DNA of 64,000 bases, from positions 1 to 64,000 of the forward strand of contig NZ_JADKYX010000007.1 of NCBI RefSeq assembly GCF_016093545.1, written 5' to 3'. Position numbers and translations under genes: made by a program. The stretch comes from Massilia rhizosphaerae (lineage in GTDB: Bacteria; Pseudomonadota; Gammaproteobacteria; Burkholderiales; Burkholderiaceae_D). The notes beneath the pieces are model-generated. The model had not been told where the DNA came from. It worked only from the letters and a program-made list of their open reading frames with translations, and ran no database searches. Shown here in pieces: positions 1-64,000 of this stretch; the first letter of the stretch is position 1, and the number at the start of each line of letters is the position of its first letter.

Positions 1-53
1 CATGCAGGGTCAGCGCCCTCGGATACCGTCCAGTGTTCAGCAATGGGGTGGGA

Positions 54-122
54 GAGGTGAAGGGCTTAATCTACACTCGAAGGTCTATGCCTTAAGGGTG
101 GGCTCAAGCTGCTCTTCACCTC
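54..122. repeat. Long-range inverted repeat upstream of tsaD end
   Basis: GAGGTGAAG at 54-62 is the exact reverse complement of CTTCACCTC at 114-122, enclosing about 50 bases. The first 212 bases of the window hold no credible coding frame, only this structure and the hairpin repeat at 162-205. It could be the terminator or a structured RNA tail of a gene lying outside the window. Function is unknown. Confidence 0.4.
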
Positions 123-161
123 AGTTGGTGGTAGCTAACCATCAACTCTATCAAGATACAA

Positions 162-205
162 GGGTGGGCACCCGCGTTTGATGCCCCCGGCATCAAACGC
201 CCACC
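162..205. repeat. Dispersed hairpin repeat, copy 1
   Basis: GGGTGGGCACCC leads into a perfect 12-bp stem, GCGTTTGATGCC (174-185), loop CCC, GGCATCAAACGC (189-200), followed by CCACC. It lies just past the 3' end of tsaD. It is the same element as the copy at 62903-62952, with one compensatory base-pair change (C175/G199 here, T62920/A62944 there). Confidence 0.8.
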
Positions 206-212
206 ATGCACG

Positions 213-1250
213 TCAAGCCGCCTCGATCTCGTCCAGCGGCCAGCGCGGCCGCACGTTGAACGCGTAATCGCGCTGCGCCGCGTCCGGATTGCGCTCCAGC
301 CGCAGCGCGCCCGCGAACGCGATCATCGCGCCGTTGTCCGTGCAGAATTCCAGCTCCGGGTAATACACCTTGAAGCGTTTCTTGGCCGCCGCCGCGTTCA
401 GCGACGCGCGCAGCTGGCGGTTCGCGCCCACGCCGCCCGCGATCACGAGGCGCTTCAGGCCCGTGTGCTTGAGCGCCAGCACGCACTTCGCGGTCAGCAC
501 GTCCACGATGGCGTCGACGAAGCCGCGCGCGATGTTGGCCTTGTCCTGCTCGCACACGTTGGCGAGGTCCGCGCCCTGGTTCCTCACGACCGTCAGCACG
601 GCCGTCTTCAGGCCCGAGAAGCTGAAGTTGAAATCCTTCGAGTGCAGCATCGGGCGCGGCAGCTTGTACGCTTCCGGATCGCCGAATTCCGCCAGGCGCG
701 AGATCGCCGGCCCGCCCGGATAGCCGAGGCCCAGCAGCTTGGCCGACTTGTCGAACGCTTCGCCGGCCGCGTCGTCCAGCGTTTCGCCCAGCAGCGTGTA
801 GCGGCCGACGCCGTCCACACGCATCAGCTGCGTGTGGCCGCCGGAGACGAGCAGGGCGACAAACGGGAATTCCGGCCGCTCGCTGGCCAAGAGCGGCGAC
901 AGCAAATGACCCTCCAGGTGGTGCACGCCCAGCACGGGTTTATCGAGTGCGAGTGCCAGGCTGCAGGCGACGGACGATCCGACCAGCAGCGCGCCCGCGA
1001 GGCCCGGGCCCTGCGTGTAGGCGATGGCGTCGATGCGCTCCATGGGCAGGTCGGCTTTCGCGAGCACCTGTTCCAGCAGCGGTAGCGCGCGCCGGATGTG
1101 GTCGCGCGACGCCAGTTCCGGCACGACGCCGCCGTACTCCTCGTGCATCGCGACCTGCGAGTGCAGTGCGTGGGCCAGCAGGCCGCGCTCCGTGTCGTAC
1201 AGAGCCAGGCCGGTTTCATCGCAGGAGGATTCGACGCCGAGGACAATCAT
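213..1250 (-). CDS. tsaD: tRNA N6-adenosine threonylcarbamoyltransferase TsaD
   Basis: TsaD transfers threonylcarbamoyl from TC-AMP to A37 of ANN-decoding tRNAs, working with TsaB and TsaE in the cytoplasm. The 345-residue protein starts at the ATG at 1250 ([13 protein letters not shown]). The longer in-frame extension has no family counterpart. The ASKHA-fold signature and the metal ligands H111 and H115 (HHLEGH) are visible, and the length is normal for the family. tsaD often sits close to rpsU in proteobacteria, and here rpsU lies 5 kb away. The gene ends next to a hairpin repeat. Its start region faces the divergent TPR gene at 1360. Confidence 0.97.
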
Positions 1251-1359
1251 GGGCAAGCAGGAAGAGTGGGCAGAAGACAAATCGCCGCGCCAGGACGGCG
1301 CGCAATCCGCCATTGTACCTTGCATCGGCTAAAATCGAATACCGCCAGCTACTTTCCGC

Positions 1360-2721
1360 ATGACGCACGCCGAATCCCTGTTCCACGCGGCCCGCACCCG
1401 CCTCGACGCGGGCGACCATCCCGCCGCCGCCGCGCTCCTGCGCGCCGCGCTGGCGCTCGACCCCGATGCGGCGGCGATCCACGCCAACCTCGCCTTCGCG
1501 CTCGCCGCCGGCGGCGACACCGACGCCGCCGAGACCCACTACCGCCGCGCCATCGCGCTCGCGCCGCATGAACCGCAGACCTACCTGAACCTCGGCGCCA
1601 TGCTCACGGCGCGGCACCGTGCTGACGCCGCGCTGGCCGTCTACGCCGCCGCCCCGGCCTTTGCGCAGGATTCGCCCGCGCTGCTGTCGAACCGCGGCAT
1701 GGCGCTCGTCGGCCTGGGCAGCGAGAGCGAGGCGGAAACCTGCTACCGCCGCGCGCTGGCCCTCGACCCCGGCTACCGCAAGGCCGCGTTCAACCTGGCC
1801 TATGTGCTGCTGCGCCAGGGCCGCTGGGCGGAAGGGTGGCAACGCCTGGAAGCGCGCGACTGGCTCGCGGCCATGCAGGACTTCATGCGCCTGCCGCGCT
1901 GGGACGGCGCGCCGCTGGCCGGGCGACGCATCCTCGTCGGCGTGGAAGCGGGCCATGGCGACATGATCCAGTTCTGCCGCTACTGCGACCAGCTGAAGGC
2001 CGCCGGCGCCGCGCGCGTGGGCGTGCTGTGTCATCCGGGGCTGGCCGCGCTGTTCGGCAGCCTGCGCGGCGTCGACGAGGTCATCTCGCTGGACCAGGAC
2101 TTCGACCGCGCCGATTGGGACGCGTGGGCCGCGCCGCTCAGTCTTCCTCTGCATTTAGGGACGACGGTCGACTCGGTGCCGGCCGCGCTGCCTTACCTGG
2201 CGCCCGATCCCGCGCGCGTGGCGCGCCTGGCGCCGCTGCTGGGGGACGCAACGGACGCGTTGAAGGTGGGCCTCGTATGGAAGGGCAATCCCCGCTTCGA
2301 GAACGATGCCGCGCGCTCGTTGCCGGGCTTCGCGACCTTGGCGCCGCTGCGGCAGGTGCCGGGCGTGCGGTGGTTCAGCCTGCAGAAGGGGCCGGGCGAG
2401 GACGAGGCAAAGGATGGCGTGACCGACCTGGCGGGCGCGATCGGCGACTTCGCCGACACGGCGGCGCTGATCGCGGGACTGGATCTCGTCATCACGGTCG
2501 ACACGGCCTGCGCCCACCTGGCGGGGGCGCTCGGCAAGCGGTGCTGGGTGCTGCTGCCGGCGTGGATGCCGGACTGGCGCTGGCTCGCGGACCGCACGGA
2601 CACGCCCTGGTATCCGCACGTGATGCGCCTGTTCCGCCAGCGCCGCGACGGCGCGTGGGACGAGGTGATGCGGGACGTGGCCGCCGCCCTCGCGGAACTC
2701 GCGGCCGGCGCGGCCGGCTAG
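1360..2721 (+). CDS. TPR protein with glycosyltransferase-9/41-like C-terminus
   Basis: A 453-residue cytoplasmic-looking protein with no signal peptide. Residues about 1-160 form four or five tetratricopeptide repeats (helical pairs with A, G, Y, A spacing and ALALDP-type ends). Residues about 180-440 resemble the heptosyltransferase/GT9-like half seen in many TPR-glycosyltransferase hybrids, with the typical late motif around DTACAHLAGALGK and a Trp-rich LLPAWMPDWRW segment. Such proteins are usually annotated as TPR glycosyltransferases and sometimes modify flagellin or surface proteins. No acceptor can be named here. The ATG follows tsaD divergently within 110 bases, so the two promoters share that gap. 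Confidence 0.8.
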   Translation: MTHAESLFHAARTRLDAGDHPAAAALLRAALALDPDAAAIHANLAFALAAGGDTDAAETHYRRAIALAPHEPQTYLNLGAMLTARHRADAALAVYAAAPAFAQDSPALLSNRGMALVGLGSESEAETCYRRALALDPGYRKAAFNLAYVLLRQGRWAEGWQRLEARDWLAAMQDFMRLPRWDGAPLAGRRILVGVEAGHGDMIQFCRYCDQLKAAGAARVGVLCHPGLAALFGSLRGVDEVISLDQDFDRADWDAWAAPLSLPLHLGTTVDSVPAALPYLAPDPARVARLAPLLGDATDALKVGLVWKGNPRFENDAARSLPGFATLAPLRQVPGVRWFSLQKGPGEDEAKDGVTDLAGAIGDFADTAALIAGLDLVITVDTACAHLAGALGKRCWVLLPAWMPDWRWLADRTDTPWYPHVMRLFRQRRDGAWDEVMRDVAAALAELAAGAAG

Positions 2722-2725
2722 CGCA

Positions 2726-3787
2726 TCAAGGCCGCTGCAGCAATTCCTTGTGCGCGCTGCGCAGCATGGCCTCGGTGTCGTCCCAGGCGATGCAGCCGTC
2801 GGTGACGGAGCAGCCGTACTTCAGTTGCGACAGATCGCTCGGGATCGGCTGGCTGCCGCCGACGATGTTCGACTCGATCATCACGCCGACGAGCGACTGG
2901 TTGCCGTGCTTGATCTGTTGGATCACGTCCGACATCACGAGCGGCTGCAGCTCCGGCTTTTTATAGCTGTTGGCGTGCGAGCAGTCGACGACGAGGTTCG
3001 CGGGCAGGCCGGCCTTCTTGAGCGCCTGTTCGGCGATGGCGACCGAGACGGAATCGTAGTTCGGCCGCCCGCCGCCGCCGCGCAGCACGACGTGGCCGTA
3101 GGCGTTGCCGCGCGTGCGCACGATGGACACGCTGCCCTGGTCGTTGATGCCCAGGAAGGAGTGCGGGCTGGACGACGACAGCACGGCGTTGATGGCGATG
3201 CCGACGTCGCCGTCGGTGCCGTTCTTGAAGCCGACGGGCGTCGACAGGCCCGAGGACATCTCGCGGTGCGTCTGCGATTCCGTCGTGCGCGCGCCGATCG
3301 CGGTCCAGGCGATCAGGTCGCCCAGGTATTGCGGCGAAATCGGATCGAGCGCCTCGGTGGCGGTCGGCAGGCCCAGTTCGCACACGTCGAGCAGGAACTG
3401 GCGAGCGCGCTCCATGCCGACGTCGACGCGGAACGAATCGTCCATGAACGGATCGTTGATATAGCCTTTCCAGCCGGTCGTCGTGCGCGGTTTTTCGAAA
3501 TACACGCGCATCACGAGCACCATCGTGTCTTCCACTTCGGCCTGCAGCGCCTTCAGGCGGCGCGCATAGTCGAGGCCCGCGACGGGGTCGTGGATCGAGC
3601 AGGGGCCGACGACGACGAACAGGCGCTTGTCCTTGCGGTCGAGGATGTTGCGCAGGGTCTCGCGGCCCTTCATCACCGTGGTGAAGGCCTTGTCCGTCAG
3701 CGGCAGCTTCTTGTGCAGTTCGCTGGGCGTCGGCATGGTCGCGAACGAGGTGACGTTGGTGTTTTCGATATCGGGCGTGATCAGCAT
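2726..3787 (-). CDS. aroG: 3-deoxy-7-phosphoheptulonate synthase (DAHP synthase, AroG class)
   Basis: Condenses phosphoenolpyruvate and erythrose-4-phosphate, the first step of the shikimate pathway. The 353-residue protein matches the E. coli AroG/AroF/AroH type I-alpha length. The chosen start at 3787 (MLITPDIENTN) fits family N-termini; an in-frame ATG at 3859 would add 24 unlikely residues. Diagnostic segments visible are VVVGPCSIHDP (PEP and metal site), ARTTESQTHREMSSG and KNGTDG. It is convergent with the TPR gene, with four bases between stops. Feedback class (Phe, Tyr or Trp sensitive) cannot be told by eye. Confidence 0.95.
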   Translation of the reverse strand: MLITPDIENTNVTSFATMPTPSELHKKLPLTDKAFTTVMKGRETLRNILDRKDKRLFVVVGPCSIHDPVAGLDYARRLKALQAEVEDTMVLVMRVYFEKPRTTTGWKGYINDPFMDDSFRVDVGMERARQFLLDVCELGLPTATEALDPISPQYLGDLIAWTAIGARTTESQTHREMSSGLSTPVGFKNGTDGDVGIAINAVLSSSSPHSFLGINDQGSVSIVRTRGNAYGHVVLRGGGGRPNYDSVSVAIAEQALKKAGLPANLVVDCSHANSYKKPELQPLVMSDVIQQIKHGNQSLVGVMIESNIVGGSQPIPSDLSQLKYGCSVTDGCIAWDDTEAMLRSAHKELLQRP

Positions 3788-3906
3788 GGCATTCGTATTT
3801 ATTCCGGAGGGATCAATGAGTCTAGCCCGAAATCTTACACCGTGCATCTCCTTGCTCAAAAATGTCGCATCTATAACGGCCGGCGCGGCGATGGTATCCT
3901 GTCATC

Positions 3907-4875
3907 ATGGACACGACCAACACTCCCCAGAACCCGTTCCCGGCCGCCCGCTTCATCAAGGAGATCGGCCGCGGCGTGAAAGGCGCGCGCAGCATGACGC
4001 GCGACGATGCCAAGCTGCTGTACGGCGCGATGCTCGACGGGCGGGTGTCCGACCTGGAACTGGGCGGCATCCTGCTCGCGATGCGCATCAAGGGCGAATC
4101 CGTGGAAGAAATCGCCGGCTTCATGGACGCGGCCGAGGCCTCGTTCGCGCCGCTGCCCGCGCCGCCCGGCGACTTCGCGCCCGTGCTGATCCCCAGCTAT
4201 AACGGCGCGCGCAAGCTGGCCAACCTCACGCCGCTGCTGGCCCTGCTGCTCGCGCGCGCGGGCGTGCCGGTGCTCGTGCACGGCGTGCGGGAAGACCCGG
4301 GCCGCGTGACGACGGCCGAGATCTTCGCCGAGATGGGCATCGGCCCCGTGGGCTCCACGGCCGAGATGCTGGACGCCTTCGCCGACCATAAACCGTGCTT
4401 CATGCCGATCGAATTGCTGGCGCCGGAGCTGGCGCACCAGCTGTCGCTGCGCCGCATCCTCGGCGTGCGCAATTCCACGCACACGATCGTGAAAATCCTG
4501 CAGCCGTTCGAGGGACCGGCGCTGCGCCTCGTGTCGTACACGCATCCGGAATACCTGGCGATGCTGACCGACTATTTTCAGACCGCCGCCCCGCACGCCC
4601 GCGGCGACGCCTTCCTCATGCGCGGCACCGAGGGCGAGACGGTGGCGAACGCCAACCGCGCCCAGGAAATCAACTGGTTCCATGCCGGCCAGAAGACGCT
4701 GCTGGTCGAGCGCGACGCCCCGGCCGACGCGCTGGCGCCCGCCCCGGAAGGCCGCGACGCGGCCGCCACGGCCGACTGGATCGCCCGCGCGCTGCGGGGC
4801 GAGCAGCCGGTGCCGCCGCCGATCGCGGCGCAGGTGGCGCAGTGCGTCAACGTCGCCAGGATGTTGCGCGGATAG
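3907..4875 (+). CDS. ybiB: YbiB-family protein (anthranilate phosphoribosyltransferase fold, nucleic-acid binding)
   Basis: A 322-residue protein of the TrpD2/YbiB branch: an N-terminal helical domain (residues about 10-75, SMTRDDAKLLYGAML) followed by the NP-II phosphoribosyltransferase-like domain. YbiB of E. coli is 320 residues, lacks TrpD activity and binds nucleic acid non-specifically; it is LexA-regulated there. I see no trp genes nearby, which argues against a biosynthetic TrpD. No clear SOS box was recognised upstream. The gene ends in TAG immediately before a hairpin repeat at 4877. Confidence 0.85.
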   Translation: MDTTNTPQNPFPAARFIKEIGRGVKGARSMTRDDAKLLYGAMLDGRVSDLELGGILLAMRIKGESVEEIAGFMDAAEASFAPLPAPPGDFAPVLIPSYNGARKLANLTPLLALLLARAGVPVLVHGVREDPGRVTTAEIFAEMGIGPVGSTAEMLDAFADHKPCFMPIELLAPELAHQLSLRRILGVRNSTHTIVKILQPFEGPALRLVSYTHPEYLAMLTDYFQTAAPHARGDAFLMRGTEGETVANANRAQEINWFHAGQKTLLVERDAPADALAPAPEGRDAAATADWIARALRGEQPVPPPIAAQVAQCVNVARMLRG

Positions 4876-4876
4876 C

Positions 4877-4902
4877 CGTAGGGTGGGCACCCCGTGCCCA
4901 CC
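4877..4902. repeat. Dispersed hairpin repeat, copy 2
   Basis: CGTAGGGTGGGCAC at 4877-4890, loop CCC, then GTGCCCACC at 4894-4902 gives a perfect 9-bp stem. It shares the GTAGGGTGGGCAC head and the CCC loop with the copies near 162 and 62903. It sits directly after the ybiB stop and could stabilise or terminate its transcript, although no T-run follows. Confidence 0.75.
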
Positions 4903-4965
4903 ACACATAAGCCGGTACCGTCGCGTACAATCACACGTTTTGCGCGCAGCAAATACGGAACACGC

Positions 4966-6177
4966 ATGGCAAAACACTACGACGTGGCGATCATCGGCGC
5001 CGGCGCCGCCGGCATGATGTGCGCCGCCACCGCAGCCCAGCGCGGCAAGCGTGTCCTGCTGGTCGACCACGCCGGCAAGCTGGCCGAAAAAATCCGCATC
5101 TCCGGCGGCGGCCGCTGCAATTTCACCAACGTCAACGCCGGTCCGCAGAATTTCCTGTCCGAGAACCCGCATTTCTGCCGCAGCGCCCTGTCGCGCTACA
5201 CGCCGCAGGATTTCCTCGCACTCGTCAAGAAACATCGCATCGCGTACCACGAAAAACACCGCGGCCAGCTGTTCTGCGACGACTCGTCCGAACAGATCAT
5301 CGCCATGCTCAAGGCCGAATGCGATGCGGGCGGCGTGCACTGGCGCATGCCGTGCAAGGTGGCCGGCGTCACGAAGCAAGCTGAAGGGTTCCGCATCGAC
5401 ACGGACGGCGAGCCCATCCTCGCAACCAATGTGGTCGTGGCAACGGGCGGCCTGTCGATCCCGAAGATCGGCGCCACCGACCTGGGCTACCGCATCGCCA
5501 AGCATTTCGACTTGAAGATCGTCGAGACGCGCCCCGGCCTCGTGCCGCTGACGTTCGACGGCCCGAGCTGGCAGCCGTTCGTCCCGTTGGCCGGCATCGC
5601 GCTGGAAGTCGACGTCGAGACCGGCTCGAAGAAGGGCAAGAACGCGAAGTATGGCTATTTCCGCGAAGATCTGTTGTTCACGCACCGCGGCTTGTCCGGC
5701 CCCGCCATCCTGCAAATTTCCAGCTATTGGCAGCCGGGCACGCCCATCGTGCTGAATCTGCTGCCCGAAATGGATGTAGCGGACGAGCTGATCGGCATGA
5801 AGACGACGGTGAAAAAGCAGCTGGGGAATATCCTGTCGCAATGGCTGCCCGCGCGGCTGGCAGAAGGGCTGCTCATCGGCAACGGTTTCGCACCGGATGC
5901 GCGCCTGCCGGACATGGCGGACGCGAAACTGCGCAAGCTGGGCGACGCGATCAACCGCTGGGCCATCGTGCCGACCGGCTCGGAAGGCTATAAGAAGGCG
6001 GAGGTGACGCTGGGCGGCGTCGACACGCGCGAACTGTCGCAGCAAACCATGATGGCGAACCATGTCCTGGGCCTGTATTTCATTGGCGAAACGGTCGACG
6101 TCACGGGCTGGCTCGGCGGCTACAACTTCCAGTGGGCATGGGCGTCCGGCGTCGCGGCGGGCAGGGCGATCGAGTAA
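4966..6177 (+). CDS. NAD(P)/FAD-dependent oxidoreductase, HI0933/YhiN family
   Basis: A 403-residue flavoprotein of the HI0933-like family, whose physiological substrate is unknown. The N-terminus at 4966 (MAKHYDVAIIGAGAAGM) gives the Rossmann dinucleotide-binding GxGxxG, followed by the family hallmark KIRISGGGRCNFTN at about residues 43-56. Further family features are the ATGGLSIPKIGATDLGY segment and the C-terminal GWLGGYNFQWAWASG, which closes the FAD site. An upstream in-frame ATG at 4894 would add 24 residues before the Rossmann motif and overlaps repeat DNA, so it is rejected. Length is typical (about 400). Confidence 0.9.
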   Translation: MAKHYDVAIIGAGAAGMMCAATAAQRGKRVLLVDHAGKLAEKIRISGGGRCNFTNVNAGPQNFLSENPHFCRSALSRYTPQDFLALVKKHRIAYHEKHRGQLFCDDSSEQIIAMLKAECDAGGVHWRMPCKVAGVTKQAEGFRIDTDGEPILATNVVVATGGLSIPKIGATDLGYRIAKHFDLKIVETRPGLVPLTFDGPSWQPFVPLAGIALEVDVETGSKKGKNAKYGYFREDLLFTHRGLSGPAILQISSYWQPGTPIVLNLLPEMDVADELIGMKTTVKKQLGNILSQWLPARLAEGLLIGNGFAPDARLPDMADAKLRKLGDAINRWAIVPTGSEGYKKAEVTLGGVDTRELSQQTMMANHVLGLYFIGETVDVTGWLGGYNFQWAWASGVAAGRAIE

Positions 6178-6283
6178 GACTTCTGCCATGTGGCAACTTT
6201 GCACACTGATGAAAAACATCGCACAGATCTTGAAAAGCTGTTAGAATTTCGTTCTTCCCTAAATCCAACGGTTTCATTTTTAC

Positions 6284-6496
6284 ATGACCACTATCCGCCT
6301 TAAAGAAAACGAGCCGTTCGAAGTCGCTATGCGTCGCTTCAAGCGCACTATCGAAAAAACCGGTCTGCTGACGGAACTTCGCGCACGCGAGTTTTACGAG
6401 AAGCCGACTGCAGAGCGCAAGCGCAAGCTGGCCGCTGCCGTGAAGCGTCACTACAAGCGCATCCGCAGCCAGCAACTGCCGAAGAAGCTGTACTGA
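6284..6496 (+). CDS. rpsU: 30S ribosomal protein S21
   Basis: A 70-residue basic protein with the canonical S21 pattern: an N-terminal [20 protein letters not shown] followed by a Lys/Arg-rich tail. S21 helps base-pairing of the Shine-Dalgarno region during initiation. It is the first gene of the conserved rpsU-(yqeY)-dnaG-rpoD macromolecular-synthesis block. A plausible -10 element TAGAAT lies at 6242-6247, about 40 bases before the ATG. Confidence 0.98.
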
Positions 6497-6624
6497 TTTA
6501 CATTCACGCCTTCTCCGGCGACGGCCACTGCCAGTCCCGGATGTGCAAGGCCTGAATCCGACGAAGCCCGCTCCGGTTGTGCCGCAGCGGGTTTTGCCTT
6601 TTGCCCCTCTCGAATGGAGTCTCC

Positions 6625-7074
6625 ATGAGCTTGAAAGACCAAATCACCGACGACATGAAAGCCGCCATGCGCGCCAAGGACAGCGAGCGTCTCTCCACCA
6701 TCCGCCTGCTGATCGCCGAGATCAAGCGCAAGGAAGTGGACGAACGCATCGAGCTGAACGATGCGCAGGTGCTGGCCGTCGTCGAGAAGATGATCAAGCA
6801 GCGCAAGGATTCGATCACCCAGTTCGAAAGCGGTGGCCGCCAGGACCTGGCCGACAAGGAAAAGTCCGAACTCGCCGTGCTGGCCGCGTACATGCCGGCC
6901 GGCCTGTCGGATGAAGAAGTCGCCGCCGAAGTGGCGGCCGCCGTCGCCGCATCGGGCGCCGCCGGTCCGCAGGACATGGGCAAGGTGATGGGCATCCTGA
7001 AACCGAAACTGGCCGGCCGCGCCGACATGACGGCCGTGTCGGCCCAGGTCAAGAAAGCCCTGGCGGGCGGCTGA
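6625..7074 (+). CDS. GatB/YqeY domain-containing protein
   Basis: A 149-residue YqeY-family protein resembling the tRNA-binding tail domain of GatB (Glu-tRNA amidotransferase subunit). The start at 6625 (MSLKDQITDDMKAAM) follows GGAG at 6616-6619. It has the usual helical bundle with DxxRLSTIRLLIAEIKRKEVD near the N-terminus and the C-terminal GPQDMGKVMG segment. In betaproteobacteria it often lies between rpsU and dnaG, as here. The biochemical role is not established for stand-alone YqeY proteins. Confidence 0.93.
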   Translation: MSLKDQITDDMKAAMRAKDSERLSTIRLLIAEIKRKEVDERIELNDAQVLAVVEKMIKQRKDSITQFESGGRQDLADKEKSELAVLAAYMPAGLSDEEVAAEVAAAVAASGAAGPQDMGKVMGILKPKLAGRADMTAVSAQVKKALAGG

Positions 7075-7225
7075 CCTGGCTTGGCACGGCTGCGGCGTCG
7101 ATGCCACGGCCGTGCCTGTTTTTGATGCACCGGAGCGGCAACGCCATGTTGCATTGTTGCAAATCAACTTGTAACGAGCCCTGCGGTATAGTCTGACCTG
7201 AGACAAATACTGTTAGTTAGATCAA

Positions 7226-9028
7226 GTGATTCCGCAATCATTCATTACCGACTTGCTCAATCGCGTTGACATCGTCGACGTGGTGGGGCGTTATGTGCAG
7301 CTGAAAAAGGGCGGCGCCAATTACATGGGGCTCTGTCCGTTTCATAACGAAAAGTCTCCCAGTTTCACCGTCAGCCCGACCAAGCAGTTTTATCACTGCT
7401 TCGGCTGCGGTGCCCACGGCACGGCCATCGGCTTCATGATCGAGTACTCGGGCATGGGTTTCGTCGACGCCGTCAAGGACCTGGCGCAAAGCGTCGGCAT
7501 GATCGTGCCCGAGGCCGACGACAAGATCCCGCCGGCCCAGCGCGCCGCCCAGCAGGCCCAGACCCTGGCCCTGACGGATGCGCTGAACCAGGCCTGCGAT
7601 TACTACCGCGCCCAGTTGCGCACGGCACCGAACGCCATCGCCTATTTAAAAGGCCGCGGCTTGACGGGCGAAGTGGCGGCCCGCTTCGGACTCGGCTACG
7701 CGCCCGGCGGCTGGGACAATCTGCGGTCCGTGTTCCGCGACTACGACGCGCTCGCGCTCGTCGAATCCGGCCTCGTCATCGATAAAGTGGACGAGGACGG
7801 CAACAATAAAAAGCGCTACGACCGTTTCCGCGAACGCATCATGTTCCCGATCAGAAACACGAAAGGGCAGGTGATCGGCTTCGGCGGCCGCGTGCTCGAC
7901 GGCGGCGAGCCGAAATACCTGAACTCGCCGGAAACGCCGTTGTTCCAGAAAGGCCACGAGCTGTACGGCCTGTTCGAGGCGCGCCAGGCCATCCGCGACG
8001 CCGGCTATGTGCTGGTGACGGAAGGGTATATGGACGTCGTCGCCCTGGCCCAACTCGGCTTCCCGCAAGCTGTCGCGACCCTCGGCACGGCGTGCACAAG
8101 TACCCACGTGCAAAAGTTGCTGCGCCAGACGGACAACGTCATCTTCAGCTTCGACGGCGACAAGGCCGGCCGTCGCGCCGCCCGCCGCGCGCTGGAAGCC
8201 TGTCTGCCGCAAGTGACGGACAACAAGACGATCAGATTCCTGTTCTTGCCGCAAGAACATGATCCGGACAGCTATGTGCGCGAATTCGGCGCGGAAGCTT
8301 TCGCCCAGGAAATCAACGAAGCGATGCCGCTGTCGCAATTCCTGCTGCGCGAGGTGACGACGGAACATGATCTCGACACGCCGGAAGGCCGGGCACGCGT
8401 CCAGTTCGATGCGAAACCGATGTTGCAGGCCATGACGCCGACGGCCCTGCGCCTGCAGATCGTGCGCGGGCTGGCGAACCTGACGGCGTCAACGCCGGCG
8501 GAGATCGAAGCGTTGTTTGAATTGTCCAAGCCGGTTGCGGTGGCGCGCAAAGCGCCGCCGCGCCAGGGGCGTCCGGAACCGGTCGGCCTGGAATTGCAGA
8601 TGTCGCGCATCCTCGTTGCGCATCCGGCGTTGGCGCTGGGCCTGGACGAATCGGCGTTGCGCGCCTTCGATCACTTCGGCCCCGAGCAGGCCGAGCGGTT
8701 GCGCCAGCTCGTGGCGATGGCGCAGGCATTGGGTGCGAACGGTACGTTCGCGGCGTTGTCCGAGCAATTGAAGGAAACGAGCAGCGAGTACGACAAGCTG
8801 ATCGCGGCCATCGCCGTGGAACCCGAATCGGATAGCGAAGCTGACCGTGTCTGGCTAACAAGTGCTGTGAGGCAAGTCAAGATGGACGTGTTGAAACAGG
8901 AGTTGAACCAGTTGTTTTCTTCCGGATTGACCCCAGATCAGGTGAGTGCCCGCTATCGCGAAATCACAGCTCAGCAGGACCTCTTGGCCCGGGAGGCAGC
9001 AAACGACACCCCTGCGAAATTCGGCTGA
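7226..9028 (+). CDS. dnaG: DNA primase
   Basis: Synthesises RNA primers at the replication fork with DnaB helicase. This 600-residue protein starts at GTG (7226). Its N-terminal CHC2 zinc-binding domain has C37, H40, C58 and C61 (CPFH...CFGC). The TOPRIM catalytic core shows EGYMD and FDGDKAG, with the acidic residues intact. The last 150 or so residues form the DnaB-interacting domain. It is the third gene of the macromolecular-synthesis block. The 150-base gap from yqeY may hold a separate promoter, but I could not pick one out. Confidence 0.97.
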   Translation: MIPQSFITDLLNRVDIVDVVGRYVQLKKGGANYMGLCPFHNEKSPSFTVSPTKQFYHCFGCGAHGTAIGFMIEYSGMGFVDAVKDLAQSVGMIVPEADDKIPPAQRAAQQAQTLALTDALNQACDYYRAQLRTAPNAIAYLKGRGLTGEVAARFGLGYAPGGWDNLRSVFRDYDALALVESGLVIDKVDEDGNNKKRYDRFRERIMFPIRNTKGQVIGFGGRVLDGGEPKYLNSPETPLFQKGHELYGLFEARQAIRDAGYVLVTEGYMDVVALAQLGFPQAVATLGTACTSTHVQKLLRQTDNVIFSFDGDKAGRRAARRALEACLPQVTDNKTIRFLFLPQEHDPDSYVREFGAEAFAQEINEAMPLSQFLLREVTTEHDLDTPEGRARVQFDAKPMLQAMTPTALRLQIVRGLANLTASTPAEIEALFELSKPVAVARKAPPRQGRPEPVGLELQMSRILVAHPALALGLDESALRAFDHFGPEQAERLRQLVAMAQALGANGTFAALSEQLKETSSEYDKLIAAIAVEPESDSEADRVWLTSAVRQVKMDVLKQELNQLFSSGLTPDQVSARYREITAQQDLLAREAANDTPAKFG

Positions 9029-9082
9029 CGGAGGGCGGTCGCCACGGCGGCGTTCTCGACTGGAAAGAACAGGGGCGCGTGC

Positions 9083-9088
9083 TATAAT
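9083..9088 (+). promoter_or_regulatory. Consensus -10 hexamer upstream of rpoD
   Basis: A perfect TATAAT lies in the 193-base gap between dnaG and rpoD, 134 bases before the rpoD start. The -35 is weak (TGGAAA at 9061-9066, 16-base spacer). An internal promoter giving rpoD its own expression is known for this operon in other bacteria. That this is the promoter here is inference. Confidence 0.45.
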
Positions 9089-9221
9089 AAAACGCTAACT
9101 ATTGCAAGCATTGAAACGATTTTTCGTATCAATCCGGGCTGGGTGTTTCAGTTAGCAGGGCAACAGAGTGTGCCTGCAGCGTGATGTAAGGTAACAAAAC
9201 TTTATCTTTAACTACAGTAAA

Positions 9222-11507
9222 GTGGTCGTTGTGACTTCGAAAGCGCCTGTGCCAACCAAGAAACCCGAAACCAAAGTGGCTACCAAATCCACCAGGATGT
9301 CCGCTAAAGTGGACAATTCGCAAGACAAGGCGGAAGCCCGCGTCGCGGGTGTTGCGCCTGTCAGCCAGACGACCGACGCGGAAGCCCTCGCCGCGATCGA
9401 CACGTCGGGCTACGTGCTGCCGGCCGTCAAGGTACCAGGCCGGCGTGGCCGCAAGCCCAAGGAATTCACGCCCGAGAACGACGAAGTCGCCGCCCTGAAC
9501 GCGGTCGAGCGCGCCGAGCTGAAAGCGGTCGACAAGGCCAAGGCCAAGGACCGCAAGGCCAAGGAAAAAGCGCTGCTGAAAGACGCGTTCTCCTCGGACA
9601 CGGAAGCGAGCGAAGAGGAACTGGAAATCCGCCGCCAGAAGCTCAAGGCCCTGATCAAGTCGGGCAAGGAGCGCGGCTTCCTCACGTATTCCGAGATCAA
9701 CGATCATCTGCCGGACAACATCGTCGATCCGGAAGCGATCGAAGGCATCATCGGCACGTTCAACGACATGGGCATTGCCGTCTACGAGCACGCGCCCGAT
9801 GCCGAAACGCTGCTGCTGTCCGATAACGTCGCCACCGTCACCAGCGACGACGAAGCCGAGGCTGCCGCCGAAGCGGCGCTGTCGACCGTCGACTCCGATT
9901 TCGGCCGCACCACCGACCCCGTCCGCATGTACATGCGCGAGATGGGCTCCGTCGAACTGCTGACCCGCGAAGGCGAGATCGAGATCGCCAAACGCATCGA
10001 AGACGGCTTGCGCGACATGATCCAGGCGATTTCCGCCTGCCCGGTCACGATCGCCGAGATCATCGACGCCGCCCGCCGCATCGAGCAGGACGAGATCAAG
10101 ATCGACGAAATCGTCGACGGCATGGTCGACCCGGATGAATCCGAGGACACGTCGCCGACCGCGGTCGCCCCGGCGGCCTCCGACGGCGACGATGACGAGG
10201 ACGAGGAAGCCGACGAGGAAGAAGAGGAAGAGGAAGAAGAAGCCAACGCGAGCTCCGGCGCGGCCGGCTATTCCGCCGAGCAGCTCGAGCAGCTGAAGAA
10301 TTCTGCCCTCGAAAAATTCAGCCTCATCGAACAGCAGTTCGACAAGATGCGCAAGGCCTACGAAAAGCAGGGCTACAATTCCGATGGCTATGTCAAGGCC
10401 CAGGAATCGATCTCGAACGAACTGCTCGGCATCCGCTTCACGGCCAAGGTCGTCGAAAAGCTGTGCGATACCCTGCGCGGCCAGGTCGACGAAGTCCGCC
10501 ACATCGAAAAGCAGATCCTGGACGTGGCCGTGAACCGCTGCGGCATGCCGCGCGCCCACTTCATCAAGGTCTTTCCGGGCAACGAGACGAACCTCGACTG
10601 GGTCGACGGCGAAGTGAACGCCGGCCACGCCTACAGCGCCATCCTCGGCCGCAATATCCCGACGATCAAGGAACTGCAGCAACGCCTCATCGACCTGCAA
10701 GCCCGCGTCGTCCTGCCGCTGCCGGACCTGCGCAACATCAACCGCCAGATGGCGGCCGGTGAAATGAAGGCGCGCAAGGCCAAGCGCGAAATGACGGAAG
10801 CAAACTTGCGTCTGGTCATCTCGATCGCGAAAAAGTACACGAACCGCGGCCTGCAATTCCTCGACCTGATCCAGGAAGGCAATATCGGCCTGATGAAGGC
10901 GGTGGACAAGTTCGAATACCGTCGCGGCTATAAATTCTCGACCTATGCGACGTGGTGGATCCGCCAGGCCATTACCCGCTCGATCGCGGACCAGGCGCGC
11001 ACGATCCGTATCCCGGTGCACATGATCGAAACGATCAACAAGATGAACCGGATCTCGCGCCAGATCCTGCAGGAAACGGGCGCCGAGCCCGATCCGGCGA
11101 CGCTCGCGGTCAAGATGGAAATGCCGGAAGATAAGATCCGGAAGATCATGAAGATCGCGAAAGAGCCGATCTCGATGGAAACGCCGATCGGCGACGACGA
11201 CGATTCCCATCTGGGCGACTTTATCGAGGACAACAACACGCTGGCGCCTTCGGACGCCGCGCTGCATGCGTCGATGCGCGGCGTGGTCAAGGACGTGCTC
11301 GACTCGCTGACGCCGCGCGAAGCCAAGGTGCTGCGCATGCGCTTTGGCATCGAAATGTCGACGGATCACACGCTGGAAGAGGTCGGCAAGCAATTCGACG
11401 TCACCCGCGAGCGCATCCGCCAGATCGAAGCCAAGGCGCTGCGCAAGCTGCGCCACCCGTCACGCTCCGACAAGCTGAAGAGCTTCCTCGAGAACAACAG
11501 CGGCTGA
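9222..11507 (+). CDS. rpoD: RNA polymerase primary sigma factor (sigma-70)
   Basis: A 761-residue RpoD. Region 1.1 is near the N-terminus. Region 1.2 is marked by [13 protein letters not shown] non-conserved insert contains an unbroken acidic run at about residues 322-340. Regions 2.1-2.4 ([51 protein letters not shown]), region 3, and region 4.2 with the helix-turn-helix [28 protein letters not shown] are all intact. There is no ATG at the start: GTG at 9222 or a second GTG at 9231 are both possible. The gene ends the macromolecular block before a strong nested terminator. Confidence 0.97.
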
Positions 11508-11521
11508 GACTTGACGGACCT

Positions 11522-11599
11522 ACGCTAAAACAATATCCTCTCGCCACTTCGGACATTCAGGCGCTGACCTGATCTCCGCAAGTGGCGCGTTTTTAGCGT
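11522..11599 (+). terminator. Nested three-arm hairpin terminator after rpoD
   Basis: Three concentric inverted repeats are present: an outer ACGCTAAAA (11522-11530) with TTTTAGCGT (11591-11599), a middle CGCCACTT (11542-11549) with AAGTGGCG (11580-11587), and an inner CAGG/CCTG around 11558-11571. The middle stem is followed by CGTTTTT, a classic Rho-independent signature. The whole forms one long imperfect hairpin between rpoD and the tRNA gene. Confidence 0.85.
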
Positions 11600-11618
11600 C
11601 TTCGGATGTACCAGTTTC

Positions 11619-11697
<79 letters not shown>

Positions 11698-12216
11698 AAT
11701 TGTCTAGTGAAAACAAAGGGATTAGTTTGAGGCTGGCCCTTTTTCAATTTTGCTTTAAGAAACGCTGTCCATTTTCTGTCTAGTATTTCTCTATCTAGTT
11801 GATGGATTAACCGTTCTCGTTTCGGTCAATGATCTAGTGCCCAGTTAGTAGCGCAGTGTCATTGTCAGTAAGCTGTAGACGGGAATCTTCTGTGGGACGA
11901 GGATTGTTGACGCCATTGATGACGAATTGGCTGGCGAAGGTGTGACGCGCTACCTGTGTGGTATCTCCAAGCGGGAGCCAAGACGTTGATCCTGTTCCAG
12001 ATGATGCCGGCCGGCCGGGACTGTTAAAATTGGACCGTCGTTTGCGCGTCCGTAGCGTTTACAGCCCTATAGTCCGAAGGAGCCGTGCATCGATGGCAAG
12101 GTTGACTTGCTCCCTTTGCTCTGATGCCCTATAGTCTAAGTGTGAATTTCACTTGACTTCCACAGAAATCAGTTCGCCGTTTACTAACCATTTTTGCGAC
12201 GGCAGTTGAGGTAAAT
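11698..12216. other. AT-rich spacer at the tRNA end of the island, no gene seen
   Basis: About 520 bases with no convincing coding frame or RNA gene. Contents include scattered TCTAGT motifs near 11700-11830, two direct copies of GCCCTATAGTC (12064-12074 and 12126-12136), and a palindrome GTGAATTTCAC (12142-12152) inside the near-symmetric AAGTGTGAATTTCACTT (12138-12154), 63 bases before the coiled-coil gene. The palindrome is a candidate operator for the downstream Doc pair. No integrase remnant was recognised. Confidence 0.5.
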
Positions 12217-12867
12217 ATGTTGTCCAAAACAAAGACTCTTCGAATGAAGATGGAACGCGCCAAGCAAAGATCGTTGCTTGAGCAACTGCGTAAAGACACT
12301 GATTCCTACTCTGAAGCGATTGCTGCGAGGGAAATAACTGAAGTGTCAAAGGCACAAGCGTTGCTGCGAGAATATGAGCTTGTAACCGCTTTTCAAAAAA
12401 AACTCGAAGCGGTTGATCGCATGCAGCGTGATATCGAAAACCTCAAGCGTTTTCAGCCGGACAGTAGCGTTCTGCGGATTGTCCAAGAAATGAATAAGTT
12501 CAAAGAAGTTTATGCCAAAATTGAAAAGCTGAACGTGATGCAGGATGTTCGCGAGGCATGGAAGGCGGCTGAGGATGCTAGCTCCTTGAAACGAATGCAG
12601 AGCGAAGTTGAGAGATTAAACTCTTTTCAGAGAAATACAGAATTGGCAAATGAATTTCGTCGAGATCTAAAAGAAGTTACGTTGGCCCAGGAGTCACTAA
12701 ACGCCTTAAAAGATGCATATGGGGTCTCCGCTGCGATTAAGCGGGCCGTGGTTCCTCCGCTTGCGTTGCCACTTACTGATCCGAATAGTTCTCGTCTTGT
12801 ACAGAATGCCGTTAAGCGGGTAATGACGACACATGCCGATGTGATAAAGGCATTGGCGAATCGATGA
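12217..12867 (+). CDS. Coiled-coil protein, putative partner of the Doc toxin
   Basis: A 216-residue, highly charged protein that I do not recognise. Residues about 5-165 are almost continuous amphipathic helix with repeated ALLREYE, RMQRDIENLKRFQ and RMQSEVERLNSFQR-like segments, suggesting a coiled coil built from an approximate 30-residue repeat. Residues 170-216 are a shorter C-terminal tail containing a Pro-rich stretch. There is no obvious DNA-binding, membrane or catalytic motif. Its stop overlaps the next start (ATGA), so it is translationally coupled to the Doc-like toxin. In phd-doc the upstream gene is the antitoxin, which suggests but does not prove that role. Base composition is clearly AT-richer than the flanks. 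Confidence 0.75.
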   Translation: MLSKTKTLRMKMERAKQRSLLEQLRKDTDSYSEAIAAREITEVSKAQALLREYELVTAFQKKLEAVDRMQRDIENLKRFQPDSSVLRIVQEMNKFKEVYAKIEKLNVMQDVREAWKAAEDASSLKRMQSEVERLNSFQRNTELANEFRRDLKEVTLAQESLNALKDAYGVSAAIKRAVVPPLALPLTDPNSSRLVQNAVKRVMTTHADVIKALANR

Positions 12868-13265
12868 GTTCTTCGCTAATGACGCCAGAATTAGTACGTG
12901 AAATTCATGATCTTATTCTGTCGACAGAGCCTGGGTTGAAGGGGGACTACGGCGAAGAAAAGCTACTCGGCGCTTTGGCGCGCGTCGATATGACTGTGGA
13001 GTACGACAACGTCAATGACGTGTTTGAAATAGCTGCTCTTTACGCATTAGCACTGGCTTGTGGTCATGCTTTTCTTGACGCCAATAAGCGTACTGGACTG
13101 GTTACGGCGCTGGCATATTTGGTTATGCAAGGTATCGATATCCCGCTTGAACTTCGATTGGATGACTATATGGTCGACTTGACTGAGCACAAGCTTGACT
13201 ATCATCAATTTGGTGCGCTGCTGTATACATTTGCGAATCGTGAAGAGCAAGCCCCTTCGCAGTAA
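12864..13265 (+). CDS. doc: Doc-family (Fic fold) death-on-curing toxin
   Basis: A 133-residue protein with the Doc/Fic catalytic loop HAFLDANKR: H68, F70, D72, N74, K75 and R76. Canonical Doc of phage P1 (126 residues) phosphorylates EF-Tu. The short Doc-type loop ending in NKR, rather than the longer Fic HxFxxGNGR, points to the Doc branch. The start overlaps the upstream coiled-coil gene by four bases. No Phd-type antitoxin (about 70-80 residues, AbrB/YefM fold) is encoded on either side. The gene converges on the truncated nucleotidyltransferase at 13330. Confidence 0.88.
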   Translation: MSSSLMTPELVREIHDLILSTEPGLKGDYGEEKLLGALARVDMTVEYDNVNDVFEIAALYALALACGHAFLDANKRTGLVTALAYLVMQGIDIPLELRLDDYMVDLTEHKLDYHQFGALLYTFANREEQAPSQ

Positions 13266-13329
13266 GGTCCATATATTCTCAGATTATTGGTGTCTTATGG
13301 ATGTCGATTGAAGGCGGCGATGCACGCAA

Positions 13330-13536
13330 CTAGCCTAGTCTTGACACATAGTTCAGTGCCTGTGGATCCGGTACAAAAATATCGATATCTTTGCTAAGGC
13401 GGTGCTGATACTTGCGCATCAGCACTGTCCCGCCACCGAAGGTCCAATTGAGATGTTTAGTGCCGTGGGCATAGATCTCATCCACCAAGCACAAGGCGTT
13501 CTGGAAGAGGCCTTCCCGGGTCTTTTCGTCGGCCAT
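13330..13536 (-). pseudogene. Truncated nucleotidyltransferase toxin, AbiEii/AbiGii type
   Basis: Only 68 residues remain from the ATG at 13536. The fragment holds the nucleotidyltransferase signature FGGGTVLMRKY followed by SKDIDIFV, the G-G/S and DxD metal motif of AbiEii-type toxins, and then stops shortly after DPQALNY. Full family members have about 200-300 residues, so the rest has been lost, probably by deletion against the doc gene. Its start overlaps the stop of the antitoxin gene (TAATG), the usual coupling for AbiE pairs. Confidence 0.75.
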
Positions 13537-14015
13537 TACCAAACAGTTCTATGGGTGTGAAGCGCCTTTGCCATCGCGGAGACGTGTTTCATGACCGTCT
13601 TCGCTGGCGTGTTGGTCTCGATCGAGGCTTCGTGAATTGCACTGACGACCAGTTGCAGGGGCGTTTCGTCCAGCAGCGTCATCACATGCGGCTTGAAGTC
13701 GTCAGGAACCGCACCCGACTTCAAAATATTCTTCAGCACGTCGGATGTGAGGATCTTCTTGTAGCTCGTACTCGCCGTCTGTGCGGCCATCTTGAGCGCC
13801 GGCGACTTCTTCAACCTCTCCTTGGCGTCAAAGCTCAGGCCGAGGATGCCCAGCAGATGGTTCAGCTTCGTATAGCCCAGATCTTCGAGGGCGCCCCTCT
13901 CGAGCTGGTTGACGGTGGTGCGTGACAGGCCTGCCAGCTTCGCCAACTGGGCCTGGCTGAGCCCGATCTCCTTCCGCCTGTCATGGACGTGCATGCCGAC
14001 TTCGCGAAGTTGCAT
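13536..14015 (-). CDS. XRE-type helix-turn-helix antitoxin of an AbiE-like pair
   Basis: A 159-residue protein with an N-terminal Cro/C1-type helix-turn-helix at about residues 12-58 (RRKEIGLSQAQLAKLAGLS, then TVNQLERG) and a C-terminal helical region (residues about 75-159) of the kind that neutralises nucleotidyltransferase toxins. It is coupled to the truncated toxin downstream. A perfect inverted repeat lies 20-37 bases before its ATG, fitting autorepression. With the toxin broken, the antitoxin may persist as an orphan regulator. Confidence 0.82.
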   Translation of the reverse strand: MQLREVGMHVHDRRKEIGLSQAQLAKLAGLSRTTVNQLERGALEDLGYTKLNHLLGILGLSFDAKERLKKSPALKMAAQTASTSYKKILTSDVLKNILKSGAVPDDFKPHVMTLLDETPLQLVVSAIHEASIETNTPAKTVMKHVSAMAKALHTHRTVW

Positions 14016-14033
14016 GATCTCAATCTTAAAAAC

Positions 14034-14051
14034 TGTTCAATAGACTGAACA
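14034..14051 (-). promoter_or_regulatory. Probable operator of the XRE antitoxin
   Basis: TGTTCA-ATAGAC-TGAACA is a perfect 6-6-6 inverted repeat lying 19 bases upstream of the antitoxin ATG at 14015. Its size and position are typical of a Cro/C1 dimer operator. Autoregulation is inferred. Confidence 0.55.
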
Positions 14052-14297
14052 TGTTATCGCCGACCCAGAGATATCTTCAAGTCCTGGGAAAGCGACGAAT
14101 AGTGATCTTGAAAGCCGTCTGGAAGTGTTCTCAGTCCTTATAGGCTGACTCACTCAGCGGAGCCCGGTCCGCCTCGCGGGCCGCCAACCACGCCAACGGT
14201 ATATTAAACACGTCACTTGATTTACGTCAATATTTCCTTGTTTACATATTAATTCTCATTGAGCAAAATTTAGTTCCCCAACTCCCCAATTAGCGCC

Positions 14298-15110
14298 ATG
14301 GATACCGCAATTTGTACAGAAGATGGACTTACATACACTGCAGTGGAGTTTTCACGACTCGATCCGCTGCAATTGGAGCGCAAGCGACGGCATTTGATCT
14401 GTGAAGAATGCGGTTTAGCAGCATTCTTCAGGAAACCGTCGCGTAGCGGACGAGGTGCATGTTTCGGTGCACGTCCACATCGTGAAGGTTGCAACCTCGC
14501 CGCTACCGACAATGAGATCAGAGTGCCCGGCACGGGAGATGATCAGGATGAAGCTTTTAATCCCGGAGATAGAATTATTGTTGAGCTCACGTTCGGTGGC
14601 CAAGACGGTGAGGTTCACTTAGATCGCGATGAGCGTGGCCCGAGGCGCCCACGTGGCGGAAGACATATTGGTGAAGGGGGACCGCACGCGGCGCAAATGC
14701 ATCGGCGCCTCAGCACATTGCTTCGATTGCTTGTCACCGCTCCTAACTTTCGCTATTCCGATCAGATCATCGCAGTTACCAATCAACCCGAACTTCCGGC
14801 TCGAGATTTTTTTGTTCACTTGAGTGATGTGACACCTCTACATATCGGCCAATTTAGAGGTTTCTGGGGTCAATTGACGGATGCTCGGGAAGGCGCCGAC
14901 GGCGTATTGTGGCTGAATAGCGGAGGACGTGCTGAAATGAGCTTTTGTTTGCCACCCGAACATAGACCCGAGGTAATGCAGCGGTTTCGGCTAGAAGAAG
15001 AGGAAGACTTTTCCGGTAGCTATATTTTGGTGCTCGGCACTTTGCACGTTTCCCGAAATAATAAGAAGTTTTGCGTTATTGATGACCCCGCTGTCATCGC
15101 CTTGCGCTGA
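14298..15110 (+). CDS. Island protein with N-terminal Cys/His cluster, CoiA-like zinc-finger appearance
   Basis: A 270-residue protein of unknown function. Residues 34-66 carry a putative zinc site, CEECGLAAFFRK...CFGARPHREGC, reminiscent of the N-terminal domain of competence protein CoiA and related DNA-associated proteins. The CoiA nuclease domain is not evident. A basic, Gly/Arg-rich linker (RGPRRPRGGRHIGEGG, about 113-128) precedes a mixed alpha/beta C-terminal half ending in an acidic EEEEDFSG segment and a beta-strand-rich tail. There is no signal peptide. It is a single gene in AT-rich DNA, about 280 bases from the divergent antitoxin gene. A role in DNA or RNA binding is only a guess. 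Confidence 0.7.
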   Translation: MDTAICTEDGLTYTAVEFSRLDPLQLERKRRHLICEECGLAAFFRKPSRSGRGACFGARPHREGCNLAATDNEIRVPGTGDDQDEAFNPGDRIIVELTFGGQDGEVHLDRDERGPRRPRGGRHIGEGGPHAAQMHRRLSTLLRLLVTAPNFRYSDQIIAVTNQPELPARDFFVHLSDVTPLHIGQFRGFWGQLTDAREGADGVLWLNSGGRAEMSFCLPPEHRPEVMQRFRLEEEEDFSGSYILVLGTLHVSRNNKKFCVIDDPAVIALR

Positions 15111-15165
15111 GTACTTATGTGAAACTGGGGCGTCGACATCAATGCTCCCAGTTTGTTCGTGGCCG

Positions 15166-16131
15166 TCAGCAGCCATACAACGCCGCCACCCGCTTCAGCC
15201 GCAACACCATCGCCTTCCTGAGCCTGCCCGGCCCCGTCACCTCCACCTCCGGCGCCAGCCGCAACAACTGCCCGGCCCCGTGCTCGACCGACTCGACGGG
15301 AATCCGTAGCGCCACCCGCCCATCGCGCCGGCGCGACGGCTTCGCTCCCGCAACGGCACGCGCAGCCGCGGCGTTCAGGTAACGCAGGTCCTTGAGCCCA
15401 ACCGGCGTCGCCAGCACGTCCGCATGATCCGTGTACAGATCCGCCTCGAAGCGCGCGACGGATTGACCCCAATATGAAGCCAGGTCAAACCGCGCCGGCC
15501 GCCGTGCGCGCGGCTCCAGCAGCGCGGCGCGCTTGATATTCGAGATCCGATAGGTGCGCGGCTTGCCGTCCGACGCGGCGACGAGATACCAGACCCCCGC
15601 CTTCAGCACCAGCCCCAGCGGATGCACGACCCGCTCGGCCTCGTCGCGCCAGCTCTCGTAGGACATGCTCAGCTGCCTGTCCGACCAGACCGCGTCGGCG
15701 ACGACCGTCAGGTGCGGCACCGCGTCCGGTTCGCGATACCAGTCGACCGGGTCGAGGTGGAAGCGCGACTGGATCTTCTGCGCTTCCGTGCGCGACGATT
15801 CCGGCAACGACGTCAGCAGCTTGAGCTGGGCGCCCTGCAGCGGCTTGTCGAGGCCGAGGTCGGCTGCGGGGCCGGCCAGGCCGCTGAGGAACACGACTTG
15901 CGCTTCGGAGGGCGTCAGCCCCGTCAGCCGCGTGTTCCAGCCGTCGAGCAGGCGGAAGCCGCCCGCGCGTCCCCGTTCGGCATAGATCGGCACGCCGGCG
16001 GCGGTGAGCTGGTCGATGTCGCGATGCAGGGTGCGCACCGAGATCTCCAGTGCTTCGGCCAGGGCGGCGGCGCTCATGGGACCGCGCGTCTCGAGCATCA
16101 TTTGGATGGAAAGCAGGCGGCTGGCGCGCAT
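15166..16131 (-). CDS. WYL-domain transcriptional regulator (YafY/DeoR-like)
   Basis: A 321-residue protein. The N-terminal winged helix-turn-helix (residues about 1-58, ARLLSIQ-type then SVRTLHRDIDQLTAAGVPIYAE) is followed by a WYL ligand-sensing domain (about 140-230, with the VWYLVAASDGKPRTYRISNI core) and a C-terminal WCX extension. WYL domains bind nucleotides or nucleic acid. It is transcribed divergently from the NIPSNAP gene, 80 bases apart, so it probably controls that pair. The last gene of the AT-rich island ends 55 bases away, and base composition returns to chromosomal here. Confidence 0.88.
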   Translation of the reverse strand: MRASRLLSIQMMLETRGPMSAAALAEALEISVRTLHRDIDQLTAAGVPIYAERGRAGGFRLLDGWNTRLTGLTPSEAQVVFLSGLAGPAADLGLDKPLQGAQLKLLTSLPESSRTEAQKIQSRFHLDPVDWYREPDAVPHLTVVADAVWSDRQLSMSYESWRDEAERVVHPLGLVLKAGVWYLVAASDGKPRTYRISNIKRAALLEPRARRPARFDLASYWGQSVARFEADLYTDHADVLATPVGLKDLRYLNAAAARAVAGAKPSRRRDGRVALRIPVESVEHGAGQLLRLAPEVEVTGPGRLRKAMVLRLKRVAALYGC

Positions 16132-16211
16132 GATCGGGCGAAATATATGACATCAGATGGCAGATATTCTATTCGATACTGCATGGCATCGAGATCAAAC
16201 CGGAGACCACC

Positions 16212-16946
16212 ATGTCGAATCAACCTCTGCCGCCGCACCACCCCCAGGTCGTCGAGCTGCGCCGATACACGCTGCATCCGGGGCGGCGCGACGCGCTGAT
16301 CGACTTGTTCGACAGGGAATTCGTCGAGTCCCAGGAGGCGGAAGGCATGAGCGTGATGGGGCAGTTCCGCGATCTGGACGATCCGGACCGCTTCGTCTGG
16401 CTGCGCGGCTTTGCCGACATGGCGGCGCGCGCACATGGATTGCAAGGCTTTTACGGCGGTCCGGTATGGGCGGCCCATCGCGATGCGGCGAACGCGACCA
16501 TGATCGATTCCGACGATGTCCTGCTGTTGCGCCCGGCGTGGGATGGTGCCGGTCTCGCGCACGATCCCGCGCGCCGGGCGGAGCCCGGGGCCTGCGCGGT
16601 GCCGCCGGGTGCGGTCGACGTGACCGTGTTCAGCCTGAAAGATGCCGCTGGCCCGGCGCTGCTCGACTTCTGCCGCGCGCGCATGGTGCCGGTGCTGCGG
16701 CGGGGCGGTGCGCTGGCGCAGGGTTGGTATGTCACCGAACCCGGTCCGAACAATTTTCCGCGGCTGCCCGTGCGCGAAGGAGAAAGCGTGCTCGTCGGCG
16801 TGGCCGTGTTCGAGGATCCTGCCGTCCACGACGTCCTCCAGGAGGACTGGCAACGCGACGTGGCGCCGGCATTGTCGCAGTGGCTCGCACAGCCGCCGCA
16901 TTCCATGAAACTGATGCCGACAGCCCGCTCGGCCATCCATGCATAA
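16212..16946 (+). CDS. NIPSNAP family protein
   Basis: A 244-residue protein with two ferredoxin-like NIPSNAP/dimeric alpha-beta barrel halves: VVELRRYTLHPGRRDALIDLFD with FRDLDDPDRFVWLRGFADM in the first, and VTVFSLKD onward in the second. These cytoplasmic proteins have no settled enzymatic role. In bacteria they are often induced with oxidoreductases under WYL or TetR control. Ten bases separate it from the next gene, indicating an operon. The divergent WYL regulator is the likely controller. Confidence 0.85.
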   Translation: MSNQPLPPHHPQVVELRRYTLHPGRRDALIDLFDREFVESQEAEGMSVMGQFRDLDDPDRFVWLRGFADMAARAHGLQGFYGGPVWAAHRDAANATMIDSDDVLLLRPAWDGAGLAHDPARRAEPGACAVPPGAVDVTVFSLKDAAGPALLDFCRARMVPVLRRGGALAQGWYVTEPGPNNFPRLPVREGESVLVGVAVFEDPAVHDVLQEDWQRDVAPALSQWLAQPPHSMKLMPTARSAIHA

Positions 16947-16956
16947 GGAGCACACC

Positions 16957-17469
16957 ATGAACGAACATATCCTCGACGGCCGGTCCGATTTCGATTTCCT
17001 CGTCGGCGACTGGACAGTCCGCCATCGGCGTCTCAAGGAACGCCTCGCCGGATGCACCGAATGGGAGGAATTTCGCGGGACGTGTTCCCTGCGGCCGTTG
17101 CTGGACGGCCAGGCGAACGTGGACGACAACGTGTTGGAAATGGCGTCGGGAACCTATCGCGCGGCATCCATCCGCGCCTACGATCCGGTGACGAAGCAAT
17201 GGTCCATCTGGTGGCTCGATAGCCGCCGCCCGCATGACCTCGGCGCCCCGGTCGTCGGCGCGTTCAAGGACGGCACCGGCACCTTTTTCGCCGACGACGT
17301 CTGCGACGGCCAACCCATCCGCGTGCGCTTCCTCTGGACGGACATCACCCCCGTGAGCGCGCGCTGGCAGCAGGCGTTTTCAAGGGACGGCGGCGCGACG
17401 TGGGAAACCAACTGGATCATGGAGTTCGAACGCAGCGAGGATTCTTCACACCGACCTGCTCGCACATAG
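16957..17469 (+). CDS. Small beta-rich protein, DUF1579-like
   Basis: A 170-residue protein starting at the ATG at 16957, with AAGGAG at 16944-16949 deciding that start over one at 16939. It carries the FDFLVGDWTVRHRRL opening seen in DUF1579-type proteins, which adopt a lipocalin/heme-binding-like barrel. GAFKDGTGTFFADD and the ending WETNWIMEFER also fit. No catalytic motif is seen. It is co-transcribed with the NIPSNAP gene under the presumed WYL regulator. Confidence 0.72.
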   Translation: MNEHILDGRSDFDFLVGDWTVRHRRLKERLAGCTEWEEFRGTCSLRPLLDGQANVDDNVLEMASGTYRAASIRAYDPVTKQWSIWWLDSRRPHDLGAPVVGAFKDGTGTFFADDVCDGQPIRVRFLWTDITPVSARWQQAFSRDGGATWETNWIMEFERSEDSSHRPART

Positions 17470-17692
17470 CCAGCACGGGCCACGCCAATGACGAATGGTC
17501 GCTTGTCCATGCGCGGCCCCTCCGTCATTTGCTGGCAGAACAGCAATAGACTACGCGATGCCGCACGGCGGAATGATTCTTCCCGCAATACCAAAAGACA
17601 ACAAACTGATACAAAGTGTGATAGTTGGCTTGCCCGCCCCGAATTGGTGAGGTATCTTGCTACTCAACAAGGAAAATTTGTTTAGGTCAACT

Positions 17693-19045
17693 ATGTCGGC
17701 GTCTTCAGCAGAATCTTCGCTCCAGCCTGTGGTCCGGCTCCTGGGCTATGCCCGCTATGTATTTGGCGGCTTGCTGGTCGTGACCATCGCTTTGCTCGTC
17801 TGGCAGCATTTCGGCATGGAGAAAGTGGTTGAGTTGGCCGGCAATCATTATCCTGTGAAACTCGAGGACGACCGCAGCGAAGGCGGCGCGTCCCAGGGGC
17901 GGCTCGAGCGGAAGGGGCAGGATCTCGTCATACATTGCCACATCGTCAAGAAGGCCAGTTGGCCATATTGCAAGCTGGACTTCGATTTCCTCAAGGGCGC
18001 GAAGGGCGTCGACATGTCGCGCTTCGAGAACATCGTCATTGAGGCGCACTACGAGGGGCCGGGCGTTCCGAAATTCGGTCTCGCCGTGTCCGAGGTGGAA
18101 GACGGCTTTACCCGGCTCGACCAATGGCAAACCTACAAGATCGAGCAGGTTGAATCACTCGGATTGCCGTCCAGTGGCCGTGTGCTGGTCCCGCTGGATT
18201 GGTTCAGCGTGGCGCAATGGTGGAAGGACATGGCCAAGCCGCCGGTCGAGCACGCGGCCGTCAATCTCGATAATATCGTGTACGCTAACCTGGCATTCAA
18301 TTTTGGCGGGGTCGAAGGCGAGCACGTGTTCACCATACACAGCCTGCGCCTGCACGGCAAGTTGATCAATCGGGCGGACTTGCTGATGGGGCTGGTGGCC
18401 CTGTGGGTGCTGTGCACGGTCGGCTGGCTGGCGATCCTGACGTTGTCGTTGCGCACGCAGCTTCAGGAGAGCAAGGCGGCCATCGCACTGCTCAGGGAGG
18501 TCAACAAGGCGCTCGAGCTCGAGGCGCGCGACCTGGCCGGCCAGGCGCACATCGATCCGCTCACGGGCGTGCTGAACCGGCAGGGCTTGCGCGCGGCGCT
18601 GATGAGCACGTCAAGCCTGCTGAGCGAGCCGATGGCCGTGATCTTCATCGACATCGACCACTTCAAGTCCATCAACGATACGCACGGCCATGGCGTGGGC
18701 GACGACGTCCTGCGCAAATTCGCCAACGTCATCGCGTCCGGCATCCGCTCGTCCGACCGGCTCGTGCGCTGGGGCGGCGAGGAATTCCTGATCGTCTGCC
18801 CGATGACCAATGTGTATCAGGGACGGATCCTGGCGGACAACCTGCGCCACGCGCTGCACCAGCATGCGTGGCCGGCGGATCTGCGCGTGACGGCATCGTT
18901 CGGCGTCGCACAGCATCACCAGCAGGACGAGGTCGGCGTCGTCATCAAGCATGCCGACGAGGCACTGTATCGCGCCAAGCAGACCGGCCGCGACCGCGTG
19001 TGTGCCCACAATCCGGAAGACGTGATCGCTGCTGCTGCGGCTTGA
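17693..19045 (+). CDS. Membrane diguanylate cyclase (GGDEF) with an uncharacterised periplasmic domain
   Basis: A 450-residue protein from the ATG at 17693 (AGG at 17684-17686). Transmembrane helix 1 is at about residues 17-37. A periplasmic beta-rich domain of unknown family spans about 38-230. Transmembrane helix 2 is at about 235-255. A short coiled coil leads to the GGDEF domain. The active site reads GGEEF, with an RxxD inhibitory site (RSSD) five residues before it, so the cyclase should be active and product-inhibited. It makes cyclic di-GMP from two GTP. The gene stands alone, AT-richer than its neighbours upstream, with a 94-base gap to the peptidase gene. Confidence 0.92.
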   Translation: MSASSAESSLQPVVRLLGYARYVFGGLLVVTIALLVWQHFGMEKVVELAGNHYPVKLEDDRSEGGASQGRLERKGQDLVIHCHIVKKASWPYCKLDFDFLKGAKGVDMSRFENIVIEAHYEGPGVPKFGLAVSEVEDGFTRLDQWQTYKIEQVESLGLPSSGRVLVPLDWFSVAQWWKDMAKPPVEHAAVNLDNIVYANLAFNFGGVEGEHVFTIHSLRLHGKLINRADLLMGLVALWVLCTVGWLAILTLSLRTQLQESKAAIALLREVNKALELEARDLAGQAHIDPLTGVLNRQGLRAALMSTSSLLSEPMAVIFIDIDHFKSINDTHGHGVGDDVLRKFANVIASGIRSSDRLVRWGGEEFLIVCPMTNVYQGRILADNLRHALHQHAWPADLRVTASFGVAQHHQQDEVGVVIKHADEALYRAKQTGRDRVCAHNPEDVIAAAAA

Positions 19046-19139
19046 TATCGCCATTATCTTTACGCAAATCAAAGATTTCGTATTGACAAGAGTTGTTTCT
19101 GGGGCAACTATAGGCGATTGTTAATCTGCAATTGTCGCC

Positions 19140-21137
19140 ATGAACCGACTGTCAACCCTTCTGCTATCCTTGCTCGCGGCGTTGCCGCTCCCGGCCGCGC
19201 ATGCCGGCGTCCAGCCTGTCGAGCGTCCTTCCGTCGAGAGCTTTTTCCGTCACCCCGACGTCGGCTTCGTGAGGCTGTCGCCGAGCGGGCGCTATGTCGC
19301 GCTCCTCAACCGCCTGGACGGCGGCCACCAGGCGCTGGTGGTGCGCGAAACGGCGGACCCGACAAAGGTCAACACCGTCGCGACGTTCGAAAGCGCGCGA
19401 CTGCAGGATCTCGAATGGGTCAACGACGACCGGCTGACCCTCACGTTGAAGGATGTGCGAATCGAATTCGAAGGCAACTACGACCAGTTCGCCGTCGACC
19501 GCGACGGTACGCACCTGACGCACCTGATCTCGGGGAACTGGAACCACGAACAGCAAACCCTGGGCACGCTGATCAAGGACCGGGTGCTGACGGCCGATTA
19601 CATCTTCGAGGGCGTGACCCATGACGGTTCCGACGACATCGTCGTTGGCAAGCTCAGCTGGAACAACGTCGATCTGCAACCGCAGTCCGTCCATCCTTTT
19701 CGCCTGAACACGCGCACGCGCGTCCTGACCGACATGGTGGTGGGCCCGCAGCCGGAACATGTGCGGTGGTGGTTGCTCGATGCGTCCGACCGGCCGCGCT
19801 TGGCCGTGACCGAGGGCAAGGGCCGGTGCGTCGTCTATTACCGCGCCGAGGCCGCCGGACCGTGGGACGAGATCAGCAATCGGGACTGCCTCGAGGATGA
19901 CGCGTTCCGGCCGCTGATGTTCGACGACCGCAACACGCTGTACGTGCGTGCCGGCTACAAGGAACGCACGGCCCTGTTCGCGTTCGACCTGGCCAAGAAA
20001 ACGCTGGACAAGCAACCGTTCGTGGATATCGACGGTTTCGATTTCGATGGCGATCTGGAACGGGACTATGGTTCCAAGAAAATCCTCGGGGTACGTTTCC
20101 AGGCCGACGCCGCCTCCACGGTCTGGCTCGATCCGACCATGAAGGCAATCCAGAAAAAAGTCGACGCGTTGTTGCCGGGCACGATCAATCGTGTCTCGTG
20201 CCCGCGGGACTGTCGTAATCCGCCCGCCGTCGTCATCACCGCCGAGTCCGATCGAATGCCGCCGGCCTATTTCCTGTACACGCCGTCAGATGGGCATATC
20301 GTCGGATTTGGCAGCAGCCATCCGGACATCCAGCCCAAGCAGATGGGCAAGCGCGACTTCTTCCACTATGCCGCGCGCGACGGCCTGCAGATCCCCATCT
20401 ACGTGACCACGCCGCCGGGCAAGGCCGACGGGCCGCGTCCGGCGATCGTGCTCGTGCATGGCGGCCCTTATGTGCGCGGCGGATCGTGGGAATGGGATGC
20501 GGAGGCGCAGTTCCTGGCGTCGCGCGGCTATGTCGTGCTGCAGCCGGAATTCCGCGGCAGCACGGGCTTCGGCAGCAAGCTGTTCCGCGCCGGCTGGCAG
20601 CAATGGGGCCGGACGATGCAGGACGACCTGGCCGACGCCGCCGCCTGGGCGGTCAAGCAGGGCTGGGCCGATCCCAAGCGGATCGGCATCATGGGCGCGA
20701 GCTACGGCGGCTACGCGACGTTGATGGGTCTCGTGCGCAATCCGGACATCTTTCGCGCCGGCGTGGAGTGGGCCGGCGTGACCGACATCGGACTGCTGTT
20801 CACCGCCGTGGAGAGCGACGCTTCCGAGGATCTGCGCCGGTACGGCCTGAAGACGCTGATCGGCGACCCGCTCAAGGATCCGGCCGCCTTCGCCGCCGTG
20901 TCGCCGCTGGAGCAGGCCGGCCGCATCCACCAGCCGCTGCTGATGGCGCATGGCGCCCAGGACCGCCGCGTGCCCATCGTCCACGCGGCGAAGATGCACG
21001 ACGCCATCCAGGCCAAGAACGCCAACGTCGAATACGTTGTCTATCCGGAGGAAGGCCACGGCTGGCGCCACGAAGAGGACAGCATCGACTTCTGGAAGCG
21101 CGTCGAGGCCTTCCTCGACAAGAACCTGGCGCATTGA
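19140..21137 (+). CDS. Secreted S9-family prolyl oligopeptidase/acylaminoacyl peptidase
   Basis: A 665-residue serine peptidase. The cleavable signal peptide has its hydrophobic core at residues 5-18 and ends around AHA (20-22). A beta-propeller-like region (about 50-390) precedes an alpha/beta-hydrolase domain. Catalytic Ser521 lies in GASYGGY, the Asp in HGAQDRRVP and the His in EEGHGW. It probably acts in the periplasm on short peptides. The TGA stop falls inside the first unit of a direct/inverted repeat at 21131. Confidence 0.93.
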   Translation: MNRLSTLLLSLLAALPLPAAHAGVQPVERPSVESFFRHPDVGFVRLSPSGRYVALLNRLDGGHQALVVRETADPTKVNTVATFESARLQDLEWVNDDRLTLTLKDVRIEFEGNYDQFAVDRDGTHLTHLISGNWNHEQQTLGTLIKDRVLTADYIFEGVTHDGSDDIVVGKLSWNNVDLQPQSVHPFRLNTRTRVLTDMVVGPQPEHVRWWLLDASDRPRLAVTEGKGRCVVYYRAEAAGPWDEISNRDCLEDDAFRPLMFDDRNTLYVRAGYKERTALFAFDLAKKTLDKQPFVDIDGFDFDGDLERDYGSKKILGVRFQADAASTVWLDPTMKAIQKKVDALLPGTINRVSCPRDCRNPPAVVITAESDRMPPAYFLYTPSDGHIVGFGSSHPDIQPKQMGKRDFFHYAARDGLQIPIYVTTPPGKADGPRPAIVLVHGGPYVRGGSWEWDAEAQFLASRGYVVLQPEFRGSTGFGSKLFRAGWQQWGRTMQDDLADAAAWAVKQGWADPKRIGIMGASYGGYATLMGLVRNPDIFRAGVEWAGVTDIGLLFTAVESDASEDLRRYGLKTLIGDPLKDPAAFAAVSPLEQAGRIHQPLLMAHGAQDRRVPIVHAAKMHDAIQAKNANVEYVVYPEEGHGWRHEEDSIDFWKRVEAFLDKNLAH

Positions 21138-21178
21138 GGCCCACCGGGCCCGCATTGAGGCCCACCGGGCCTCAATGC
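21131..21178. repeat. Tandem repeat forming a hairpin between convergent genes
   Basis: GCATTGAGGCCCACCGGGCC occurs twice in tandem (21131-21150 and 21152-21171). The second copy pairs with GGGCCTCAATGC (21167-21178) to form a perfect 12-bp stem with loop ACC. The first copy contains the peptidase stop codon. The 12-bp stem with 3-nt loop matches the architecture of the other hairpin repeats in this window. It sits between convergent genes and may act as a bidirectional terminator. Confidence 0.75.
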
Positions 21179-21181
21179 CCC

Positions 21182-21763
21182 TTACAGGGCGATCTCGGTG
21201 CCGAGCCGCTTGAGGAATTGCGCGATCCATTGCGGATGCGCGGGCCAGGCCGGTGCGGTGACGAGGTTGCCGTCCGTGACGGCCGCGTCGACCGGGATGT
21301 CGGCGTATTCGCCGCCGGCCAGGCGGACCTCGGGCGCGCAGGCGGGGTAGGCGGATACGCGCTTGCCGCGGATGACGTCGGCGGCCGCCAGCAACTGGGC
21401 ACCGTGGCAGACGGCGGCGATCGGCTTGCCGGCGTGGGCGAAGCCGCGCACCAGCGCGATTACTTGAGGATCCAGGCGCAGGTACTCGGGGGCGCGGCCG
21501 CCCGCGATGACCAGGGCGTCGTAGTCGTCGGCGTCCGCCTCCGCAAAATCGGCGTTCAGCGCGAACTGGTGGCCGGGCTTTTCCGTGTAGGTCTGGTCGC
21601 CTTCGAAATCGTGGATCGCGGTCTTGACCTTGTCGCCCTTCTTCTTGCCGGGACAGACGGCGTGCACGGTGTGCCCCACCGCCTGCAGCGCCTGGAACGG
21701 CACCATGGTTTCGTAATCTTCCGCAAAATCGCCGGTCAACAACAGGATTTTTTTCGCTGCCAT
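21182..21763 (-). CDS. DJ-1/PfpI family protein
   Basis: A 193-residue class I glutamine-amidotransferase-like protein with the nucleophile Cys in AVCHGAQLL and an upstream acidic residue, as in PfpI/YhbO/DJ-1 proteins (putative protease, glyoxalase III or deglycase; the true activity is disputed). The start at 21763 ([18 protein letters not shown]) follows GGAG-like bases; a start at 21805 is less family-like. It stands alone and is convergent with the peptidase gene. Confidence 0.92.
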
Positions 21764-21872
21764 CGTGGGTTCTCCTTCAAGGGTTCCGTGGACTTGCCTC
21801 GACAAGATACCATCGACGCACGGGCCCCGTAAGGCTTGATGTTCGGCATGGTTTGTTGCCGGACCAGCCGTC

Positions 21873-23738
21873 TCAGGCCGCCGGCACCCGCTCCTCGAGC
21901 ATGCGCGCGCGCAGCGCGGTCAGCGGCAGCGGGCGCGCCAGCAGATAGCCCTGCACGTAGTCGCAGCCGGCCTGGCGCAGCCACTCGAACTGCTCGGTTT
22001 CTTCGACGCCCTCGGCCACCACCGTCAGGTTGAAACCGTGCGCGAGGGCGATCACGGCGCCGGCGATCGTCGTGCCGGACGTCGGCAGCAGGCGCACGAA
22101 GCTGCGGTCGATCTTGAGGTGGTTGATCGGGAAGGACTGCAGGTAGGCGAGCGACGAGTAGCCGGTGCCGAAGTCGTCGATCGACAGGCGCACGCCCAGC
22201 GCACGCACGTTGTGCATGAACTCGACGGCCAGGTCCAGGTCTTCCATCAGCATGCTCTCGGTGAGCTCCAGCTCCAGGCGCTCCGGCAGCATGCCCGTCG
22301 CCGCCAGCGTGTGCTCGACGACGCGGATGAAATCCTTGTCGCGCAGCTGGCGCGCCGAGACGTTCACGGCCATGCTGAGCCACGTGCCGGTCTGGCGGTA
22401 CAGGGCGACGGCGTCCAGGCAGGCCCGCTCCAGCACCCATTTGCCGATGTCGACGATCAGGCCGCTCTCCTCGGCCACGGGGATGAATTCGGCCGGCGAG
22501 ATATAGCCCTGTTCGGGATGCGGCCAGCGCAGCAGCGCTTCCACGCCGACCATCTTGCGCGTGCCGCAGGCGTATTGCGGCTGGTAGCACAGTTCCAGCA
22601 GGCCCGCCTCGAGGTGGCGGCGCAGGTCGCGGTCCAGGCGCGCGCGCCGCTGCGTGGCGAGGATCATCTCGCGCTCGAACACGGCCACGGTGTCGCGGCC
22701 GTTGGCTTTGGCGCGGTACAGGGCGGCGTCGGCGTTGCTGAGCAATTCGCTCATCGTGTGCGCGTCGTCCGGGAACACGCAGGCGCCGACGCTCGCGGTG
22801 GGCGTCACTTCCAGGCCCTCGATCTGCATCGGCTGGCGCAGGCCGGCGACGATGCGCCGGCCCACGCGTTCCAGTTCGGCCGGATCGTCGAGCGGCGCGA
22901 CGATGACGGCGAATTCGTCGCCGCCGATGCGGCCGATGCGGTCGCTGGGGCGGGCCGTCGCGCGCAGCACGCTGGCGACCTGGCGCAGCAGGCGGTCGCC
23001 GGCCGCGTGGCCGGCCGTGTCGTTGACGACCTTGAAGTTGTCCAGGTCGATCAGCAGGAGCCCGATGCGGCTGCCCGACTCGGTGCGCATGGCGATTTCA
23101 AGCTCCAGCGCCTCGTAGGTGCAGCGGCGGTTCGGCAGGCTCGTGACCGTGTCGGTATAGGCCAGGTGCTTCAGCTGGGATTCGGCGCGGTGCATGCGGG
23201 CCTTGGTGCGGCGCGTGAGCAGCGACGTCGTCACCAGCGCGCCCAGCGAGGCCAGCGCCAGCAGGGCGCCGTAGCGCAGCAGGCCGTTGCGGATGCCGAC
23301 CGTGTCGGCCGTGAGCACGACCCGGCCCAGCGTCATGCCGCGGTAGCGGATCGGCCGCACCACCGACAGCGGCGCGAACAGCGTCCAGTCGCGCAGCAGC
23401 GGCGGCGTCTCGACGACGGCGCCGTTGCGGTAGGCGGCGAATTCGACGTCCTGGCGGTCGTACACCGTGGCGGCGGCCAGGAACGAGGAGTGGCGGAACG
23501 AGCGCAGCATCTCGTGCGCCGCGTCCTGGTCGTGGAACATCAGCGTGGCCGCCACGTTGTCGGCGATGATCGCGGCCTGCACCGCGAGGTCGTCGGTGAG
23601 GCTGCGGCGCAGGGCGACGAACTGGTAGGCGAGCAGGATGCAGCAGGCGACGCCGAGCGCGGCGGCCGCGGCCAGCAATTGGCCCACGCCGAGCATGCGG
23701 CTCAGTTCTCCCGGACGCCGTGCCGTCGTCGGTCTCAT
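21873..23738 (-). CDS. CHASE8-GGDEF-EAL cyclic di-GMP enzyme (YfiN-like input)
   Basis: A 621-residue membrane protein. Transmembrane helix 1 is at about residues 17-39 and a periplasmic CHASE8-like sensor of the YfiN/TpbB type at about 40-150 ([20 protein letters not shown]). A second transmembrane helix and HAMP-length linker (about 155-190) follow. The GGDEF domain has an intact GGDEF and inhibitory RPSD, and the C-terminal EAL domain has an intact EALLRW and later metal ligands. Both synthesis and hydrolysis of cyclic di-GMP are possible. It is the last gene of a three-gene operon and overlaps the YfiR-like gene by four bases (ATGA). Confidence 0.93.
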
Positions 23739-24220
23739 AGCACGTTCCTCGCGAGGCGCAGCAGGTGGGAGGAAATGCGCAGGCCGCACCTGGCCGCTTC
23801 CTGCGTGTCGATGTCGAAGCGGATGTGCTCGTCGTCCTCGACGAGGGTGATCGCGGCGTTGCCGCCGGCGCCGTCGCGCACGACGAGCACGCCGGCAGTC
23901 GCGGCCGGGTGCTGCGCGCCGCGCGCCAGCACGGCGATGTCGCAGTGCGGGGCCTTGGGATGCGCGATGTCCGTCATGGTCCAGAGGCGGCCGTTGACGG
24001 GCTTGCCGTTCAGGGCGTGCAGGCCGGGCCACAGCGGATTGTCGGGGCTCGCGCACACGACGAGCGGCGCTTTCGCATTCGCGTCCGGCCACGTCGTGAA
24101 CAGGGCGAAGTTGAAGATGTACGCCGCCTTCAAGTCCTTGCCGTCGACCTGGGCGAGGCACACGTCTGCCGCCAGCCCCAGGGTCGAGGCGATCGCGAGG
24201 AAGGCCAGGGCGCGCACCAT
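23735..24220 (-). CDS. YfiR family periplasmic protein
   Basis: A 161-residue protein with a signal peptide (core [14 protein letters not shown]) and the YfiR signature [16 protein letters not shown]. In Pseudomonas YfiR binds the periplasmic part of the diguanylate cyclase YfiN and holds it inactive. The coupled downstream gene encodes a CHASE8 cyclase-phosphodiesterase, so the same repressive pairing is expected. The TonB receptor gene ends two bases before its start. The outer-membrane lipoprotein YfiB is missing here; the receptor may replace it. Confidence 0.9.
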
Positions 24221-24222
24221 CG

Positions 24223-26253
24223 TCAGAACCGCCAGTCCAGTTTCGCGGCCAGCGTGCGGCCCTCGCGCGCGAGCGTCGGCTGGACGAAGGCGGGGCCGCC
24301 CACGTCGGCGTAGCGCCGGTCGAAGGCGTTGTACGCGCTCAGCGACAGCTCCGCGCGCGGCAGCAGCCGCAGCGCGGACAAGGTGACGTTGGCCACGCAA
24401 TAGCCGCCCGCCGCGCCCTGGTCGGCCAGGCGCTTGCCGCTGCACAGCAGTTCGGCGCCGACGCGGCCGCCGCGCCAGCCCAGCGGCGCGGTGAGGTTGG
24501 CCTTGGCCAGGTGGCGCGGCGAATCGATCAGCGGGACGCCGTCCGTGCCGCGGGCGAGCTGCCACGAATAGCTGGCGCGCAGGCGCACGGGGCCGAAGTC
24601 GCGGTCGAGCGCCGCTTCGAGGCCGCGGGCGTTGGCCTGGTCGATGTTGCGGAAGATGAGCAGGCCGCTGGCCGCGTCGACCTGCTGGCTGATCAAGTCA
24701 TCCACGCGATAGCGGAACAGCGACAGCGTCGCATGCCCGCCGCCCGCGAGCGTGTGTTCCAGCACCAGCTCGCGCGTTGTCACGCGTTCCCGGCGCAGGT
24801 TGGGATTGGGGATCTGGCCGTCGCTGCCCGGCAGCGCGTAGTACATCTCGTAGGCGTTCGGCGTGCGGAAAGCGCTGCCTGCGATCAGCTTGACGGTGTC
24901 GGCGGACGTCGCCTTGTAGACGACGGCCACGCGCGGGCTGAAGCGATGCGTGTCCGGGGACTCGTGGTTGTCGAAGCGCACGCCGGCGTTGACGAGGAAG
25001 CCGGCCGGCAGCTGGATCTCGTCTTCCACGAACACGGCCTGGCGCGTGGCGCTGCGGCGGTCGTCCAGCAGGCGCGCGTAAGGTTGCGCGTCGTAGTTGT
25101 ACTGGTCGCGGCGTGCGTCGTTGCCCAGCTCGGCGCCGAGCACGATCTTCTGGTGCGGCAGGTTCGTCAGCGTGGCGTTCAGGCTCGCGCCGTACCAGCG
25201 CGCATGGGCGCCGTCGATGTTCAGGCGCGGCAGGCCGGCGTCGTCCGGATACCAGCCCGTGCCGACGTAATCGGCCTGGCCCGATTGCAGCTGGGCCGCC
25301 AGCGCCAGCGCGGGCGCGACCCGGGCGTTCCACGTCAGGCCGATGCTCGTCTGGGTGTCGCGCGTGCGGTCGGGCGCGCCGAACACGGCGCCGAACGAAC
25401 CGGTCGGGACGCCCTTGGTGCGGGCCACGTGGCTGGCCGACAGCGTCACGCCGCCAAAGCTGCCCTTGACGAGGAAGTTCTGCGCGCGGTCCCAGTCGAG
25501 GCGGCGGGCGACGCCGTGGTGGGTGTCGGGCGTGTCGGGCGTGTCAAATTCCGGAAAATACAGGTCGCGGCCCGTGCGGTTGAAGGCGCTCGCCGACAGC
25601 AGCAGGTCGGCGCCGTTCTGGCCGTGCCACCCGTAGCTCGTGCGGGCCCTGCGCTCGCCCTGGGTGCCGCCGGTGAGCGACCCCTGCAGGCCGGACAGGC
25701 CGCTGCCGTCGCGGGTGACGACGTTGATCACGCCGAACAGGGCGTTCGAGCCATACACGGCCGACCCGGGGCCGGGCACGAATTCGATGCGCTTGACCAT
25801 GTCCATGTCGAGCAGGCCTTCGGTGCCGATGAGGGCCTGGTCGTACACCGCGTCGTTGACGCGCACGCCGTCGACCAGCAGCAGGAAGCGGCTGTTGTAG
25901 TCGCCCGGACGGAGGAAGCCGCGCGCGCCCAGGTAGGCGTAGTTGCGGTCGTTCGTCACGTACAGGCCGGGCAGCGTGGCCAGCGCGTCGGCCAGCGTGC
26001 GCCAGCCGAAGTCGCGGATGTCCGCAGCCGTGAGCACCACCACCGACGACGGCGCGTCGCTGATCGGCTGGGCGAATTTCGAGGCGGTCGTCACCACCCG
26101 CATCTGCATCAGGTCCTCGAGCGGAATGGTGCTCAGCGTGCGGATGGCGGCGCCGTCGGCCGCGTCCGTGCCGGCCTGCGCCGCGCTGGCACAGTGCAGC
26201 AGGACGGCGCAGACGATGACGGGCAGGGCACGCGGCAAGAAACGTTTGGACAT
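24223..26253 (-). CDS. TonB-dependent outer-membrane receptor of the YfiR operon
   Basis: A 676-residue receptor with a signal peptide ([19 protein letters not shown]), a plug domain (residues about 55-170, with [22 protein letters not shown] and [12 protein letters not shown]) and a 22-strand barrel ending in a terminal aromatic (WRF). The plug resembles colicin I/vitamin B12-type receptors. The N-terminal segment [17 protein letters not shown] is the conserved lead-in seen in receptors associated with GGDEF operons. The substrate is unknown. It is the first gene of an operon with YfiR and the CHASE8-GGDEF-EAL protein. The 270 bases upstream are AT-rich and contain its promoter. Confidence 0.92.
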
Positions 26254-26524
26254 GGGATGACGAAGGCCGCCGGTAACGGCCCGTCTCTTATAAATTATTT
26301 CAAATTATCACTTATCAATACTATAGAGAAACTTTTGGGCGCTGACACCAAAAGTTGCATCAAAAAGACAGAATTGTATATTTATGAACCCGTATCATTC
26401 CATACCGCACCAAAAGTGAGCAGTTACACTCGCTTGCAATTGATACTGTTTCTCGCTTTCAAGTCTGACGCATGGCCGTTACTCTGTACACATGTTTGTT
26501 ACAACGATATCGAAGGGGAATACC

Positions 26525-26980
26525 ATGCAACGCACTTCCATTCGCGCCACCGTCCATGCCGTCCTGGCTGCCGCCATTCTCGCCACCGGCGTCGCGCCGT
26601 TCGCGGCCCAGGCCGCGCCGGATCACCATCCGCGCGCCCAAGCGGAATGCCGCAACTGCGGCACGGTCGTGTCGAACCATACGTACAAGCGTGAACCGGC
26701 GCGCGCCAGCGGCGTCGGTGGCGTGGGCGGCGCCGTCGTCGGCGGCCTGCTGGGCAACCAGATCGGCAGCGGCCGTGGCCGCACCCTCGCCACGGTGGCC
26801 GGCGCGGTGGGCGGCGCGTATGCCGGCAACCGCATCGAACGCAATATCAAGGCCGAGACCTATACGGACGTGCGCGTGCGGATGGCGACCGGCGGCTACC
26901 GCACCTTCACGGAAAAGGGCGCGCCGCGGTTCCGCAACGGCGAACACGTGCGCGTGCTGGACGGGCGCCTGGTGCGCTGA
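26525..26980 (+). CDS. Glycine-zipper 2TM-domain envelope protein
   Basis: A 151-residue exported protein with a signal peptide (about 1-30, AVLAAAILATGVAPFAAQA), a short Cys-containing segment (CRNCG), a glycine zipper (GGVGGAVVGGLLGNQIGSG, then GAVGGAYAGNRIE) and a C-terminal SH3-like tail (EHVRVLDGRLVR). This is the Rick_17kDa_Anti/SlyB-like architecture of outer-membrane-associated proteins. The start at 26525 follows GAAGGGGAA. It is monocistronic and convergent with the P450 gene. Confidence 0.87.
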   Translation: MQRTSIRATVHAVLAAAILATGVAPFAAQAAPDHHPRAQAECRNCGTVVSNHTYKREPARASGVGGVGGAVVGGLLGNQIGSGRGRTLATVAGAVGGAYAGNRIERNIKAETYTDVRVRMATGGYRTFTEKGAPRFRNGEHVRVLDGRLVR

Positions 26981-26995
26981 TCGGCCGTCGCCGTT

Positions 26996-28276
26996 TCAGG
27001 CCGGCCGCACGTTCGCGATGACGAACCCGCTGGCCGGCAAGGTCGGCATGCGGCGCAGGCCGACCGTCAAGTCCTGCGGCGGCACGTCGTAGGCGATGTC
27101 TTCCACGAACAGCTGCAGCGCCGATCTCACCAGGTCGGCCGTGACGGATTCGCCCGGGCAGCGGTGGCCCGAATACGGATCGCCGCCGCCGTGCGGCACG
27201 TAGTCGAAGCCGCTGCTCTCGCGGCGTTCGAAGCGCTCCGGCCGGAACACCTCCGGGTCGCCCCACAATGCCGGGTGGTGGTTCGTGCCGTACAGGTCGA
27301 ACAGCACCCACGTTCCCTTGTCCACGTGCAGTCCATGCCAGTCGAAGGCGTGCAGGGCGCGGCCGCCCATCGCCGGGATGAACGGATAGAAGCGGCGCAC
27401 TTCCTGCACGAACCAGGCGGCGTAGTCGTCGTCGCGGGCGGCGATGCGCGCGCGGCAGTGCGGATGTTCGTGCAGCGCCAGCAGCGCGAAGGCGATGTAG
27501 CGCGCCACAGCCACCGTCGGGCGCAGCAGGTTGATGAGTTCCACGGCCGCGTGCTTGCGGTGCATGAGTTCCCCGTCTGCGTCGCGGTGGCGCGCGACCA
27601 CGTTCAGCGGGCTGTCGAACGGCGGCTGGATCTGCCCGGCGCGCACGGCGTCGACGAGGGCGCGGGCCCAGTATTCGGTGCGGGTGCGCACGAGCAGGGC
27701 GCGCCAGTTGCGCGGGCCGGCCGAACCGGCGCCCGCGATCATCTGCGCGAATTCCCGCGTGCGCTGGGCCGCTTCGTCCGCATTGACGGGAATGCCGGCC
27801 CAGCGGCACACGGCGCGGCACAGCACTTCCTGCGCGGCCGCGTGCACGACCACCTCCGGCCGCGACGGCCAGCGCGCGAACTGCGTGCGCCATTCCGCCG
27901 CCGCCAGGCCCACGAGGCGCTGCCGTTCCAGGGGCCCGAACAGCGACATGAACATGGCCTTGCGCTTGCGGTGCGCGGCGCCGTCCAGCGCCGTCACGCT
28001 GCCGAAGTCCTGCAGCAGGGCCAGCGTCGGCGCCGGCAGCGCGTGGCGGCGCGTGAAGCGGCCGGGCTGGTAGAACATGCGCGCCGCGTCCTCGCCGCGC
28101 ACGCACAGCGCGCGGCGCAGCATCAGCCGGGCCGTGAACATGTCGCCGCCGAGGGCCGCGTAACGCCGCGGCATGAAGTCGTAGCCTTCCGCGAGGAAGG
28201 CGAGGGACAGGTCGAAACCGGGCGCGCGCGGTGCGGCGTCGATGGCCTCGACGGGGCGGCGGGGCGGGGCGGCCAT
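26996..28276 (-). CDS. CYP152-like cytochrome P450 (fatty-acid peroxygenase)
   Basis: A 426-residue soluble P450. The heme-ligand loop is HGGGDPYSGHRCPGE with Cys373, the CYP152 form rather than the usual FxxGxxxC. The I-helix carries LLRPTVAVARY, whose Arg-Pro replaces the acid-alcohol pair and binds the fatty-acid carboxylate in P450-BSbeta and OleT. Such enzymes use hydrogen peroxide to hydroxylate or decarboxylate fatty acids without a reductase, and no ferredoxin or reductase gene is nearby. The start lies two bases after the upstream sensor-kinase stop, so the two are one transcript. Confidence 0.9.
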   Translation of the reverse strand: MAAPPRRPVEAIDAAPRAPGFDLSLAFLAEGYDFMPRRYAALGGDMFTARLMLRRALCVRGEDAARMFYQPGRFTRRHALPAPTLALLQDFGSVTALDGAAHRKRKAMFMSLFGPLERQRLVGLAAAEWRTQFARWPSRPEVVVHAAAQEVLCRAVCRWAGIPVNADEAAQRTREFAQMIAGAGSAGPRNWRALLVRTRTEYWARALVDAVRAGQIQPPFDSPLNVVARHRDADGELMHRKHAAVELINLLRPTVAVARYIAFALLALHEHPHCRARIAARDDDYAAWFVQEVRRFYPFIPAMGGRALHAFDWHGLHVDKGTWVLFDLYGTNHHPALWGDPEVFRPERFERRESSGFDYVPHGGGDPYSGHRCPGESVTADLVRSALQLFVEDIAYDVPPQDLTVGLRRMPTLPASGFVIANVRPA

Positions 28277-28278
28277 GG

Positions 28279-30564
28279 TCAGTGCGGCACCGGCAGGAAG
28301 ACCGGGTCGGGCGTGTCCTGGCGGGCGCGCGGCAGGTAGATCGTGACGGTCGTGCCCGCGCCCGGCTTGCTCGCCAGCCGGATATGGCCGCCGCTCTGCT
28401 TGACGAAGCCGTGCGCCATCGACAGGCCGAGGCCCGTGCCCTTGCCTTCCGGCTTGGTCGTGAAGAACGGTTCGAAGGCGCGTTCCATCACGTCGGGCGG
28501 CATGCCGGTGCCGGTGTCGCCGACGGCGACGGTGACGAATTTGCCGGGACGGATGCCGGAATACGCCAGCTCGTCGGCCGCTTCGATCGTGACGTTGGCA
28601 AGCGCGATGGTGACGCTGCCGCCGCCCTCCATCGCGTCGCGCGCATTGATCACGAGGTTCAGCAGCACGTTTTCCAGCTGGTTCGGATCGACGAGGACGT
28701 TCCACAGGTCGGGCGGGATGACCATGCGGATCGCGACGCTGTCGCCGGCCGCGCGGTGCAGCAGGGTGTCCATGCGTTCGATGAGCTGGGCCAGGTTGAC
28801 GACGCTCGGATGCAGCGGCTGGCGGCGCGCGAAGGCGAGCAGCTGGGCGGCCAGCTTCTTGCCCCGCTCCACGGCGTCGAGGATGTTCAGCAGGCGCTTG
28901 CGGCCGTTGTCGTCGCTGCGCAGCATCAGCTGGACGTTGGCGCTGATGATGTGCAGGATGTTGTTGAAATCGTGCGCCACGCCGCCCGTCAGCTTGCCCA
29001 CGGCCTCCAGCTTCTGGGAGCGCAGCAGCGCCGCCCGCGCTTCCTCCAGCCGCTGCTGGCGCTGATGCTCGCGTTCGGCCGCTTCCTTGCGCGGGCGGAT
29101 GTCGCGCACGAACGCCGTCACGCCGTAGCCCTGCTTCGTCGCGAGCGGCGTGATCGCGATCTCCACCGGAATCTCGTGGCCGTCGTGCGTGAGCGCCGTC
29201 GCCTCCGTGGGACCCGTCAGCATCGGACAGGCGCCGTCGCGCGCGAACTGCGCCAGGCAGCCGCGCCACTCGTCGCGCCGCGGCGCCGGGACCAGGAGCT
29301 CGAGCACGTCGCGCCCGACGGCCTCGCCCTCGTTCCAGCCGAACAGCTGGCAGGCCCGCAGGTTCCAGTCCGTGATGCGGCCGTCCGGGGCGATGGCGAT
29401 GAAGGCGTCGTACGCGGTCTGCAGGATCAGGCGCACGCGTTCGCCCTCGGCGTCGATGCGGTCGCGCGAGGTGCGCAGTTCGACCGTCATGCCCTGCGCC
29501 AGCTGCAGCGCGCGGCGGCGTTCGGAGGCCAGCAGCCAGACGACCAGCGCCAGCAGCAGGCCGAGGCCGATGCCCGTCAGCGCGATCGCGACCGTCGCGC
29601 GGCGGTCGCGCGCCGCCTCGAAGGCCGGCGCCGAATGCAGGACGATGGTCCAGGATCGTCCGGCGTTGTCGACCGTCGTCTGGTAGCTCAGCAGGGGACG
29701 GCGGCTGCCGGCCGCGGCGCCGGGCGAGCGATACAGCAGGGCGTCGGCGGTGGGCGCCAGGCCGTCGTAGATCTCGACCTGCAGGTCGCCCGCGTGCTCG
29801 CCGCCCAGTCCCCGCATCAGGTCGTTCATGCGGAACGGCGCATACACCCAGCCGACGATGGCCGCGCGGCGGGCCGCGACCGTGTCGTGCGCCATGCCGG
29901 CGCGGTACACCGGCACGTACATCAGGAAGCCAGCCTGGTCGTCGCGCCGGCCCTCCTGCACGAGCACCACCTTGCCGGTGGCGACGGCGTGCCCGGTGTC
30001 GCGCGCCGCCGCCATTGCCGCGCGCCGCACCGGTTCGCTGAACATGTCGTAGCCGAAGGCGCGCAGGTTACGGCCCGAAAAGGGTTCGATGCGGGTGATC
30101 GACGTGATGACCGGACGCGTCCCCGGCGGCTTGATCGCGTAGTCGCGGAAGCCTTCGGCGCGCATGGCGGCCACGTGCGCGTCCAGCCGTCCGGGCGGGA
30201 CGATCGTGGCGATGCCCAGTGCTTCGATGCCGGGGAAGCGGTCGTTCAGGTGCAGCAGGGCGTAGTAATCGGCGAATTCGGCGCGGCCGACGTCGACCGA
30301 GCCGCGCAGGAAACCGCAGGTGGCGAGCAGCACTTCCTCGTAGACGTCCAGGCGCCGGTCGATGCCGGCGGCGAGGTCGCGCGCCCGGAAATTGAAATTG
30401 CCGGCCAGTTCGCCGGCCGCCGTCCGCTGGGCGTTGCCGGCGACCATATAAGTCACGATCAGCGCGGCGAGGAACGCGAGCGCGGCCAGGAGGAAGGGGA
30501 GGTGGGCGGGGCTGCGCGGTGAGTTGCGGTTGGATGGCGTGGGCGATGGGTCTGGATGCGGCAT
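28279..30564 (-). CDS. CHASE-PAS sensor histidine kinase
   Basis: A 761-residue membrane kinase. Transmembrane helix 1 is at about residues 22-44. The periplasmic CHASE domain spans about 60-300 (ADYYALLHLNDRFPGIEALG). Transmembrane helix 2 is near 325-347. A PAS domain follows (AYDAFIAIAPDGRITDWN), then HisKA with phospho-acceptor His in AHDFNNIL, and an HATPase_c with N-box NLVINARDAM and GTGLGLSMAHGF. No receiver domain is attached and no response regulator is adjacent. The start at 30564 precedes a Pro/Ser-rich tail; in-frame ATGs at 30633 and 30678 are possible. It is transcribed with the CYP152-like gene. Confidence 0.9.
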   Translation of the reverse strand: MPHPDPSPTPSNRNSPRSPAHLPFLLAALAFLAALIVTYMVAGNAQRTAAGELAGNFNFRARDLAAGIDRRLDVYEEVLLATCGFLRGSVDVGRAEFADYYALLHLNDRFPGIEALGIATIVPPGRLDAHVAAMRAEGFRDYAIKPPGTRPVITSITRIEPFSGRNLRAFGYDMFSEPVRRAAMAAARDTGHAVATGKVVLVQEGRRDDQAGFLMYVPVYRAGMAHDTVAARRAAIVGWVYAPFRMNDLMRGLGGEHAGDLQVEIYDGLAPTADALLYRSPGAAAGSRRPLLSYQTTVDNAGRSWTIVLHSAPAFEAARDRRATVAIALTGIGLGLLLALVVWLLASERRRALQLAQGMTVELRTSRDRIDAEGERVRLILQTAYDAFIAIAPDGRITDWNLRACQLFGWNEGEAVGRDVLELLVPAPRRDEWRGCLAQFARDGACPMLTGPTEATALTHDGHEIPVEIAITPLATKQGYGVTAFVRDIRPRKEAAEREHQRQQRLEEARAALLRSQKLEAVGKLTGGVAHDFNNILHIISANVQLMLRSDDNGRKRLLNILDAVERGKKLAAQLLAFARRQPLHPSVVNLAQLIERMDTLLHRAAGDSVAIRMVIPPDLWNVLVDPNQLENVLLNLVINARDAMEGGGSVTIALANVTIEAADELAYSGIRPGKFVTVAVGDTGTGMPPDVMERAFEPFFTTKPEGKGTGLGLSMAHGFVKQSGGHIRLASKPGAGTTVTIYLPRARQDTPDPVFLPVPH

Positions 30565-30713
30565 GAAGCTGTACGCGACAGGGCGGTGGTGGTCGGGATC
30601 CGTTGCCGGCAGGGCAAGCGCGCCGTCCCGCATAGGATACGCATGGTTGGACGGGGCGGGCGCACAACAGGCCGGCACGCGCCGTGCTCCGGCTACAATG
30701 AGCGTTTTATGCC

Positions 30714-31163
30714 ATGCTCATGCATTCCCGATTTTCCGCCGACACCCTGTTGCACCGCGTGCGCTGGGGCGCCGCGCTGGCCCTGGTCGCGTTCGCGCTG
30801 TGGGCCGCGCTCGCGCCGCTGCGCTATCCGACGCGCGAACGGATCTTCGTGTTCCCGCGCGGCGCCGGCGCGGTGCCGGCCGAGGTGCGCCTGACGCTGG
30901 GCGTGCGCGACGTCCTGCTGCTGCGCAACCGCGACGCCGTGCCGCACGTGTTCGGCCAGGTGCTCGTGCTGCCGGGCCACGTGTTCCGCCTGCCGTTCGA
31001 ACGGCCCGGCGACTATGTGCTGGCCTGCGACGTGGCGCCGGGCCATGCCGTCACGGTGCGGGTCGAGGATCATCCGGACCCCGGATGGACGCGTCTGCTC
31101 TGGCGTCTGCGCGTCCTGGCCGAGGCCGTACGCACGTTGCCGATCGAGGGACCGGGGGACTGA
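30714..31163 (+). CDS. Membrane-anchored cupredoxin-like protein
   Basis: A 149-residue protein with one N-terminal transmembrane or signal-anchor helix (about 18-38, AALALVAFALWAALAPL) and a small beta-sandwich domain. The stretch DVLLLRNRDAVPHVFGQVL...GDYVLACDVAPGH resembles cupredoxin-fold proteins, in which a His and a later Cys...His cluster bind copper, but the match is weak. The start is at 30714 or at the ATG at 30720. It probably faces the periplasm. It is divergent from the CHASE kinase, 150 bases apart. Confidence 0.65.
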   Translation: MLMHSRFSADTLLHRVRWGAALALVAFALWAALAPLRYPTRERIFVFPRGAGAVPAEVRLTLGVRDVLLLRNRDAVPHVFGQVLVLPGHVFRLPFERPGDYVLACDVAPGHAVTVRVEDHPDPGWTRLLWRLRVLAEAVRTLPIEGPGD

Positions 31164-31216
31164 AGACGGGTGCAATCGTGCTCCGTCCCGCGCGGCGAAT
31201 CTGTCATCATGCGCGC

Positions 31217-31834
31217 ATGGCCACGATCACGTTACCCCTGTTCCCGCTGAGCACGGTCCTGTTCCCGGACGGCGTGCTGCCGCTACAGATTTTCGAGGTG
31301 CGCTATCTCGACATGATCAGCCATTGCCTGACGGAGGACGAGCCGTTCGGCGTCGTGCTGCTCACCCACGGCCAGGAAGTGCGCACCCCGCAGGGGCAGG
31401 AAAAGTTCGCGGCCGCGGGCACGCTGGCGTCCGTGCAGGACACGACGGCGTCCACGCCGGGCCTGCTGCAGGTGGTGTGCCGCGGCGGCGCGCGCTTCAA
31501 CGTGCTGGACAGCGACCGCCGCACGAACGGCCTGTGGATGGCCGAGGCCGAACTGCTGGAAGAGGACCACGTCGTGCGCATCCCGTCCGACCTCAAGGGC
31601 GCGGCCGACGCGCTCGACCGCGTGCTGGCGTCGCTGCACGACGTGCCGCAGAGCCGCTGGCCCGTGCAGCCGCCGTTCCGCCTGGACGATTGCGGCTGGG
31701 TGGCCAACCGCTGGTGCGAATTGCTGCCGCTGCCCAATCAGCAGAAACAGAGCATGCTCATGCTGGACAATCCGCTGATCCGGCTGGAGCTGCTGCACGA
31801 TGTGCTCGATGAGCACGGGCTCATTACCTCTTGA
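31217..31834 (+). CDS. LON peptidase substrate-binding domain protein
   Basis: A 205-residue protein consisting only of the LON N-terminal (PUA-like) domain: ITLPLFPLSTVLFPDGVLPLQIFEVRYLDMI is the signature. It lacks the ATPase and protease parts of Lon. Homologues are widespread in proteobacteria, and their function is not settled; protein-substrate recognition is likely. The gene lies 53 bases after the cupredoxin-like gene and may be co-transcribed with it. Confidence 0.92.
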   Translation: MATITLPLFPLSTVLFPDGVLPLQIFEVRYLDMISHCLTEDEPFGVVLLTHGQEVRTPQGQEKFAAAGTLASVQDTTASTPGLLQVVCRGGARFNVLDSDRRTNGLWMAEAELLEEDHVVRIPSDLKGAADALDRVLASLHDVPQSRWPVQPPFRLDDCGWVANRWCELLPLPNQQKQSMLMLDNPLIRLELLHDVLDEHGLITS

Positions 31835-32056
31835 ATGACAATATTGTAATTTACCCCCAAAAACGCGGATTTCATATACAGGGGGTAGGATTTGAGGTAA
31901 CCTTGAGCGCGATTTTGACTCTCTACGTCCAGCCAAAGCCGCCGCTCCCGGCCAAGCCGCGCGAGGCGCGTCCCGTCACCCCGGTTTTCCCGCGTTGGCC
32001 CTGCCAGGGCAGCAGCCTGGCCGTAGAACGCAACGATTCATTGCCCGAAAGAAAAA

Positions 32057-33508
32057 ATGTCTGAAACACCGACCACCATTGAAGCTGGCGGCGCACCGAC
32101 CGTGCGCTTCGCCGATTTCGGCCTGGCGCCAGAGATCCAGCGTGCGCTGTCGGACCAGGGCTATGTGCACCCGACCCCGATCCAGGCCCAGGCGATCCCC
32201 ATCGTCCTGCAGGGCCGCGACGTCATGGGCGCGGCCCAGACCGGCACCGGCAAGACGGCGAGCTTCTCGCTGCCGATCATCCAGTTGCTGCTCCCGCACG
32301 CCAACACGAGCATGTCGCCCGCGCGCCATGCCGTGCGCGCCCTCGTGCTGACGCCGACGCGCGAACTGGCGATCCAGGTCGCCGAGAACGTGAAGGCCTA
32401 CGCCCAGCACACGCCGCTGCGCTCCACCGTCGTCTTCGGCGGCATGGACATGAAGCCGCAGACCGAGGTCCTGCGCCGCGGCGTCGAGATCGTCATCGCC
32501 ACGCCGGGCCGCCTGCTCGACCACGTGGAGCAGAAGAATATCAGCCTGGGCCAGGTCCAGATGCTCGTGATGGACGAGGCCGACCGCATGCTCGACATGG
32601 GCTTCCTGCCCGACCTGCAGCGCATCATCAACCTGCTGCCGAAGAAGCGCCAGAACCTGATGTTCTCGGCCACGTTCTCGCCCGAGATCAAGAAGCTGGC
32701 GGCCAGTTTCCTGAACGAGCCGCTCCTGATCGAAGTCGCGCGCAGCAATGCCACCAACACCGCCATCACCCAGGTGCTGTACAAGGTCGACGAGGAGCAG
32801 AAGCGCAACGTCGTCGAGCACCTGATCCGCGCGCGCGACCTGAAGCAGGTGCTCGTGTTCTCGAACACCAAGATCGGCGCCTCGCGTCTCGCGCGCTACC
32901 TCGAGCAGGCCGGCATCAAGGCGTCCGCCATCCACGGCGACAAGACCCAGCAGGAACGCATCGCCGCGCTGGACGCCTTCAAGAATGGCGAGATCGACGT
33001 GCTCGTCGCGACCGACGTCGCGGCGCGCGGCCTCGACATCACCGACCTGCCGTGCGTGATCAACTACGATCTGCCGTACAACGCCGAGGACTACGTGCAC
33101 CGCATCGGCCGCACGGGCCGCGCCGGCGCCACCGGCGATGCGCTGTCCGTGTACTCCGACAAGGACGAGCGCCTGCTGGTCGACATCGAGAAACTGATCA
33201 AGCAGACCATCACGCGCGGCGAGCTGACCGGCTTCGCGCCGGCGCGCGGCTTCGACCGCGCCGAGCGCGGCGCCGACCGCCGCGGCGGCCGCCGCGAATC
33301 GGACAGCCCGCGCGCCGAGCGCCCGGAGCGCACGGAACGCGCCCCGCGCAGCATGGGCGCGCCGCGCCGCGAGAAGATCGATCCGTGGTTCCTCAAGCCT
33401 TACGAACCCGCTGCCGCCCCGCGCAAGGAAACGACGGCCGCGCCGTCCGCGTCGGGCAAGCCGAAGCCCAAGCTGGCGGCGCTGCTGGGCGGATTGCCGA
33501 AGTCGTAG
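32057..33508 (+). CDS. rhlE: DEAD-box ATP-dependent RNA helicase, RhlE type
   Basis: A 483-residue helicase with Q-motif (FADFGLAPEIQRALSDQGY...PTPIQ), Walker A AQTGTGKT, DEAD, SAT, VATDVAARGLDI and HRIGRTGRAG, followed by a basic, Arg/Gly/Pro-rich tail of about 90 residues typical of RhlE. It remodels RNA in ribosome assembly and cold adaptation or decay. The start follows GAAAGAAAAA. The TAG stop is supplied by the arm of a hairpin repeat at 33504. The 222 bases upstream hold its promoter region. Confidence 0.93.
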   Translation: MSETPTTIEAGGAPTVRFADFGLAPEIQRALSDQGYVHPTPIQAQAIPIVLQGRDVMGAAQTGTGKTASFSLPIIQLLLPHANTSMSPARHAVRALVLTPTRELAIQVAENVKAYAQHTPLRSTVVFGGMDMKPQTEVLRRGVEIVIATPGRLLDHVEQKNISLGQVQMLVMDEADRMLDMGFLPDLQRIINLLPKKRQNLMFSATFSPEIKKLAASFLNEPLLIEVARSNATNTAITQVLYKVDEEQKRNVVEHLIRARDLKQVLVFSNTKIGASRLARYLEQAGIKASAIHGDKTQQERIAALDAFKNGEIDVLVATDVAARGLDITDLPCVINYDLPYNAEDYVHRIGRTGRAGATGDALSVYSDKDERLLVDIEKLIKQTITRGELTGFAPARGFDRAERGADRRGGRRESDSPRAERPERTERAPRSMGAPRREKIDPWFLKPYEPAAAPRKETTAAPSASGKPKPKLAALLGGLPKS

Positions 33509-33552
33509 GGCGATTGATGCCGGGGGCATCAATCGAATCCGCGCACCCTACG
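33504..33552. repeat. Dispersed hairpin repeat, copy 4, supplying both flanking stop codons
   Basis: The inner stem is CGATTGATGCC (33511-33521), loop GGG, GGCATCAATCG (33525-33535). The outer arms are CGTAGGG (33504-33510) and CCCTACG (33546-33552). The outer arms contain the TAG stop of rhlE (33506-33508) and, on the other strand, the TAG stop of the LOV kinase (33548-33550). It lies exactly between convergent genes, so a bidirectional terminator role is plausible. Confidence 0.8.
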
Positions 33553-35180
33553 CCCCCAGCGCCGCCTCCACCTGCGCCAGCAGCTCGTCATGCTTGTACG
33601 GCTTGGCGAGAACGTTCAGCCGCCGCGCCTGGTCCTGCCGCGGCAATTCGTCCATATACCCCGTCGTGACGAGCACGGGCAGCCGCGGGCGCAGCCGGCG
33701 GGCCTCGTCGGCGAGCTGCAGGCCGTTCATCCCGCCCGGCATGATCGCGTCCGTGAACAGCAGGTCGACCCGCGCGCCCTGGCGCAGCAGGGCCAGCGCC
33801 TGTTCGCCGCTGGCGGCCGCCAGCACCGCGTAGCCGGCCATGCCCAGCACGCTCTCGGCCAGTTCGCGCACGTCGTCGTTGTCCTCGACGACGAGCACGC
33901 AGGGCTTGCTGGCCGCCGTGCCGTCCGCGCCCGGCGCCGCCGCCGCCTCATGGTCCGGGCCATTGCCGCCGGCGCCGTGCTGGCCGTTGTCGACGATGGG
34001 GAAGATCATGCGCACCGTCGTGCCTTCGCCGGGCCTGCTGTCGATTTCCAGGCGCCCCTGCGATTGCTGCACGAAGCCGTGCACCATGGCCAGGCCGAGG
34101 CCCGTGCCCGGGCCCTTGGTCGTGAAGAAGGGCTCGGTCGCGCGGCGCAGGACGTCGGGCGGCATGCCGATGCCGCGGTCGATCACGCACAGGATGACGC
34201 GGCCGTCGCCGCGCGCGATCGACGTCGCGACCGTCACCTCGCCGCCGTCCGGCAGCGCGTCGCGCGCGTTGATCAACACGTTCAGCAGGGCCATCTCCAG
34301 GTGCGTCGGGTCGAGGTGGCACAGCGGCAGGCCGGGACGCAGGTCGAGGCGCAGGTCGACCTTGTCGCCCAGCGTGCGCACCAGCATCTCGGAAAATTCC
34401 ACGACGAGGTTGTTGATGTTGACGGGCCTGGGTTCCAGCCGCTGCTTGCGCGCGAAGGTCAGCAGCTGCTGGGTGAGCCTGCCGGCGCGCCATGTCCGGC
34501 TGGTCCAGGGCGATCAGGGCGACTTCCAGGTTGCCGTTGATGACCTGCAGCAGGTTGTTGAAGTCGTGCGCCATGCCGGCCGTCAGCTGGCCGATCGCCT
34601 CCATCTTCTGCGCCTGCAGATGCGATTCCTGGCTCAGGCGGCGTTCCGAGATGTCCATCTGCGACGCGAAGAAGTACAGCAGCTGGCCGTCCTGGTCGAA
34701 GATCGGGCCGATGAACAGGGCGTTCCAGAACGGGGTGCCGTCGGCCTTGTAGTTCAGGATGTCGACGGCGACGGCGCGCTGCTCGGCGATGGCACGGCGC
34801 ACTTCGTCCACCGTGCGGCGGTCCGTCTGCGGCCCCTGCAGGAAGCGGCAGTTGCGGCCGACGACGTCGTCTTCCTTGTACAGCGTGAGATCGAGGAAGG
34901 CGCCGTTGCAGAACACGATCGGGTTGTCCGGCCGGCGCGGGTCGGTGACGGTCATCGGCATGCGCGTCATTTCGACGGCGGCAAAGAAGATGTTGCCGCG
35001 GTCGTCCAGGCCGTCGCGCTTGATGTAGCTGGCCTGCCAGTGGTTGACGCCCGGGTTGCCCATCGGTTCGTAGGCGTTGCCCTCGATTTCGCCGGCCGCG
35101 GGCACGCCGAAGCTCTGGCCGCCGCCTTGCTCCTCCATGCCCTGATTGCGGGCGTCTTTCGTGTCGGGTCCCATCACCAT
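33548..35180 (-). pseudogene. LOV-domain hybrid histidine kinase, frameshifted
   Basis: The frame from the ATG at 35180 (AAAGGA before it) encodes a LOV blue-light domain with the flavin-adduct motif GRNCRFLQ (Cys111), then the phospho-acceptor box MAHDFNNLL. Near 34478-34490 the frame breaks. The rest (GRLTQQLLTFARKQ, HATPase_c with NVLINARDAL and GTGLGLAMVHGF, and a C-terminal receiver with phospho-Asp in FTDAIMPG) continues in another frame to 33548. Compared with the sibling kinase at 28279-30564, about ten residues between the two dimerisation helices are missing, so a small deletion rather than a homopolymer slip is indicated. Alone, the N-terminal frame would give about 410 residues with a nonsense tail. 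Confidence 0.8.
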
Positions 35181-35281
35181 CGTGCAATCCTTTCGCTCCA
35201 GCCTTTGGCGCTCGATGGGAAAATTGTAGGGCGCGCGGTCGCCGCACACTGTTCGCGACCGCACTGATGCCGTTGGCCGGC

Positions 35282-38182
35282 TCAGGCGTCCGTACCGGGC
35301 AGCGTGCGATACCACGCACCGCCGATGACCGTATCGACCACCTGGCGCGCGCTGCGGTCCCACGTCAGCCACGGCATGCCGGTGGAGGGCGGCGCCTTAC
35401 CGTCGCGCCAAAGCAGCAGCCAATCCTCGATGGCGCGCGCCAGGTCGGCCGGATCCAGACCGTCGAAGTAATACGCATGCTCCCCCGCGACTTCGCGGAA
35501 CACGGGCAGGCTGCGCGCGACGATGGGGATGCCGTGCTGCGCCGCCTCGATCAGCGGCAGGCCGAAGCCTTCGCCTTCGGACGCGGCCAGCAGCGCCGAC
35601 GAACCGGCATACAGTTTCAGCAGCATCTCGTCCGAGATCCCGGCCAGCCAGAACATCCGCCGCTGCTTTTCCGGGTGATCCGCGAGGCGCGCGGCCAGTT
35701 GCTCGACCATCCAGCCTTCCTTGCCGACGATGACGAGGTTCGCGTCCACGCCCCGTTCCCACAATTGCTCGAACGCGGCCAGCGCCTGGGCCTGGCCCTT
35801 GCGCGGCTCCACCGTTCCGACCATCAGGAAGCTGGGACGCGCGGCGAGCGCGTCCAGCACCACGTGCGCGTCCGGCGGCATGCCGGTGCTCGGGGCGCTC
35901 GCGTCGATGTCGGCGCCCAGGTGGAACCACCCCAGTTGCAGCGGCTGGCGCCGGCGCAGGCCTTGTTCCTCGTACCAGGTCACCAGTTCGTCGGCCACGG
36001 CGCGCGAGATGCAGATCACGCCGTCGGCCACCGCGTGCACGGTGCGCAGGAAGTCGCCGAAGTATTGATCCGTCCCGAACGGGAACACGTCCGGGCGCAG
36101 CATCGGCAGCAGGTCGTACATGACGAAGTGGATGTGGACGCCGCGATCCGACATCGATCGCAGCAACGCCTCGTTCTGCGACGTACCGTTCGTGAACAGG
36201 TCCAGGCCGAGGAACACGTCGCCGGGACGCAGGTCGACGGGCGCGTCTTCCAGCGTGAGGTCGGTCGTGCCGGTCAGGCCGAGCGCGAACTTGCGCGCGT
36301 AGCGGTAGGCGTGGCCGCCGCCGTGGGAAAACACGGGCTCGATGCGAAAGCCCGGCGGAGGATCGCCCAGCATCGCCAGCAGGACGCTGCGCACGACGCG
36401 CTGGATGCCCGTCTTGAGGTCCGACTGCACGAGGGCCGACACGTCGACCAGCAGCTGGCGCGGCGCGACGGGCGCGCGGTTGAACGCGATGGCGGCGGCG
36501 AGCGGCGCCAGTTCGCTGTCCGGGCACACGGGCGCGCACGCGCGCACGACCTGGCGGTACAGCGCATGCCTGCCGTGGTGCGTGAAATGTTCGATGGCCT
36601 CGACATACATCCGTCCGACGTGCGCCGGCGCGTGCTCGGCGTCCATGTGGGCGAGGGCGCGCGCGCCGAGTTGCGCGCGCGCGTCGGCGTCGCCGTGCAG
36701 GCGCGCCAGCGCGCCGGCCAGTTCGGGCACCGTGAAATCGTCGCGCAGCTTGACCAGCAGGGCGTCGTCGATGGATGCCGTCGAGCCGTGCGCGTTGACG
36801 ATGGTCGGCAGGGCGTACAGCAGGCAGTCGAGCACGGAGGCCGACGTCTCGCCGCGCGTCGACGTGCGCAGCTGCACGGCGCAGTCGGCGGCGGCCAGGT
36901 AGTCCGCATAGGTGGCCGCGTCGACGAAGCCCGTGATGCGGATGCGGTCACTGGCCGCGCCGGCGCCCGCCTTGCGCAGCAGTTCGCCGCCGTACGGGCC
37001 CGGGTCGTTCTCGCCGACGAACACCAGCTTGCAGTGCGCATCGCGCGCGAGCGGCGAGGCGAGGAAGGCGTCCAGCAATTCCTCGTTCAGCTTGGTGCGG
37101 CCCAGCATGCCGAACGTGCACACGACGTAATCGTCTTGGGCGAGGCCCAGGCGCGCGCGGGCTTGCGCGCGCGCGTCCGGCCCGATGCTGCCTTCCGGCC
37201 GGCCGCGCAGGAGAGGAATCGTGCGCCAGTGCTCGGCGGCCTGCTCGCCGTACCACGCCGTGGCGAGGGTCCTGGAAAAATCCGAGTGCACGATCACGCC
37301 GGCCGCCGCATCCAGCACGTCCTTGTTGACGGGGTATTTCCAGATCGCGGGATTGCGGCCGTTCTTCGCGTGGTCGAGCAGGCCGGAAAAGCCGTGCGAT
37401 GCGTACAGCGCCTGCATGAAGGCCTGCGGCAGATAGGCTTCGCGTTCCAGGTTGTCCAGCACGCCCGAGAAGAAGAAGTCGTGCAGCACGACGATGCCCG
37501 GCACGTCGCGGATCAATTCGAACATGTGCTGGTGCGCGTGCGAATTGCCGAAGTGGTAAAGGACGCGGTCGAACAGGTGCGCGTGCTCGCGCAGCCAGGC
37601 GGGGCTGCGTTGCGGGAAGTCCGCCACGCGCGCGTCGGCGACGTTCGGCTGGTCGACGACGAGGTCGATCTCGTAATGCCGCGCCAGTTCCGGCAGCAGT
37701 TCCGCGCTGTAGTCGGCGATGCCCGATTTGACGGGCGGCAGCGGCGAGACGTAGGCCAGCCGGGGACGGTCCGCCGGCGCCGGCGCCGGGGCAGGCGCGG
37801 GTTCGGCCGCGCTGGCGGCGATGCGCGTCCACAGCGCGCCGGCGTTCTCGGTGCCGGGCGCGGACACGACGTGCGCGAACGGCGCGCCGGGCAGGGCGCG
37901 GGCGCGGCCGGCCCGGGCCAGCGTCACGACGACGTCGGCCGCGAGGCCGGCGAAGGCGTGGATGCGCACCGCCGCCGCGTAGCGCGGATTGCTTGGCAAC
38001 TCGAACACGCGCAGGCGCTCGCCGAATGCGGCGCGCAGCGTTTCCACCGCCACGTGCGAGCGGTTGGAGACGGCGAGACGGATCTCGTGGCCGTCGGCCA
38101 GGCGCACCAGGTCCTGGGCGAGCAGCAGGGCCGCGGACTCGATGCGGTCGGCGCTGTCGTCGAAGTCGATCACGATACGCAT
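35282..38182 (-). CDS. Large two-domain glycosyltransferase (GT4 + GT4)
   Basis: A 966-residue cytoplasmic enzyme. The first GT-B domain (residues about 140-520) has LAYVSPLPPVKSGIADYSAELL and the late TRGETSASVLDCLLYALP. The second (about 575-960) begins LLVDVSALVQSDLKTGIQRVVR and has the donor site EGEGFGLPLIEAAQHGIP with the GT4 EX7E pair. Residues 1-135 are an additional N-terminal glycosyltransferase-like segment. Multi-domain GT4 enzymes polymerise O-antigen or capsule repeats on the cytoplasmic face. The sugars cannot be inferred. It is the last gene of the Wzm-Wzt-FkbM operon, three bases after the methyltransferase. Confidence 0.88.
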   Translation of the reverse strand: MRIVIDFDDSADRIESAALLLAQDLVRLADGHEIRLAVSNRSHVAVETLRAAFGERLRVFELPSNPRYAAAVRIHAFAGLAADVVVTLARAGRARALPGAPFAHVVSAPGTENAGALWTRIAASAAEPAPAPAPAPADRPRLAYVSPLPPVKSGIADYSAELLPELARHYEIDLVVDQPNVADARVADFPQRSPAWLREHAHLFDRVLYHFGNSHAHQHMFELIRDVPGIVVLHDFFFSGVLDNLEREAYLPQAFMQALYASHGFSGLLDHAKNGRNPAIWKYPVNKDVLDAAAGVIVHSDFSRTLATAWYGEQAAEHWRTIPLLRGRPEGSIGPDARAQARARLGLAQDDYVVCTFGMLGRTKLNEELLDAFLASPLARDAHCKLVFVGENDPGPYGGELLRKAGAGAASDRIRITGFVDAATYADYLAAADCAVQLRTSTRGETSASVLDCLLYALPTIVNAHGSTASIDDALLVKLRDDFTVPELAGALARLHGDADARAQLGARALAHMDAEHAPAHVGRMYVEAIEHFTHHGRHALYRQVVRACAPVCPDSELAPLAAAIAFNRAPVAPRQLLVDVSALVQSDLKTGIQRVVRSVLLAMLGDPPPGFRIEPVFSHGGGHAYRYARKFALGLTGTTDLTLEDAPVDLRPGDVFLGLDLFTNGTSQNEALLRSMSDRGVHIHFVMYDLLPMLRPDVFPFGTDQYFGDFLRTVHAVADGVICISRAVADELVTWYEEQGLRRRQPLQLGWFHLGADIDASAPSTGMPPDAHVVLDALAARPSFLMVGTVEPRKGQAQALAAFEQLWERGVDANLVIVGKEGWMVEQLAARLADHPEKQRRMFWLAGISDEMLLKLYAGSSALLAASEGEGFGLPLIEAAQHGIPIVARSLPVFREVAGEHAYYFDGLDPADLARAIEDWLLLWRDGKAPPSTGMPWLTWDRSARQVVDTVIGGAWYRTLPGTDA

Positions 38183-38185
38183 GGT

Positions 38186-39433
38186 TCAACCGCCTGTGTG
38201 CTTGCGGGCGCGCTGCAGGTCGGCCAGCACCGTGCGGACCGAGACCGGCAGGCCCCTGAGTTCTTCGGGGACGTCGATGTTCACGGCCGGCTGCGGCAGG
38301 CTGCCCTTGACGGCTTGCAGCATGCCCGACACTCGCCGGTTCAGCGCCGGATGGCGCAGCAGGAACGGGATCAACGTCTGGCGCATGCGCTCGCTGCGCG
38401 TCACGCGCGTGAGCAGCCGGCGCGCGAGGCCGGGCCGGCGCAGGCGGATGACGAAGCTGCCCACCGCGCGCAGCGGCCGCGTCACCTTCCACGACGTGCT
38501 GTTGTGGGTGGCCGTCAGGCGCGCCTCGAGGTCGCGTGCCCACAGCGTGGCCTGCTGGCCGTTCGCGTGGGCCTGGGCCAGGTCGTGGCGCAGCTGCGCG
38601 ATCTCGGCCAGCGCCTCCTGCTTTTCCAGCTCAAGGTTTTCCGCGAACTGCATCATGTCGTGCAGTTCCGCGCGCGCGGCGTCCGCTTCCTGCTCCGTGG
38701 CGCGCAGGGCGCGCGTCGCTTCCTTGTTCGCGGCCCAGGCCTTGTCGAGGTGGTGCGAGATGTAGTCGTCGAACACGTTCGGCTGGATGCCGAAGCTGTC
38801 CAGCAGTTCCGCGTGTTCCTCGGCCACGTAGTAGCGGTTGAGGCCATCGAACCACGCGTAGCGGTAGCGCCGGCTCGTGACGAGGTGTTCCCAGCTCGCG
38901 TGATTCGTCTCGCGGCTGTTCGGCAGGGTCGCCTCGATCACGAGGATCCACGGCCGCCAGCGCTCGAAATCCATGCCGCGCAGGACTTCGCCCTCGAAGC
39001 CTTCGACGTCGATCTTGAGGAAGTGGACGTCGCCGCGCACGTGTTCTTCGCACACGTCGGCCAGGGTGCGCACGGGCACCGTCAGTTCGGCCACCGCGTG
39101 GCCTTCGGCGCGGTGCTGGTCGGCGACGCTGCGCTCGGGCGACGCCCAGCCGCGCACGGCCGGCACATCGTACAGGGTGAGCGTGCCCGCCGCGCTGCCG
39201 GCGGCGACGGCCAGGTTGACGTCGCCGGGACGCTGTTCGTCGAAGGCGGCAATGTGCGCGGGCAGCGGTTCGATGTTGATGCCGCGCCAGCCGGCGTCGT
39301 AGAAGGCCTTGGTGACCGAGTGCTCGACCGGGTCGTTGGCGCCCACGTCGATGTAGAAGCCGTCCCGGACGTGGCCGAGCGCGCGCCACAGCAGCACGTC
39401 CTCGTTGTTCTGGGCGTAGGAGATGAATCTCAT
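38186..39433 (-). CDS. FkbM-family methyltransferase fused to a coiled coil
   Basis: A 415-residue protein. Residues 1-215 are an FkbM-type SAM-dependent methyltransferase (DGFYIDVGANDPVEHSVTKAFYDAGWRGINIEP as motif I; LKIDVEGFEGEVLRGM as the acidic motif). Residues about 225-300 form a long charged helix likely to be a coiled coil, followed by the NSTSWKVTRPLR motif and a basic tail. Methyl capping fused to a coiled coil recalls WbdD, whose coiled coil sets O-antigen chain length before ABC export. The start overlaps the Wzt stop (ATGA). Confidence 0.87.
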   Translation of the reverse strand: MRFISYAQNNEDVLLWRALGHVRDGFYIDVGANDPVEHSVTKAFYDAGWRGINIEPLPAHIAAFDEQRPGDVNLAVAAGSAAGTLTLYDVPAVRGWASPERSVADQHRAEGHAVAELTVPVRTLADVCEEHVRGDVHFLKIDVEGFEGEVLRGMDFERWRPWILVIEATLPNSRETNHASWEHLVTSRRYRYAWFDGLNRYYVAEEHAELLDSFGIQPNVFDDYISHHLDKAWAANKEATRALRATEQEADAARAELHDMMQFAENLELEKQEALAEIAQLRHDLAQAHANGQQATLWARDLEARLTATHNSTSWKVTRPLRAVGSFVIRLRRPGLARRLLTRVTRSERMRQTLIPFLLRHPALNRRVSGMLQAVKGSLPQPAVNIDVPEELRGLPVSVRTVLADLQRARKHTGG

Positions 39434-40650
39434 GTGCGTTGAATGTCGACGGCCGGGTCGAGCCAGGCCGATCCTTCGAAATACGGACGGCGCATGTTCA
39501 CGACGGTGAACACGAGCGCCAGGTCGCGCCATTCATAGTTGTTGACGAGGTGGGTCTCGGTGCTGACGATGGCCGTCGCCACCGAATAGCTGCCCGGCCC
39601 CAGGTTCATCGGGAACGCGAAGCGGTACACGACTTCCTCGCCGGCCGCCACGTCGTCCAGCGGCAGCTCCTTCAAATGCGTGTTGGTGCCGTACATCGGC
39701 TGGCCGAGGCGGTCCTTGATCATGTAGCCCAGCACCATGCGCGGGATCGCGGCCTTCGTGCGCACCGTCACCTGCAGCGTGACGGGCGCGCCGACGTCGA
39801 CCACTTCCACGCGCTCGCCGTGCTCGTCGAGCAGGGCGATGTCGGCGACGGTCGCCTCGCCGGTGCCGGACACGGTCTGCACCTTGCCCGTGTCCGTCGC
39901 CTGCAGGCGCACGGTGGCATTTTCCCGTTCCGCGATCAGGGCGTTGTAGTAGTCCATGATCTCCTCGGGCGCGCCTTCCTTCGTCAGCCTGCCGCCGTCC
40001 AGCAGCAGGGCGCGGTCGCACACGGACTGGATCGCCTGCTTGTCGTGCGAGACGAGCAGCAAGGTCGTGCCCTGCTGGCGGTAGCGGCGGATGCGGTCGA
40101 AGCTCTTGTGCTGGAAATAGGCGTCGCCGACGGACAGGGCTTCGTCGACGATGAGGATGTCGGGCCGGCGCGCGGTGGCGACGGAGAACGCCACGCGCAT
40201 CTGCATGCCGCTCGAGTACACGCGCACCGGCTGGTCCATGTAGTCGCCGATCTCCGCGAACGCCTCGATTTCCGGCATCAGGGCGGTGATCTCCTCGACC
40301 GTCATGCCGAGCAGCTGGCCCGCCATGTAGACGTTCTGGCGGCCGGTAAAGTCCGGGTGGAAGCCCATGCCCAGCTCCAGCAGCGCGGCCACGCGGCCTT
40401 CCATGTAGACGGTGCCCGTCGTCGGCTGCGTCGTGCCGGTGATCAGCTTGAGCAGGGTGCTCTTGCCGGCGCCGTTGATGCCGATGAGGCCCACGGCTTC
40501 GCCCGGCTTGACGGCAAAGCCGACGTCGCGCAGCACCCATTTCAGCTTGTGGCGCGGGCGGCCCGGGAAGACCCATTCCGCCAGGCGCGACCAGCGCGTC
40601 GGGTACTGCTTGTAGGCCTTGCCCAGGTCCTTGACGACGATCGCGCCCAT
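39430..40650 (-). CDS. wzt: Polysaccharide ABC exporter ATP-binding protein (Wzt) with C-terminal glycan-binding domain
   Basis: A 406-residue protein. The ABC domain (residues about 1-245) has Walker A GINGAGKS, a signature loop in VYSSGMQMR, Walker B ILIVDEAL and the switch His in LVSHD. Residues about 260-406 are a beta-sandwich Wzt C-terminal domain, which in ABC-dependent O-antigen systems recognises the capped non-reducing end of the glycan. This long form therefore implies export of a terminally modified polymer, matching the downstream FkbM methyltransferase. The gene overlaps Wzm by one base and FkbM by four. Confidence 0.93.
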   Translation of the reverse strand: MGAIVVKDLGKAYKQYPTRWSRLAEWVFPGRPRHKLKWVLRDVGFAVKPGEAVGLIGINGAGKSTLLKLITGTTQPTTGTVYMEGRVAALLELGMGFHPDFTGRQNVYMAGQLLGMTVEEITALMPEIEAFAEIGDYMDQPVRVYSSGMQMRVAFSVATARRPDILIVDEALSVGDAYFQHKSFDRIRRYRQQGTTLLLVSHDKQAIQSVCDRALLLDGGRLTKEGAPEEIMDYYNALIAERENATVRLQATDTGKVQTVSGTGEATVADIALLDEHGERVEVVDVGAPVTLQVTVRTKAAIPRMVLGYMIKDRLGQPMYGTNTHLKELPLDDVAAGEEVVYRFAFPMNLGPGSYSVATAIVSTETHLVNNYEWRDLALVFTVVNMRRPYFEGSAWLDPAVDIQRT

Positions 40651-41456
40651 CAGAGTTCGTCCACCATCTCGCCGGCGCGGCGGCGGAACAGGCGCAGGCC
40701 GAACAGGCACAAGGCCGCGGCCAGCACGAACACGGGGAACAGCGAACGCCAGTCGGGCGCGGCGCCCTGCACGAGCACGTCCTGGTAGGCGCCAATGACG
40801 CGCGCCATCGGATTGAAGCCGAGCAGCGCGCGCACGTCGGCCGGCAGGATCGTGGCCGGGTACACGATGGGCGTGAGCCAGAACCAGAACTGCATGGCGA
40901 TCGTGACGAACTGGCCGACGTCGCGGAAGAACACGTTCAGCACGCCGGCGACCATGCCGAGGCCGATCGCCAGCAGCACCTGCACGGCGAGCACGGGCAG
41001 GATCGAAAAATAGACCCAGCCCGGGAAGGTGCCGGACGCGACGAGAAATACGGTGAACAGGCCGAAGATGATGGCGAAGTTGAGCAAGGCGGACAGCACG
41101 ACGATGAGGGGCAGGCAGATGCGCGGGAAGCTGACCTTCTTGATCAGGTTGGCCTGCTCGATGAACATGCCCTGGGCGCGCGCGACGATCTCGGCGAACA
41201 GTCCCCACGTGAGGACGCCCGCGCACAGCCAGATGCTGTAGGCGTAGTGCGCGCCGGCGGCGGCGCCGGGCAGCTTGCTGTGCATGACCTCGGCAAAGAT
41301 CACGGTGTACACGACGATCATCGCGAGCGGCGACAGCAGGGACCACAGCGCGCCCAGCACCGCATTGCTGTACTTCGACTGGAATTCGCGCTTGACGCTG
41401 CCCAGCACGAAGCCGCGGTAGGCCCAGAGGCCGCGCAGCATCAGGGGAGAGATCAT
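40650..41456 (-). CDS. wzm: Polysaccharide ABC exporter permease (Wzm)
   Basis: A 268-residue inner-membrane permease of the ABC-2 family with six predicted transmembrane segments and the N-terminal VKREFQSKYSNAVLGALWSLLSPL amphipathic lead-in typical of Wzm/KpsM/TagG. It pairs with the adjacent Wzt to flip undecaprenyl-linked polysaccharide to the periplasm. It is the first gene of a four-gene operon (Wzm, Wzt, FkbM-coiled coil, glycosyltransferase). The 220 bases upstream, shared with the 3' end of the CRP-family gene, hold AT-rich promoter-like sequence near 41520-41580. Confidence 0.93.
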   Translation of the reverse strand: MISPLMLRGLWAYRGFVLGSVKREFQSKYSNAVLGALWSLLSPLAMIVVYTVIFAEVMHSKLPGAAAGAHYAYSIWLCAGVLTWGLFAEIVARAQGMFIEQANLIKKVSFPRICLPLIVVLSALLNFAIIFGLFTVFLVASGTFPGWVYFSILPVLAVQVLLAIGLGMVAGVLNVFFRDVGQFVTIAMQFWFWLTPIVYPATILPADVRALLGFNPMARVIGAYQDVLVQGAAPDWRSLFPVFVLAAALCLFGLRLFRRRAGEMVDEL

Positions 41457-41676
41457 GGTGCGGCCCCGGCAGGCCGCGCCTCGGCAGAGTACGTCGGGTG
41501 TTTCTTCATAAGTGGCAAGGCCCAGTGAGCACGAGATTATACTCTACGGTTTCGCCACACAAATTAGCACAATTGTAACGAAACTCAGCGCCGATGTAAG
41601 CCCGCGGGTTGCCGTCGATCCGTCTCGGGGACGTACCCTGCGAGGCGGTGGCTTGGTCGAGCGTGCGTGGCCCGTG

Positions 41677-42423
41677 TCAAGCGCCCTGCACGAGTTTTTG
41701 CAGGGCGGCGGGATCGAGGATGACGAGGCGGTTCGATTCCTTCTGGACGATGCCTTGCTGGACGAGGCTCAGCAGGGCACGCGTGACCGTCTCGCGGCTC
41801 GTGTTGATCATGTTCGCGATGTCCTGGTGCGTGGGCAGGTTGTCGATCACGGCCTGGTTGTTTCCGTCCGGCTTTTGCAGGAGCGACAGATAGGTGTAAA
41901 TGCGGCGCGCCGTGTTGTTGATGCTGAGGACCGCGCGGAATTCCGAGTCGCTCTGGATTTTTTGCGCGAGGTGCCGGAGCATCTGCCGGGCCACGCTGGG
42001 CGAATGCGAGAACAGGTGCAGGGCGGTCGCGGCCGGCAGGAAGGCGACGAGCACGTCCGACGTCGCCACCACCGAAGCCGAGCGCGTCGAGTCGTTGATC
42101 AGGGCGATCTCGCCGAAGAAGTCGCCCGGCGCCAGCATGCGCAGGCCGATCGCGCGGCCGTCCTCCGTGATGTCGACGACCTGCAGCTGGCCGGACAGCA
42201 GGAACAGCAGGGCGTCGCCGCTGCCGCCCTTGTGCAGCACGACTTCGCGCTTGTTGAAGTGGCGAAAGCGCAGCTCGGGCCGGATGAGGGCGATCTCGTC
42301 CGGCGTCAGGTCGGCCAGCAGCGGGATCTTGCGCAGGTGGACCTGGATCTGGACGTCCTGCGGCGGTACGGCGCCGTCGCCGGACATGGGATCGAAATGA
42401 GGGACCTTGCTGGGGGAATTCAT
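41677..42423 (-). CDS. CRP/FNR-family transcription regulator with CRP-type recognition helix
   Basis: A 248-residue regulator. The N-terminal cyclic-nucleotide-binding domain (residues about 28-145) has a phosphate-binding cassette FGEIALIN followed by RSA (R114, S115, A116), compatible with cAMP or cGMP binding. There is no Cys cluster, so it is not an oxygen-sensing FNR. The C-terminal winged helix carries SRETVTR (R210, E211, R215), the residues E. coli CRP uses to read TGTGA. Three perfect TGTGA-N6-TCACA sites lie 3.3-7.3 kb away. The gene is monocistronic and transcribed towards the Wzm operon. Confidence 0.92.
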   Translation of the reverse strand: MNSPSKVPHFDPMSGDGAVPPQDVQIQVHLRKIPLLADLTPDEIALIRPELRFRHFNKREVVLHKGGSGDALLFLLSGQLQVVDITEDGRAIGLRMLAPGDFFGEIALINDSTRSASVVATSDVLVAFLPAATALHLFSHSPSVARQMLRHLAQKIQSDSEFRAVLSINNTARRIYTYLSLLQKPDGNNQAVIDNLPTHQDIANMINTSRETVTRALLSLVQQGIVQKESNRLVILDPAALQKLVQGA

Positions 42424-42463
42424 GTGAGCGCCAGGTGACGGACGGGATTGCCAAGTGTGGCCA

Positions 42464-43708
42464 TCAAGGTTGCCATACCCAGCTCAACTGTAGTTGCCGA
42501 TTATTGTACTGAAAGATCTCGATATTTTCCCGGTTTCGTACCGCGCGCGCCTCGAGCTGGAGGCTCTGGTGCTTGTCGATGAGATATGTCAGCTTGCCGC
42601 GCAAGACTTCGGTCGCCTGGTTGCGGATCTGCGGAATCAGCAGTTCGGGCGAGTACGGACGGGCGCTCCGCCATGTCTGGCGCGTATAGGCGAGCTCGCC
42701 GCTCGTCGCTCGCCACAAGTCGCGGCGCACGGCGAGATTCAGGAATTGGCCGTGGCGGTTGCCGCCCGGACGCCGAGCATCGCCATGGTCGTCCAGCAGG
42801 CCCAGGCTGGCGCTGCCGGACAGGCCGCCGGCGCGGTACGACCATTCCGGGCGCAGTTCGAACGTGCGCGAATCGAAATTGTCCAGACGCAGGTAATTAT
42901 TGAACGTCACGCCCGCCATCAGGTTGAGCAGCATGTTGTTCGGCAGCGACAGCGGCGGCTCGACGCGCATCTGGCCCTGCGCCTGGCGCTGGTACAAATG
43001 GCCGCCCAGGCTCACCATGCCGCCCGCGCCCGTGAGGCGCATGGCCCAGCGGTCAAAGCGCCAGGGCGATTCCACGCCGGCGAAGAGGGAGCTGGTGTCC
43101 CATGCGTGCAAATGATCGTTGCGGCGCCATTGCACCTGGGCGAAGCCGATCGTGCCGTTCGGCGTCACGTCGCGCAAGTAGTCCAGGCCGCCGGTCGTGT
43201 AGCTGTCGTGCTTGGGCAGGAAGTCGTCCACGAGCGGCAGTTCGATGGCGCCGCCGTCCAGGCGCAGCGTGGACGTGCTCGCGCCCTGGTTGACGTTGCG
43301 GTCGTGGCCGCGGCCGAACGAGATCGACATCGTGCTGTTCGCAACCCACGGATGGCAGCCATCCTCGCGCGTCTGCGCGATCAGCTCCAGGATCTCGCGC
43401 GACGGCGCGAAGCGCGTCTCGACGGTGGCGAACAGGCGCTCGGCCTCGTCGGCATTGCCCAGGCTGCACTGGATCAGGGCCAGGTCCAGCCAGGCGCCCG
43501 CATGGCGCGGCGCTTCGCCGATCAGGCGCCGCAGCAGCTGCGAGGCATCCGTGCGGCGGCCTTCGGACAGCGCCTGCAATGCCTGCTGGTACAGGCTCTG
43601 CTGCTCGGTCTGGGACGTATTCGGGGCGTCGGCGGAAAGGTCTTCGGCGGCATGCGCGCCCGCCAGCGTGAGCGACGCCAGCAGCGCCGCGATGGGGCGG
43701 CGCATCAT
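42464..43708 (-). CDS. TPR plus outer-membrane beta-barrel protein
   Basis: A 414-residue exported protein. The signal peptide (about 1-20) is followed by two or three TPR-like helical repeats (about 35-125, YQQALQALSEGRRTDASQLLRRLI) and a beta-strand-rich C-terminal part (about 130-414) with alternating aromatic residues ending in WVWQP, an outer-membrane barrel pattern. The layout resembles surface-lipoprotein-assembly-modifier (Slam/DUF560-like) proteins, but that match is by architecture only. It overlaps the upstream cyclase gene by four bases (ATGA), so the two are translated together. It could be an outer-membrane partner of the neighbouring secretion locus. Confidence 0.75.
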   Translation of the reverse strand: MMRRPIAALLASLTLAGAHAAEDLSADAPNTSQTEQQSLYQQALQALSEGRRTDASQLLRRLIGEAPRHAGAWLDLALIQCSLGNADEAERLFATVETRFAPSREILELIAQTREDGCHPWVANSTMSISFGRGHDRNVNQGASTSTLRLDGGAIELPLVDDFLPKHDSYTTGGLDYLRDVTPNGTIGFAQVQWRRNDHLHAWDTSSLFAGVESPWRFDRWAMRLTGAGGMVSLGGHLYQRQAQGQMRVEPPLSLPNNMLLNLMAGVTFNNYLRLDNFDSRTFELRPEWSYRAGGLSGSASLGLLDDHGDARRPGGNRHGQFLNLAVRRDLWRATSGELAYTRQTWRSARPYSPELLIPQIRNQATEVLRGKLTYLIDKHQSLQLEARAVRNRENIEIFQYNNRQLQLSWVWQP

Positions 43709-45609
43709 TGGATGGATCCGACTGGGCCGCCGACCGGCCGGGGAGGAACGTGGGTACTGCCTTCCTGCTTCATGCTGGGTGCAAACGTATAAAGAATGGT
43801 TGGATGTTCCTTGCCGCGCAGCCGGCGCTCGCCCAGCAGGATGAATGCATGGCGCAGGGCCCGCTCGACCGTGCCGGCGCCGATGATGACGTCGTGGGGG
43901 AATTCGCGCGCCACTTGTTCCAGGCGGGACGCGGTGTTAACGCTGTCGCCAACCGCAGTATAAATGCTGCGGAACGAAGTGCCAAAATCCCCGGCCATCG
44001 CGGGACCGCTGTCGATGCCGATGCGCACGCGCAGCGGCTTGAATCCGGCGGCCTCGTGCCGGCTGCTCAACGCGGCCACGCGCCGCTCGATCTCGCGCGC
44101 CGCGTCCAGCGCCAGATCGGCGTGGTCGGCGATCGGCAGCGGGGCGCCCCAGAACGCGACGAGGCCGTCGCCCGTGTATTTGTCGAGCGTCCCCATCTTT
44201 TCGATCACGGGGCCGGTCAGGCAATCGAGGAAGTCGCGCGTCAGGCGTGCCGCCGCTTCGATGGGCAGCGCTTCCACCTGGCTCGTATAGCCTTCCATGT
44301 CGGCGATGAGGGTCGTCACGTCGAGCTGGCGCGGCTTCAAGGGGTCTTCGGTTTCGCTGAGCAGTAATTGCTCGACGACGGCCGGGGCGACGTACTGGCG
44401 CAGGGTCGACAGCAAATGGCGCGAGCGGCGCTGGGTTTGCTGCCATTGGTACGGCACGGCCACGGCCAGCAGGAACAGGTTGGTGGCCAGCGGGCCGGTG
44501 GGCGAGAAATCGGGATCGTGCGGGCTGGCGGCGTACGCGATGGCCAGCCATAGCACCGTGCTGGCGGCCAACAGGCCGACGCCGGCCGCCGCGGCCAGGC
44601 GCGGGAAGGCGAACGTCGCCACGGCCGTGCTCAGGAGCGCGAAGGCACAGGCCAGCAGCTTGCCGGGCCAGGGCCCGGGCGCGCGGCCGGCCTGTATGTC
44701 GAGCAGGGTCGACAGCATGGTCGCGTGCACGCCCAGGCCGGGACGGTTCGCCGCGAGCGGCGTGGACACGCGATCCGCCATGCCCAGCGACGACGACCCG
44801 ACGATGACGAGGCGGCCGCTTGCGCCGGCCGGATCGAGCGTGCCGTCGAGGATGTCGGCCGCGCTCACGACCGTATAGGCATTCCAGTCGCGCGCGAAGT
44901 CGACGCGCATCATGCCGGTGGTCGGCAGCGCCATCGGTCCCTTGCCGGCGCAGCAATCGACGAGGGCCAGCGCCAGCGCCGGGTAGTGCCGGCCTTCATA
45001 TTCCGTGTACAACGGCAGCCGGCGCAGCGCGCCGTCCGGGTCCGGAATGAACCCGATGGCGCCCACGCGGGCGGCGCCGGCCAGCGTCGGATAATTGCCG
45101 ATGTAGCCTGTGGCGTGTACGCCGCCGGCGATGCCGGCCTCGGCGCCGCCGAGCGTCCCCACGCGTACCGGTAACGCACGCGTCCGGCTGAAATCGAAGG
45201 CCTGGGCCGGCACGACGGGACCGTGGCGGGCCAGCAGGGCAAGGCGGGTGTCGCCTTCGGCGTCGGCCGCCTCGGGCAGCAGGATGTCGAGCGCGACGCC
45301 GCGCGCATGGTAGGTCGTCAGCAGGATCTCGACGAGGTCGGCGACGCGCGCGCGGGGCCAGGGCCAGGGGCCGACCTTGTTCAGGCTCGCTTCGTCGATG
45401 TCCACCACCAGCACCCGCGGTTCCGGGGCCATGACGACGCGCATCCGAATGAAGGCGTCGCGCATCCACTCGCCGGGCAGGAACGCGCCAGTGGGGAGCG
45501 GCAGCCATTGCGCCGCGACGGTCAGCAGGACGGCCGCCGCGGCGATCAGCCAGCGCAGCCGAGCGCGTCCGGCGCGCGCGGGCACGGGCGTGGCGGAAGA
45601 GAAAGACAT
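43705..45609 (-). CDS. CHASE2-domain class III adenylate/guanylate cyclase
   Basis: A 634-residue membrane enzyme with one N-terminal transmembrane helix (about 18-40) and a periplasmic CHASE2 sensor (about 50-320, RVLVVDIDEASLNKVGPWPWPR). Three further transmembrane helices are at about 330-400. The cytoplasmic catalytic domain has metal Asp residues in IADMEGYT and TGDG, a base-contacting Lys in LDKYTGDG, and transition-state Asn/Arg in VNTASRLE. The second base-contact position, usually Asp before YT, is Ile (RSIYT), so nucleotide preference is uncertain. It is divergent from the FecR gene, and a CRP-type site lies between them. Confidence 0.9.
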   Translation of the reverse strand: MSFSSATPVPARAGRARLRWLIAAAAVLLTVAAQWLPLPTGAFLPGEWMRDAFIRMRVVMAPEPRVLVVDIDEASLNKVGPWPWPRARVADLVEILLTTYHARGVALDILLPEAADAEGDTRLALLARHGPVVPAQAFDFSRTRALPVRVGTLGGAEAGIAGGVHATGYIGNYPTLAGAARVGAIGFIPDPDGALRRLPLYTEYEGRHYPALALALVDCCAGKGPMALPTTGMMRVDFARDWNAYTVVSAADILDGTLDPAGASGRLVIVGSSSLGMADRVSTPLAANRPGLGVHATMLSTLLDIQAGRAPGPWPGKLLACAFALLSTAVATFAFPRLAAAAGVGLLAASTVLWLAIAYAASPHDPDFSPTGPLATNLFLLAVAVPYQWQQTQRRSRHLLSTLRQYVAPAVVEQLLLSETEDPLKPRQLDVTTLIADMEGYTSQVEALPIEAAARLTRDFLDCLTGPVIEKMGTLDKYTGDGLVAFWGAPLPIADHADLALDAAREIERRVAALSSRHEAAGFKPLRVRIGIDSGPAMAGDFGTSFRSIYTAVGDSVNTASRLEQVAREFPHDVIIGAGTVERALRHAFILLGERRLRGKEHPTILYTFAPSMKQEGSTHVPPRPVGGPVGSIQ

Positions 45610-45755
45610 CGGGGAAGGTGCGCCGTGGACGATCGAATTGTTATCTTTTTTTTTGGGGAAGCAAGGAGTATAGCGTCACAACTTAACGAATATCATTATT
45701 CTTTGTCAACAACTCGTCTTAAAAATTGACGGTAAATGGCCGAGAGGGCTTACAA

Positions 45756-45771
45756 TGTGACGGTTATCACA
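45756..45771 (+). promoter_or_regulatory. Perfect CRP-type site upstream of the FecR gene
   Basis: TGTGA-CGGTTA-TCACA matches the CRP consensus exactly. Its centre (45763.5) is about 42 bases before a start predicted from the -10-like TAAATT at 45794-45799, the class II activator geometry. A second promoter-like pair, TTGACG (45726) and TACAAT (45751), would place the site over the start point instead, giving repression. It lies in the gap shared with the divergent cyclase gene. Confidence 0.7.
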
Positions 45772-45818
45772 GATGTTGCGCGGTTAGGCAAGCTAAATTT
45801 GGCGAAAAGGGGAAATGT

Positions 45819-47168
45819 ATGTGGCGTGTAATTATCCTTGGCGCAATTGCTTGCATGGCTCATCTGGCTCAGGCGGCTGAGGCCGGCAAGGTCATTTTCG
45901 TGGCCGGCAAGGCCAACGTGGCCGAGCAGCCGGCCGTCGACGGGGCGCCGGTCGGCGAGGGGCAGATGCTGAGCACGGGGGCCGACGGCTTCCTGTACGT
46001 GAAGACGATCGACAATGGCCTGTTCATCCTGCGCCCGAACACGAAGGCCCGGATCGTCACCTATCACGTGGACACGAAGAACCCGGCGAATACCCAGGTC
46101 AAATTGGAGTTGCTGAGCGGCGTGGCGCGCAGCAAGTCGGGTACGGCCGTCAAGCAGGCGCGCCAGAATTTCCGTTTCAATACCCCGGTCGCGGCCATCG
46201 GCGTGCGCGGCACGGACTTCACCGTGTTCACCGACAACGACACGTCGCGCGTGGCCGTCATTTCCGGCGCCATCGTGATGAGCGGTTTCGCCGACAGCTG
46301 CCGTCGGGACGGCGCGGGCCCCTGCACGGGTAGCGCCAGCCGCGAACTGAGCGCGGCCCAGCGTGGCCAGCTGCTGCAGTTGCAGCGCGGCCAGGTCACG
46401 CCGCAACTGCTGCAGAGCAGCCCGCTGTCGCCCGATCAGGTATCGCCGCCGCGCTCGGACGAGCCGCTTGCCCATGGCACGGGCGGCGGGGCCAATTCCG
46501 CGACGGGACAGCCGAATCTCGATGCGCAGAAGACGGTCAGCCTGAACGATGCGATCAACAAGACCCCGGCGCCGCCCGTATTGCCGCCTCCGGTCGTGAC
46601 GCCGACGCCGACGCCGGCACCGGCAACGATCGCATTGCCGGACCGCGGCATCGTGTGGGGGCGTTGGCAAGTGGTCGCGAGCAGGCCGCCCAACTTCAAC
46701 TTGACGAATATCCGGGACGACAACGATTTGCTCGCATTGAGCGGCAATTATGCGCTCTTGCGCACGCGTGGCCCCGATACCTATGTGGCGCCGAACAATG
46801 GCAGCATCGGCTTTCAGTTGCGCAGCAGCGAAGCGTTCGTCTATACGGATTACACGCCGACGTATCGCGTGGAAACGCCGGCGACGCTGAGCAATGGCAC
46901 GCTGAGCGTCGATTTCGGGAAACAGAGTTTTGCCACGAGTGCCGATCTGGCGAGCCAGGCCGGCAACGCGAAACTGCAGGCGACGGGCGTCGTCGGTGCG
47001 GACGGCCGGCTGTTTGGCGATGCCGCCGCGGGCCGGGTCGGCTATATCAATGTGCAGGGCCTGCTGAGCAGCCAGAACGGCGGATCGGCGGCCTATATCT
47101 TCGACGGGCGCCTGGACGATAAGCGCACGGTCAACGGCGTGACATATTGGGAACGGCCCGCACACTGA
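45819..47168 (+). CDS. FecR-domain exported protein
   Basis: A 449-residue protein from the ATG at 45819 (AAAAGGGGA before it; an upstream in-frame start adds an unlikely Cys-rich leader). The signal peptide ends near AQAAEA (about residue 18-20). A FecR-type beta domain spans about 22-150 (GKVIFVAGKANV, then FNTPVAAIGVRGTDFTV, a hallmark). A Pro/Thr-rich linker at about 250-275 and a beta-rich C-terminal domain (about 280-449) follow. Stand-alone FecR proteins often neighbour CHASE2 cyclases, as here. It probably acts in the periplasm, perhaps as a sensor component. A strong terminator follows. Confidence 0.88.
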   Translation: MWRVIILGAIACMAHLAQAAEAGKVIFVAGKANVAEQPAVDGAPVGEGQMLSTGADGFLYVKTIDNGLFILRPNTKARIVTYHVDTKNPANTQVKLELLSGVARSKSGTAVKQARQNFRFNTPVAAIGVRGTDFTVFTDNDTSRVAVISGAIVMSGFADSCRRDGAGPCTGSASRELSAAQRGQLLQLQRGQVTPQLLQSSPLSPDQVSPPRSDEPLAHGTGGGANSATGQPNLDAQKTVSLNDAINKTPAPPVLPPPVVTPTPTPAPATIALPDRGIVWGRWQVVASRPPNFNLTNIRDDNDLLALSGNYALLRTRGPDTYVAPNNGSIGFQLRSSEAFVYTDYTPTYRVETPATLSNGTLSVDFGKQSFATSADLASQAGNAKLQATGVVGADGRLFGDAAAGRVGYINVQGLLSSQNGGSAAYIFDGRLDDKRTVNGVTYWERPAH

Positions 47169-47190
47169 GCGCCGCCATATGGACAAAAAA

Positions 47191-47217
47191 ACTCCGGTCA
47201 AGCCGGAGTTTTTTTTT
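47191..47217 (+). terminator. Rho-independent terminator after the FecR gene
   Basis: ACTCCGG (47191-47197), loop TCAAG, CCGGAGT (47203-47209) followed by eight further T residues. An A-run before the stem lets it extend and makes the element potentially bidirectional. Confidence 0.92.
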
Positions 47218-47579
47218 GACGTTTTATCGCAACAAAACGATTGTCGGAATTTTGTTTCAAAACGTATCCGATTAAATACGATTTCGCTGATCAATTCATA
47301 AAAAAACATGCCGATGGGCGTGAGTATTCGCGAGTTTTTATGCTCCAAAGCGCTAAAAGACCCGTATTCTTGCATTCAATTCAAGTCTCTCGGATAATGT
47401 TGTCCCTGATTGGCTGTTCAAAACTTCACGACAGAACACAATCGTCCGCAAATGTGATGATCGTCACATCTTCGTGTGTGTTGCATCTGTCATGATGCGG
47501 AGCGTTGGGCGGCAGACACACTTCAGAGCCTGCTGTTTGATATACATCTACTGATCGATCGATCTACATTGGAGCAATA
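47218..47579 (+). promoter_or_regulatory. Promoter region of the large DUF4214 gene
   Basis: 362 bases without a gene, AT-rich at the left. It contains the CRP-type site at 47453-47468, a -10-like CATGAT at 47491-47496, an expected start near 47503, and the ribosome-binding GGAG at 47571-47574. The predicted untranslated leader of about 77 bases includes the self-complementary GATCGATCGATC near 47553-47564, which may form a small structure. Confidence 0.55.
47453..47468 (+). promoter_or_regulatory. Perfect CRP-type site upstream of the DUF4214 gene
   Basis: TGTGA-TGATCG-TCACA, an exact CRP consensus palindrome. The centre (47460.5) is about 42 bases upstream of the start predicted from CATGAT at 47491-47496, fitting class II activation. 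Confidence 0.75.
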
Positions 47580-49592
47580 ATGGCAACGACTTACTACAAC
47601 GACATTCAAAAGCTGTACGTGGCGTACTTCAACCGTCCGGCTGACCCGGGTGGTCTGGCTTTCTGGGAAACCACCGTCGAAGCAGCTGCTGGTAGCACCG
47701 CTGCCGTGTCGGCTGCTTTCGCTGGTTCGGATGAATACAAGGCTACCTTCGCCAACCAGACCAACGCACAGATCGTCAACACCGTCTACATGAACCTGTT
47801 CGGCCGCGCTGCCGAAGACGCAGGCAAGGCTTACTGGGCCGACCTGCTGGACAAGGGCACCCTCACCATCGACGCAGTCGTGACCGCAATCGCCCAAGGC
47901 GCACAAGGTTCCGACATGACCGCCTACAACAACAAGGTGACCGCTGCTGCAGCCTTCACCGCGGCCGTCGACACCGACGCGGAAAAAACCGGCTACAGCG
48001 GCGGCGACGCCAACAAGGTCGCCAAGACCTTCCTGGCTGGCGTGACCGACAACGCCTCGCTGCAAGCTGCGACCGCTCCGGCCGCTCTGAACACCAGCGT
48101 CGCCGCCGCAGTGGCCGCCGGCACCCCGTTCACCGTCGCAGGTGCACTGAACACGCTGAACGCCGCCCACGCCGCCGTGGACAGCTTCCTGGGCGGCCTG
48201 AAGCTGGACGCCGCCGGCGTCGCAACCGCTCAGTCCACCGCAGTGACCAAGATCGCCGCCGACCTGACCGCCGACACCTCGGGCGCATCGACCACCCTGT
48301 TCACCAACACCACGTCGCAGACCGTGCGTGACGCCCTGGTCGCTTCGCAGGAATCGGCCAACGCTGATGCTCTGAACGCTGCTCAGAAGGTCGTGTCGGA
48401 CGACAACACCGCAATCTCGAAAGTGACCGGCCTGACCTCCGCTGAGTCGACCCTGACCGCCGCGCAGACCGCCCTGACGGCTGCTCAGAAGGCTGAAACC
48501 TCGGCACATGCTGACCTGGTCGCCAAGGAAGCCGCGTTCTCCGTGAACAATGGCGGCGACGCCAACACCAGCGTGACCAGCGATGGCACCAGCCTGTCGT
48601 ATGTCAAGGGTGGCACGCCGGTCGTTCTGGCAACCATCGATGTCAACGGCAAAGCCACGATCGCTGACGGCGTCGACGCAACCAAGTACACCGGCCTGAC
48701 CGACCTGATCGCCTCGTTCAACACCGAAAACACGGCTACCATCGGCGTGTCGAAGGCACAGACGAACGTGGACAATGCGCACCTGGGCGTCAACCTGCTG
48801 GACGTCGCTCCGGATTCGACTGGCGTCGTCGGCGCCACCGGCGATACCGAAGCGCAACTGATCGCTGCCATCTCGGCCCAGATCAACGCCACCACGCCGA
48901 ACACCGTGGCATCGAGCGCAACCCCGACCGTCGCGCAGATCCAGACCGAACTGGCTGTCCTGAAAGCGACGGACATGAATGCGTACACCAGCTTCAAGGC
49001 CCTGGTCGATGCTGAAACCGCTTCGGGCGATGACTTCAACCCGCTGATCTCCAAGCTGGCTACCGACATGGGCACCGCGAAAACCGCCAGCGATGCGATC
49101 GCTGCCCTGGCAAAAGACGTCGCCGCCCTGCAGACCGCTACCGCCAACGTCAACACCCTGGCTGGCCTGCAAGCAACCAGCGACGCAGCCGCCAAGCTGC
49201 TGACCGACAAGGGCTATAGCGTCGTCACGCTGGACGCCGCTCACGCCGCTTCGTTCGGTACCGCTGCTTCGGACGTCTTCGTGACCGCCAAGACCGACGC
49301 GACCATCGGCGCATTCGGCCTGCAAGGCACGGACGCACTGGCCGTCGGCAAAGGCTTTACGCTGGTTCAAGGTGCAATCGGCGCCAACGGCGTGACCGCC
49401 AACGACGCTGCACTGGAAATCTTCGTCAGCCAGCAAGGTGGCGATGCCCAGCTGCAGATCGAAAACCACGCTTACAGCTCGAACGTCGCTGGCACCGCTG
49501 GCGAAGTCTTCACCATCATCCTGACCGGTGTCGACGCTTCGTCCCTGCACCTGGACAGCAACGGCATCATCACGTCGAGCACCACCGCCTAA
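47580..49592 (+). CDS. Large DUF4214 surface protein, probable type I secretion substrate
   Basis: A 670-residue protein with no N-terminal signal peptide. Residues about 1-115 hold DUF4214-type helical units (LYVAYFNRPADPGGLAFWE and VYMNLFGRAAEDAGKAYW). The long middle is Ala/Thr/Asp-rich, with coiled-coil-like stretches around residues 255-310. I saw no Cys and no RTX nonapeptides. The C-terminus (EVFTIILTGVDASSLHL, then SSTTA) looks like a type I secretion signal. Codon use is extremely uniform (CTG, ACC, GCC), suggesting very high expression. It is followed by its own terminator and then the type I exporter operon. An S-layer-like or adhesin role is inferred. Confidence 0.85.
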   Translation: MATTYYNDIQKLYVAYFNRPADPGGLAFWETTVEAAAGSTAAVSAAFAGSDEYKATFANQTNAQIVNTVYMNLFGRAAEDAGKAYWADLLDKGTLTIDAVVTAIAQGAQGSDMTAYNNKVTAAAAFTAAVDTDAEKTGYSGGDANKVAKTFLAGVTDNASLQAATAPAALNTSVAAAVAAGTPFTVAGALNTLNAAHAAVDSFLGGLKLDAAGVATAQSTAVTKIAADLTADTSGASTTLFTNTTSQTVRDALVASQESANADALNAAQKVVSDDNTAISKVTGLTSAESTLTAAQTALTAAQKAETSAHADLVAKEAAFSVNNGGDANTSVTSDGTSLSYVKGGTPVVLATIDVNGKATIADGVDATKYTGLTDLIASFNTENTATIGVSKAQTNVDNAHLGVNLLDVAPDSTGVVGATGDTEAQLIAAISAQINATTPNTVASSATPTVAQIQTELAVLKATDMNAYTSFKALVDAETASGDDFNPLISKLATDMGTAKTASDAIAALAKDVAALQTATANVNTLAGLQATSDAAAKLLTDKGYSVVTLDAAHAASFGTAASDVFVTAKTDATIGAFGLQGTDALAVGKGFTLVQGAIGANGVTANDAALEIFVSQQGGDAQLQIENHAYSSNVAGTAGEVFTIILTGVDASSLHLDSNGIITSSTTA

Positions 49593-49628
49593 TTGACCGG
49601 CCCGCAAGGGCAAGTCGTTAGCCGAGAA

Positions 49629-49658
49629 CCCCGCCTTCGCAAGAAGGCGGGGTTTTTT
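49629..49658 (+). terminator. Rho-independent terminator after the DUF4214 gene
   Basis: CCCCGCCTTC (49629-49638), loop GCAA, GAAGGCGGGG (49643-49652), then six T. The perfect 10-bp stem with a GNRA tetraloop separates the abundant surface-protein mRNA from the exporter operon. Confidence 0.95.
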
Positions 49659-49719
49659 CTTTACCGTCCGTTGTCTTGTGCCCTGAACGCGACTCTTTTA
49701 GAATGTTCGAGTCAAAAAA

Positions 49720-49735
49720 TGTGACGTGGATCACA
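49720..49735 (+). promoter_or_regulatory. Perfect CRP-type site upstream of the secretion operon
   Basis: TGTGA-CGTGGA-TCACA, flanked by A and T runs that extend the dyad. A -10-like GATAAT at 49755-49760 predicts a start near 49767, about 40 bases from the site centre, again class II geometry. It lies 93 bases before the ABC-transporter ATG. Confidence 0.75.
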
Positions 49736-49827
49736 TTTTTTATGTTTTTTCGTGGATAATGTGCACGCAGGCCATTTTCTATGCCTAAGCGTCGAAATGG
49801 CGGCCCTTGACCTGTCACGCGAGATAC

Positions 49828-51597
49828 ATGAAAAAATTCCTGAATCCAAAAACCGAGATTGGGCGCATCCTGCTCAGTTTCAAAGGCACGTTCTACACGG
49901 TGGGGACGTTCAGCGCGATCATCAACCTGCTCGCGCTGATTCCTTCGCTCTACATGCTGCAGGTCTACGACCGCGTCCTGTCGAGCCGCAACGAGATCAC
50001 GTTGCTGATGCTCACGTTGATGATGCTCGGCGGTTACCTGTTCTCGTCGGCGCTGGAGCTGATCCGTTCGTTCGTGCTGGTGCGTGTGGGTGCGCAGTTC
50101 GACATGCGGCTCAACAAGCGCCTGTACACGGCCGCCTTCGAGCAAAACCTCAAGCAGGCTGGCAGCAACGCCGGCCAGGCATTGTCCGACTTGACGACCT
50201 TGCGCCAGTTCCTCACCGGTAACGCGCTGTTTGCCTTCTTCGATGCGCCCTGGTTCCCGATCTACCTGATCGTCATTTACTTCTTCGAGCCCTGGCTGGG
50301 CGTGTTCGCGACGTGCGGCGTCGTCGTGCTGGTGATCCTGGCGATCGTCAACGAACGCGTGACCTACCAGCCGCTGAAGGAAGCCAACAGCATGGCGATT
50401 GCGTCCAACACGGCCGCCACCAACAACCTGCGCAACGCCGAGGTCATCGAATCGATGGGCATGCTGCCGAACCTGATGGCGCGCTGGTTCAAGCTGCATG
50501 GCAAGTTCTTGACCCTGCAGGCGCAGGCCAGCCAGAAGGCCGGCACCATCACTGCCGTTACCAAGTTCTTCCAGATGGGACTGTCGTCGTCGGTGCTGGG
50601 CCTTGGCGCGCTGCTCGTGCTCGACAATAAGATCACCTCCGGCATGATGATCGCCGCTTCGATCCTGCTGGGCCGCACGCTGGCGCCGGTGCAGCAGTTG
50701 ATCGGCGTGTGGAAGAGCTGGGGCAGCACACGCAGCGCGTTCGATCGCCTGACCTTGCTGCTGGAAACCAACCCGGCCCGCGAAGCCGGCATGGAATTGC
50801 CGAAGCCGGAAGGTCGCCTGAGCGTGGAAGGCGTGCATGCCGCGCCGCCGGGCGTGCGCAGCCCGGTGGTCAAGGGCGTCTCGTTCGCGATCCAGCCCGG
50901 CGACGTGCTGGGCGTGATCGGGCCGAGCGGCTCGGGCAAGTCGACCCTGGCACGGCTGATGGTGGGCGTGTGGCCCACGATGGTGGGCAAGGTGCGCCTG
51001 GACGGCGCCGACATCTATGCCTGGAACAAGGCCGAGCTCGGTCCTCACGTCGGCTACCTGCCGCAGGACATCGAGCTGTTCAGCGGCACGGTCGCCGAGA
51101 ACATCGCCCGCTTCGGCGAGATCGATTCGGAAAAAGTCGTGCTGGCGGCCAAGCGCGCCGGCGTGCACGACCTGATCCTGCACTTCCCTGAAGGCTATGA
51201 CACCAAGCTGGGCGACGGTGGTGCCGGCCTGTCCGGCGGCCAGAAGCAGCGCCTCGGCCTGGCGCGTGCCATGTACGGCGATCCTGCCCTGATCGTGCTG
51301 GACGAGCCGAACTCGAACCTGGACGACGTGGGCGAACAGGCCCTCGTGAACGCCGTGCTCGACCTGCGTCAGCGCGGCAAGACGATCGTGCTGATCACGC
51401 ACCGTCCGAGCGCGATCAGTTCCACGACCAAGCTGCTGCTGATGAACGACGGCGCGGTGCAGATGTTCGGCCCCACCAAGGACGTGCTGGCGGCGCTCAA
51501 CGAAGCGAACCAGAAAGCCCTGGCGGCCCAGCAGGCGGCGCAGCAGCAGCGCGCCGCCGCCGGCGCCCAGCCGGGCGGCACGACTGCCGCAGCCTGA
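49828..51597 (+). CDS. Type I secretion ABC transporter (PrtD/HlyB-like, no C39 domain)
   Basis: A 589-residue inner-membrane exporter. The transmembrane domain (residues about 15-310, first helix TVGTFSAIINLLALIPSLYML) and the ATPase domain (about 335-565) have Walker A GPSGSGKST, signature LSGGQKQR, Walker B LIVLDEP and the switch His in ITHRPS. The N-terminus MKKFLNPKTEIGRIL is the PrtD/AprD type without a peptidase domain, so substrates keep a C-terminal uncleaved signal. An Ala/Gln-rich tail ends the protein. The start at 49828 is preferred over 49807. It is the first gene of a three-gene exporter operon. Confidence 0.95.
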   Translation: MKKFLNPKTEIGRILLSFKGTFYTVGTFSAIINLLALIPSLYMLQVYDRVLSSRNEITLLMLTLMMLGGYLFSSALELIRSFVLVRVGAQFDMRLNKRLYTAAFEQNLKQAGSNAGQALSDLTTLRQFLTGNALFAFFDAPWFPIYLIVIYFFEPWLGVFATCGVVVLVILAIVNERVTYQPLKEANSMAIASNTAATNNLRNAEVIESMGMLPNLMARWFKLHGKFLTLQAQASQKAGTITAVTKFFQMGLSSSVLGLGALLVLDNKITSGMMIAASILLGRTLAPVQQLIGVWKSWGSTRSAFDRLTLLLETNPAREAGMELPKPEGRLSVEGVHAAPPGVRSPVVKGVSFAIQPGDVLGVIGPSGSGKSTLARLMVGVWPTMVGKVRLDGADIYAWNKAELGPHVGYLPQDIELFSGTVAENIARFGEIDSEKVVLAAKRAGVHDLILHFPEGYDTKLGDGGAGLSGGQKQRLGLARAMYGDPALIVLDEPNSNLDDVGEQALVNAVLDLRQRGKTIVLITHRPSAISSTTKLLLMNDGAVQMFGPTKDVLAALNEANQKALAAQQAAQQQRAAAGAQPGGTTAAA

Positions 51598-51629
51598 CGC
51601 GTAGCGGTGATGACCCGAGAAGGACAACA

Positions 51630-52982
51630 ATGAAATTGCTGAAAAACGACGTGGCGGAAGTCGTCTCACATGACGTGACGCCGCTGGAAGTAAACACGGA
51701 TGCACGCGCATTCAGCCGCATCGGCTGGTTGATCGTCGTGCTTGGGCTCGGCGGCTTCCTCGCCTGGGCCTTGTTCGCGCCGCTGGACAAGGGCGTACCG
51801 CTGTCGGGTACGGTTGCCAAGGAATCGAACCGCAAGGCGATCCAGCACCAGATGGGCGGCATCGTCAAGGAAATCCTCGTCAAGGACGGCGACGTCGTCA
51901 AGGCGGGGCAGGTGCTCGTGCGCATGAATGGCGTGCTGGCCAAGTCGGCCTACGAGACGAGCGAAGCGCAATACCTGACGGCGCGCGCCAGCGAGGCGCG
52001 CCTGATTGCGGAACGCGACGGCCTGAAAACGATCACGTTCCCGGACGAATTGGAACGGCGCAAGAACGAGCCGCGTATCGCCGAGTTGATGGCCCTGCAG
52101 AGCCAGCTGTTCACGTCGCGCCGGATGTCGCTGCAGAACGAGCTGGGCAGTGTGGACGAAAACATCGCCGGCCTCAAGGATCAGATCAAGAGCCTGGAAG
52201 AAGCGCGCGACAGCAAGAAGGCCGAGATGGGCTACCTCAAGGAGCAGCTGGACGGCATGCGCGACCTCGCCAAGGAAGGCTATGTGGCGCGTAACCGTCT
52301 GCTCGACCTGGAACGGACCTACGCCCAGCTGAGCGGCCAGATCTCGGAAGACATCGGCAACATCGGCCGTTCGCGCCGCCAGGTGCTCGAGCTGAGCCTG
52401 CGCAAGGCCCAGCGTACCCAGGACTACCAGAAGGAAGTGCGGACCCAGCTGTCAGACGTCGAACGGGAGGCCGAGGCGCTCGGCGCCCGCATGGAAGGCC
52501 AGAAATTCGAAGTCGACAACGTCGAGGTCAAGTCGCCCGTCGACGGCACCGTGACGGGCCTGGCCGTGTTCACCCAGGGTGGCGTGGTCCAGCCCGGCTT
52601 CAAGATGATGGAAATCGTTCCGACGAACGATCCGCTCGTCATCGAAGGCAATCTGGCCGTCAACCTTGTCGACCGCGTCCACCGGGGCCTCAAGACCGAG
52701 CTGATCTTCTCGGCGTTCAACGTCAACAAGACCCCGCACATCGAAGGCCAGGTCGAGGAAGTGGCGGCCGACCGCAGCGTCGACGAGCGCACCGGCGCGC
52801 CTTACTACAAGGTGCGCGTGCGGGTGACGCCGGCCGGCCAGAAGATGATCGCCGAGCACCACATGGACGTGCGTCCCGGCATGCCGGTGGAACTGTTCGT
52901 CAAGACGGGCGAGCGTACGCCGATCAACTATCTGCTGAAACCGATCTTCGACCGCGCCCGGTCGTCGATGGCGGAGGAGTGA
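51630..52982 (+). CDS. HlyD-family type I secretion membrane-fusion protein
   Basis: A 450-residue periplasmic adaptor of the PrtE/AprE type. It has a short cytoplasmic N-terminus, one transmembrane helix at about residues 31-52 (WLIVVLGLGGFLAWALF), a lipoyl half-motif, a long alpha-helical hairpin (about 120-275), a second lipoyl half and a beta-barrel domain ending in the family hallmark HHMDVRPGMPVELFVKTGERT. It bridges the ABC transporter and the TolC-like channel. It lies 32 bases after the ABC gene with GAGAAGGA before the ATG, and overlaps or abuts the TolC-like gene. Confidence 0.95.
   Translation: MKLLKNDVAEVVSHDVTPLEVNTDARAFSRIGWLIVVLGLGGFLAWALFAPLDKGVPLSGTVAKESNRKAIQHQMGGIVKEILVKDGDVVKAGQVLVRMNGVLAKSAYETSEAQYLTARASEARLIAERDGLKTITFPDELERRKNEPRIAELMALQSQLFTSRRMSLQNELGSVDENIAGLKDQIKSLEEARDSKKAEMGYLKEQLDGMRDLAKEGYVARNRLLDLERTYAQLSGQISEDIGNIGRSRRQVLELSLRKAQRTQDYQKEVRTQLSDVEREAEALGARMEGQKFEVDNVEVKSPVDGTVTGLAVFTQGGVVQPGFKMMEIVPTNDPLVIEGNLAVNLVDRVHRGLKTELIFSAFNVNKTPHIEGQVEEVAADRSVDERTGAPYYKVRVRVTPAGQKMIAEHHMDVRPGMPVELFVKTGERTPINYLLKPIFDRARSSMAEE
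52973..52979 (+). promoter_or_regulatory. Ribosome-binding site deciding the TolC-like start
   Basis: GGAGGAG lies inside the last codons of the HlyD-family gene. A GTG at 52979 overlaps it and would have no spacing, whereas the TTG at 52985 has a normal 5-7 base gap. This favours the TTG start and coupled translation. Confidence 0.55.
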
Positions 52983-52984
52983 GC

Positions 52985-54346
52985 TTGGACCGCCCGACGA
53001 TCACAGAACGCGCGTTGCGCCGCGGTGTCATTGCCCTGGTCGCCGCGCTGGCGGCCGGCCAGGCCGGTGCGGTTACGCTGCAGCAAGCGTACGAGGCCGC
53101 GCTGAAGAACGACCCGACCTACCGCATGAGCTTCTACGACAAGGAAGCGGCCAAGGAAAACCGCATCCTCGGTCGCTCCAACCTGCTGCCCAGCGTGTCG
53201 GCCAGTTTCTCGGCCAGCCGCAACGTCGCCGATACGGACACGCTGGAAAAGAACGTCATCGGCCAGAAGGTGCGGGTGATCGACCACCCGCGCTACATCA
53301 GCCGCTCGGACGTCGTGCAGCTGCGCCAGCCGATCCTGAACCTGGAAGGCATCGCGCGCTACCGCCAGGGCAAGGTCCAGGCGGAGCAGGGCGAGGCCGC
53401 GTTCGAGGCGAGCACCGACGAAGTCACGGTGCGCGCCGTCAGCGCTTACATGGACGTGCTGTTCGCCGACGACCAGGTTGCGCTGTCCGAAGTCTCGCGC
53501 AATATGTATCAAGAAATGATGCATGTAAACCAACGCCTGTTCGAAAAAGGCGAGGGCACCAAGACGGACATGCTGGAGACCCAGGCGCGGCTCGACCTCT
53601 CCGAGGCCCAGCTGACGGAGGCGAAGGACAATGCCGTGGCGGCGCGCGAAACGCTGGCCGCCATCATCGGCATGGATCCGGGGCCGCTCGATCATCTGCG
53701 CGACGAATTCCATCCGGTGACGATCACGCCCGGCACCTTCGAGGACTGGGAAAAGATCGCGCGCGAGCACAATCCGGAACTGGCAGCCGCGCGCCTGGCG
53801 GCCGAGAATGCCCGTCTCGACATCAGCCGTAACCGCGCCGGCCATTATCCGCGCGTGGACTTCGTCGCGGCCTATAGCCGGGGCGACGCGGAATCGATCA
53901 ACACGTACACGCAGAATTCGGTGAACCGCACCGTGGGCCTGCAGGTCAACATCCCCATCTATCAGGGCGGGGCGATCAATGCCGCTACGCGCCAGGCGGC
54001 CGCGAACTATGCCAAGGCCCAGTCGGACGTGGACGTGCGCACGAGCAAGGTGCTGGTGGAACTGCGCAAGGCCCACAGCCTGGTGGTGTCCAGCGTGCAC
54101 AAGATCGAGGCGCTGGAAAAAGCCGTCGCCTCCGGCAAGCTGCTCATGAAGGCCACCGAGCAGAGCATTAAGGGCGGCGTACGCATCAACCTCGACCTGC
54201 TGAACGCCCAGCAGCAGCTGTACACGAGCCAGCGCGACCTGGCCCAGGCCCGCTACACGTACCTGATCGCCGTCCTGCGCCTGCGTGCCGCAGCCGGCAC
54301 GCTCGACAGCGGCGCCGTGCGCGAAGTCGCCGCTTACTTCCACTGA
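52985..54346 (+). CDS. TolC-family outer-membrane channel of the type I system
   Basis: A protein of about 453 residues of the PrtF/AprF/TolC family. The signal peptide (about 1-30, VIALVAALAAGQAGA) is followed by two repeats of the TolC coiled-coil and barrel layout (LQQAYEAALKNDPTYR opening the first, REHNPELAAARLAAENARLDISR opening the second). The late segment GVRINLDLLNAQQQLYTSQRDLAQARY is diagnostic. The start is TTG 52985 by ribosome-site spacing, or GTG 52979. It completes the ABC/HlyD/TolC trio and so can export the DUF4214 protein. Confidence 0.94.
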   Translation: MDRPTITERALRRGVIALVAALAAGQAGAVTLQQAYEAALKNDPTYRMSFYDKEAAKENRILGRSNLLPSVSASFSASRNVADTDTLEKNVIGQKVRVIDHPRYISRSDVVQLRQPILNLEGIARYRQGKVQAEQGEAAFEASTDEVTVRAVSAYMDVLFADDQVALSEVSRNMYQEMMHVNQRLFEKGEGTKTDMLETQARLDLSEAQLTEAKDNAVAARETLAAIIGMDPGPLDHLRDEFHPVTITPGTFEDWEKIAREHNPELAAARLAAENARLDISRNRAGHYPRVDFVAAYSRGDAESINTYTQNSVNRTVGLQVNIPIYQGGAINAATRQAAANYAKAQSDVDVRTSKVLVELRKAHSLVVSSVHKIEALEKAVASGKLLMKATEQSIKGGVRINLDLLNAQQQLYTSQRDLAQARYTYLIAVLRLRAAAGTLDSGAVREVAAYFH

Positions 54347-54577
54347 GTGCGCGGCGGCGCCATCCCGGCGCTGCCGTCTCTCCGCCTCCACTTACGTCGC
54401 AAAATCGTTGCGCATATGCAAATTGCGTGGAATTAACATTTTCCAAAATGCAGTAAGTGACCACTTCCTCTAAGAAATAGTATCCATGCGGAACATGGGC
54501 TGGCACAGCTGTGTTCGTGGCGCCACTGCTGTGCCGATTCATGTACCATTTCCTCACATTTTGACATGGAGGCAATG

Positions 54578-55153
54578 ATGGCAACGACGATCGAACAGAC
54601 AGTGGAACAGTTGTATATTGCATACTTCAGCCGCCCCGCGGATCCGAAGGGGCTGGCGTACTGGGAGAACGTGCTGACGACCAATCCCGATGGCGTGCAG
54701 CAGATTTCCGCGGCATTTGCCGGCTCGCAGGAATACAAGGACACGTATGCGGGGCTGGACAACACGGGCGTCGTGCAGGCTGTCTACCACAACCTGTTCG
54801 GCCGGGCCGGCGAGCAGGCAGGTGTGGATTACTGGGTCAATTTGCTGAACAACCACACGATCACCGTCGACAACGTCGTCACCACCATCGCTAGCGGGGC
54901 GCAGAACAGCGACAAGCTCGTCTACGACGGCCGCGTGGCCGTGGCGACGTCATTCACGGCGCACGTCGACCAGCCCGCCGAGATCGCAGCCTATTCGGGC
55001 ACGGCGGCGAACGTCCAGGCCAAGGCATTCATCGGCACGATTGTCGACTTGCAGAGCGCGGCTTATGCGATCGACCCGGGCGTGATCGACACCAAGATCG
55101 CCGAGATCGTCGGCAGCGCGACCGGCACCAACGTACCGCATCACCTGGCCTGA
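54578..55153 (+). CDS. Small DUF4214-domain protein
   Basis: A 191-residue protein from the ATG at 54578 (GGAGG at 54568-54572; ATGs at 54566 and 54575 are too close to or upstream of it). Its N-terminal half parallels the large protein at 47580: QLYIAYFSRPADPKGLAYWE and VYHNLFGRAGEQAGVDYWV. It is essentially one DUF4214 unit plus an Ala-rich helical tail, without the long middle or the hydrophobic C-terminal signal. It is a paralogue arising by duplication of the N-terminal module. No CRP-type site was found upstream. It may be a co-secreted partner or a binding cap. Confidence 0.85.
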   Translation: MATTIEQTVEQLYIAYFSRPADPKGLAYWENVLTTNPDGVQQISAAFAGSQEYKDTYAGLDNTGVVQAVYHNLFGRAGEQAGVDYWVNLLNNHTITVDNVVTTIASGAQNSDKLVYDGRVAVATSFTAHVDQPAEIAAYSGTAANVQAKAFIGTIVDLQSAAYAIDPGVIDTKIAEIVGSATGTNVPHHLA

Positions 55154-55916
55154 CCGGGCGTCACCGAACGATCCAGCGTTTCATATCGCATTCGCGATTG
55201 GGACAGTCAAAAAACTGGCCTGACGGGCGCGGCCGCCGCGGCGCCCTCGGCCTTCCATCACGGTTGAGTTAGAAATACCACCAGCGATAATTGGTGAAAT
55301 TTCTTCTGCAAAATTCCGCTACACTATAAGGTCTCGTATGTACGAGGCAGTTGGCTAAAGGAACCTGCATTAATTCAGGTTCCCATCGTCGTCAACGGAA
55401 TAGGTAGTGCTTCTCGATAAAGAAGACCTCGATTCTCCCACTGCCATCCAGGCCCAACATCGATTAAGACACCAGGCGAGCACGGTCGTCCGTTCTTCGT
55501 ACAGGTGATGTTGCGCGATCAAGGGCGGCTTATTCTTCTTGCCGAAATATTAGCGAAATGAATATCGCGTGCGGGAGGCCCGGGTCTAACTGTTATATAC
55601 CTGGCGCGGCCCGCGACGGTCGCATTCCAATTTCTTCGTACAGAAATAATACAATTGGCTTGAATCGAATTCTGGATGTGGCGCGGCTGATGCAAGCACG
55701 CAAGGTGGCTCGCTGAGCGTGGCACTAAATAAAATGCCCGGCATAAACGCTGTATCTCAGTTGCACTATTCAGTATTTAATCGAGGACTGATTGAATTTT
55801 CGGAAATTAATAATTGGGGGCAATGGTGACGCCGGTTGCATTTACATACACAGCCATTAGTGATCGCTATACTCCCGTGTTTATTTGCAAAACGAAGGGA
55901 AGCTATGGGGTAGAAA
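55154..55916. other. 763-base AT-rich stretch without a convincing gene
   Basis: No reading frame with protein-like composition is present on either strand. It contains a perfect hairpin at 55360-55383 (GGAACCTG, 8-nt loop, CAGGTTCC), a smaller one CTCGTA-TG-TACGAG near 55333-55346, and several AT-rich promoter-like patches (for example CACTATAAG near 55322). Composition differs from both neighbours, suggesting inserted or decayed DNA. A structured RNA cannot be excluded. Confidence 0.5.
55360..55383. repeat. Hairpin in the AT-rich spacer
   Basis: GGAACCTG (55360-55367), loop CATTAATT, CAGGTTCC (55376-55383). It is a perfect 8-bp stem with no T-run, so it is not a standard terminator. Confidence 0.55.
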
Positions 55917-56270
55917 ATGATAAAATTATGTCGAAACTCGCTGTACGCGTTGCTTATTGTGGTCGCACTGTTGGGTTGCGCGTCGAAGTACGGCTATGAC
56001 TTTTACGATAGGCCAAATTGGGAGCACCGTCATGCCGCATTTGTTGGAGAGTACATCGATGGTCGCATAGGGGAATACTTTGACCCGGCTTGGTGTCATC
56101 CCAGAAACTGCGTGAAAGAAGTCTTGAGTAATTCGATAATCCTTTATAAATTCGTGGACTCTCCTCACCCGGGTTGTACATATTGGTACGAAACCGATAA
56201 GACTACGCACATTGTTGTTCGTGCAAACTATCGGGGGACGGAGCGTCAGTGTTATAAGCTGCTTAATTAA
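55917..56270 (+). CDS. Small putative lipoprotein
   Basis: A 117-residue protein with a lipoprotein signal: basic start, hydrophobic core YALLIVVALLGC and a lipobox Cys at about residue 21. The mature part is short, aromatic and Cys-rich (five Cys besides the lipidated one, including WCHPRNC), suggesting disulfides. I do not recognise the family. It is AT-rich relative to the chromosome and isolated between non-coding stretches, so it is probably an accessory gene. It acts at the envelope if expressed. Confidence 0.65.
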   Translation: MIKLCRNSLYALLIVVALLGCASKYGYDFYDRPNWEHRHAAFVGEYIDGRIGEYFDPAWCHPRNCVKEVLSNSIILYKFVDSPHPGCTYWYETDKTTHIVVRANYRGTERQCYKLLN

Positions 56271-56639
56271 GCACTGAACCGATAGGTCGTGCGGTCGATC
56301 CGACAGAATAAAATCAACGCCGGATTTCACGATAGTCGAAATCAGCTGTTTTCACGCGCCTGCTGGGTCAGCAGACACGTTCGTCGGGTCACCTTGTAAC
56401 TAGCGATGTGATGACGCGTTCGGATTGTAGCGAGAAGTCGACCGCGATCCCCAAGGTTTTCCGATCGATATCATTGATGGCGTTGAATGGGGCGGATACT
56501 GCGTCTGTCGGCCAGTTCGTCACGTATGAAGCCCATCCCCAGTTCTGGTTAGCATCCCGGCTTGGGTAATTCCAACGGATCGGTTACGTGCTTCCACATA
56601 TAATGGATCACCCGCCTTGCCTCCAATGAGATTCTTACG
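56271..56639. other. Spacer between lipoprotein gene and pseudogene
   Basis: 369 bases. A 52-codon frame at 56411-56569 is open but has no recognisable motif, and I do not call it. Nothing else was seen. Confidence 0.4.
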
Positions 56640-56933
56640 ATGAAACCGGATGCCATTATTAATGTTCGCTTCTCGACGGCTGCGGAAGGCGGTCGCAATA
56701 AGGTGGTTGAAGGACCGTGCTACGCTTGTCCGCTGTTCGTCGATAACGAGGGATTCGACTGTCGATTGCTGCTGGAAGGGCAACGCCTTGAATTAAGCTC
56801 AATCTACTAAGTCCCGGTAAAAATCCTTTATCGCGGATTGGCCCTTCCGAAGCTCTCAGTCGGAAAGGAAGTGATGTTATGGGGGGGGCGAAATGTTGCG
56901 ACGGGTCAGGTGCGCGAAATCGTTGACGAGTAG
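56640..56933 (+). pseudogene. Small EF-Tu-C-terminal-like protein, interrupted by an in-frame TAA
   Basis: From the ATG at 56640 a 97-codon frame runs to TAG at 56931-56933, interrupted only at codon 57 by TAA (56808-56810). The two halves read as one small beta-barrel protein: INVRFSTAAEGGR and DCRLLLEGQRLEL before the stop, VPVKILYRGLALPKL and VGKEVMLWGGRNVATGQV after it. The pattern resembles small proteins related to the EF-Tu beta-barrel domain, a tentative assignment. A G8 tract (56881-56888) inside the second half is a further slippage risk. It is probably a recent nonsense allele. Confidence 0.6.
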
Positions 56934-57208
56934 TAATCAAGTGTCAGCGACATGGTTTGCATGTCACGAACGCGCTGACGCTTCAAGATGCTAAGCCGCC
57001 TGTCAATCAGGCGAGAACAGCCGTCCGTCCTTTTTTCGAGCCGACCTGCTGATAGCGCTCGCCACACTGGCCGGGTAGAAGCAAGAAATGCGGTGTTTGC
57101 GCAGTTGATGGCCCAAGCAACTAGGCGCGCTTGGCCCGCAAGGGAGACGTGGCGCGTGACGCATCGCGTCCGCGCGTCGGCTATCGACCGACGCCCGGTG
57201 GCTGTTAA
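56934..57208. other. Spacer before trhO terminator
   Basis: 275 bases, GC-richer again, with no gene that I can support on either strand. Confidence 0.4.
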
Positions 57209-57230
57209 AAGGGCCGCGTTTGCGGCCCTT
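57209..57230 (-). terminator. Terminator of trhO
   Basis: AAGGGCCGC (57209-57217), loop GTTT, GCGGCCCTT (57222-57230) is a perfect 9-bp stem. On the minus strand it is followed by TTAAC, preceded by the trhO stop a few bases earlier. Confidence 0.8.
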
Positions 57231-57233
57231 GGT

Positions 57234-58061
57234 TTATCCCTCCGCGCAATGCGGACACGATTTCCCCACCACATACTCCGGCGCCAGTTGCTGCCGCGGC
57301 GTGACAACGGCGCGGCAGGCAAAACACTGCACGGTTTCCGTCGGTTCCAGCTTGGGATTGAGCGCGGTACGGTAGTCGAACACGAAGCAGTCGCCCGCGT
57401 AGTGGTCGCCGCCCACTTCCTCGAAGTATTTCAGGATGCCGCCGTCGAGCTGGTAGACGCGGTCGTAGCCGATGTTCTGCATGTGGATCGCCGCCTTTTC
57501 GCAGCGGATGCCGCCCGTGCAAAAGGTCACGACGGTCTTGCCCTTCAGTTCGTCCTTGTGTTTCTCGACGACGTCCGGGAATTCGCTGAACTTGTCGATG
57601 CGGTAGTCGAGCGTGTTCTCGAACGTGCCGACGTCCACTTCGAACGCGTTGCGGGTTTCCATCATGACGACGGGGACGCCGTCGTCGTCATGGCCCTGGT
57701 CGAGCCAGCGCTTGAGCGTCTTCGGCGCCACGGACGGCGCGCGGCCCAGCTCCGGTTTGATCAGGGGCATGCGCATCGTGATGATTTCCTTCTTGATGCG
57801 CACGAGCATGCGGCGGTGCGACTGCTCGTTCGACAGGCTTTCCTTCCACTCCAGGTCGGCCAGGCGGGCGTCGCTGCGCACCCAGGCGAGATACCGGTCG
57901 ATCGCTTCGCGCGGGCCGGACACGAACATATTGATGCCTTCCGGCGTCAGCAGGACGGTGCCTTTGAGGCCCAGCTCGTTGCACAGCGCCTGGTATTGCG
58001 AGCGCATCTCGTCGAGGTTGTCGAGGCTGACGAACTTGTAGGCGGCGATATTGACGTGCAT
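57234..58061 (-). CDS. trhO: tRNA uridine(34) hydroxylase TrhO (rhodanese family, YceA)
   Basis: TrhO makes 5-hydroxyuridine at tRNA position 34 with oxygen, a step towards cmo5U/mo5U. The 275-residue protein has the N-terminal acylphosphatase-like domain ([18 protein letters not shown]) and a rhodanese domain with the active-site loop [11 protein letters not shown]-terminal Cys-rich tail (CFACR and CPHC) could bind zinc. The start at 58061 ([13 protein letters not shown]) is family-like. It is monocistronic. Confidence 0.93.
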
Positions 58062-58388
58062 GATCGTTAAAGCGGGAAAGGATGGCAGGAAGCCCGCTAT
58101 TATAGAGCAGCTGAGCCCCGAAGACGTCATCTTCGCGGCAATTGGCATTATCGCGGCGGTCGCCGCACTCGTCGTGCGGGACACGGCCCCGATCTTCTGG
58201 TCGATGGCGGAGTCCGCCGGCTGGGCGGCAATAATCGTCGCGTGGCGGATGCGCCACAGAGCACCACTGTCGCGATTGGTCCGACAAAGTCGGCTCATAA
58301 AAGTTCGACGACGCATATGAGGCGTCGCAAACAGCCGTATTGACGTCTCCCCGTAGGATGGTTTGCATCATTCATCAGGGGGCGAGTC
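58062..58388. other. 327-base spacer between trhO and the MipA gene
   Basis: Divergent promoter region. Short open frames on both strands were examined and have no protein-family features. GGGGGCGAG at 58378-58386 just before the ATG at 58389 is a purine-rich candidate ribosome site. Confidence 0.4.
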
Positions 58389-59264
58389 ATGAAACCAACG
58401 TTTCTCAGGGCGGGTCTCGCGGCGGCCGGTGCCGTGCTGTTCACCGCGGGCGCCGGCGCGCAGGAAGTCATCCCGGTCGAGATGCCGCAGGAAGTCAATA
58501 TGGTGGGGGCGGGCGCGTTCGGGCTGCCGGATTTCTACGGGTCCGAGGATTACCATCCCGAAGGTGCGGGATTTCTACATGCCAACTTCGGCAACGGCAT
58601 GTGGCTGCGCGTGATCGGGCCGGAGGTCAAGCTGAACGTCGTGCCGTCGACCTTGGACCAGCAAATGAATTTCGGGCAACTTCGTAGCCTGCGCGCCGGC
58701 TTCCTGTACCGCGCGCGGCCGACCCGCGACCCGGACGTCGACGACGCCGTCGTCCGCCGGATGCGCCGGATTCCCGCGGCGTCCGAGCTCGGCATCTTTG
58801 CCAGCTACGACATGCCGATGTCCGGCGATCCGCTGCACAAGATCGTGTTCAGCGGCGACGTCGCGTGGAACACGAACAATCTGTACGTGGGCGCCACGGC
58901 CAATATCAAGGCGACGTATTTCTATCCATTCCCGCAGGGCATCGGCGGGCGCCCGCTGCTCGGCTCGGCCGGGTTCGACCTGTTCTTCGCGAGCGACCAT
59001 TTCAACGACCGGTATTTCGGCATCAACGGCGCCGACCTGGCCGCGTTCCCGGAACGGGGCGGAACACCTTACCGGGCCCAAGGCGGGTTGACGTCGATCC
59101 GGATCCCGTTCCAGGTGACGTCGCAGTTCGACCGGCACTGGGGGCTGACGCTGGCCGGACGCTACGAAAGGCTGCTGGGGGATGCGAAGGACAGCCCGAT
59201 CGTCGATCGGCGCGGGAGTGCCAACCAGTGGGTGTTCGGCGGGGCCATCAATTATGCGTTCTAA
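58389..59264 (+). CDS. MipA/OmpV-family outer-membrane protein
   Basis: A 291-residue protein. The signal peptide (about 1-24, AGAVLFTAGAGAQ) is followed by a barrel of alternating strands opening with GAGAFGLPDFYGSEDY, the MipA/OmpV signature, and ending with the family-type closing strands ERLLGDAKDSPIV and a C-terminal Phe. These proteins act as murein-hydrolase scaffold (MipA) or small porins. It is monocistronic, upstream of dnaE. Confidence 0.9.
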   Translation: MKPTFLRAGLAAAGAVLFTAGAGAQEVIPVEMPQEVNMVGAGAFGLPDFYGSEDYHPEGAGFLHANFGNGMWLRVIGPEVKLNVVPSTLDQQMNFGQLRSLRAGFLYRARPTRDPDVDDAVVRRMRRIPAASELGIFASYDMPMSGDPLHKIVFSGDVAWNTNNLYVGATANIKATYFYPFPQGIGGRPLLGSAGFDLFFASDHFNDRYFGINGADLAAFPERGGTPYRAQGGLTSIRIPFQVTSQFDRHWGLTLAGRYERLLGDAKDSPIVDRRGSANQWVFGGAINYAF

Positions 59265-59345
59265 AATACGCCCCCGGTCTTGTCAAGCGCGTCACCGTGC
59301 CTGGATGCAACCCTCCGTTCCGGCCGTCCGAGGTAAAATGACAGG

Positions 59346-62300
59346 ATGACTTCGCCGATCTTCACCCACCTCCGCGTCCATACCGAATACTCGATCGTCG
59401 ACGGCCTCGTCCGTATCGACGACCTCGTGGCTGCCGCCCTCAAGGACCAGCAGCCGGCGGTGGGTGTCACCGACCTGGCCAATGCCTTCTGCCTCGTGCG
59501 CTTCTACAAGGCGGCGCGCGGCAAGGGCATCAAGCCGATCGTCGGGGTCGACGCCTGGATCACGAACGACGAGAACCGCGACAAGCCGTTCCGCCTGCTG
59601 ATCCTGTGCAAGAACAAGACCGGCTACCTGCAGCTGTGCGAACTGCTGTCCAAGGCGTGGCTGACGAACCAGTACAAGGGCCGGGCCGAGATCCGCGTCG
59701 AGTGGCTGGAAGCGCTCGCGACCTCCGTTTCCACCCTGGAGCCGGACGTGCCGCAGTCGAACGCCCTGATCGTGCTGTCGGGCGCGCAGTTCGGCGACAT
59801 CGGCCAGGCCATCGACAACGGCGACCTGGACAAGGCCGAGGCGTGTGCCCGCCGCTGGGCGGATATCTTCCCCGGCCATTTTTACGTGGAAATCCAGCGC
59901 GCCGGCCAGCCGAACCAGGAACAGCAGGTGCGCCATTCGGTGGCGCTGGCGAACCGGCTGGGCCTGCCGGTCGTCGCCACGCATCCCGTGCAATTCATCA
60001 GCAAGGACGAATTCGTCGCCCACGAGGCGCGCGTCTGTATCGCCGAGGGCGAGATGCTGGCCAACGCCAAGCGCGTGCGCCGCTTCAACGAAGGCATGTG
60101 CTTCAAGTCGCAGGCCGAGATGGCCGAGCTGTTCAAGGACTTGCCGGGCGCGCTCGCCAACTCCGTGGAGATCGCCAAGCGCTGCAACGTGACGCTCTCG
60201 CTCGGCAAGCCGCAGCTGCCGAACTTCCCGACGCCGGGCATGACGATCGACGAATACCTCATCGCGGAAACGAAGAAGGGCCTGGAAGCGCGTCTCGTCG
60301 AGCTCTACCCCGACCCGGAACAGCGCGAGAAGGAGCGCCCCCGCTACGAAGCCCGCCTGGAGTTCGAGAACAACACCATCATCAAGATGAAGTTCCCGGG
60401 CTACTTCCTCATCGTGGCGGAATTCATCCAGTGGGGCAAGAACAACGGCGTGCCGATCGGCCCGGGCCGCGGTTCGGGCGCGGGTTCGCTCGTCGCCTAC
60501 GCGCTCAAGATCACCGACCTCGATCCGCTGAAGTACAACTTGCTGTTCGAGCGTTTCCTGAACCCGGAACGCGTCTCGATGCCCGACTTCGACATCGACT
60601 TCTGCCAGGAAAAGCGCGAACTGGTCATTCAGCACGTGAAGGATTTGTACGGCAGGGATGCGGTCTCGCAGATCGCCACGTTCGGCACGATGGCGGCGAA
60701 GGGCGCGATTCGCGACGTGGGCCGCGTGCTCGATTTCGGCTACAACTTCTGCGACGGCATCTCCAAGCTGATCCCGTTCAAGCCGGGCAAGCAGGTCTCG
60801 ATCGCCGAGGCGATCGAAGAAGAACCGATGCTCAAGGAACGCCTCGAGAACGAGGAAGAAGTGAAGCAGCTGATCGAGCTCGCGCAGCAGGTCGAAGGCA
60901 TCACCCGCAACATCGGCATGCACGCGGGCGGCGTGCTGATCGCCCCCGGCAAGTTGACGGACTTCTGCCCGCTGTACACGCAGGGCGGCGACGCGGGCGT
61001 CGTGTCACAGTACGACAAGGACGACGTCGAGGCGGCCGGCCTGGTGAAGTTCGACTTCCTGGGTCTCACCACCTTGACGATCCTCGACCGCGCCGTCAAC
61101 TACATCCGCGCGCTCGATCCGGCCGACAAGGACTTCGACCTGGCCAAGCTGCCGCTGACCGACCGGCCGACCTACAAGCTGCTGACGGATGCGAAGACCG
61201 TCGCCGTGTTCCAGCTTGAAAGCCGCGGCATGCAGGGCATGCTGAAGGATGCGCGGCCCGACCGCTTCGAGGACATCATCGCGCTCGTGGCGCTGTACCG
61301 TCCGGGCCCGATGGACCTGATCCCCGATTTCTGCAAGCGTAAGCACGGCGAAAAGTTCGACTACCCCGATCCGCGTACCGAGTCGATCCTGTCCGAGACC
61401 TACGGCATCATGGTCTACCAGGAGCAGGTGATGCAGATGGCGCAGATCGTCGGCGGCTACTCGCTGGGCGGCGCGGACATGCTGCGCCGCGCGATGGGCA
61501 AGAAGAAGGCCGAGGAAATGGCCGAGCACCGCGCGATCTTCCGCGCCGGCGCCGCGAAGGACGGCCTGTCGACCGAAAAGGCCGACGAGATCTTCGACCT
61601 GATGGAGAAGTTCGCGGGCTACGGCTTCAACAAGTCGCACGCGGCCGCGTACGCGCTGCTGTCGTATCACACGGCGTACCTGAAGGTCCACCACACCGCC
61701 GCGTTCATGGCAGCCAACATGTCGCTGGCCATGGAAGACACGGACAAGATCAAGATCCTCGTCGAGGACTCGATCGACATGTGCGGCCTGACGATCCTGC
61801 CGCCGGACGTCAACGAATCGCAGTTCCGCTTCACGCCGGAAGGCCCGCCGCCGTCCGTCACGGGCAAGCAGGTGAAAAACATCCGCTACGGCCTGGGCGG
61901 CGTGAAGGGCGCGGGGCAGGGCGCCATCGAGGCGATCATCGCGGCGCGCGAATCGGGCGGCAAGTTCAAGGACTTGTTCGACTTCTGCAAACGCGTCGAC
62001 CGCAAGCAGATCAACCGCCGCACGATCGAATCCCTGATCCGCGCGGGCGCGATGGATTGCTTCGGCGTCGACCGCGCCGTGCTGCTGGCGTCCGTCGCGT
62101 TCGCGGTCGAAGTGGCCGACCAGGCCGCGGCGTCCGCCAACCAGGTCAGCCTGTTCGGCGGCGACGATTCCGACCTCGTCGCGCCGCCGGACTACGTGAA
62201 GGCGACGCCTTGGACGGACCGCCAGAAGCTGTCCGAGGAAAAGACCGCGCTCGGCTACTACCTGTCGGGTCACATGTTCGACTCGTATGCGGCCGAGGTG

Positions 62301-62840
62301 CGCCGGTTCGCCAAGACCAAGCTGAAGGACCTGGAACCGTCGCGCGATCCGCGCATGCTGTGCGGCGTGATCACGGGCGTGCGCACGCAGCTCACGCAGC
62401 GCGGCAAGATCCTCATCGTCGCGCTGGACGACAAGTCCGGCGTCGTCGAAGTCACGATCTACAACGAGCTGTTCGAGCTGCACAAGAACATCTTCCGCGA
62501 AGACGAGTTCCTGCTCGTCGTCGGCAAGGTGTCGGAAGACCGCTTCAACGGCGGCCTGCGCATCACGGCCGAGAAGGTGTTCGACATCGCGACCGCGCGC
62601 ATCCAGTACGGCCACAAGCTGGAGATGGACGTGGCGTGCACGATCGCGCCCGCGAAGCTGGCCGAGATCCTGCAGCCTTACCGCCACGAGAACGGCTTGC
62701 CGGTCAGCCTGCGCGTGACGCCGCAGGGCATCCCGTGCACCCTGCAACTGGGCGACGCGTGGCGCGTGGCGCCGTCGGACGAATTGAAATACGCGCTCGA
62801 GCTGCATCTCGGCGCGAAGGAAGTCGCGGTCGAATACTGA
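59346..62840 (+). CDS. dnaE: DNA polymerase III alpha subunit
   Basis: The replicative polymerase catalytic subunit, 1164 residues, normal for DnaE. The N-terminal PHP domain (HLRVHTEYSIVDG) is followed by the C-family polymerase core with PGRGSGAGSLVAYAL and catalytic D414 and D416 in MPDFDIDF, plus the third Asp in VKFDFLG. A helix-hairpin-helix segment lies in the fingers/tail, and an OB-fold domain near residues 1000-1075 (MLCGVITGVRTQ). The C-terminus is shorter than E. coli but family-like. The start at 59346 is 81 bases after the MipA gene. Confidence 0.97.
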   Translation: MTSPIFTHLRVHTEYSIVDGLVRIDDLVAAALKDQQPAVGVTDLANAFCLVRFYKAARGKGIKPIVGVDAWITNDENRDKPFRLLILCKNKTGYLQLCELLSKAWLTNQYKGRAEIRVEWLEALATSVSTLEPDVPQSNALIVLSGAQFGDIGQAIDNGDLDKAEACARRWADIFPGHFYVEIQRAGQPNQEQQVRHSVALANRLGLPVVATHPVQFISKDEFVAHEARVCIAEGEMLANAKRVRRFNEGMCFKSQAEMAELFKDLPGALANSVEIAKRCNVTLSLGKPQLPNFPTPGMTIDEYLIAETKKGLEARLVELYPDPEQREKERPRYEARLEFENNTIIKMKFPGYFLIVAEFIQWGKNNGVPIGPGRGSGAGSLVAYALKITDLDPLKYNLLFERFLNPERVSMPDFDIDFCQEKRELVIQHVKDLYGRDAVSQIATFGTMAAKGAIRDVGRVLDFGYNFCDGISKLIPFKPGKQVSIAEAIEEEPMLKERLENEEEVKQLIELAQQVEGITRNIGMHAGGVLIAPGKLTDFCPLYTQGGDAGVVSQYDKDDVEAAGLVKFDFLGLTTLTILDRAVNYIRALDPADKDFDLAKLPLTDRPTYKLLTDAKTVAVFQLESRGMQGMLKDARPDRFEDIIALVALYRPGPMDLIPDFCKRKHGEKFDYPDPRTESILSETYGIMVYQEQVMQMAQIVGGYSLGGADMLRRAMGKKKAEEMAEHRAIFRAGAAKDGLSTEKADEIFDLMEKFAGYGFNKSHAAAYALLSYHTAYLKVHHTAAFMAANMSLAMEDTDKIKILVEDSIDMCGLTILPPDVNESQFRFTPEGPPPSVTGKQVKNIRYGLGGVKGAGQGAIEAIIAARESGGKFKDLFDFCKRVDRKQINRRTIESLIRAGAMDCFGVDRAVLLASVAFAVEVADQAAASANQVSLFGGDDSDLVAPPDYVKATPWTDRQKLSEEKTALGYYLSGHMFDSYAAEVRRFAKTKLKDLEPSRDPRMLCGVITGVRTQLTQRGKILIVALDDKSGVVEVTIYNELFELHKNIFREDEFLLVVGKVSEDRFNGGLRITAEKVFDIATARIQYGHKLEMDVACTIAPAKLAEILQPYRHENGLPVSLRVTPQGIPCTLQLGDAWRVAPSDELKYALELHLGAKEVAVEY

Positions 62841-62862
62841 CCGCGGCCGGGATACGTTGCAT

Positions 62863-62884
62863 GGTGGGCGGAGGGCCGCCCACC
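62863..62884. repeat. Dispersed hairpin repeat, copy 5a
   Basis: GGTGGGCGG (62863-62871), loop AGGG, CCGCCCACC (62876-62884). It is followed by CTACGG, whose CCCTACG arm pairs with CGTAGGG of the next copy, so the two units lie head to head after dnaE. Confidence 0.7.
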
Positions 62885-62902
62885 CTACGGTCCGCGTCCA
62901 TA

Positions 62903-62952
62903 CGTAGGGTGGGCACCCGTGTTTGATGCCCCCGGCATCAAACACCCACCAT
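62903..62952. repeat. Dispersed hairpin repeat, copy 5b
   Basis: CGTAGGGTGGGCACCC followed by GTGTTTGATGCC (62919-62930), loop CCC, GGCATCAAACAC (62934-62945) and CCACCAT. Nearly identical to the copy at 162-205, with a C-G to T-A pair swap that keeps the stem perfect. Confidence 0.82.
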
Positions 62953-63356
62953 TGCGACGGGGCCCCTTGCTTGCGCGGCACGACGATCCCCGCCTGGTGC
63001 CTGGAAAACAGCACCGTGCACGCGCCCACGAGCGCGCGCATGCCGGGGAGGCGCATCACCTTGCCGAGCAGGCCGCGCTCCGTCGTGCCGAATTCCCGCA
63101 TGACCAGCCCGTGCCGCAGCCCATGTCCAGCAGGCGCCCGCCTTCCGGATCAGGCCCGAGGTGATGATCGCAAATCGATGTGAGTCGGCAGGGCAATTCG
63201 ATAATGTGTTGTGCCGCCGCCGCGTTCGCACGGACGAGAGCGCTAACACTCACTGCAGTTGCAACGAAATGTTTGAGTTTACCGATATTCGTTGGTAAAT
63301 ATTGATCTACGGACACTTTCCGAGCTAGGTGCGCCCGGATAACGGCGCAGATCAAC

Positions 63357-64000
63357 ATGAAAATTACATTCCGCCAAAAATTATTCCTTCCGTTATTGCT
63401 CAGTCTGACCTGTCTTCTTGCCGTGTTTGCGGTGAATGCCCTGCAGAGCCGCACGCTGCGCCTCGAGGAGCGCAAGATCCAGCTGTCGAATGAGGGCGAG
63501 ATCGCGGTGTCCATCGCCAAGGACTACGCGGCCCTCGCCGCCAACGGCACCCTGACGCTCGACGAGGCGAAAAAGCAGGCCATCGAACGTGTCCGGGCGC
63601 TGCGCTACGGCGCCAGCGGCTACTTCACCATCTATGACAACAAGACCGTGCTGATGCACCCGATCATACCGAAACTGATCGGTACCTCGATCGGCACGGT
63701 CGTCGACCCGGAAGGCCACAATCCCTACTTCGACGGCATGGCCGCGGCGCAGGGCGGCGACCGGGGTTTCATCCACTACCTGTGGCCCAAGCCGGGCTCG
63801 GAGCAGCCTCAGCCCAAGCTGACGTATATCCAGGCCTTTCGACCGTGGGGCTGGTATTTCATGAACGGCCTGTACATCGACGACCTGAACCAGGCCTTCC
63901 GCGCCCAGCTGGCCAGGGCCGCCATCTGGCTGGCCGTGATCGGTGTGCTGCTCACGGGGTTCGTGTGGCTCGTGGTGCGCAGCGTCGAGCGCTCGATCGG
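63357..64000 (+). CDS. Methyl-accepting chemotaxis protein, N-terminal part (runs off the window)
   Basis: The first 214 residues are present. Transmembrane helix 1 (about 9-28, LFLPLLLSLTCLLAVFAV) is followed by a periplasmic single-Cache (sCache_2) domain (about 35-185) with the YFTIYDNKTVLMHP strand pair and the PWGWYFMNGLYIDD end motif. Transmembrane helix 2 (about 190-210) leads to the expected HAMP. The methylation/signalling hairpin lies beyond position 64000. sCache_2 receptors usually bind small organic acids such as pyruvate or formate; the ligand here is unknown. Confidence 0.88.
   Translation, partial: MKITFRQKLFLPLLLSLTCLLAVFAVNALQSRTLRLEERKIQLSNEGEIAVSIAKDYAALAANGTLTLDEAKKQAIERVRALRYGASGYFTIYDNKTVLMHPIIPKLIGTSIGTVVDPEGHNPYFDGMAAAQGGDRGFIHYLWPKPGSEQPQPKLTYIQAFRPWGWYFMNGLYIDDLNQAFRAQLARAAIWLAVIGVLLTGFVWLVVRSVERSI

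Follow-up and report, generated by a model that had tools for sequence, protein, structure and literature searches.

A probable one-locus cAMP circuit in Massilia rhizosphaerae, with a CRP-type regulator, a CHASE2 cyclase and three exact CRP-type palindromes before FecR, DUF4214 and exporter genes

The window, that is, the whole stretch of 64,000 nucleotides that was analysed, contains a locus in which the genes of a cyclase, a TPR protein and a regulator are located on the minus strand, divergent from a FecR gene, a DUF4214 gene and an exporter operon on the plus strand. The features of this locus are the following:

41677 to 42423, minus strand: CRP-type regulator, 248 aa (Pfam cNMP_binding 73.9 bits, HTH_Crp_2 58.9 bits)
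42464 to 43708, minus strand: outer-membrane protein with N-terminal TPR and a predicted 14-strand beta-barrel
43705 to 45609, minus strand: CHASE2-domain class III cyclase, probably an adenylate cyclase (CHASE2 152.6 bits, Guanylate_cyc 33.9 bits)
45756 to 45771: CRP-type palindrome TGTGACGGTTATCACA of the FecR promoter, in the intergenic region that FecR shares with the divergent cyclase operon
45794 to 45799, plus strand: -10-like hexamer TAAATT, starting 30.5 bp past the site centre
45819 to 47168, plus strand: FecR-domain envelope protein, 449 aa (Pfam FecR 43.7 bits)
47453 to 47468: CRP-type palindrome TGTGATGATCGTCACA, DUF4214 promoter
47491 to 47496, plus strand: -10-like hexamer CATGAT, starting 30.5 bp past the site centre
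47580 to 49592, plus strand: DUF4214 protein, 670 aa, cysteine-free and Ala/Thr-rich (Pfam DUF4214)
49635 to 49662, plus strand: terminator-like hairpin and T-run after the DUF4214 gene
49720 to 49735: CRP-type palindrome TGTGACGTGGATCACA, exporter promoter
49755 to 49760, plus strand: -10-like hexamer GATAAT, starting 27.5 bp past the site centre
49828 to 51597, plus strand: PrtD-type ABC exporter of type I secretion (772 bits against NCBIfam TIGR01842, cut-off 510)
51630 to 52982, plus strand: HlyD-type periplasmic adaptor (NCBIfam TIGR01843 404 bits, cut-off 209)
52979 to 54346, plus strand: TolC-type outer-membrane channel (NCBIfam TIGR01844 339 bits, cut-off 225)

The three minus-strand genes, for the cyclase, the TPR protein and the regulator, seem to form a single operon, in which the TPR and cyclase genes share 4 bases, and the regulator gene starts 40 bases beyond the TPR gene on the same strand. 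The search for a promoter of the divergent cyclase gene gave two promoter-like minus-strand matches versus 1.0 in shuffles, which is no strong evidence. Both regulator domains (PF00027 and PF13545) scored above the Pfam cut-offs, and the nearest named regulator among the matches listed, from Massilia kyonggiensis, was 92% identical. An N-terminal signal-like segment was recognized by eye in the FecR protein. With the hairpin and T-run behind the DUF4214 gene, the exporter genes would be transcribed as a unit of their own; the number of terminator-like sites in the region (3 versus 5.4 in shuffles) was not above chance. The ATG at 49828, in frame with the TTG at 49807 that is the start in the list of open reading frames, is more likely to be the start of the exporter ABC gene.

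An earlier note on this DNA had reported exact TGTGA-N6-TCACA palindromes at 45756, 47453 and 49720, and had noticed no others. A scan of the window returned these three sites and no further exact match. When two mismatches were allowed, there were 6 matches in the window versus 14.9 expected; hence, it is the exactness and the clustering of the sites that stand out, and not the number of loose matches. The comparison with the genomic background, which had been proposed as a check, showed that three of the four exact palindromes of the genome (7,001,290 bases in 59 contigs) lie within this 4-kb stretch, while the reversed control pattern occurred once. The fourth site, TGTGAAAATTTTCACA at C13:139068, is located between clpS-like and cold-shock-type genes, as named from their translations. 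With at most one mismatch to TGTGAYN4RTCACA, 10 sites were found in the genome and 5 for the reversed control, so that weak additional targets of the regulon are indistinguishable from background. Neither the upstream region of the small DUF4214 gene nor the DNA immediately preceding the regulator gene contained a site within three mismatches. The regulator probably controls little else in this genome.

The conservation of the sites was compared in related bacteria, where close relatives of the regulator were defined by at least 63% identity (43 loci including its own, in 42 genomes); 56 further regulator matches were retrieved, and the window proteins were aligned to those stretches. The data showed that the exact sites recur upstream of all three genes, as expected from the proposal in the earlier note. 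Among the close relatives, the site was exact in 22 of 42 FecR promoters (at most one mismatch in 39, two or more in 3), in 34 of 36 DUF4214 promoters, and in 28 of 30 exporter promoters, where the remaining two had one mismatch. The FecR site is the weakest of the three. The two DUF4214 misses are loci (L081 and L087) in which the best DUF4214 match is a gene beyond the exporter, and in both of them an exact palindrome is present between FecR and the exporter. None of the 29 arm-permuted control palindromes occurred at any of the three promoters of the close relatives, and TGTGA ranked first of the 1024 five-base arms at each promoter, with 22, 34 and 28 occurrences versus 2, 2 and 5 for the runner-up. 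The central hexamers, always of the form Y-N4-R, were variable, with 21 distinct ones in 22 FecR sites, 24 in 34 DUF4214 sites and 16 in 28 exporter sites. Because the centres vary while the arms stay, it is the arms themselves that are conserved, and not merely a whole block of DNA. Similar results were obtained for the best 80 of 182 named loci, which overlap partly with the 42-genome set: the FecR site was exact in 37 of 72 promoters (at most one mismatch in 70), the DUF4214 site in 63 of 66 (the misses being L143, L150, with one mismatch, and L181), and the exporter site in 33 of 33.

The occurrence of the sites was also compared with that of the regulator across the family (195 genomes). 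On average, 3.3 palindromes were present in each of the 42 close-regulator genomes (0.45 for the reversed control), while the 138 genomes without regulator or cyclase (no regulator match at E 1e-30 and no cyclase match at E 1e-60) contained 1.1 (reversed control 0.61). The other 15 genomes were excluded from this comparison; 14 of them have a regulator of 35-43% identity, and G044 has the cyclase alone. In the 42 close-regulator genomes 88 of the 137 exact palindromes fall inside the retrieved regulator stretches. Orthologues of the exporter (E 1e-180) were detected in 58 of the 195 genomes, and the state of their promoters followed the presence of the regulator. When each genome was counted once (L247 is a repeat of G058, also L060), the site was exact in 37 of 40 exporter promoters of close-regulator genomes, had one mismatch in 2 and was absent in one, G009, in which a contig end leaves 270 readable upstream bases. 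It was exact in 11 of 11 exporter promoters of genomes with a 38-43% identical regulator, and in 1 of 6 without a regulator match. A seventh genome of the last group (G046, locus L235) was dropped as a contig-edge artefact, its promoter being unreadable. Overall, the exact exporter site was present in 48 of the 51 genomes that have a homologue of the regulator versus 1 of 6 without (Fisher p 7.6e-5, a value that ignores relatedness). In G065, which is 86% complete, no regulator was detected, yet the exact exporter site was kept. In G120, another of the six genomes without a regulator match, the neighbouring ABC-2 and TPR genes, the exporter and a FecR gene, matched as two pieces, are kept, and the stretch contains no regulator, cyclase or DUF4214 match and no palindrome; G126 and G139, which belong to the same genus, gave no regulator, cyclase or exporter match at the cut-offs used.

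The sites could also be alike merely through common descent, or because a single block of DNA was recently transferred, given that the gene order is common to many of the genomes examined. This explanation is, in our view, extremely improbable, because the centres of the palindromes vary around constant arms, and the exporter site is exact in all 11 exporter promoters of genomes with distant, 38-43% identical regulators. The sites also stay where the block is broken: the exporter lies outside the retrieved regulator stretch in 12 of the 42 close-regulator genomes, 10 of which have it elsewhere or just beyond, and in 9 of these 10 the exact site is still there. Outside the family, in the wider order, 20 of 21 regulator loci could be read; the exporter was in the stretch in 9 of the 20, and in 5 of these 9 stretches the exact site was just before the exporter.

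The positions of the palindromes relative to the predicted promoters were analysed using -10-like hexamers, which were required to match TATAAT in at least four of six bases. The hexamers that the note had named, TAAATT, CATGAT and GATAAT, are all in place, and if their first base is taken as -12 the site centres are at -42.5 for FecR, -42.5 for DUF4214 and -39.5 for the exporter. In a class II promoter the hexamer is expected at an offset of 29.5 from the site centre. In the promoters of relatives the hexamer was found at +28.5 in 24 of 41 and at +29.5 in 13 of 41 FecR promoters, at +30.5 in 16 of 34 and at +31.5 in 12 of 34 DUF4214 promoters, and at +27.5 in 17 of 30 exporter promoters; since adjacent offsets can score within one promoter, these counts are not to be added up. 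The FecR hexamer of the window is 1-2 bases farther out than the offset common in relatives. Hence, a class II activator position is supported for the predicted promoters by a spacing that recurs among relatives. A palindrome overlapping the -35 region might also hinder the polymerase, which would be consistent with a regulator that represses these promoters until the signal relieves the repression. However, the distance of the -10-like hexamer is that of a class II activator at each of the three promoters, as it is in many relatives, and repression appears quite unlikely to us, so that activation is the preferred reading.

To which protein the sites belong was considered from the recognition helix. 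The regulator had been claimed to carry the recognition residues of CRP (RETVTR), and these are indeed present: R210, E211 and R215 are the equivalents of Arg180, Glu181 and Arg185 in the recognition helix, and together with V213 they are invariant in all 43 close and all 14 distant relatives. The genome contains 12 cNMP-domain matches and 13 HTH_Crp_2 matches, 8 of the latter above the cut-off, and among the CRP/FNR-type matches with an alignable helix the window regulator alone has R-E-x-x-x-R, the kind of helix by which TGTGA is read. The other alignable helices are FNR-like or different, and one of them (L265) has R-E without the last Arg. The regulator scored 75.5 bits against the NCBIfam CRP equivalog, far below the cut-off of 266 at which it would count as an E. 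coli CRP orthologue. Many bacteria have the CRP motif, and a different, global regulator of the CRP or FNR type could use the sites, the adjoining regulator being incidental. This is very improbable in view of the helix, unique among those aligned, the presence of only four exact sites in the genome, and the way in which the sites track the local regulator across genomes. The pairing of the local regulator with the three sites is strongly supported by these comparisons of sequence.

The ligand of the regulator was considered by comparing its pocket with that of E. coli CRP, in which the cAMP pocket comprises Glu72, Arg82, Ser83, Thr127 and Ser128, the last two being the adenine-contact positions. 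The phosphate-binding cassette, FFGEIALINDSTRSA, looks canonical, and the pocket residues E105, R114, S115 and S160 are present, while the position of Thr127 is occupied by D159, so that the adenine contact would differ from the textbook one. The Asp could accept the amino group of adenine and would repel the carbonyl of guanine. In the 43 close-relative loci, own included, Glu105, Arg114, D159 and S160 (at the Ser128 position) are invariant, while at the Ser83 position 39 loci have Ser and the other 4 have Thr. The best-scoring solved sequences for the cyclase are adenylate cyclases (1wc1, 1wc0 and CyaB). Its metal residues D437 and D481 and substrate residues K477 and T551 are kept in 40 of 41 close relatives, the other one being gapped there, and the Lys/Thr pair is typical of one class of adenylate cyclases; hence, the CHASE2 cyclase probably makes cAMP. 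It was found in 42 of 42 close-regulator genomes and in 3 of the other 153 (G044, G054 and G068). The canonical cassette, the Asp and Ser positions, the conserved adenylate-cyclase residues and the co-occurrence of the cyclase make cAMP the likeliest ligand. Alternatively, the regulator could bind the sites with another ligand (cGMP, c-di-GMP or none), the cyclase being no partner or making another nucleotide. The replacement of Thr127 by Asp, the stretches with regulator and exporter in which the cyclase is missing (L092, L099 and L216-L220), and the use of other ligands by other members of the CRP family are consistent with this alternative. We consider it unlikely, because the conserved cassette and Ser128-position Ser, the presumed suitability of Asp for adenine over guanine, and a cyclase with the adenylate-cyclase pair in all 42 genomes point to cAMP.

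The output of the locus is the DUF4214 protein and the exporter, the three components of which all scored above their NCBIfam cut-offs and are of the PrtD type of type I secretion. The DUF4214 protein contains 21% alanine, and its gene has a biased codon usage with an ENC of 28.8, which is equal lowest of 14 window genes tested. Its model (pLDDT 89.7) is helical with a C-terminal beta part; the sequence gave no match to solved structures at E up to 1, and a Foldseek search with the model found none up to an E of 0.001, so that a solved S-layer protein of the RsaA type was not among the matches by either route. The gene adjacency and the shared control make the DUF4214 protein the probable substrate of the exporter, and we would guess that it is S-layer-like or adhesive. 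On the sensing side, the TPR-barrel protein has a TPR and 14-strand layout that resembles Slam (type XI secretion, DUF560), and neither the Slam TPR nor the DUF560 barrel family was among the matches listed for it at E up to 10. Homologues of the TPR-barrel were absent from the plasmid collection at E 0.01.

Together, these data suggest that the locus is probably a one-locus cAMP circuit, which would switch on FecR, the DUF4214 protein and the exporter. In this circuit the outer-membrane TPR-barrel and the FecR protein would sense something at the cell surface and act via the periplasmic CHASE2 domain on the membrane class III adenylate cyclase, as its domains and residues suggest. The cAMP would bind the local regulator, which would bind the three palindromes and, in the manner of a class II activator, recruit RNA polymerase to the fecR, DUF4214 and exporter promoters, with the coordinated making and export of the DUF4214 protein as the outcome; the presence of FecR within the regulon could give feedback. 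Because related bacteria keep the sites, the circuit is very probably real, while cAMP as the ligand, the envelope stimulus and activation as the effect are the parts that we infer from sequence. The description of the locus as self-contained is fair, but it is not strict, because a second class III cyclase is encoded elsewhere in the genome (C34:345487) and the exporter of some relatives is elsewhere.

The locus is of interest because its regulon appears confined to the locus itself, while textbooks usually present cAMP-CRP as regulating genes globally. A CRP-type protein with DNA specificity like that of E. coli CRP appears limited to three promoters, all in its own cluster. It is somewhat better than an even guess that the split receptor (FecR and TPR-barrel), the cyclase, the cAMP receptor and nearly all targets form one inheritable secretion switch, which many genomes of Massilia, Duganella and their relatives retain and which is gained or lost as a unit. 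With a sensor that would reach the outer membrane and few targets, the path from signal to secretion is small enough to rebuild and test. The CHASE2-FecR modules would thereby gain a use beyond symbiosis, and control is predicted for the DUF4214 family of secreted proteins, which few of the papers covered here mention.

Among the literature matches listed, as judged by titles and openings of abstracts and with the subscription literature mostly uncovered, no paper dealt with this locus. The window regulator shares with E. coli CRP the RET-R helix, the phosphate-binding cassette, the TGTGA-N6-TCACA site and a site centre near -41.5, and it differs in the Asp at the Thr127 position and in low overall similarity. 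E. coli CRP is a global regulator, whereas the CRP-type regulon of the window appears to comprise one locus. In comparison with PrtD/HlyD/TolC systems, all three components were matched, while the presumed substrate has DUF4214 and lacks the GGxGxD repeat. CyaK of Sinorhizobium meliloti is 30% identical to the window cyclase over 87% of the latter, and the gene before cyaK, which we take to be nsrA, encodes FecR and TPR in one chain, whereas FecR and the TPR-barrel are separate genes in the window. The best BLASTP match of the TPR-barrel to this FecR-TPR protein had an E of 0.039 over 31 residues.

In the passages available from two studies, the S. meliloti pathway leads from NsrA through the CHASE2 cyclases CyaD1, CyaD2 and CyaK to Clr (PMC5498481; PMC13001267), and of the known pathways it is the closest to the window locus. 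The window locus has in common with it a CHASE2 cyclase, probably an adenylate cyclase here, an outer-membrane beta-barrel through which the signal would enter, a FecR gene, a TPR element, and a CRP-family regulator encoded near the CHASE2 cyclase. The DNA sites are different, as Clr is described there to bind TGTTN8AACA or the looser HGTYHCNNNNGRWACA (PMC5498481; PMC13001267), in which the fourth base is T or Y, while the window sites have G, so that the Clr-box motif is absent from them. The Clr regulon in the same passages is wide and takes in succinoglycan and motility genes (PMC5498481; PMC13001267), unlike the type I secretion unit that would be the output in the window. A cluster of CHASE2 cyclase, phosphodiesterase, FecR and TPR genes in Campylobacterota was also read as one pathway (PMC9239204); it brings the same three sensing components together, and in the passages available on it there is no mention of a CRP regulator in the cluster, of DNA sites or of genes for secretion. 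No phosphodiesterase was found among the ten window proteins scanned by Pfam. Hence, CHASE2-FecR cAMP signalling via a CRP-family regulator is already known, and what appears to differ in the window is a regulon confined to its own locus, with secretion as its output.

In the window, the immediate neighbours of the regulator gene form a group that resembles a locus for polysaccharide export:

35282-41456: glycosyltransferase-like, methyltransferase-like and ABC-2 permease/ATPase genes, directly beside the regulator

Here the Pfam scan covered the ABC-2 permease only, and the other genes were classed by eye. In the alignment of the window proteins to the stretches fetched from related genomes, many relatives keep the ABC-2 permease gene close to the regulator. 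This is a hint that the polysaccharide of this apparent export locus could serve as an attachment point for the secreted protein. Another gene of the window encodes a further DUF4214 protein:

54566-55153: small second DUF4214 protein (195 aa), after the exporter operon

No recognisable TGTGA-N6-TCACA palindrome was found for this gene, the best match having 4 mismatches. Before the exporter, two exact palindromes were observed in some relatives (stretches L249, L251, L258, L259, L092, L093 and L099).

A stretch from one genome (L239, G120), taken as a whole, still contains the exporter, TPR and FecR genes, the last as two matched pieces; the regulator, the cyclase, DUF4214 and the palindrome were all not found in it, and this gene content reads as a natural loss. 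The palindrome upstream of the exporter in L237 (G070), a genome in which no regulator was detected, has two mismatches, as expected for a decaying site. A lone second copy of the regulator, 71% identical, was observed in L056 (G193), and none of the other cluster genes was found beside it in that stretch.

The FecR and TPR genes, which are separate in the window, have a single-chain counterpart on Sinorhizobium meliloti pSymB:

2264-7785 (fetched stretch L260): gene of a FecR-TPR protein in one chain and the CHASE2 cyclase gene cyaK, with a one-base overlap
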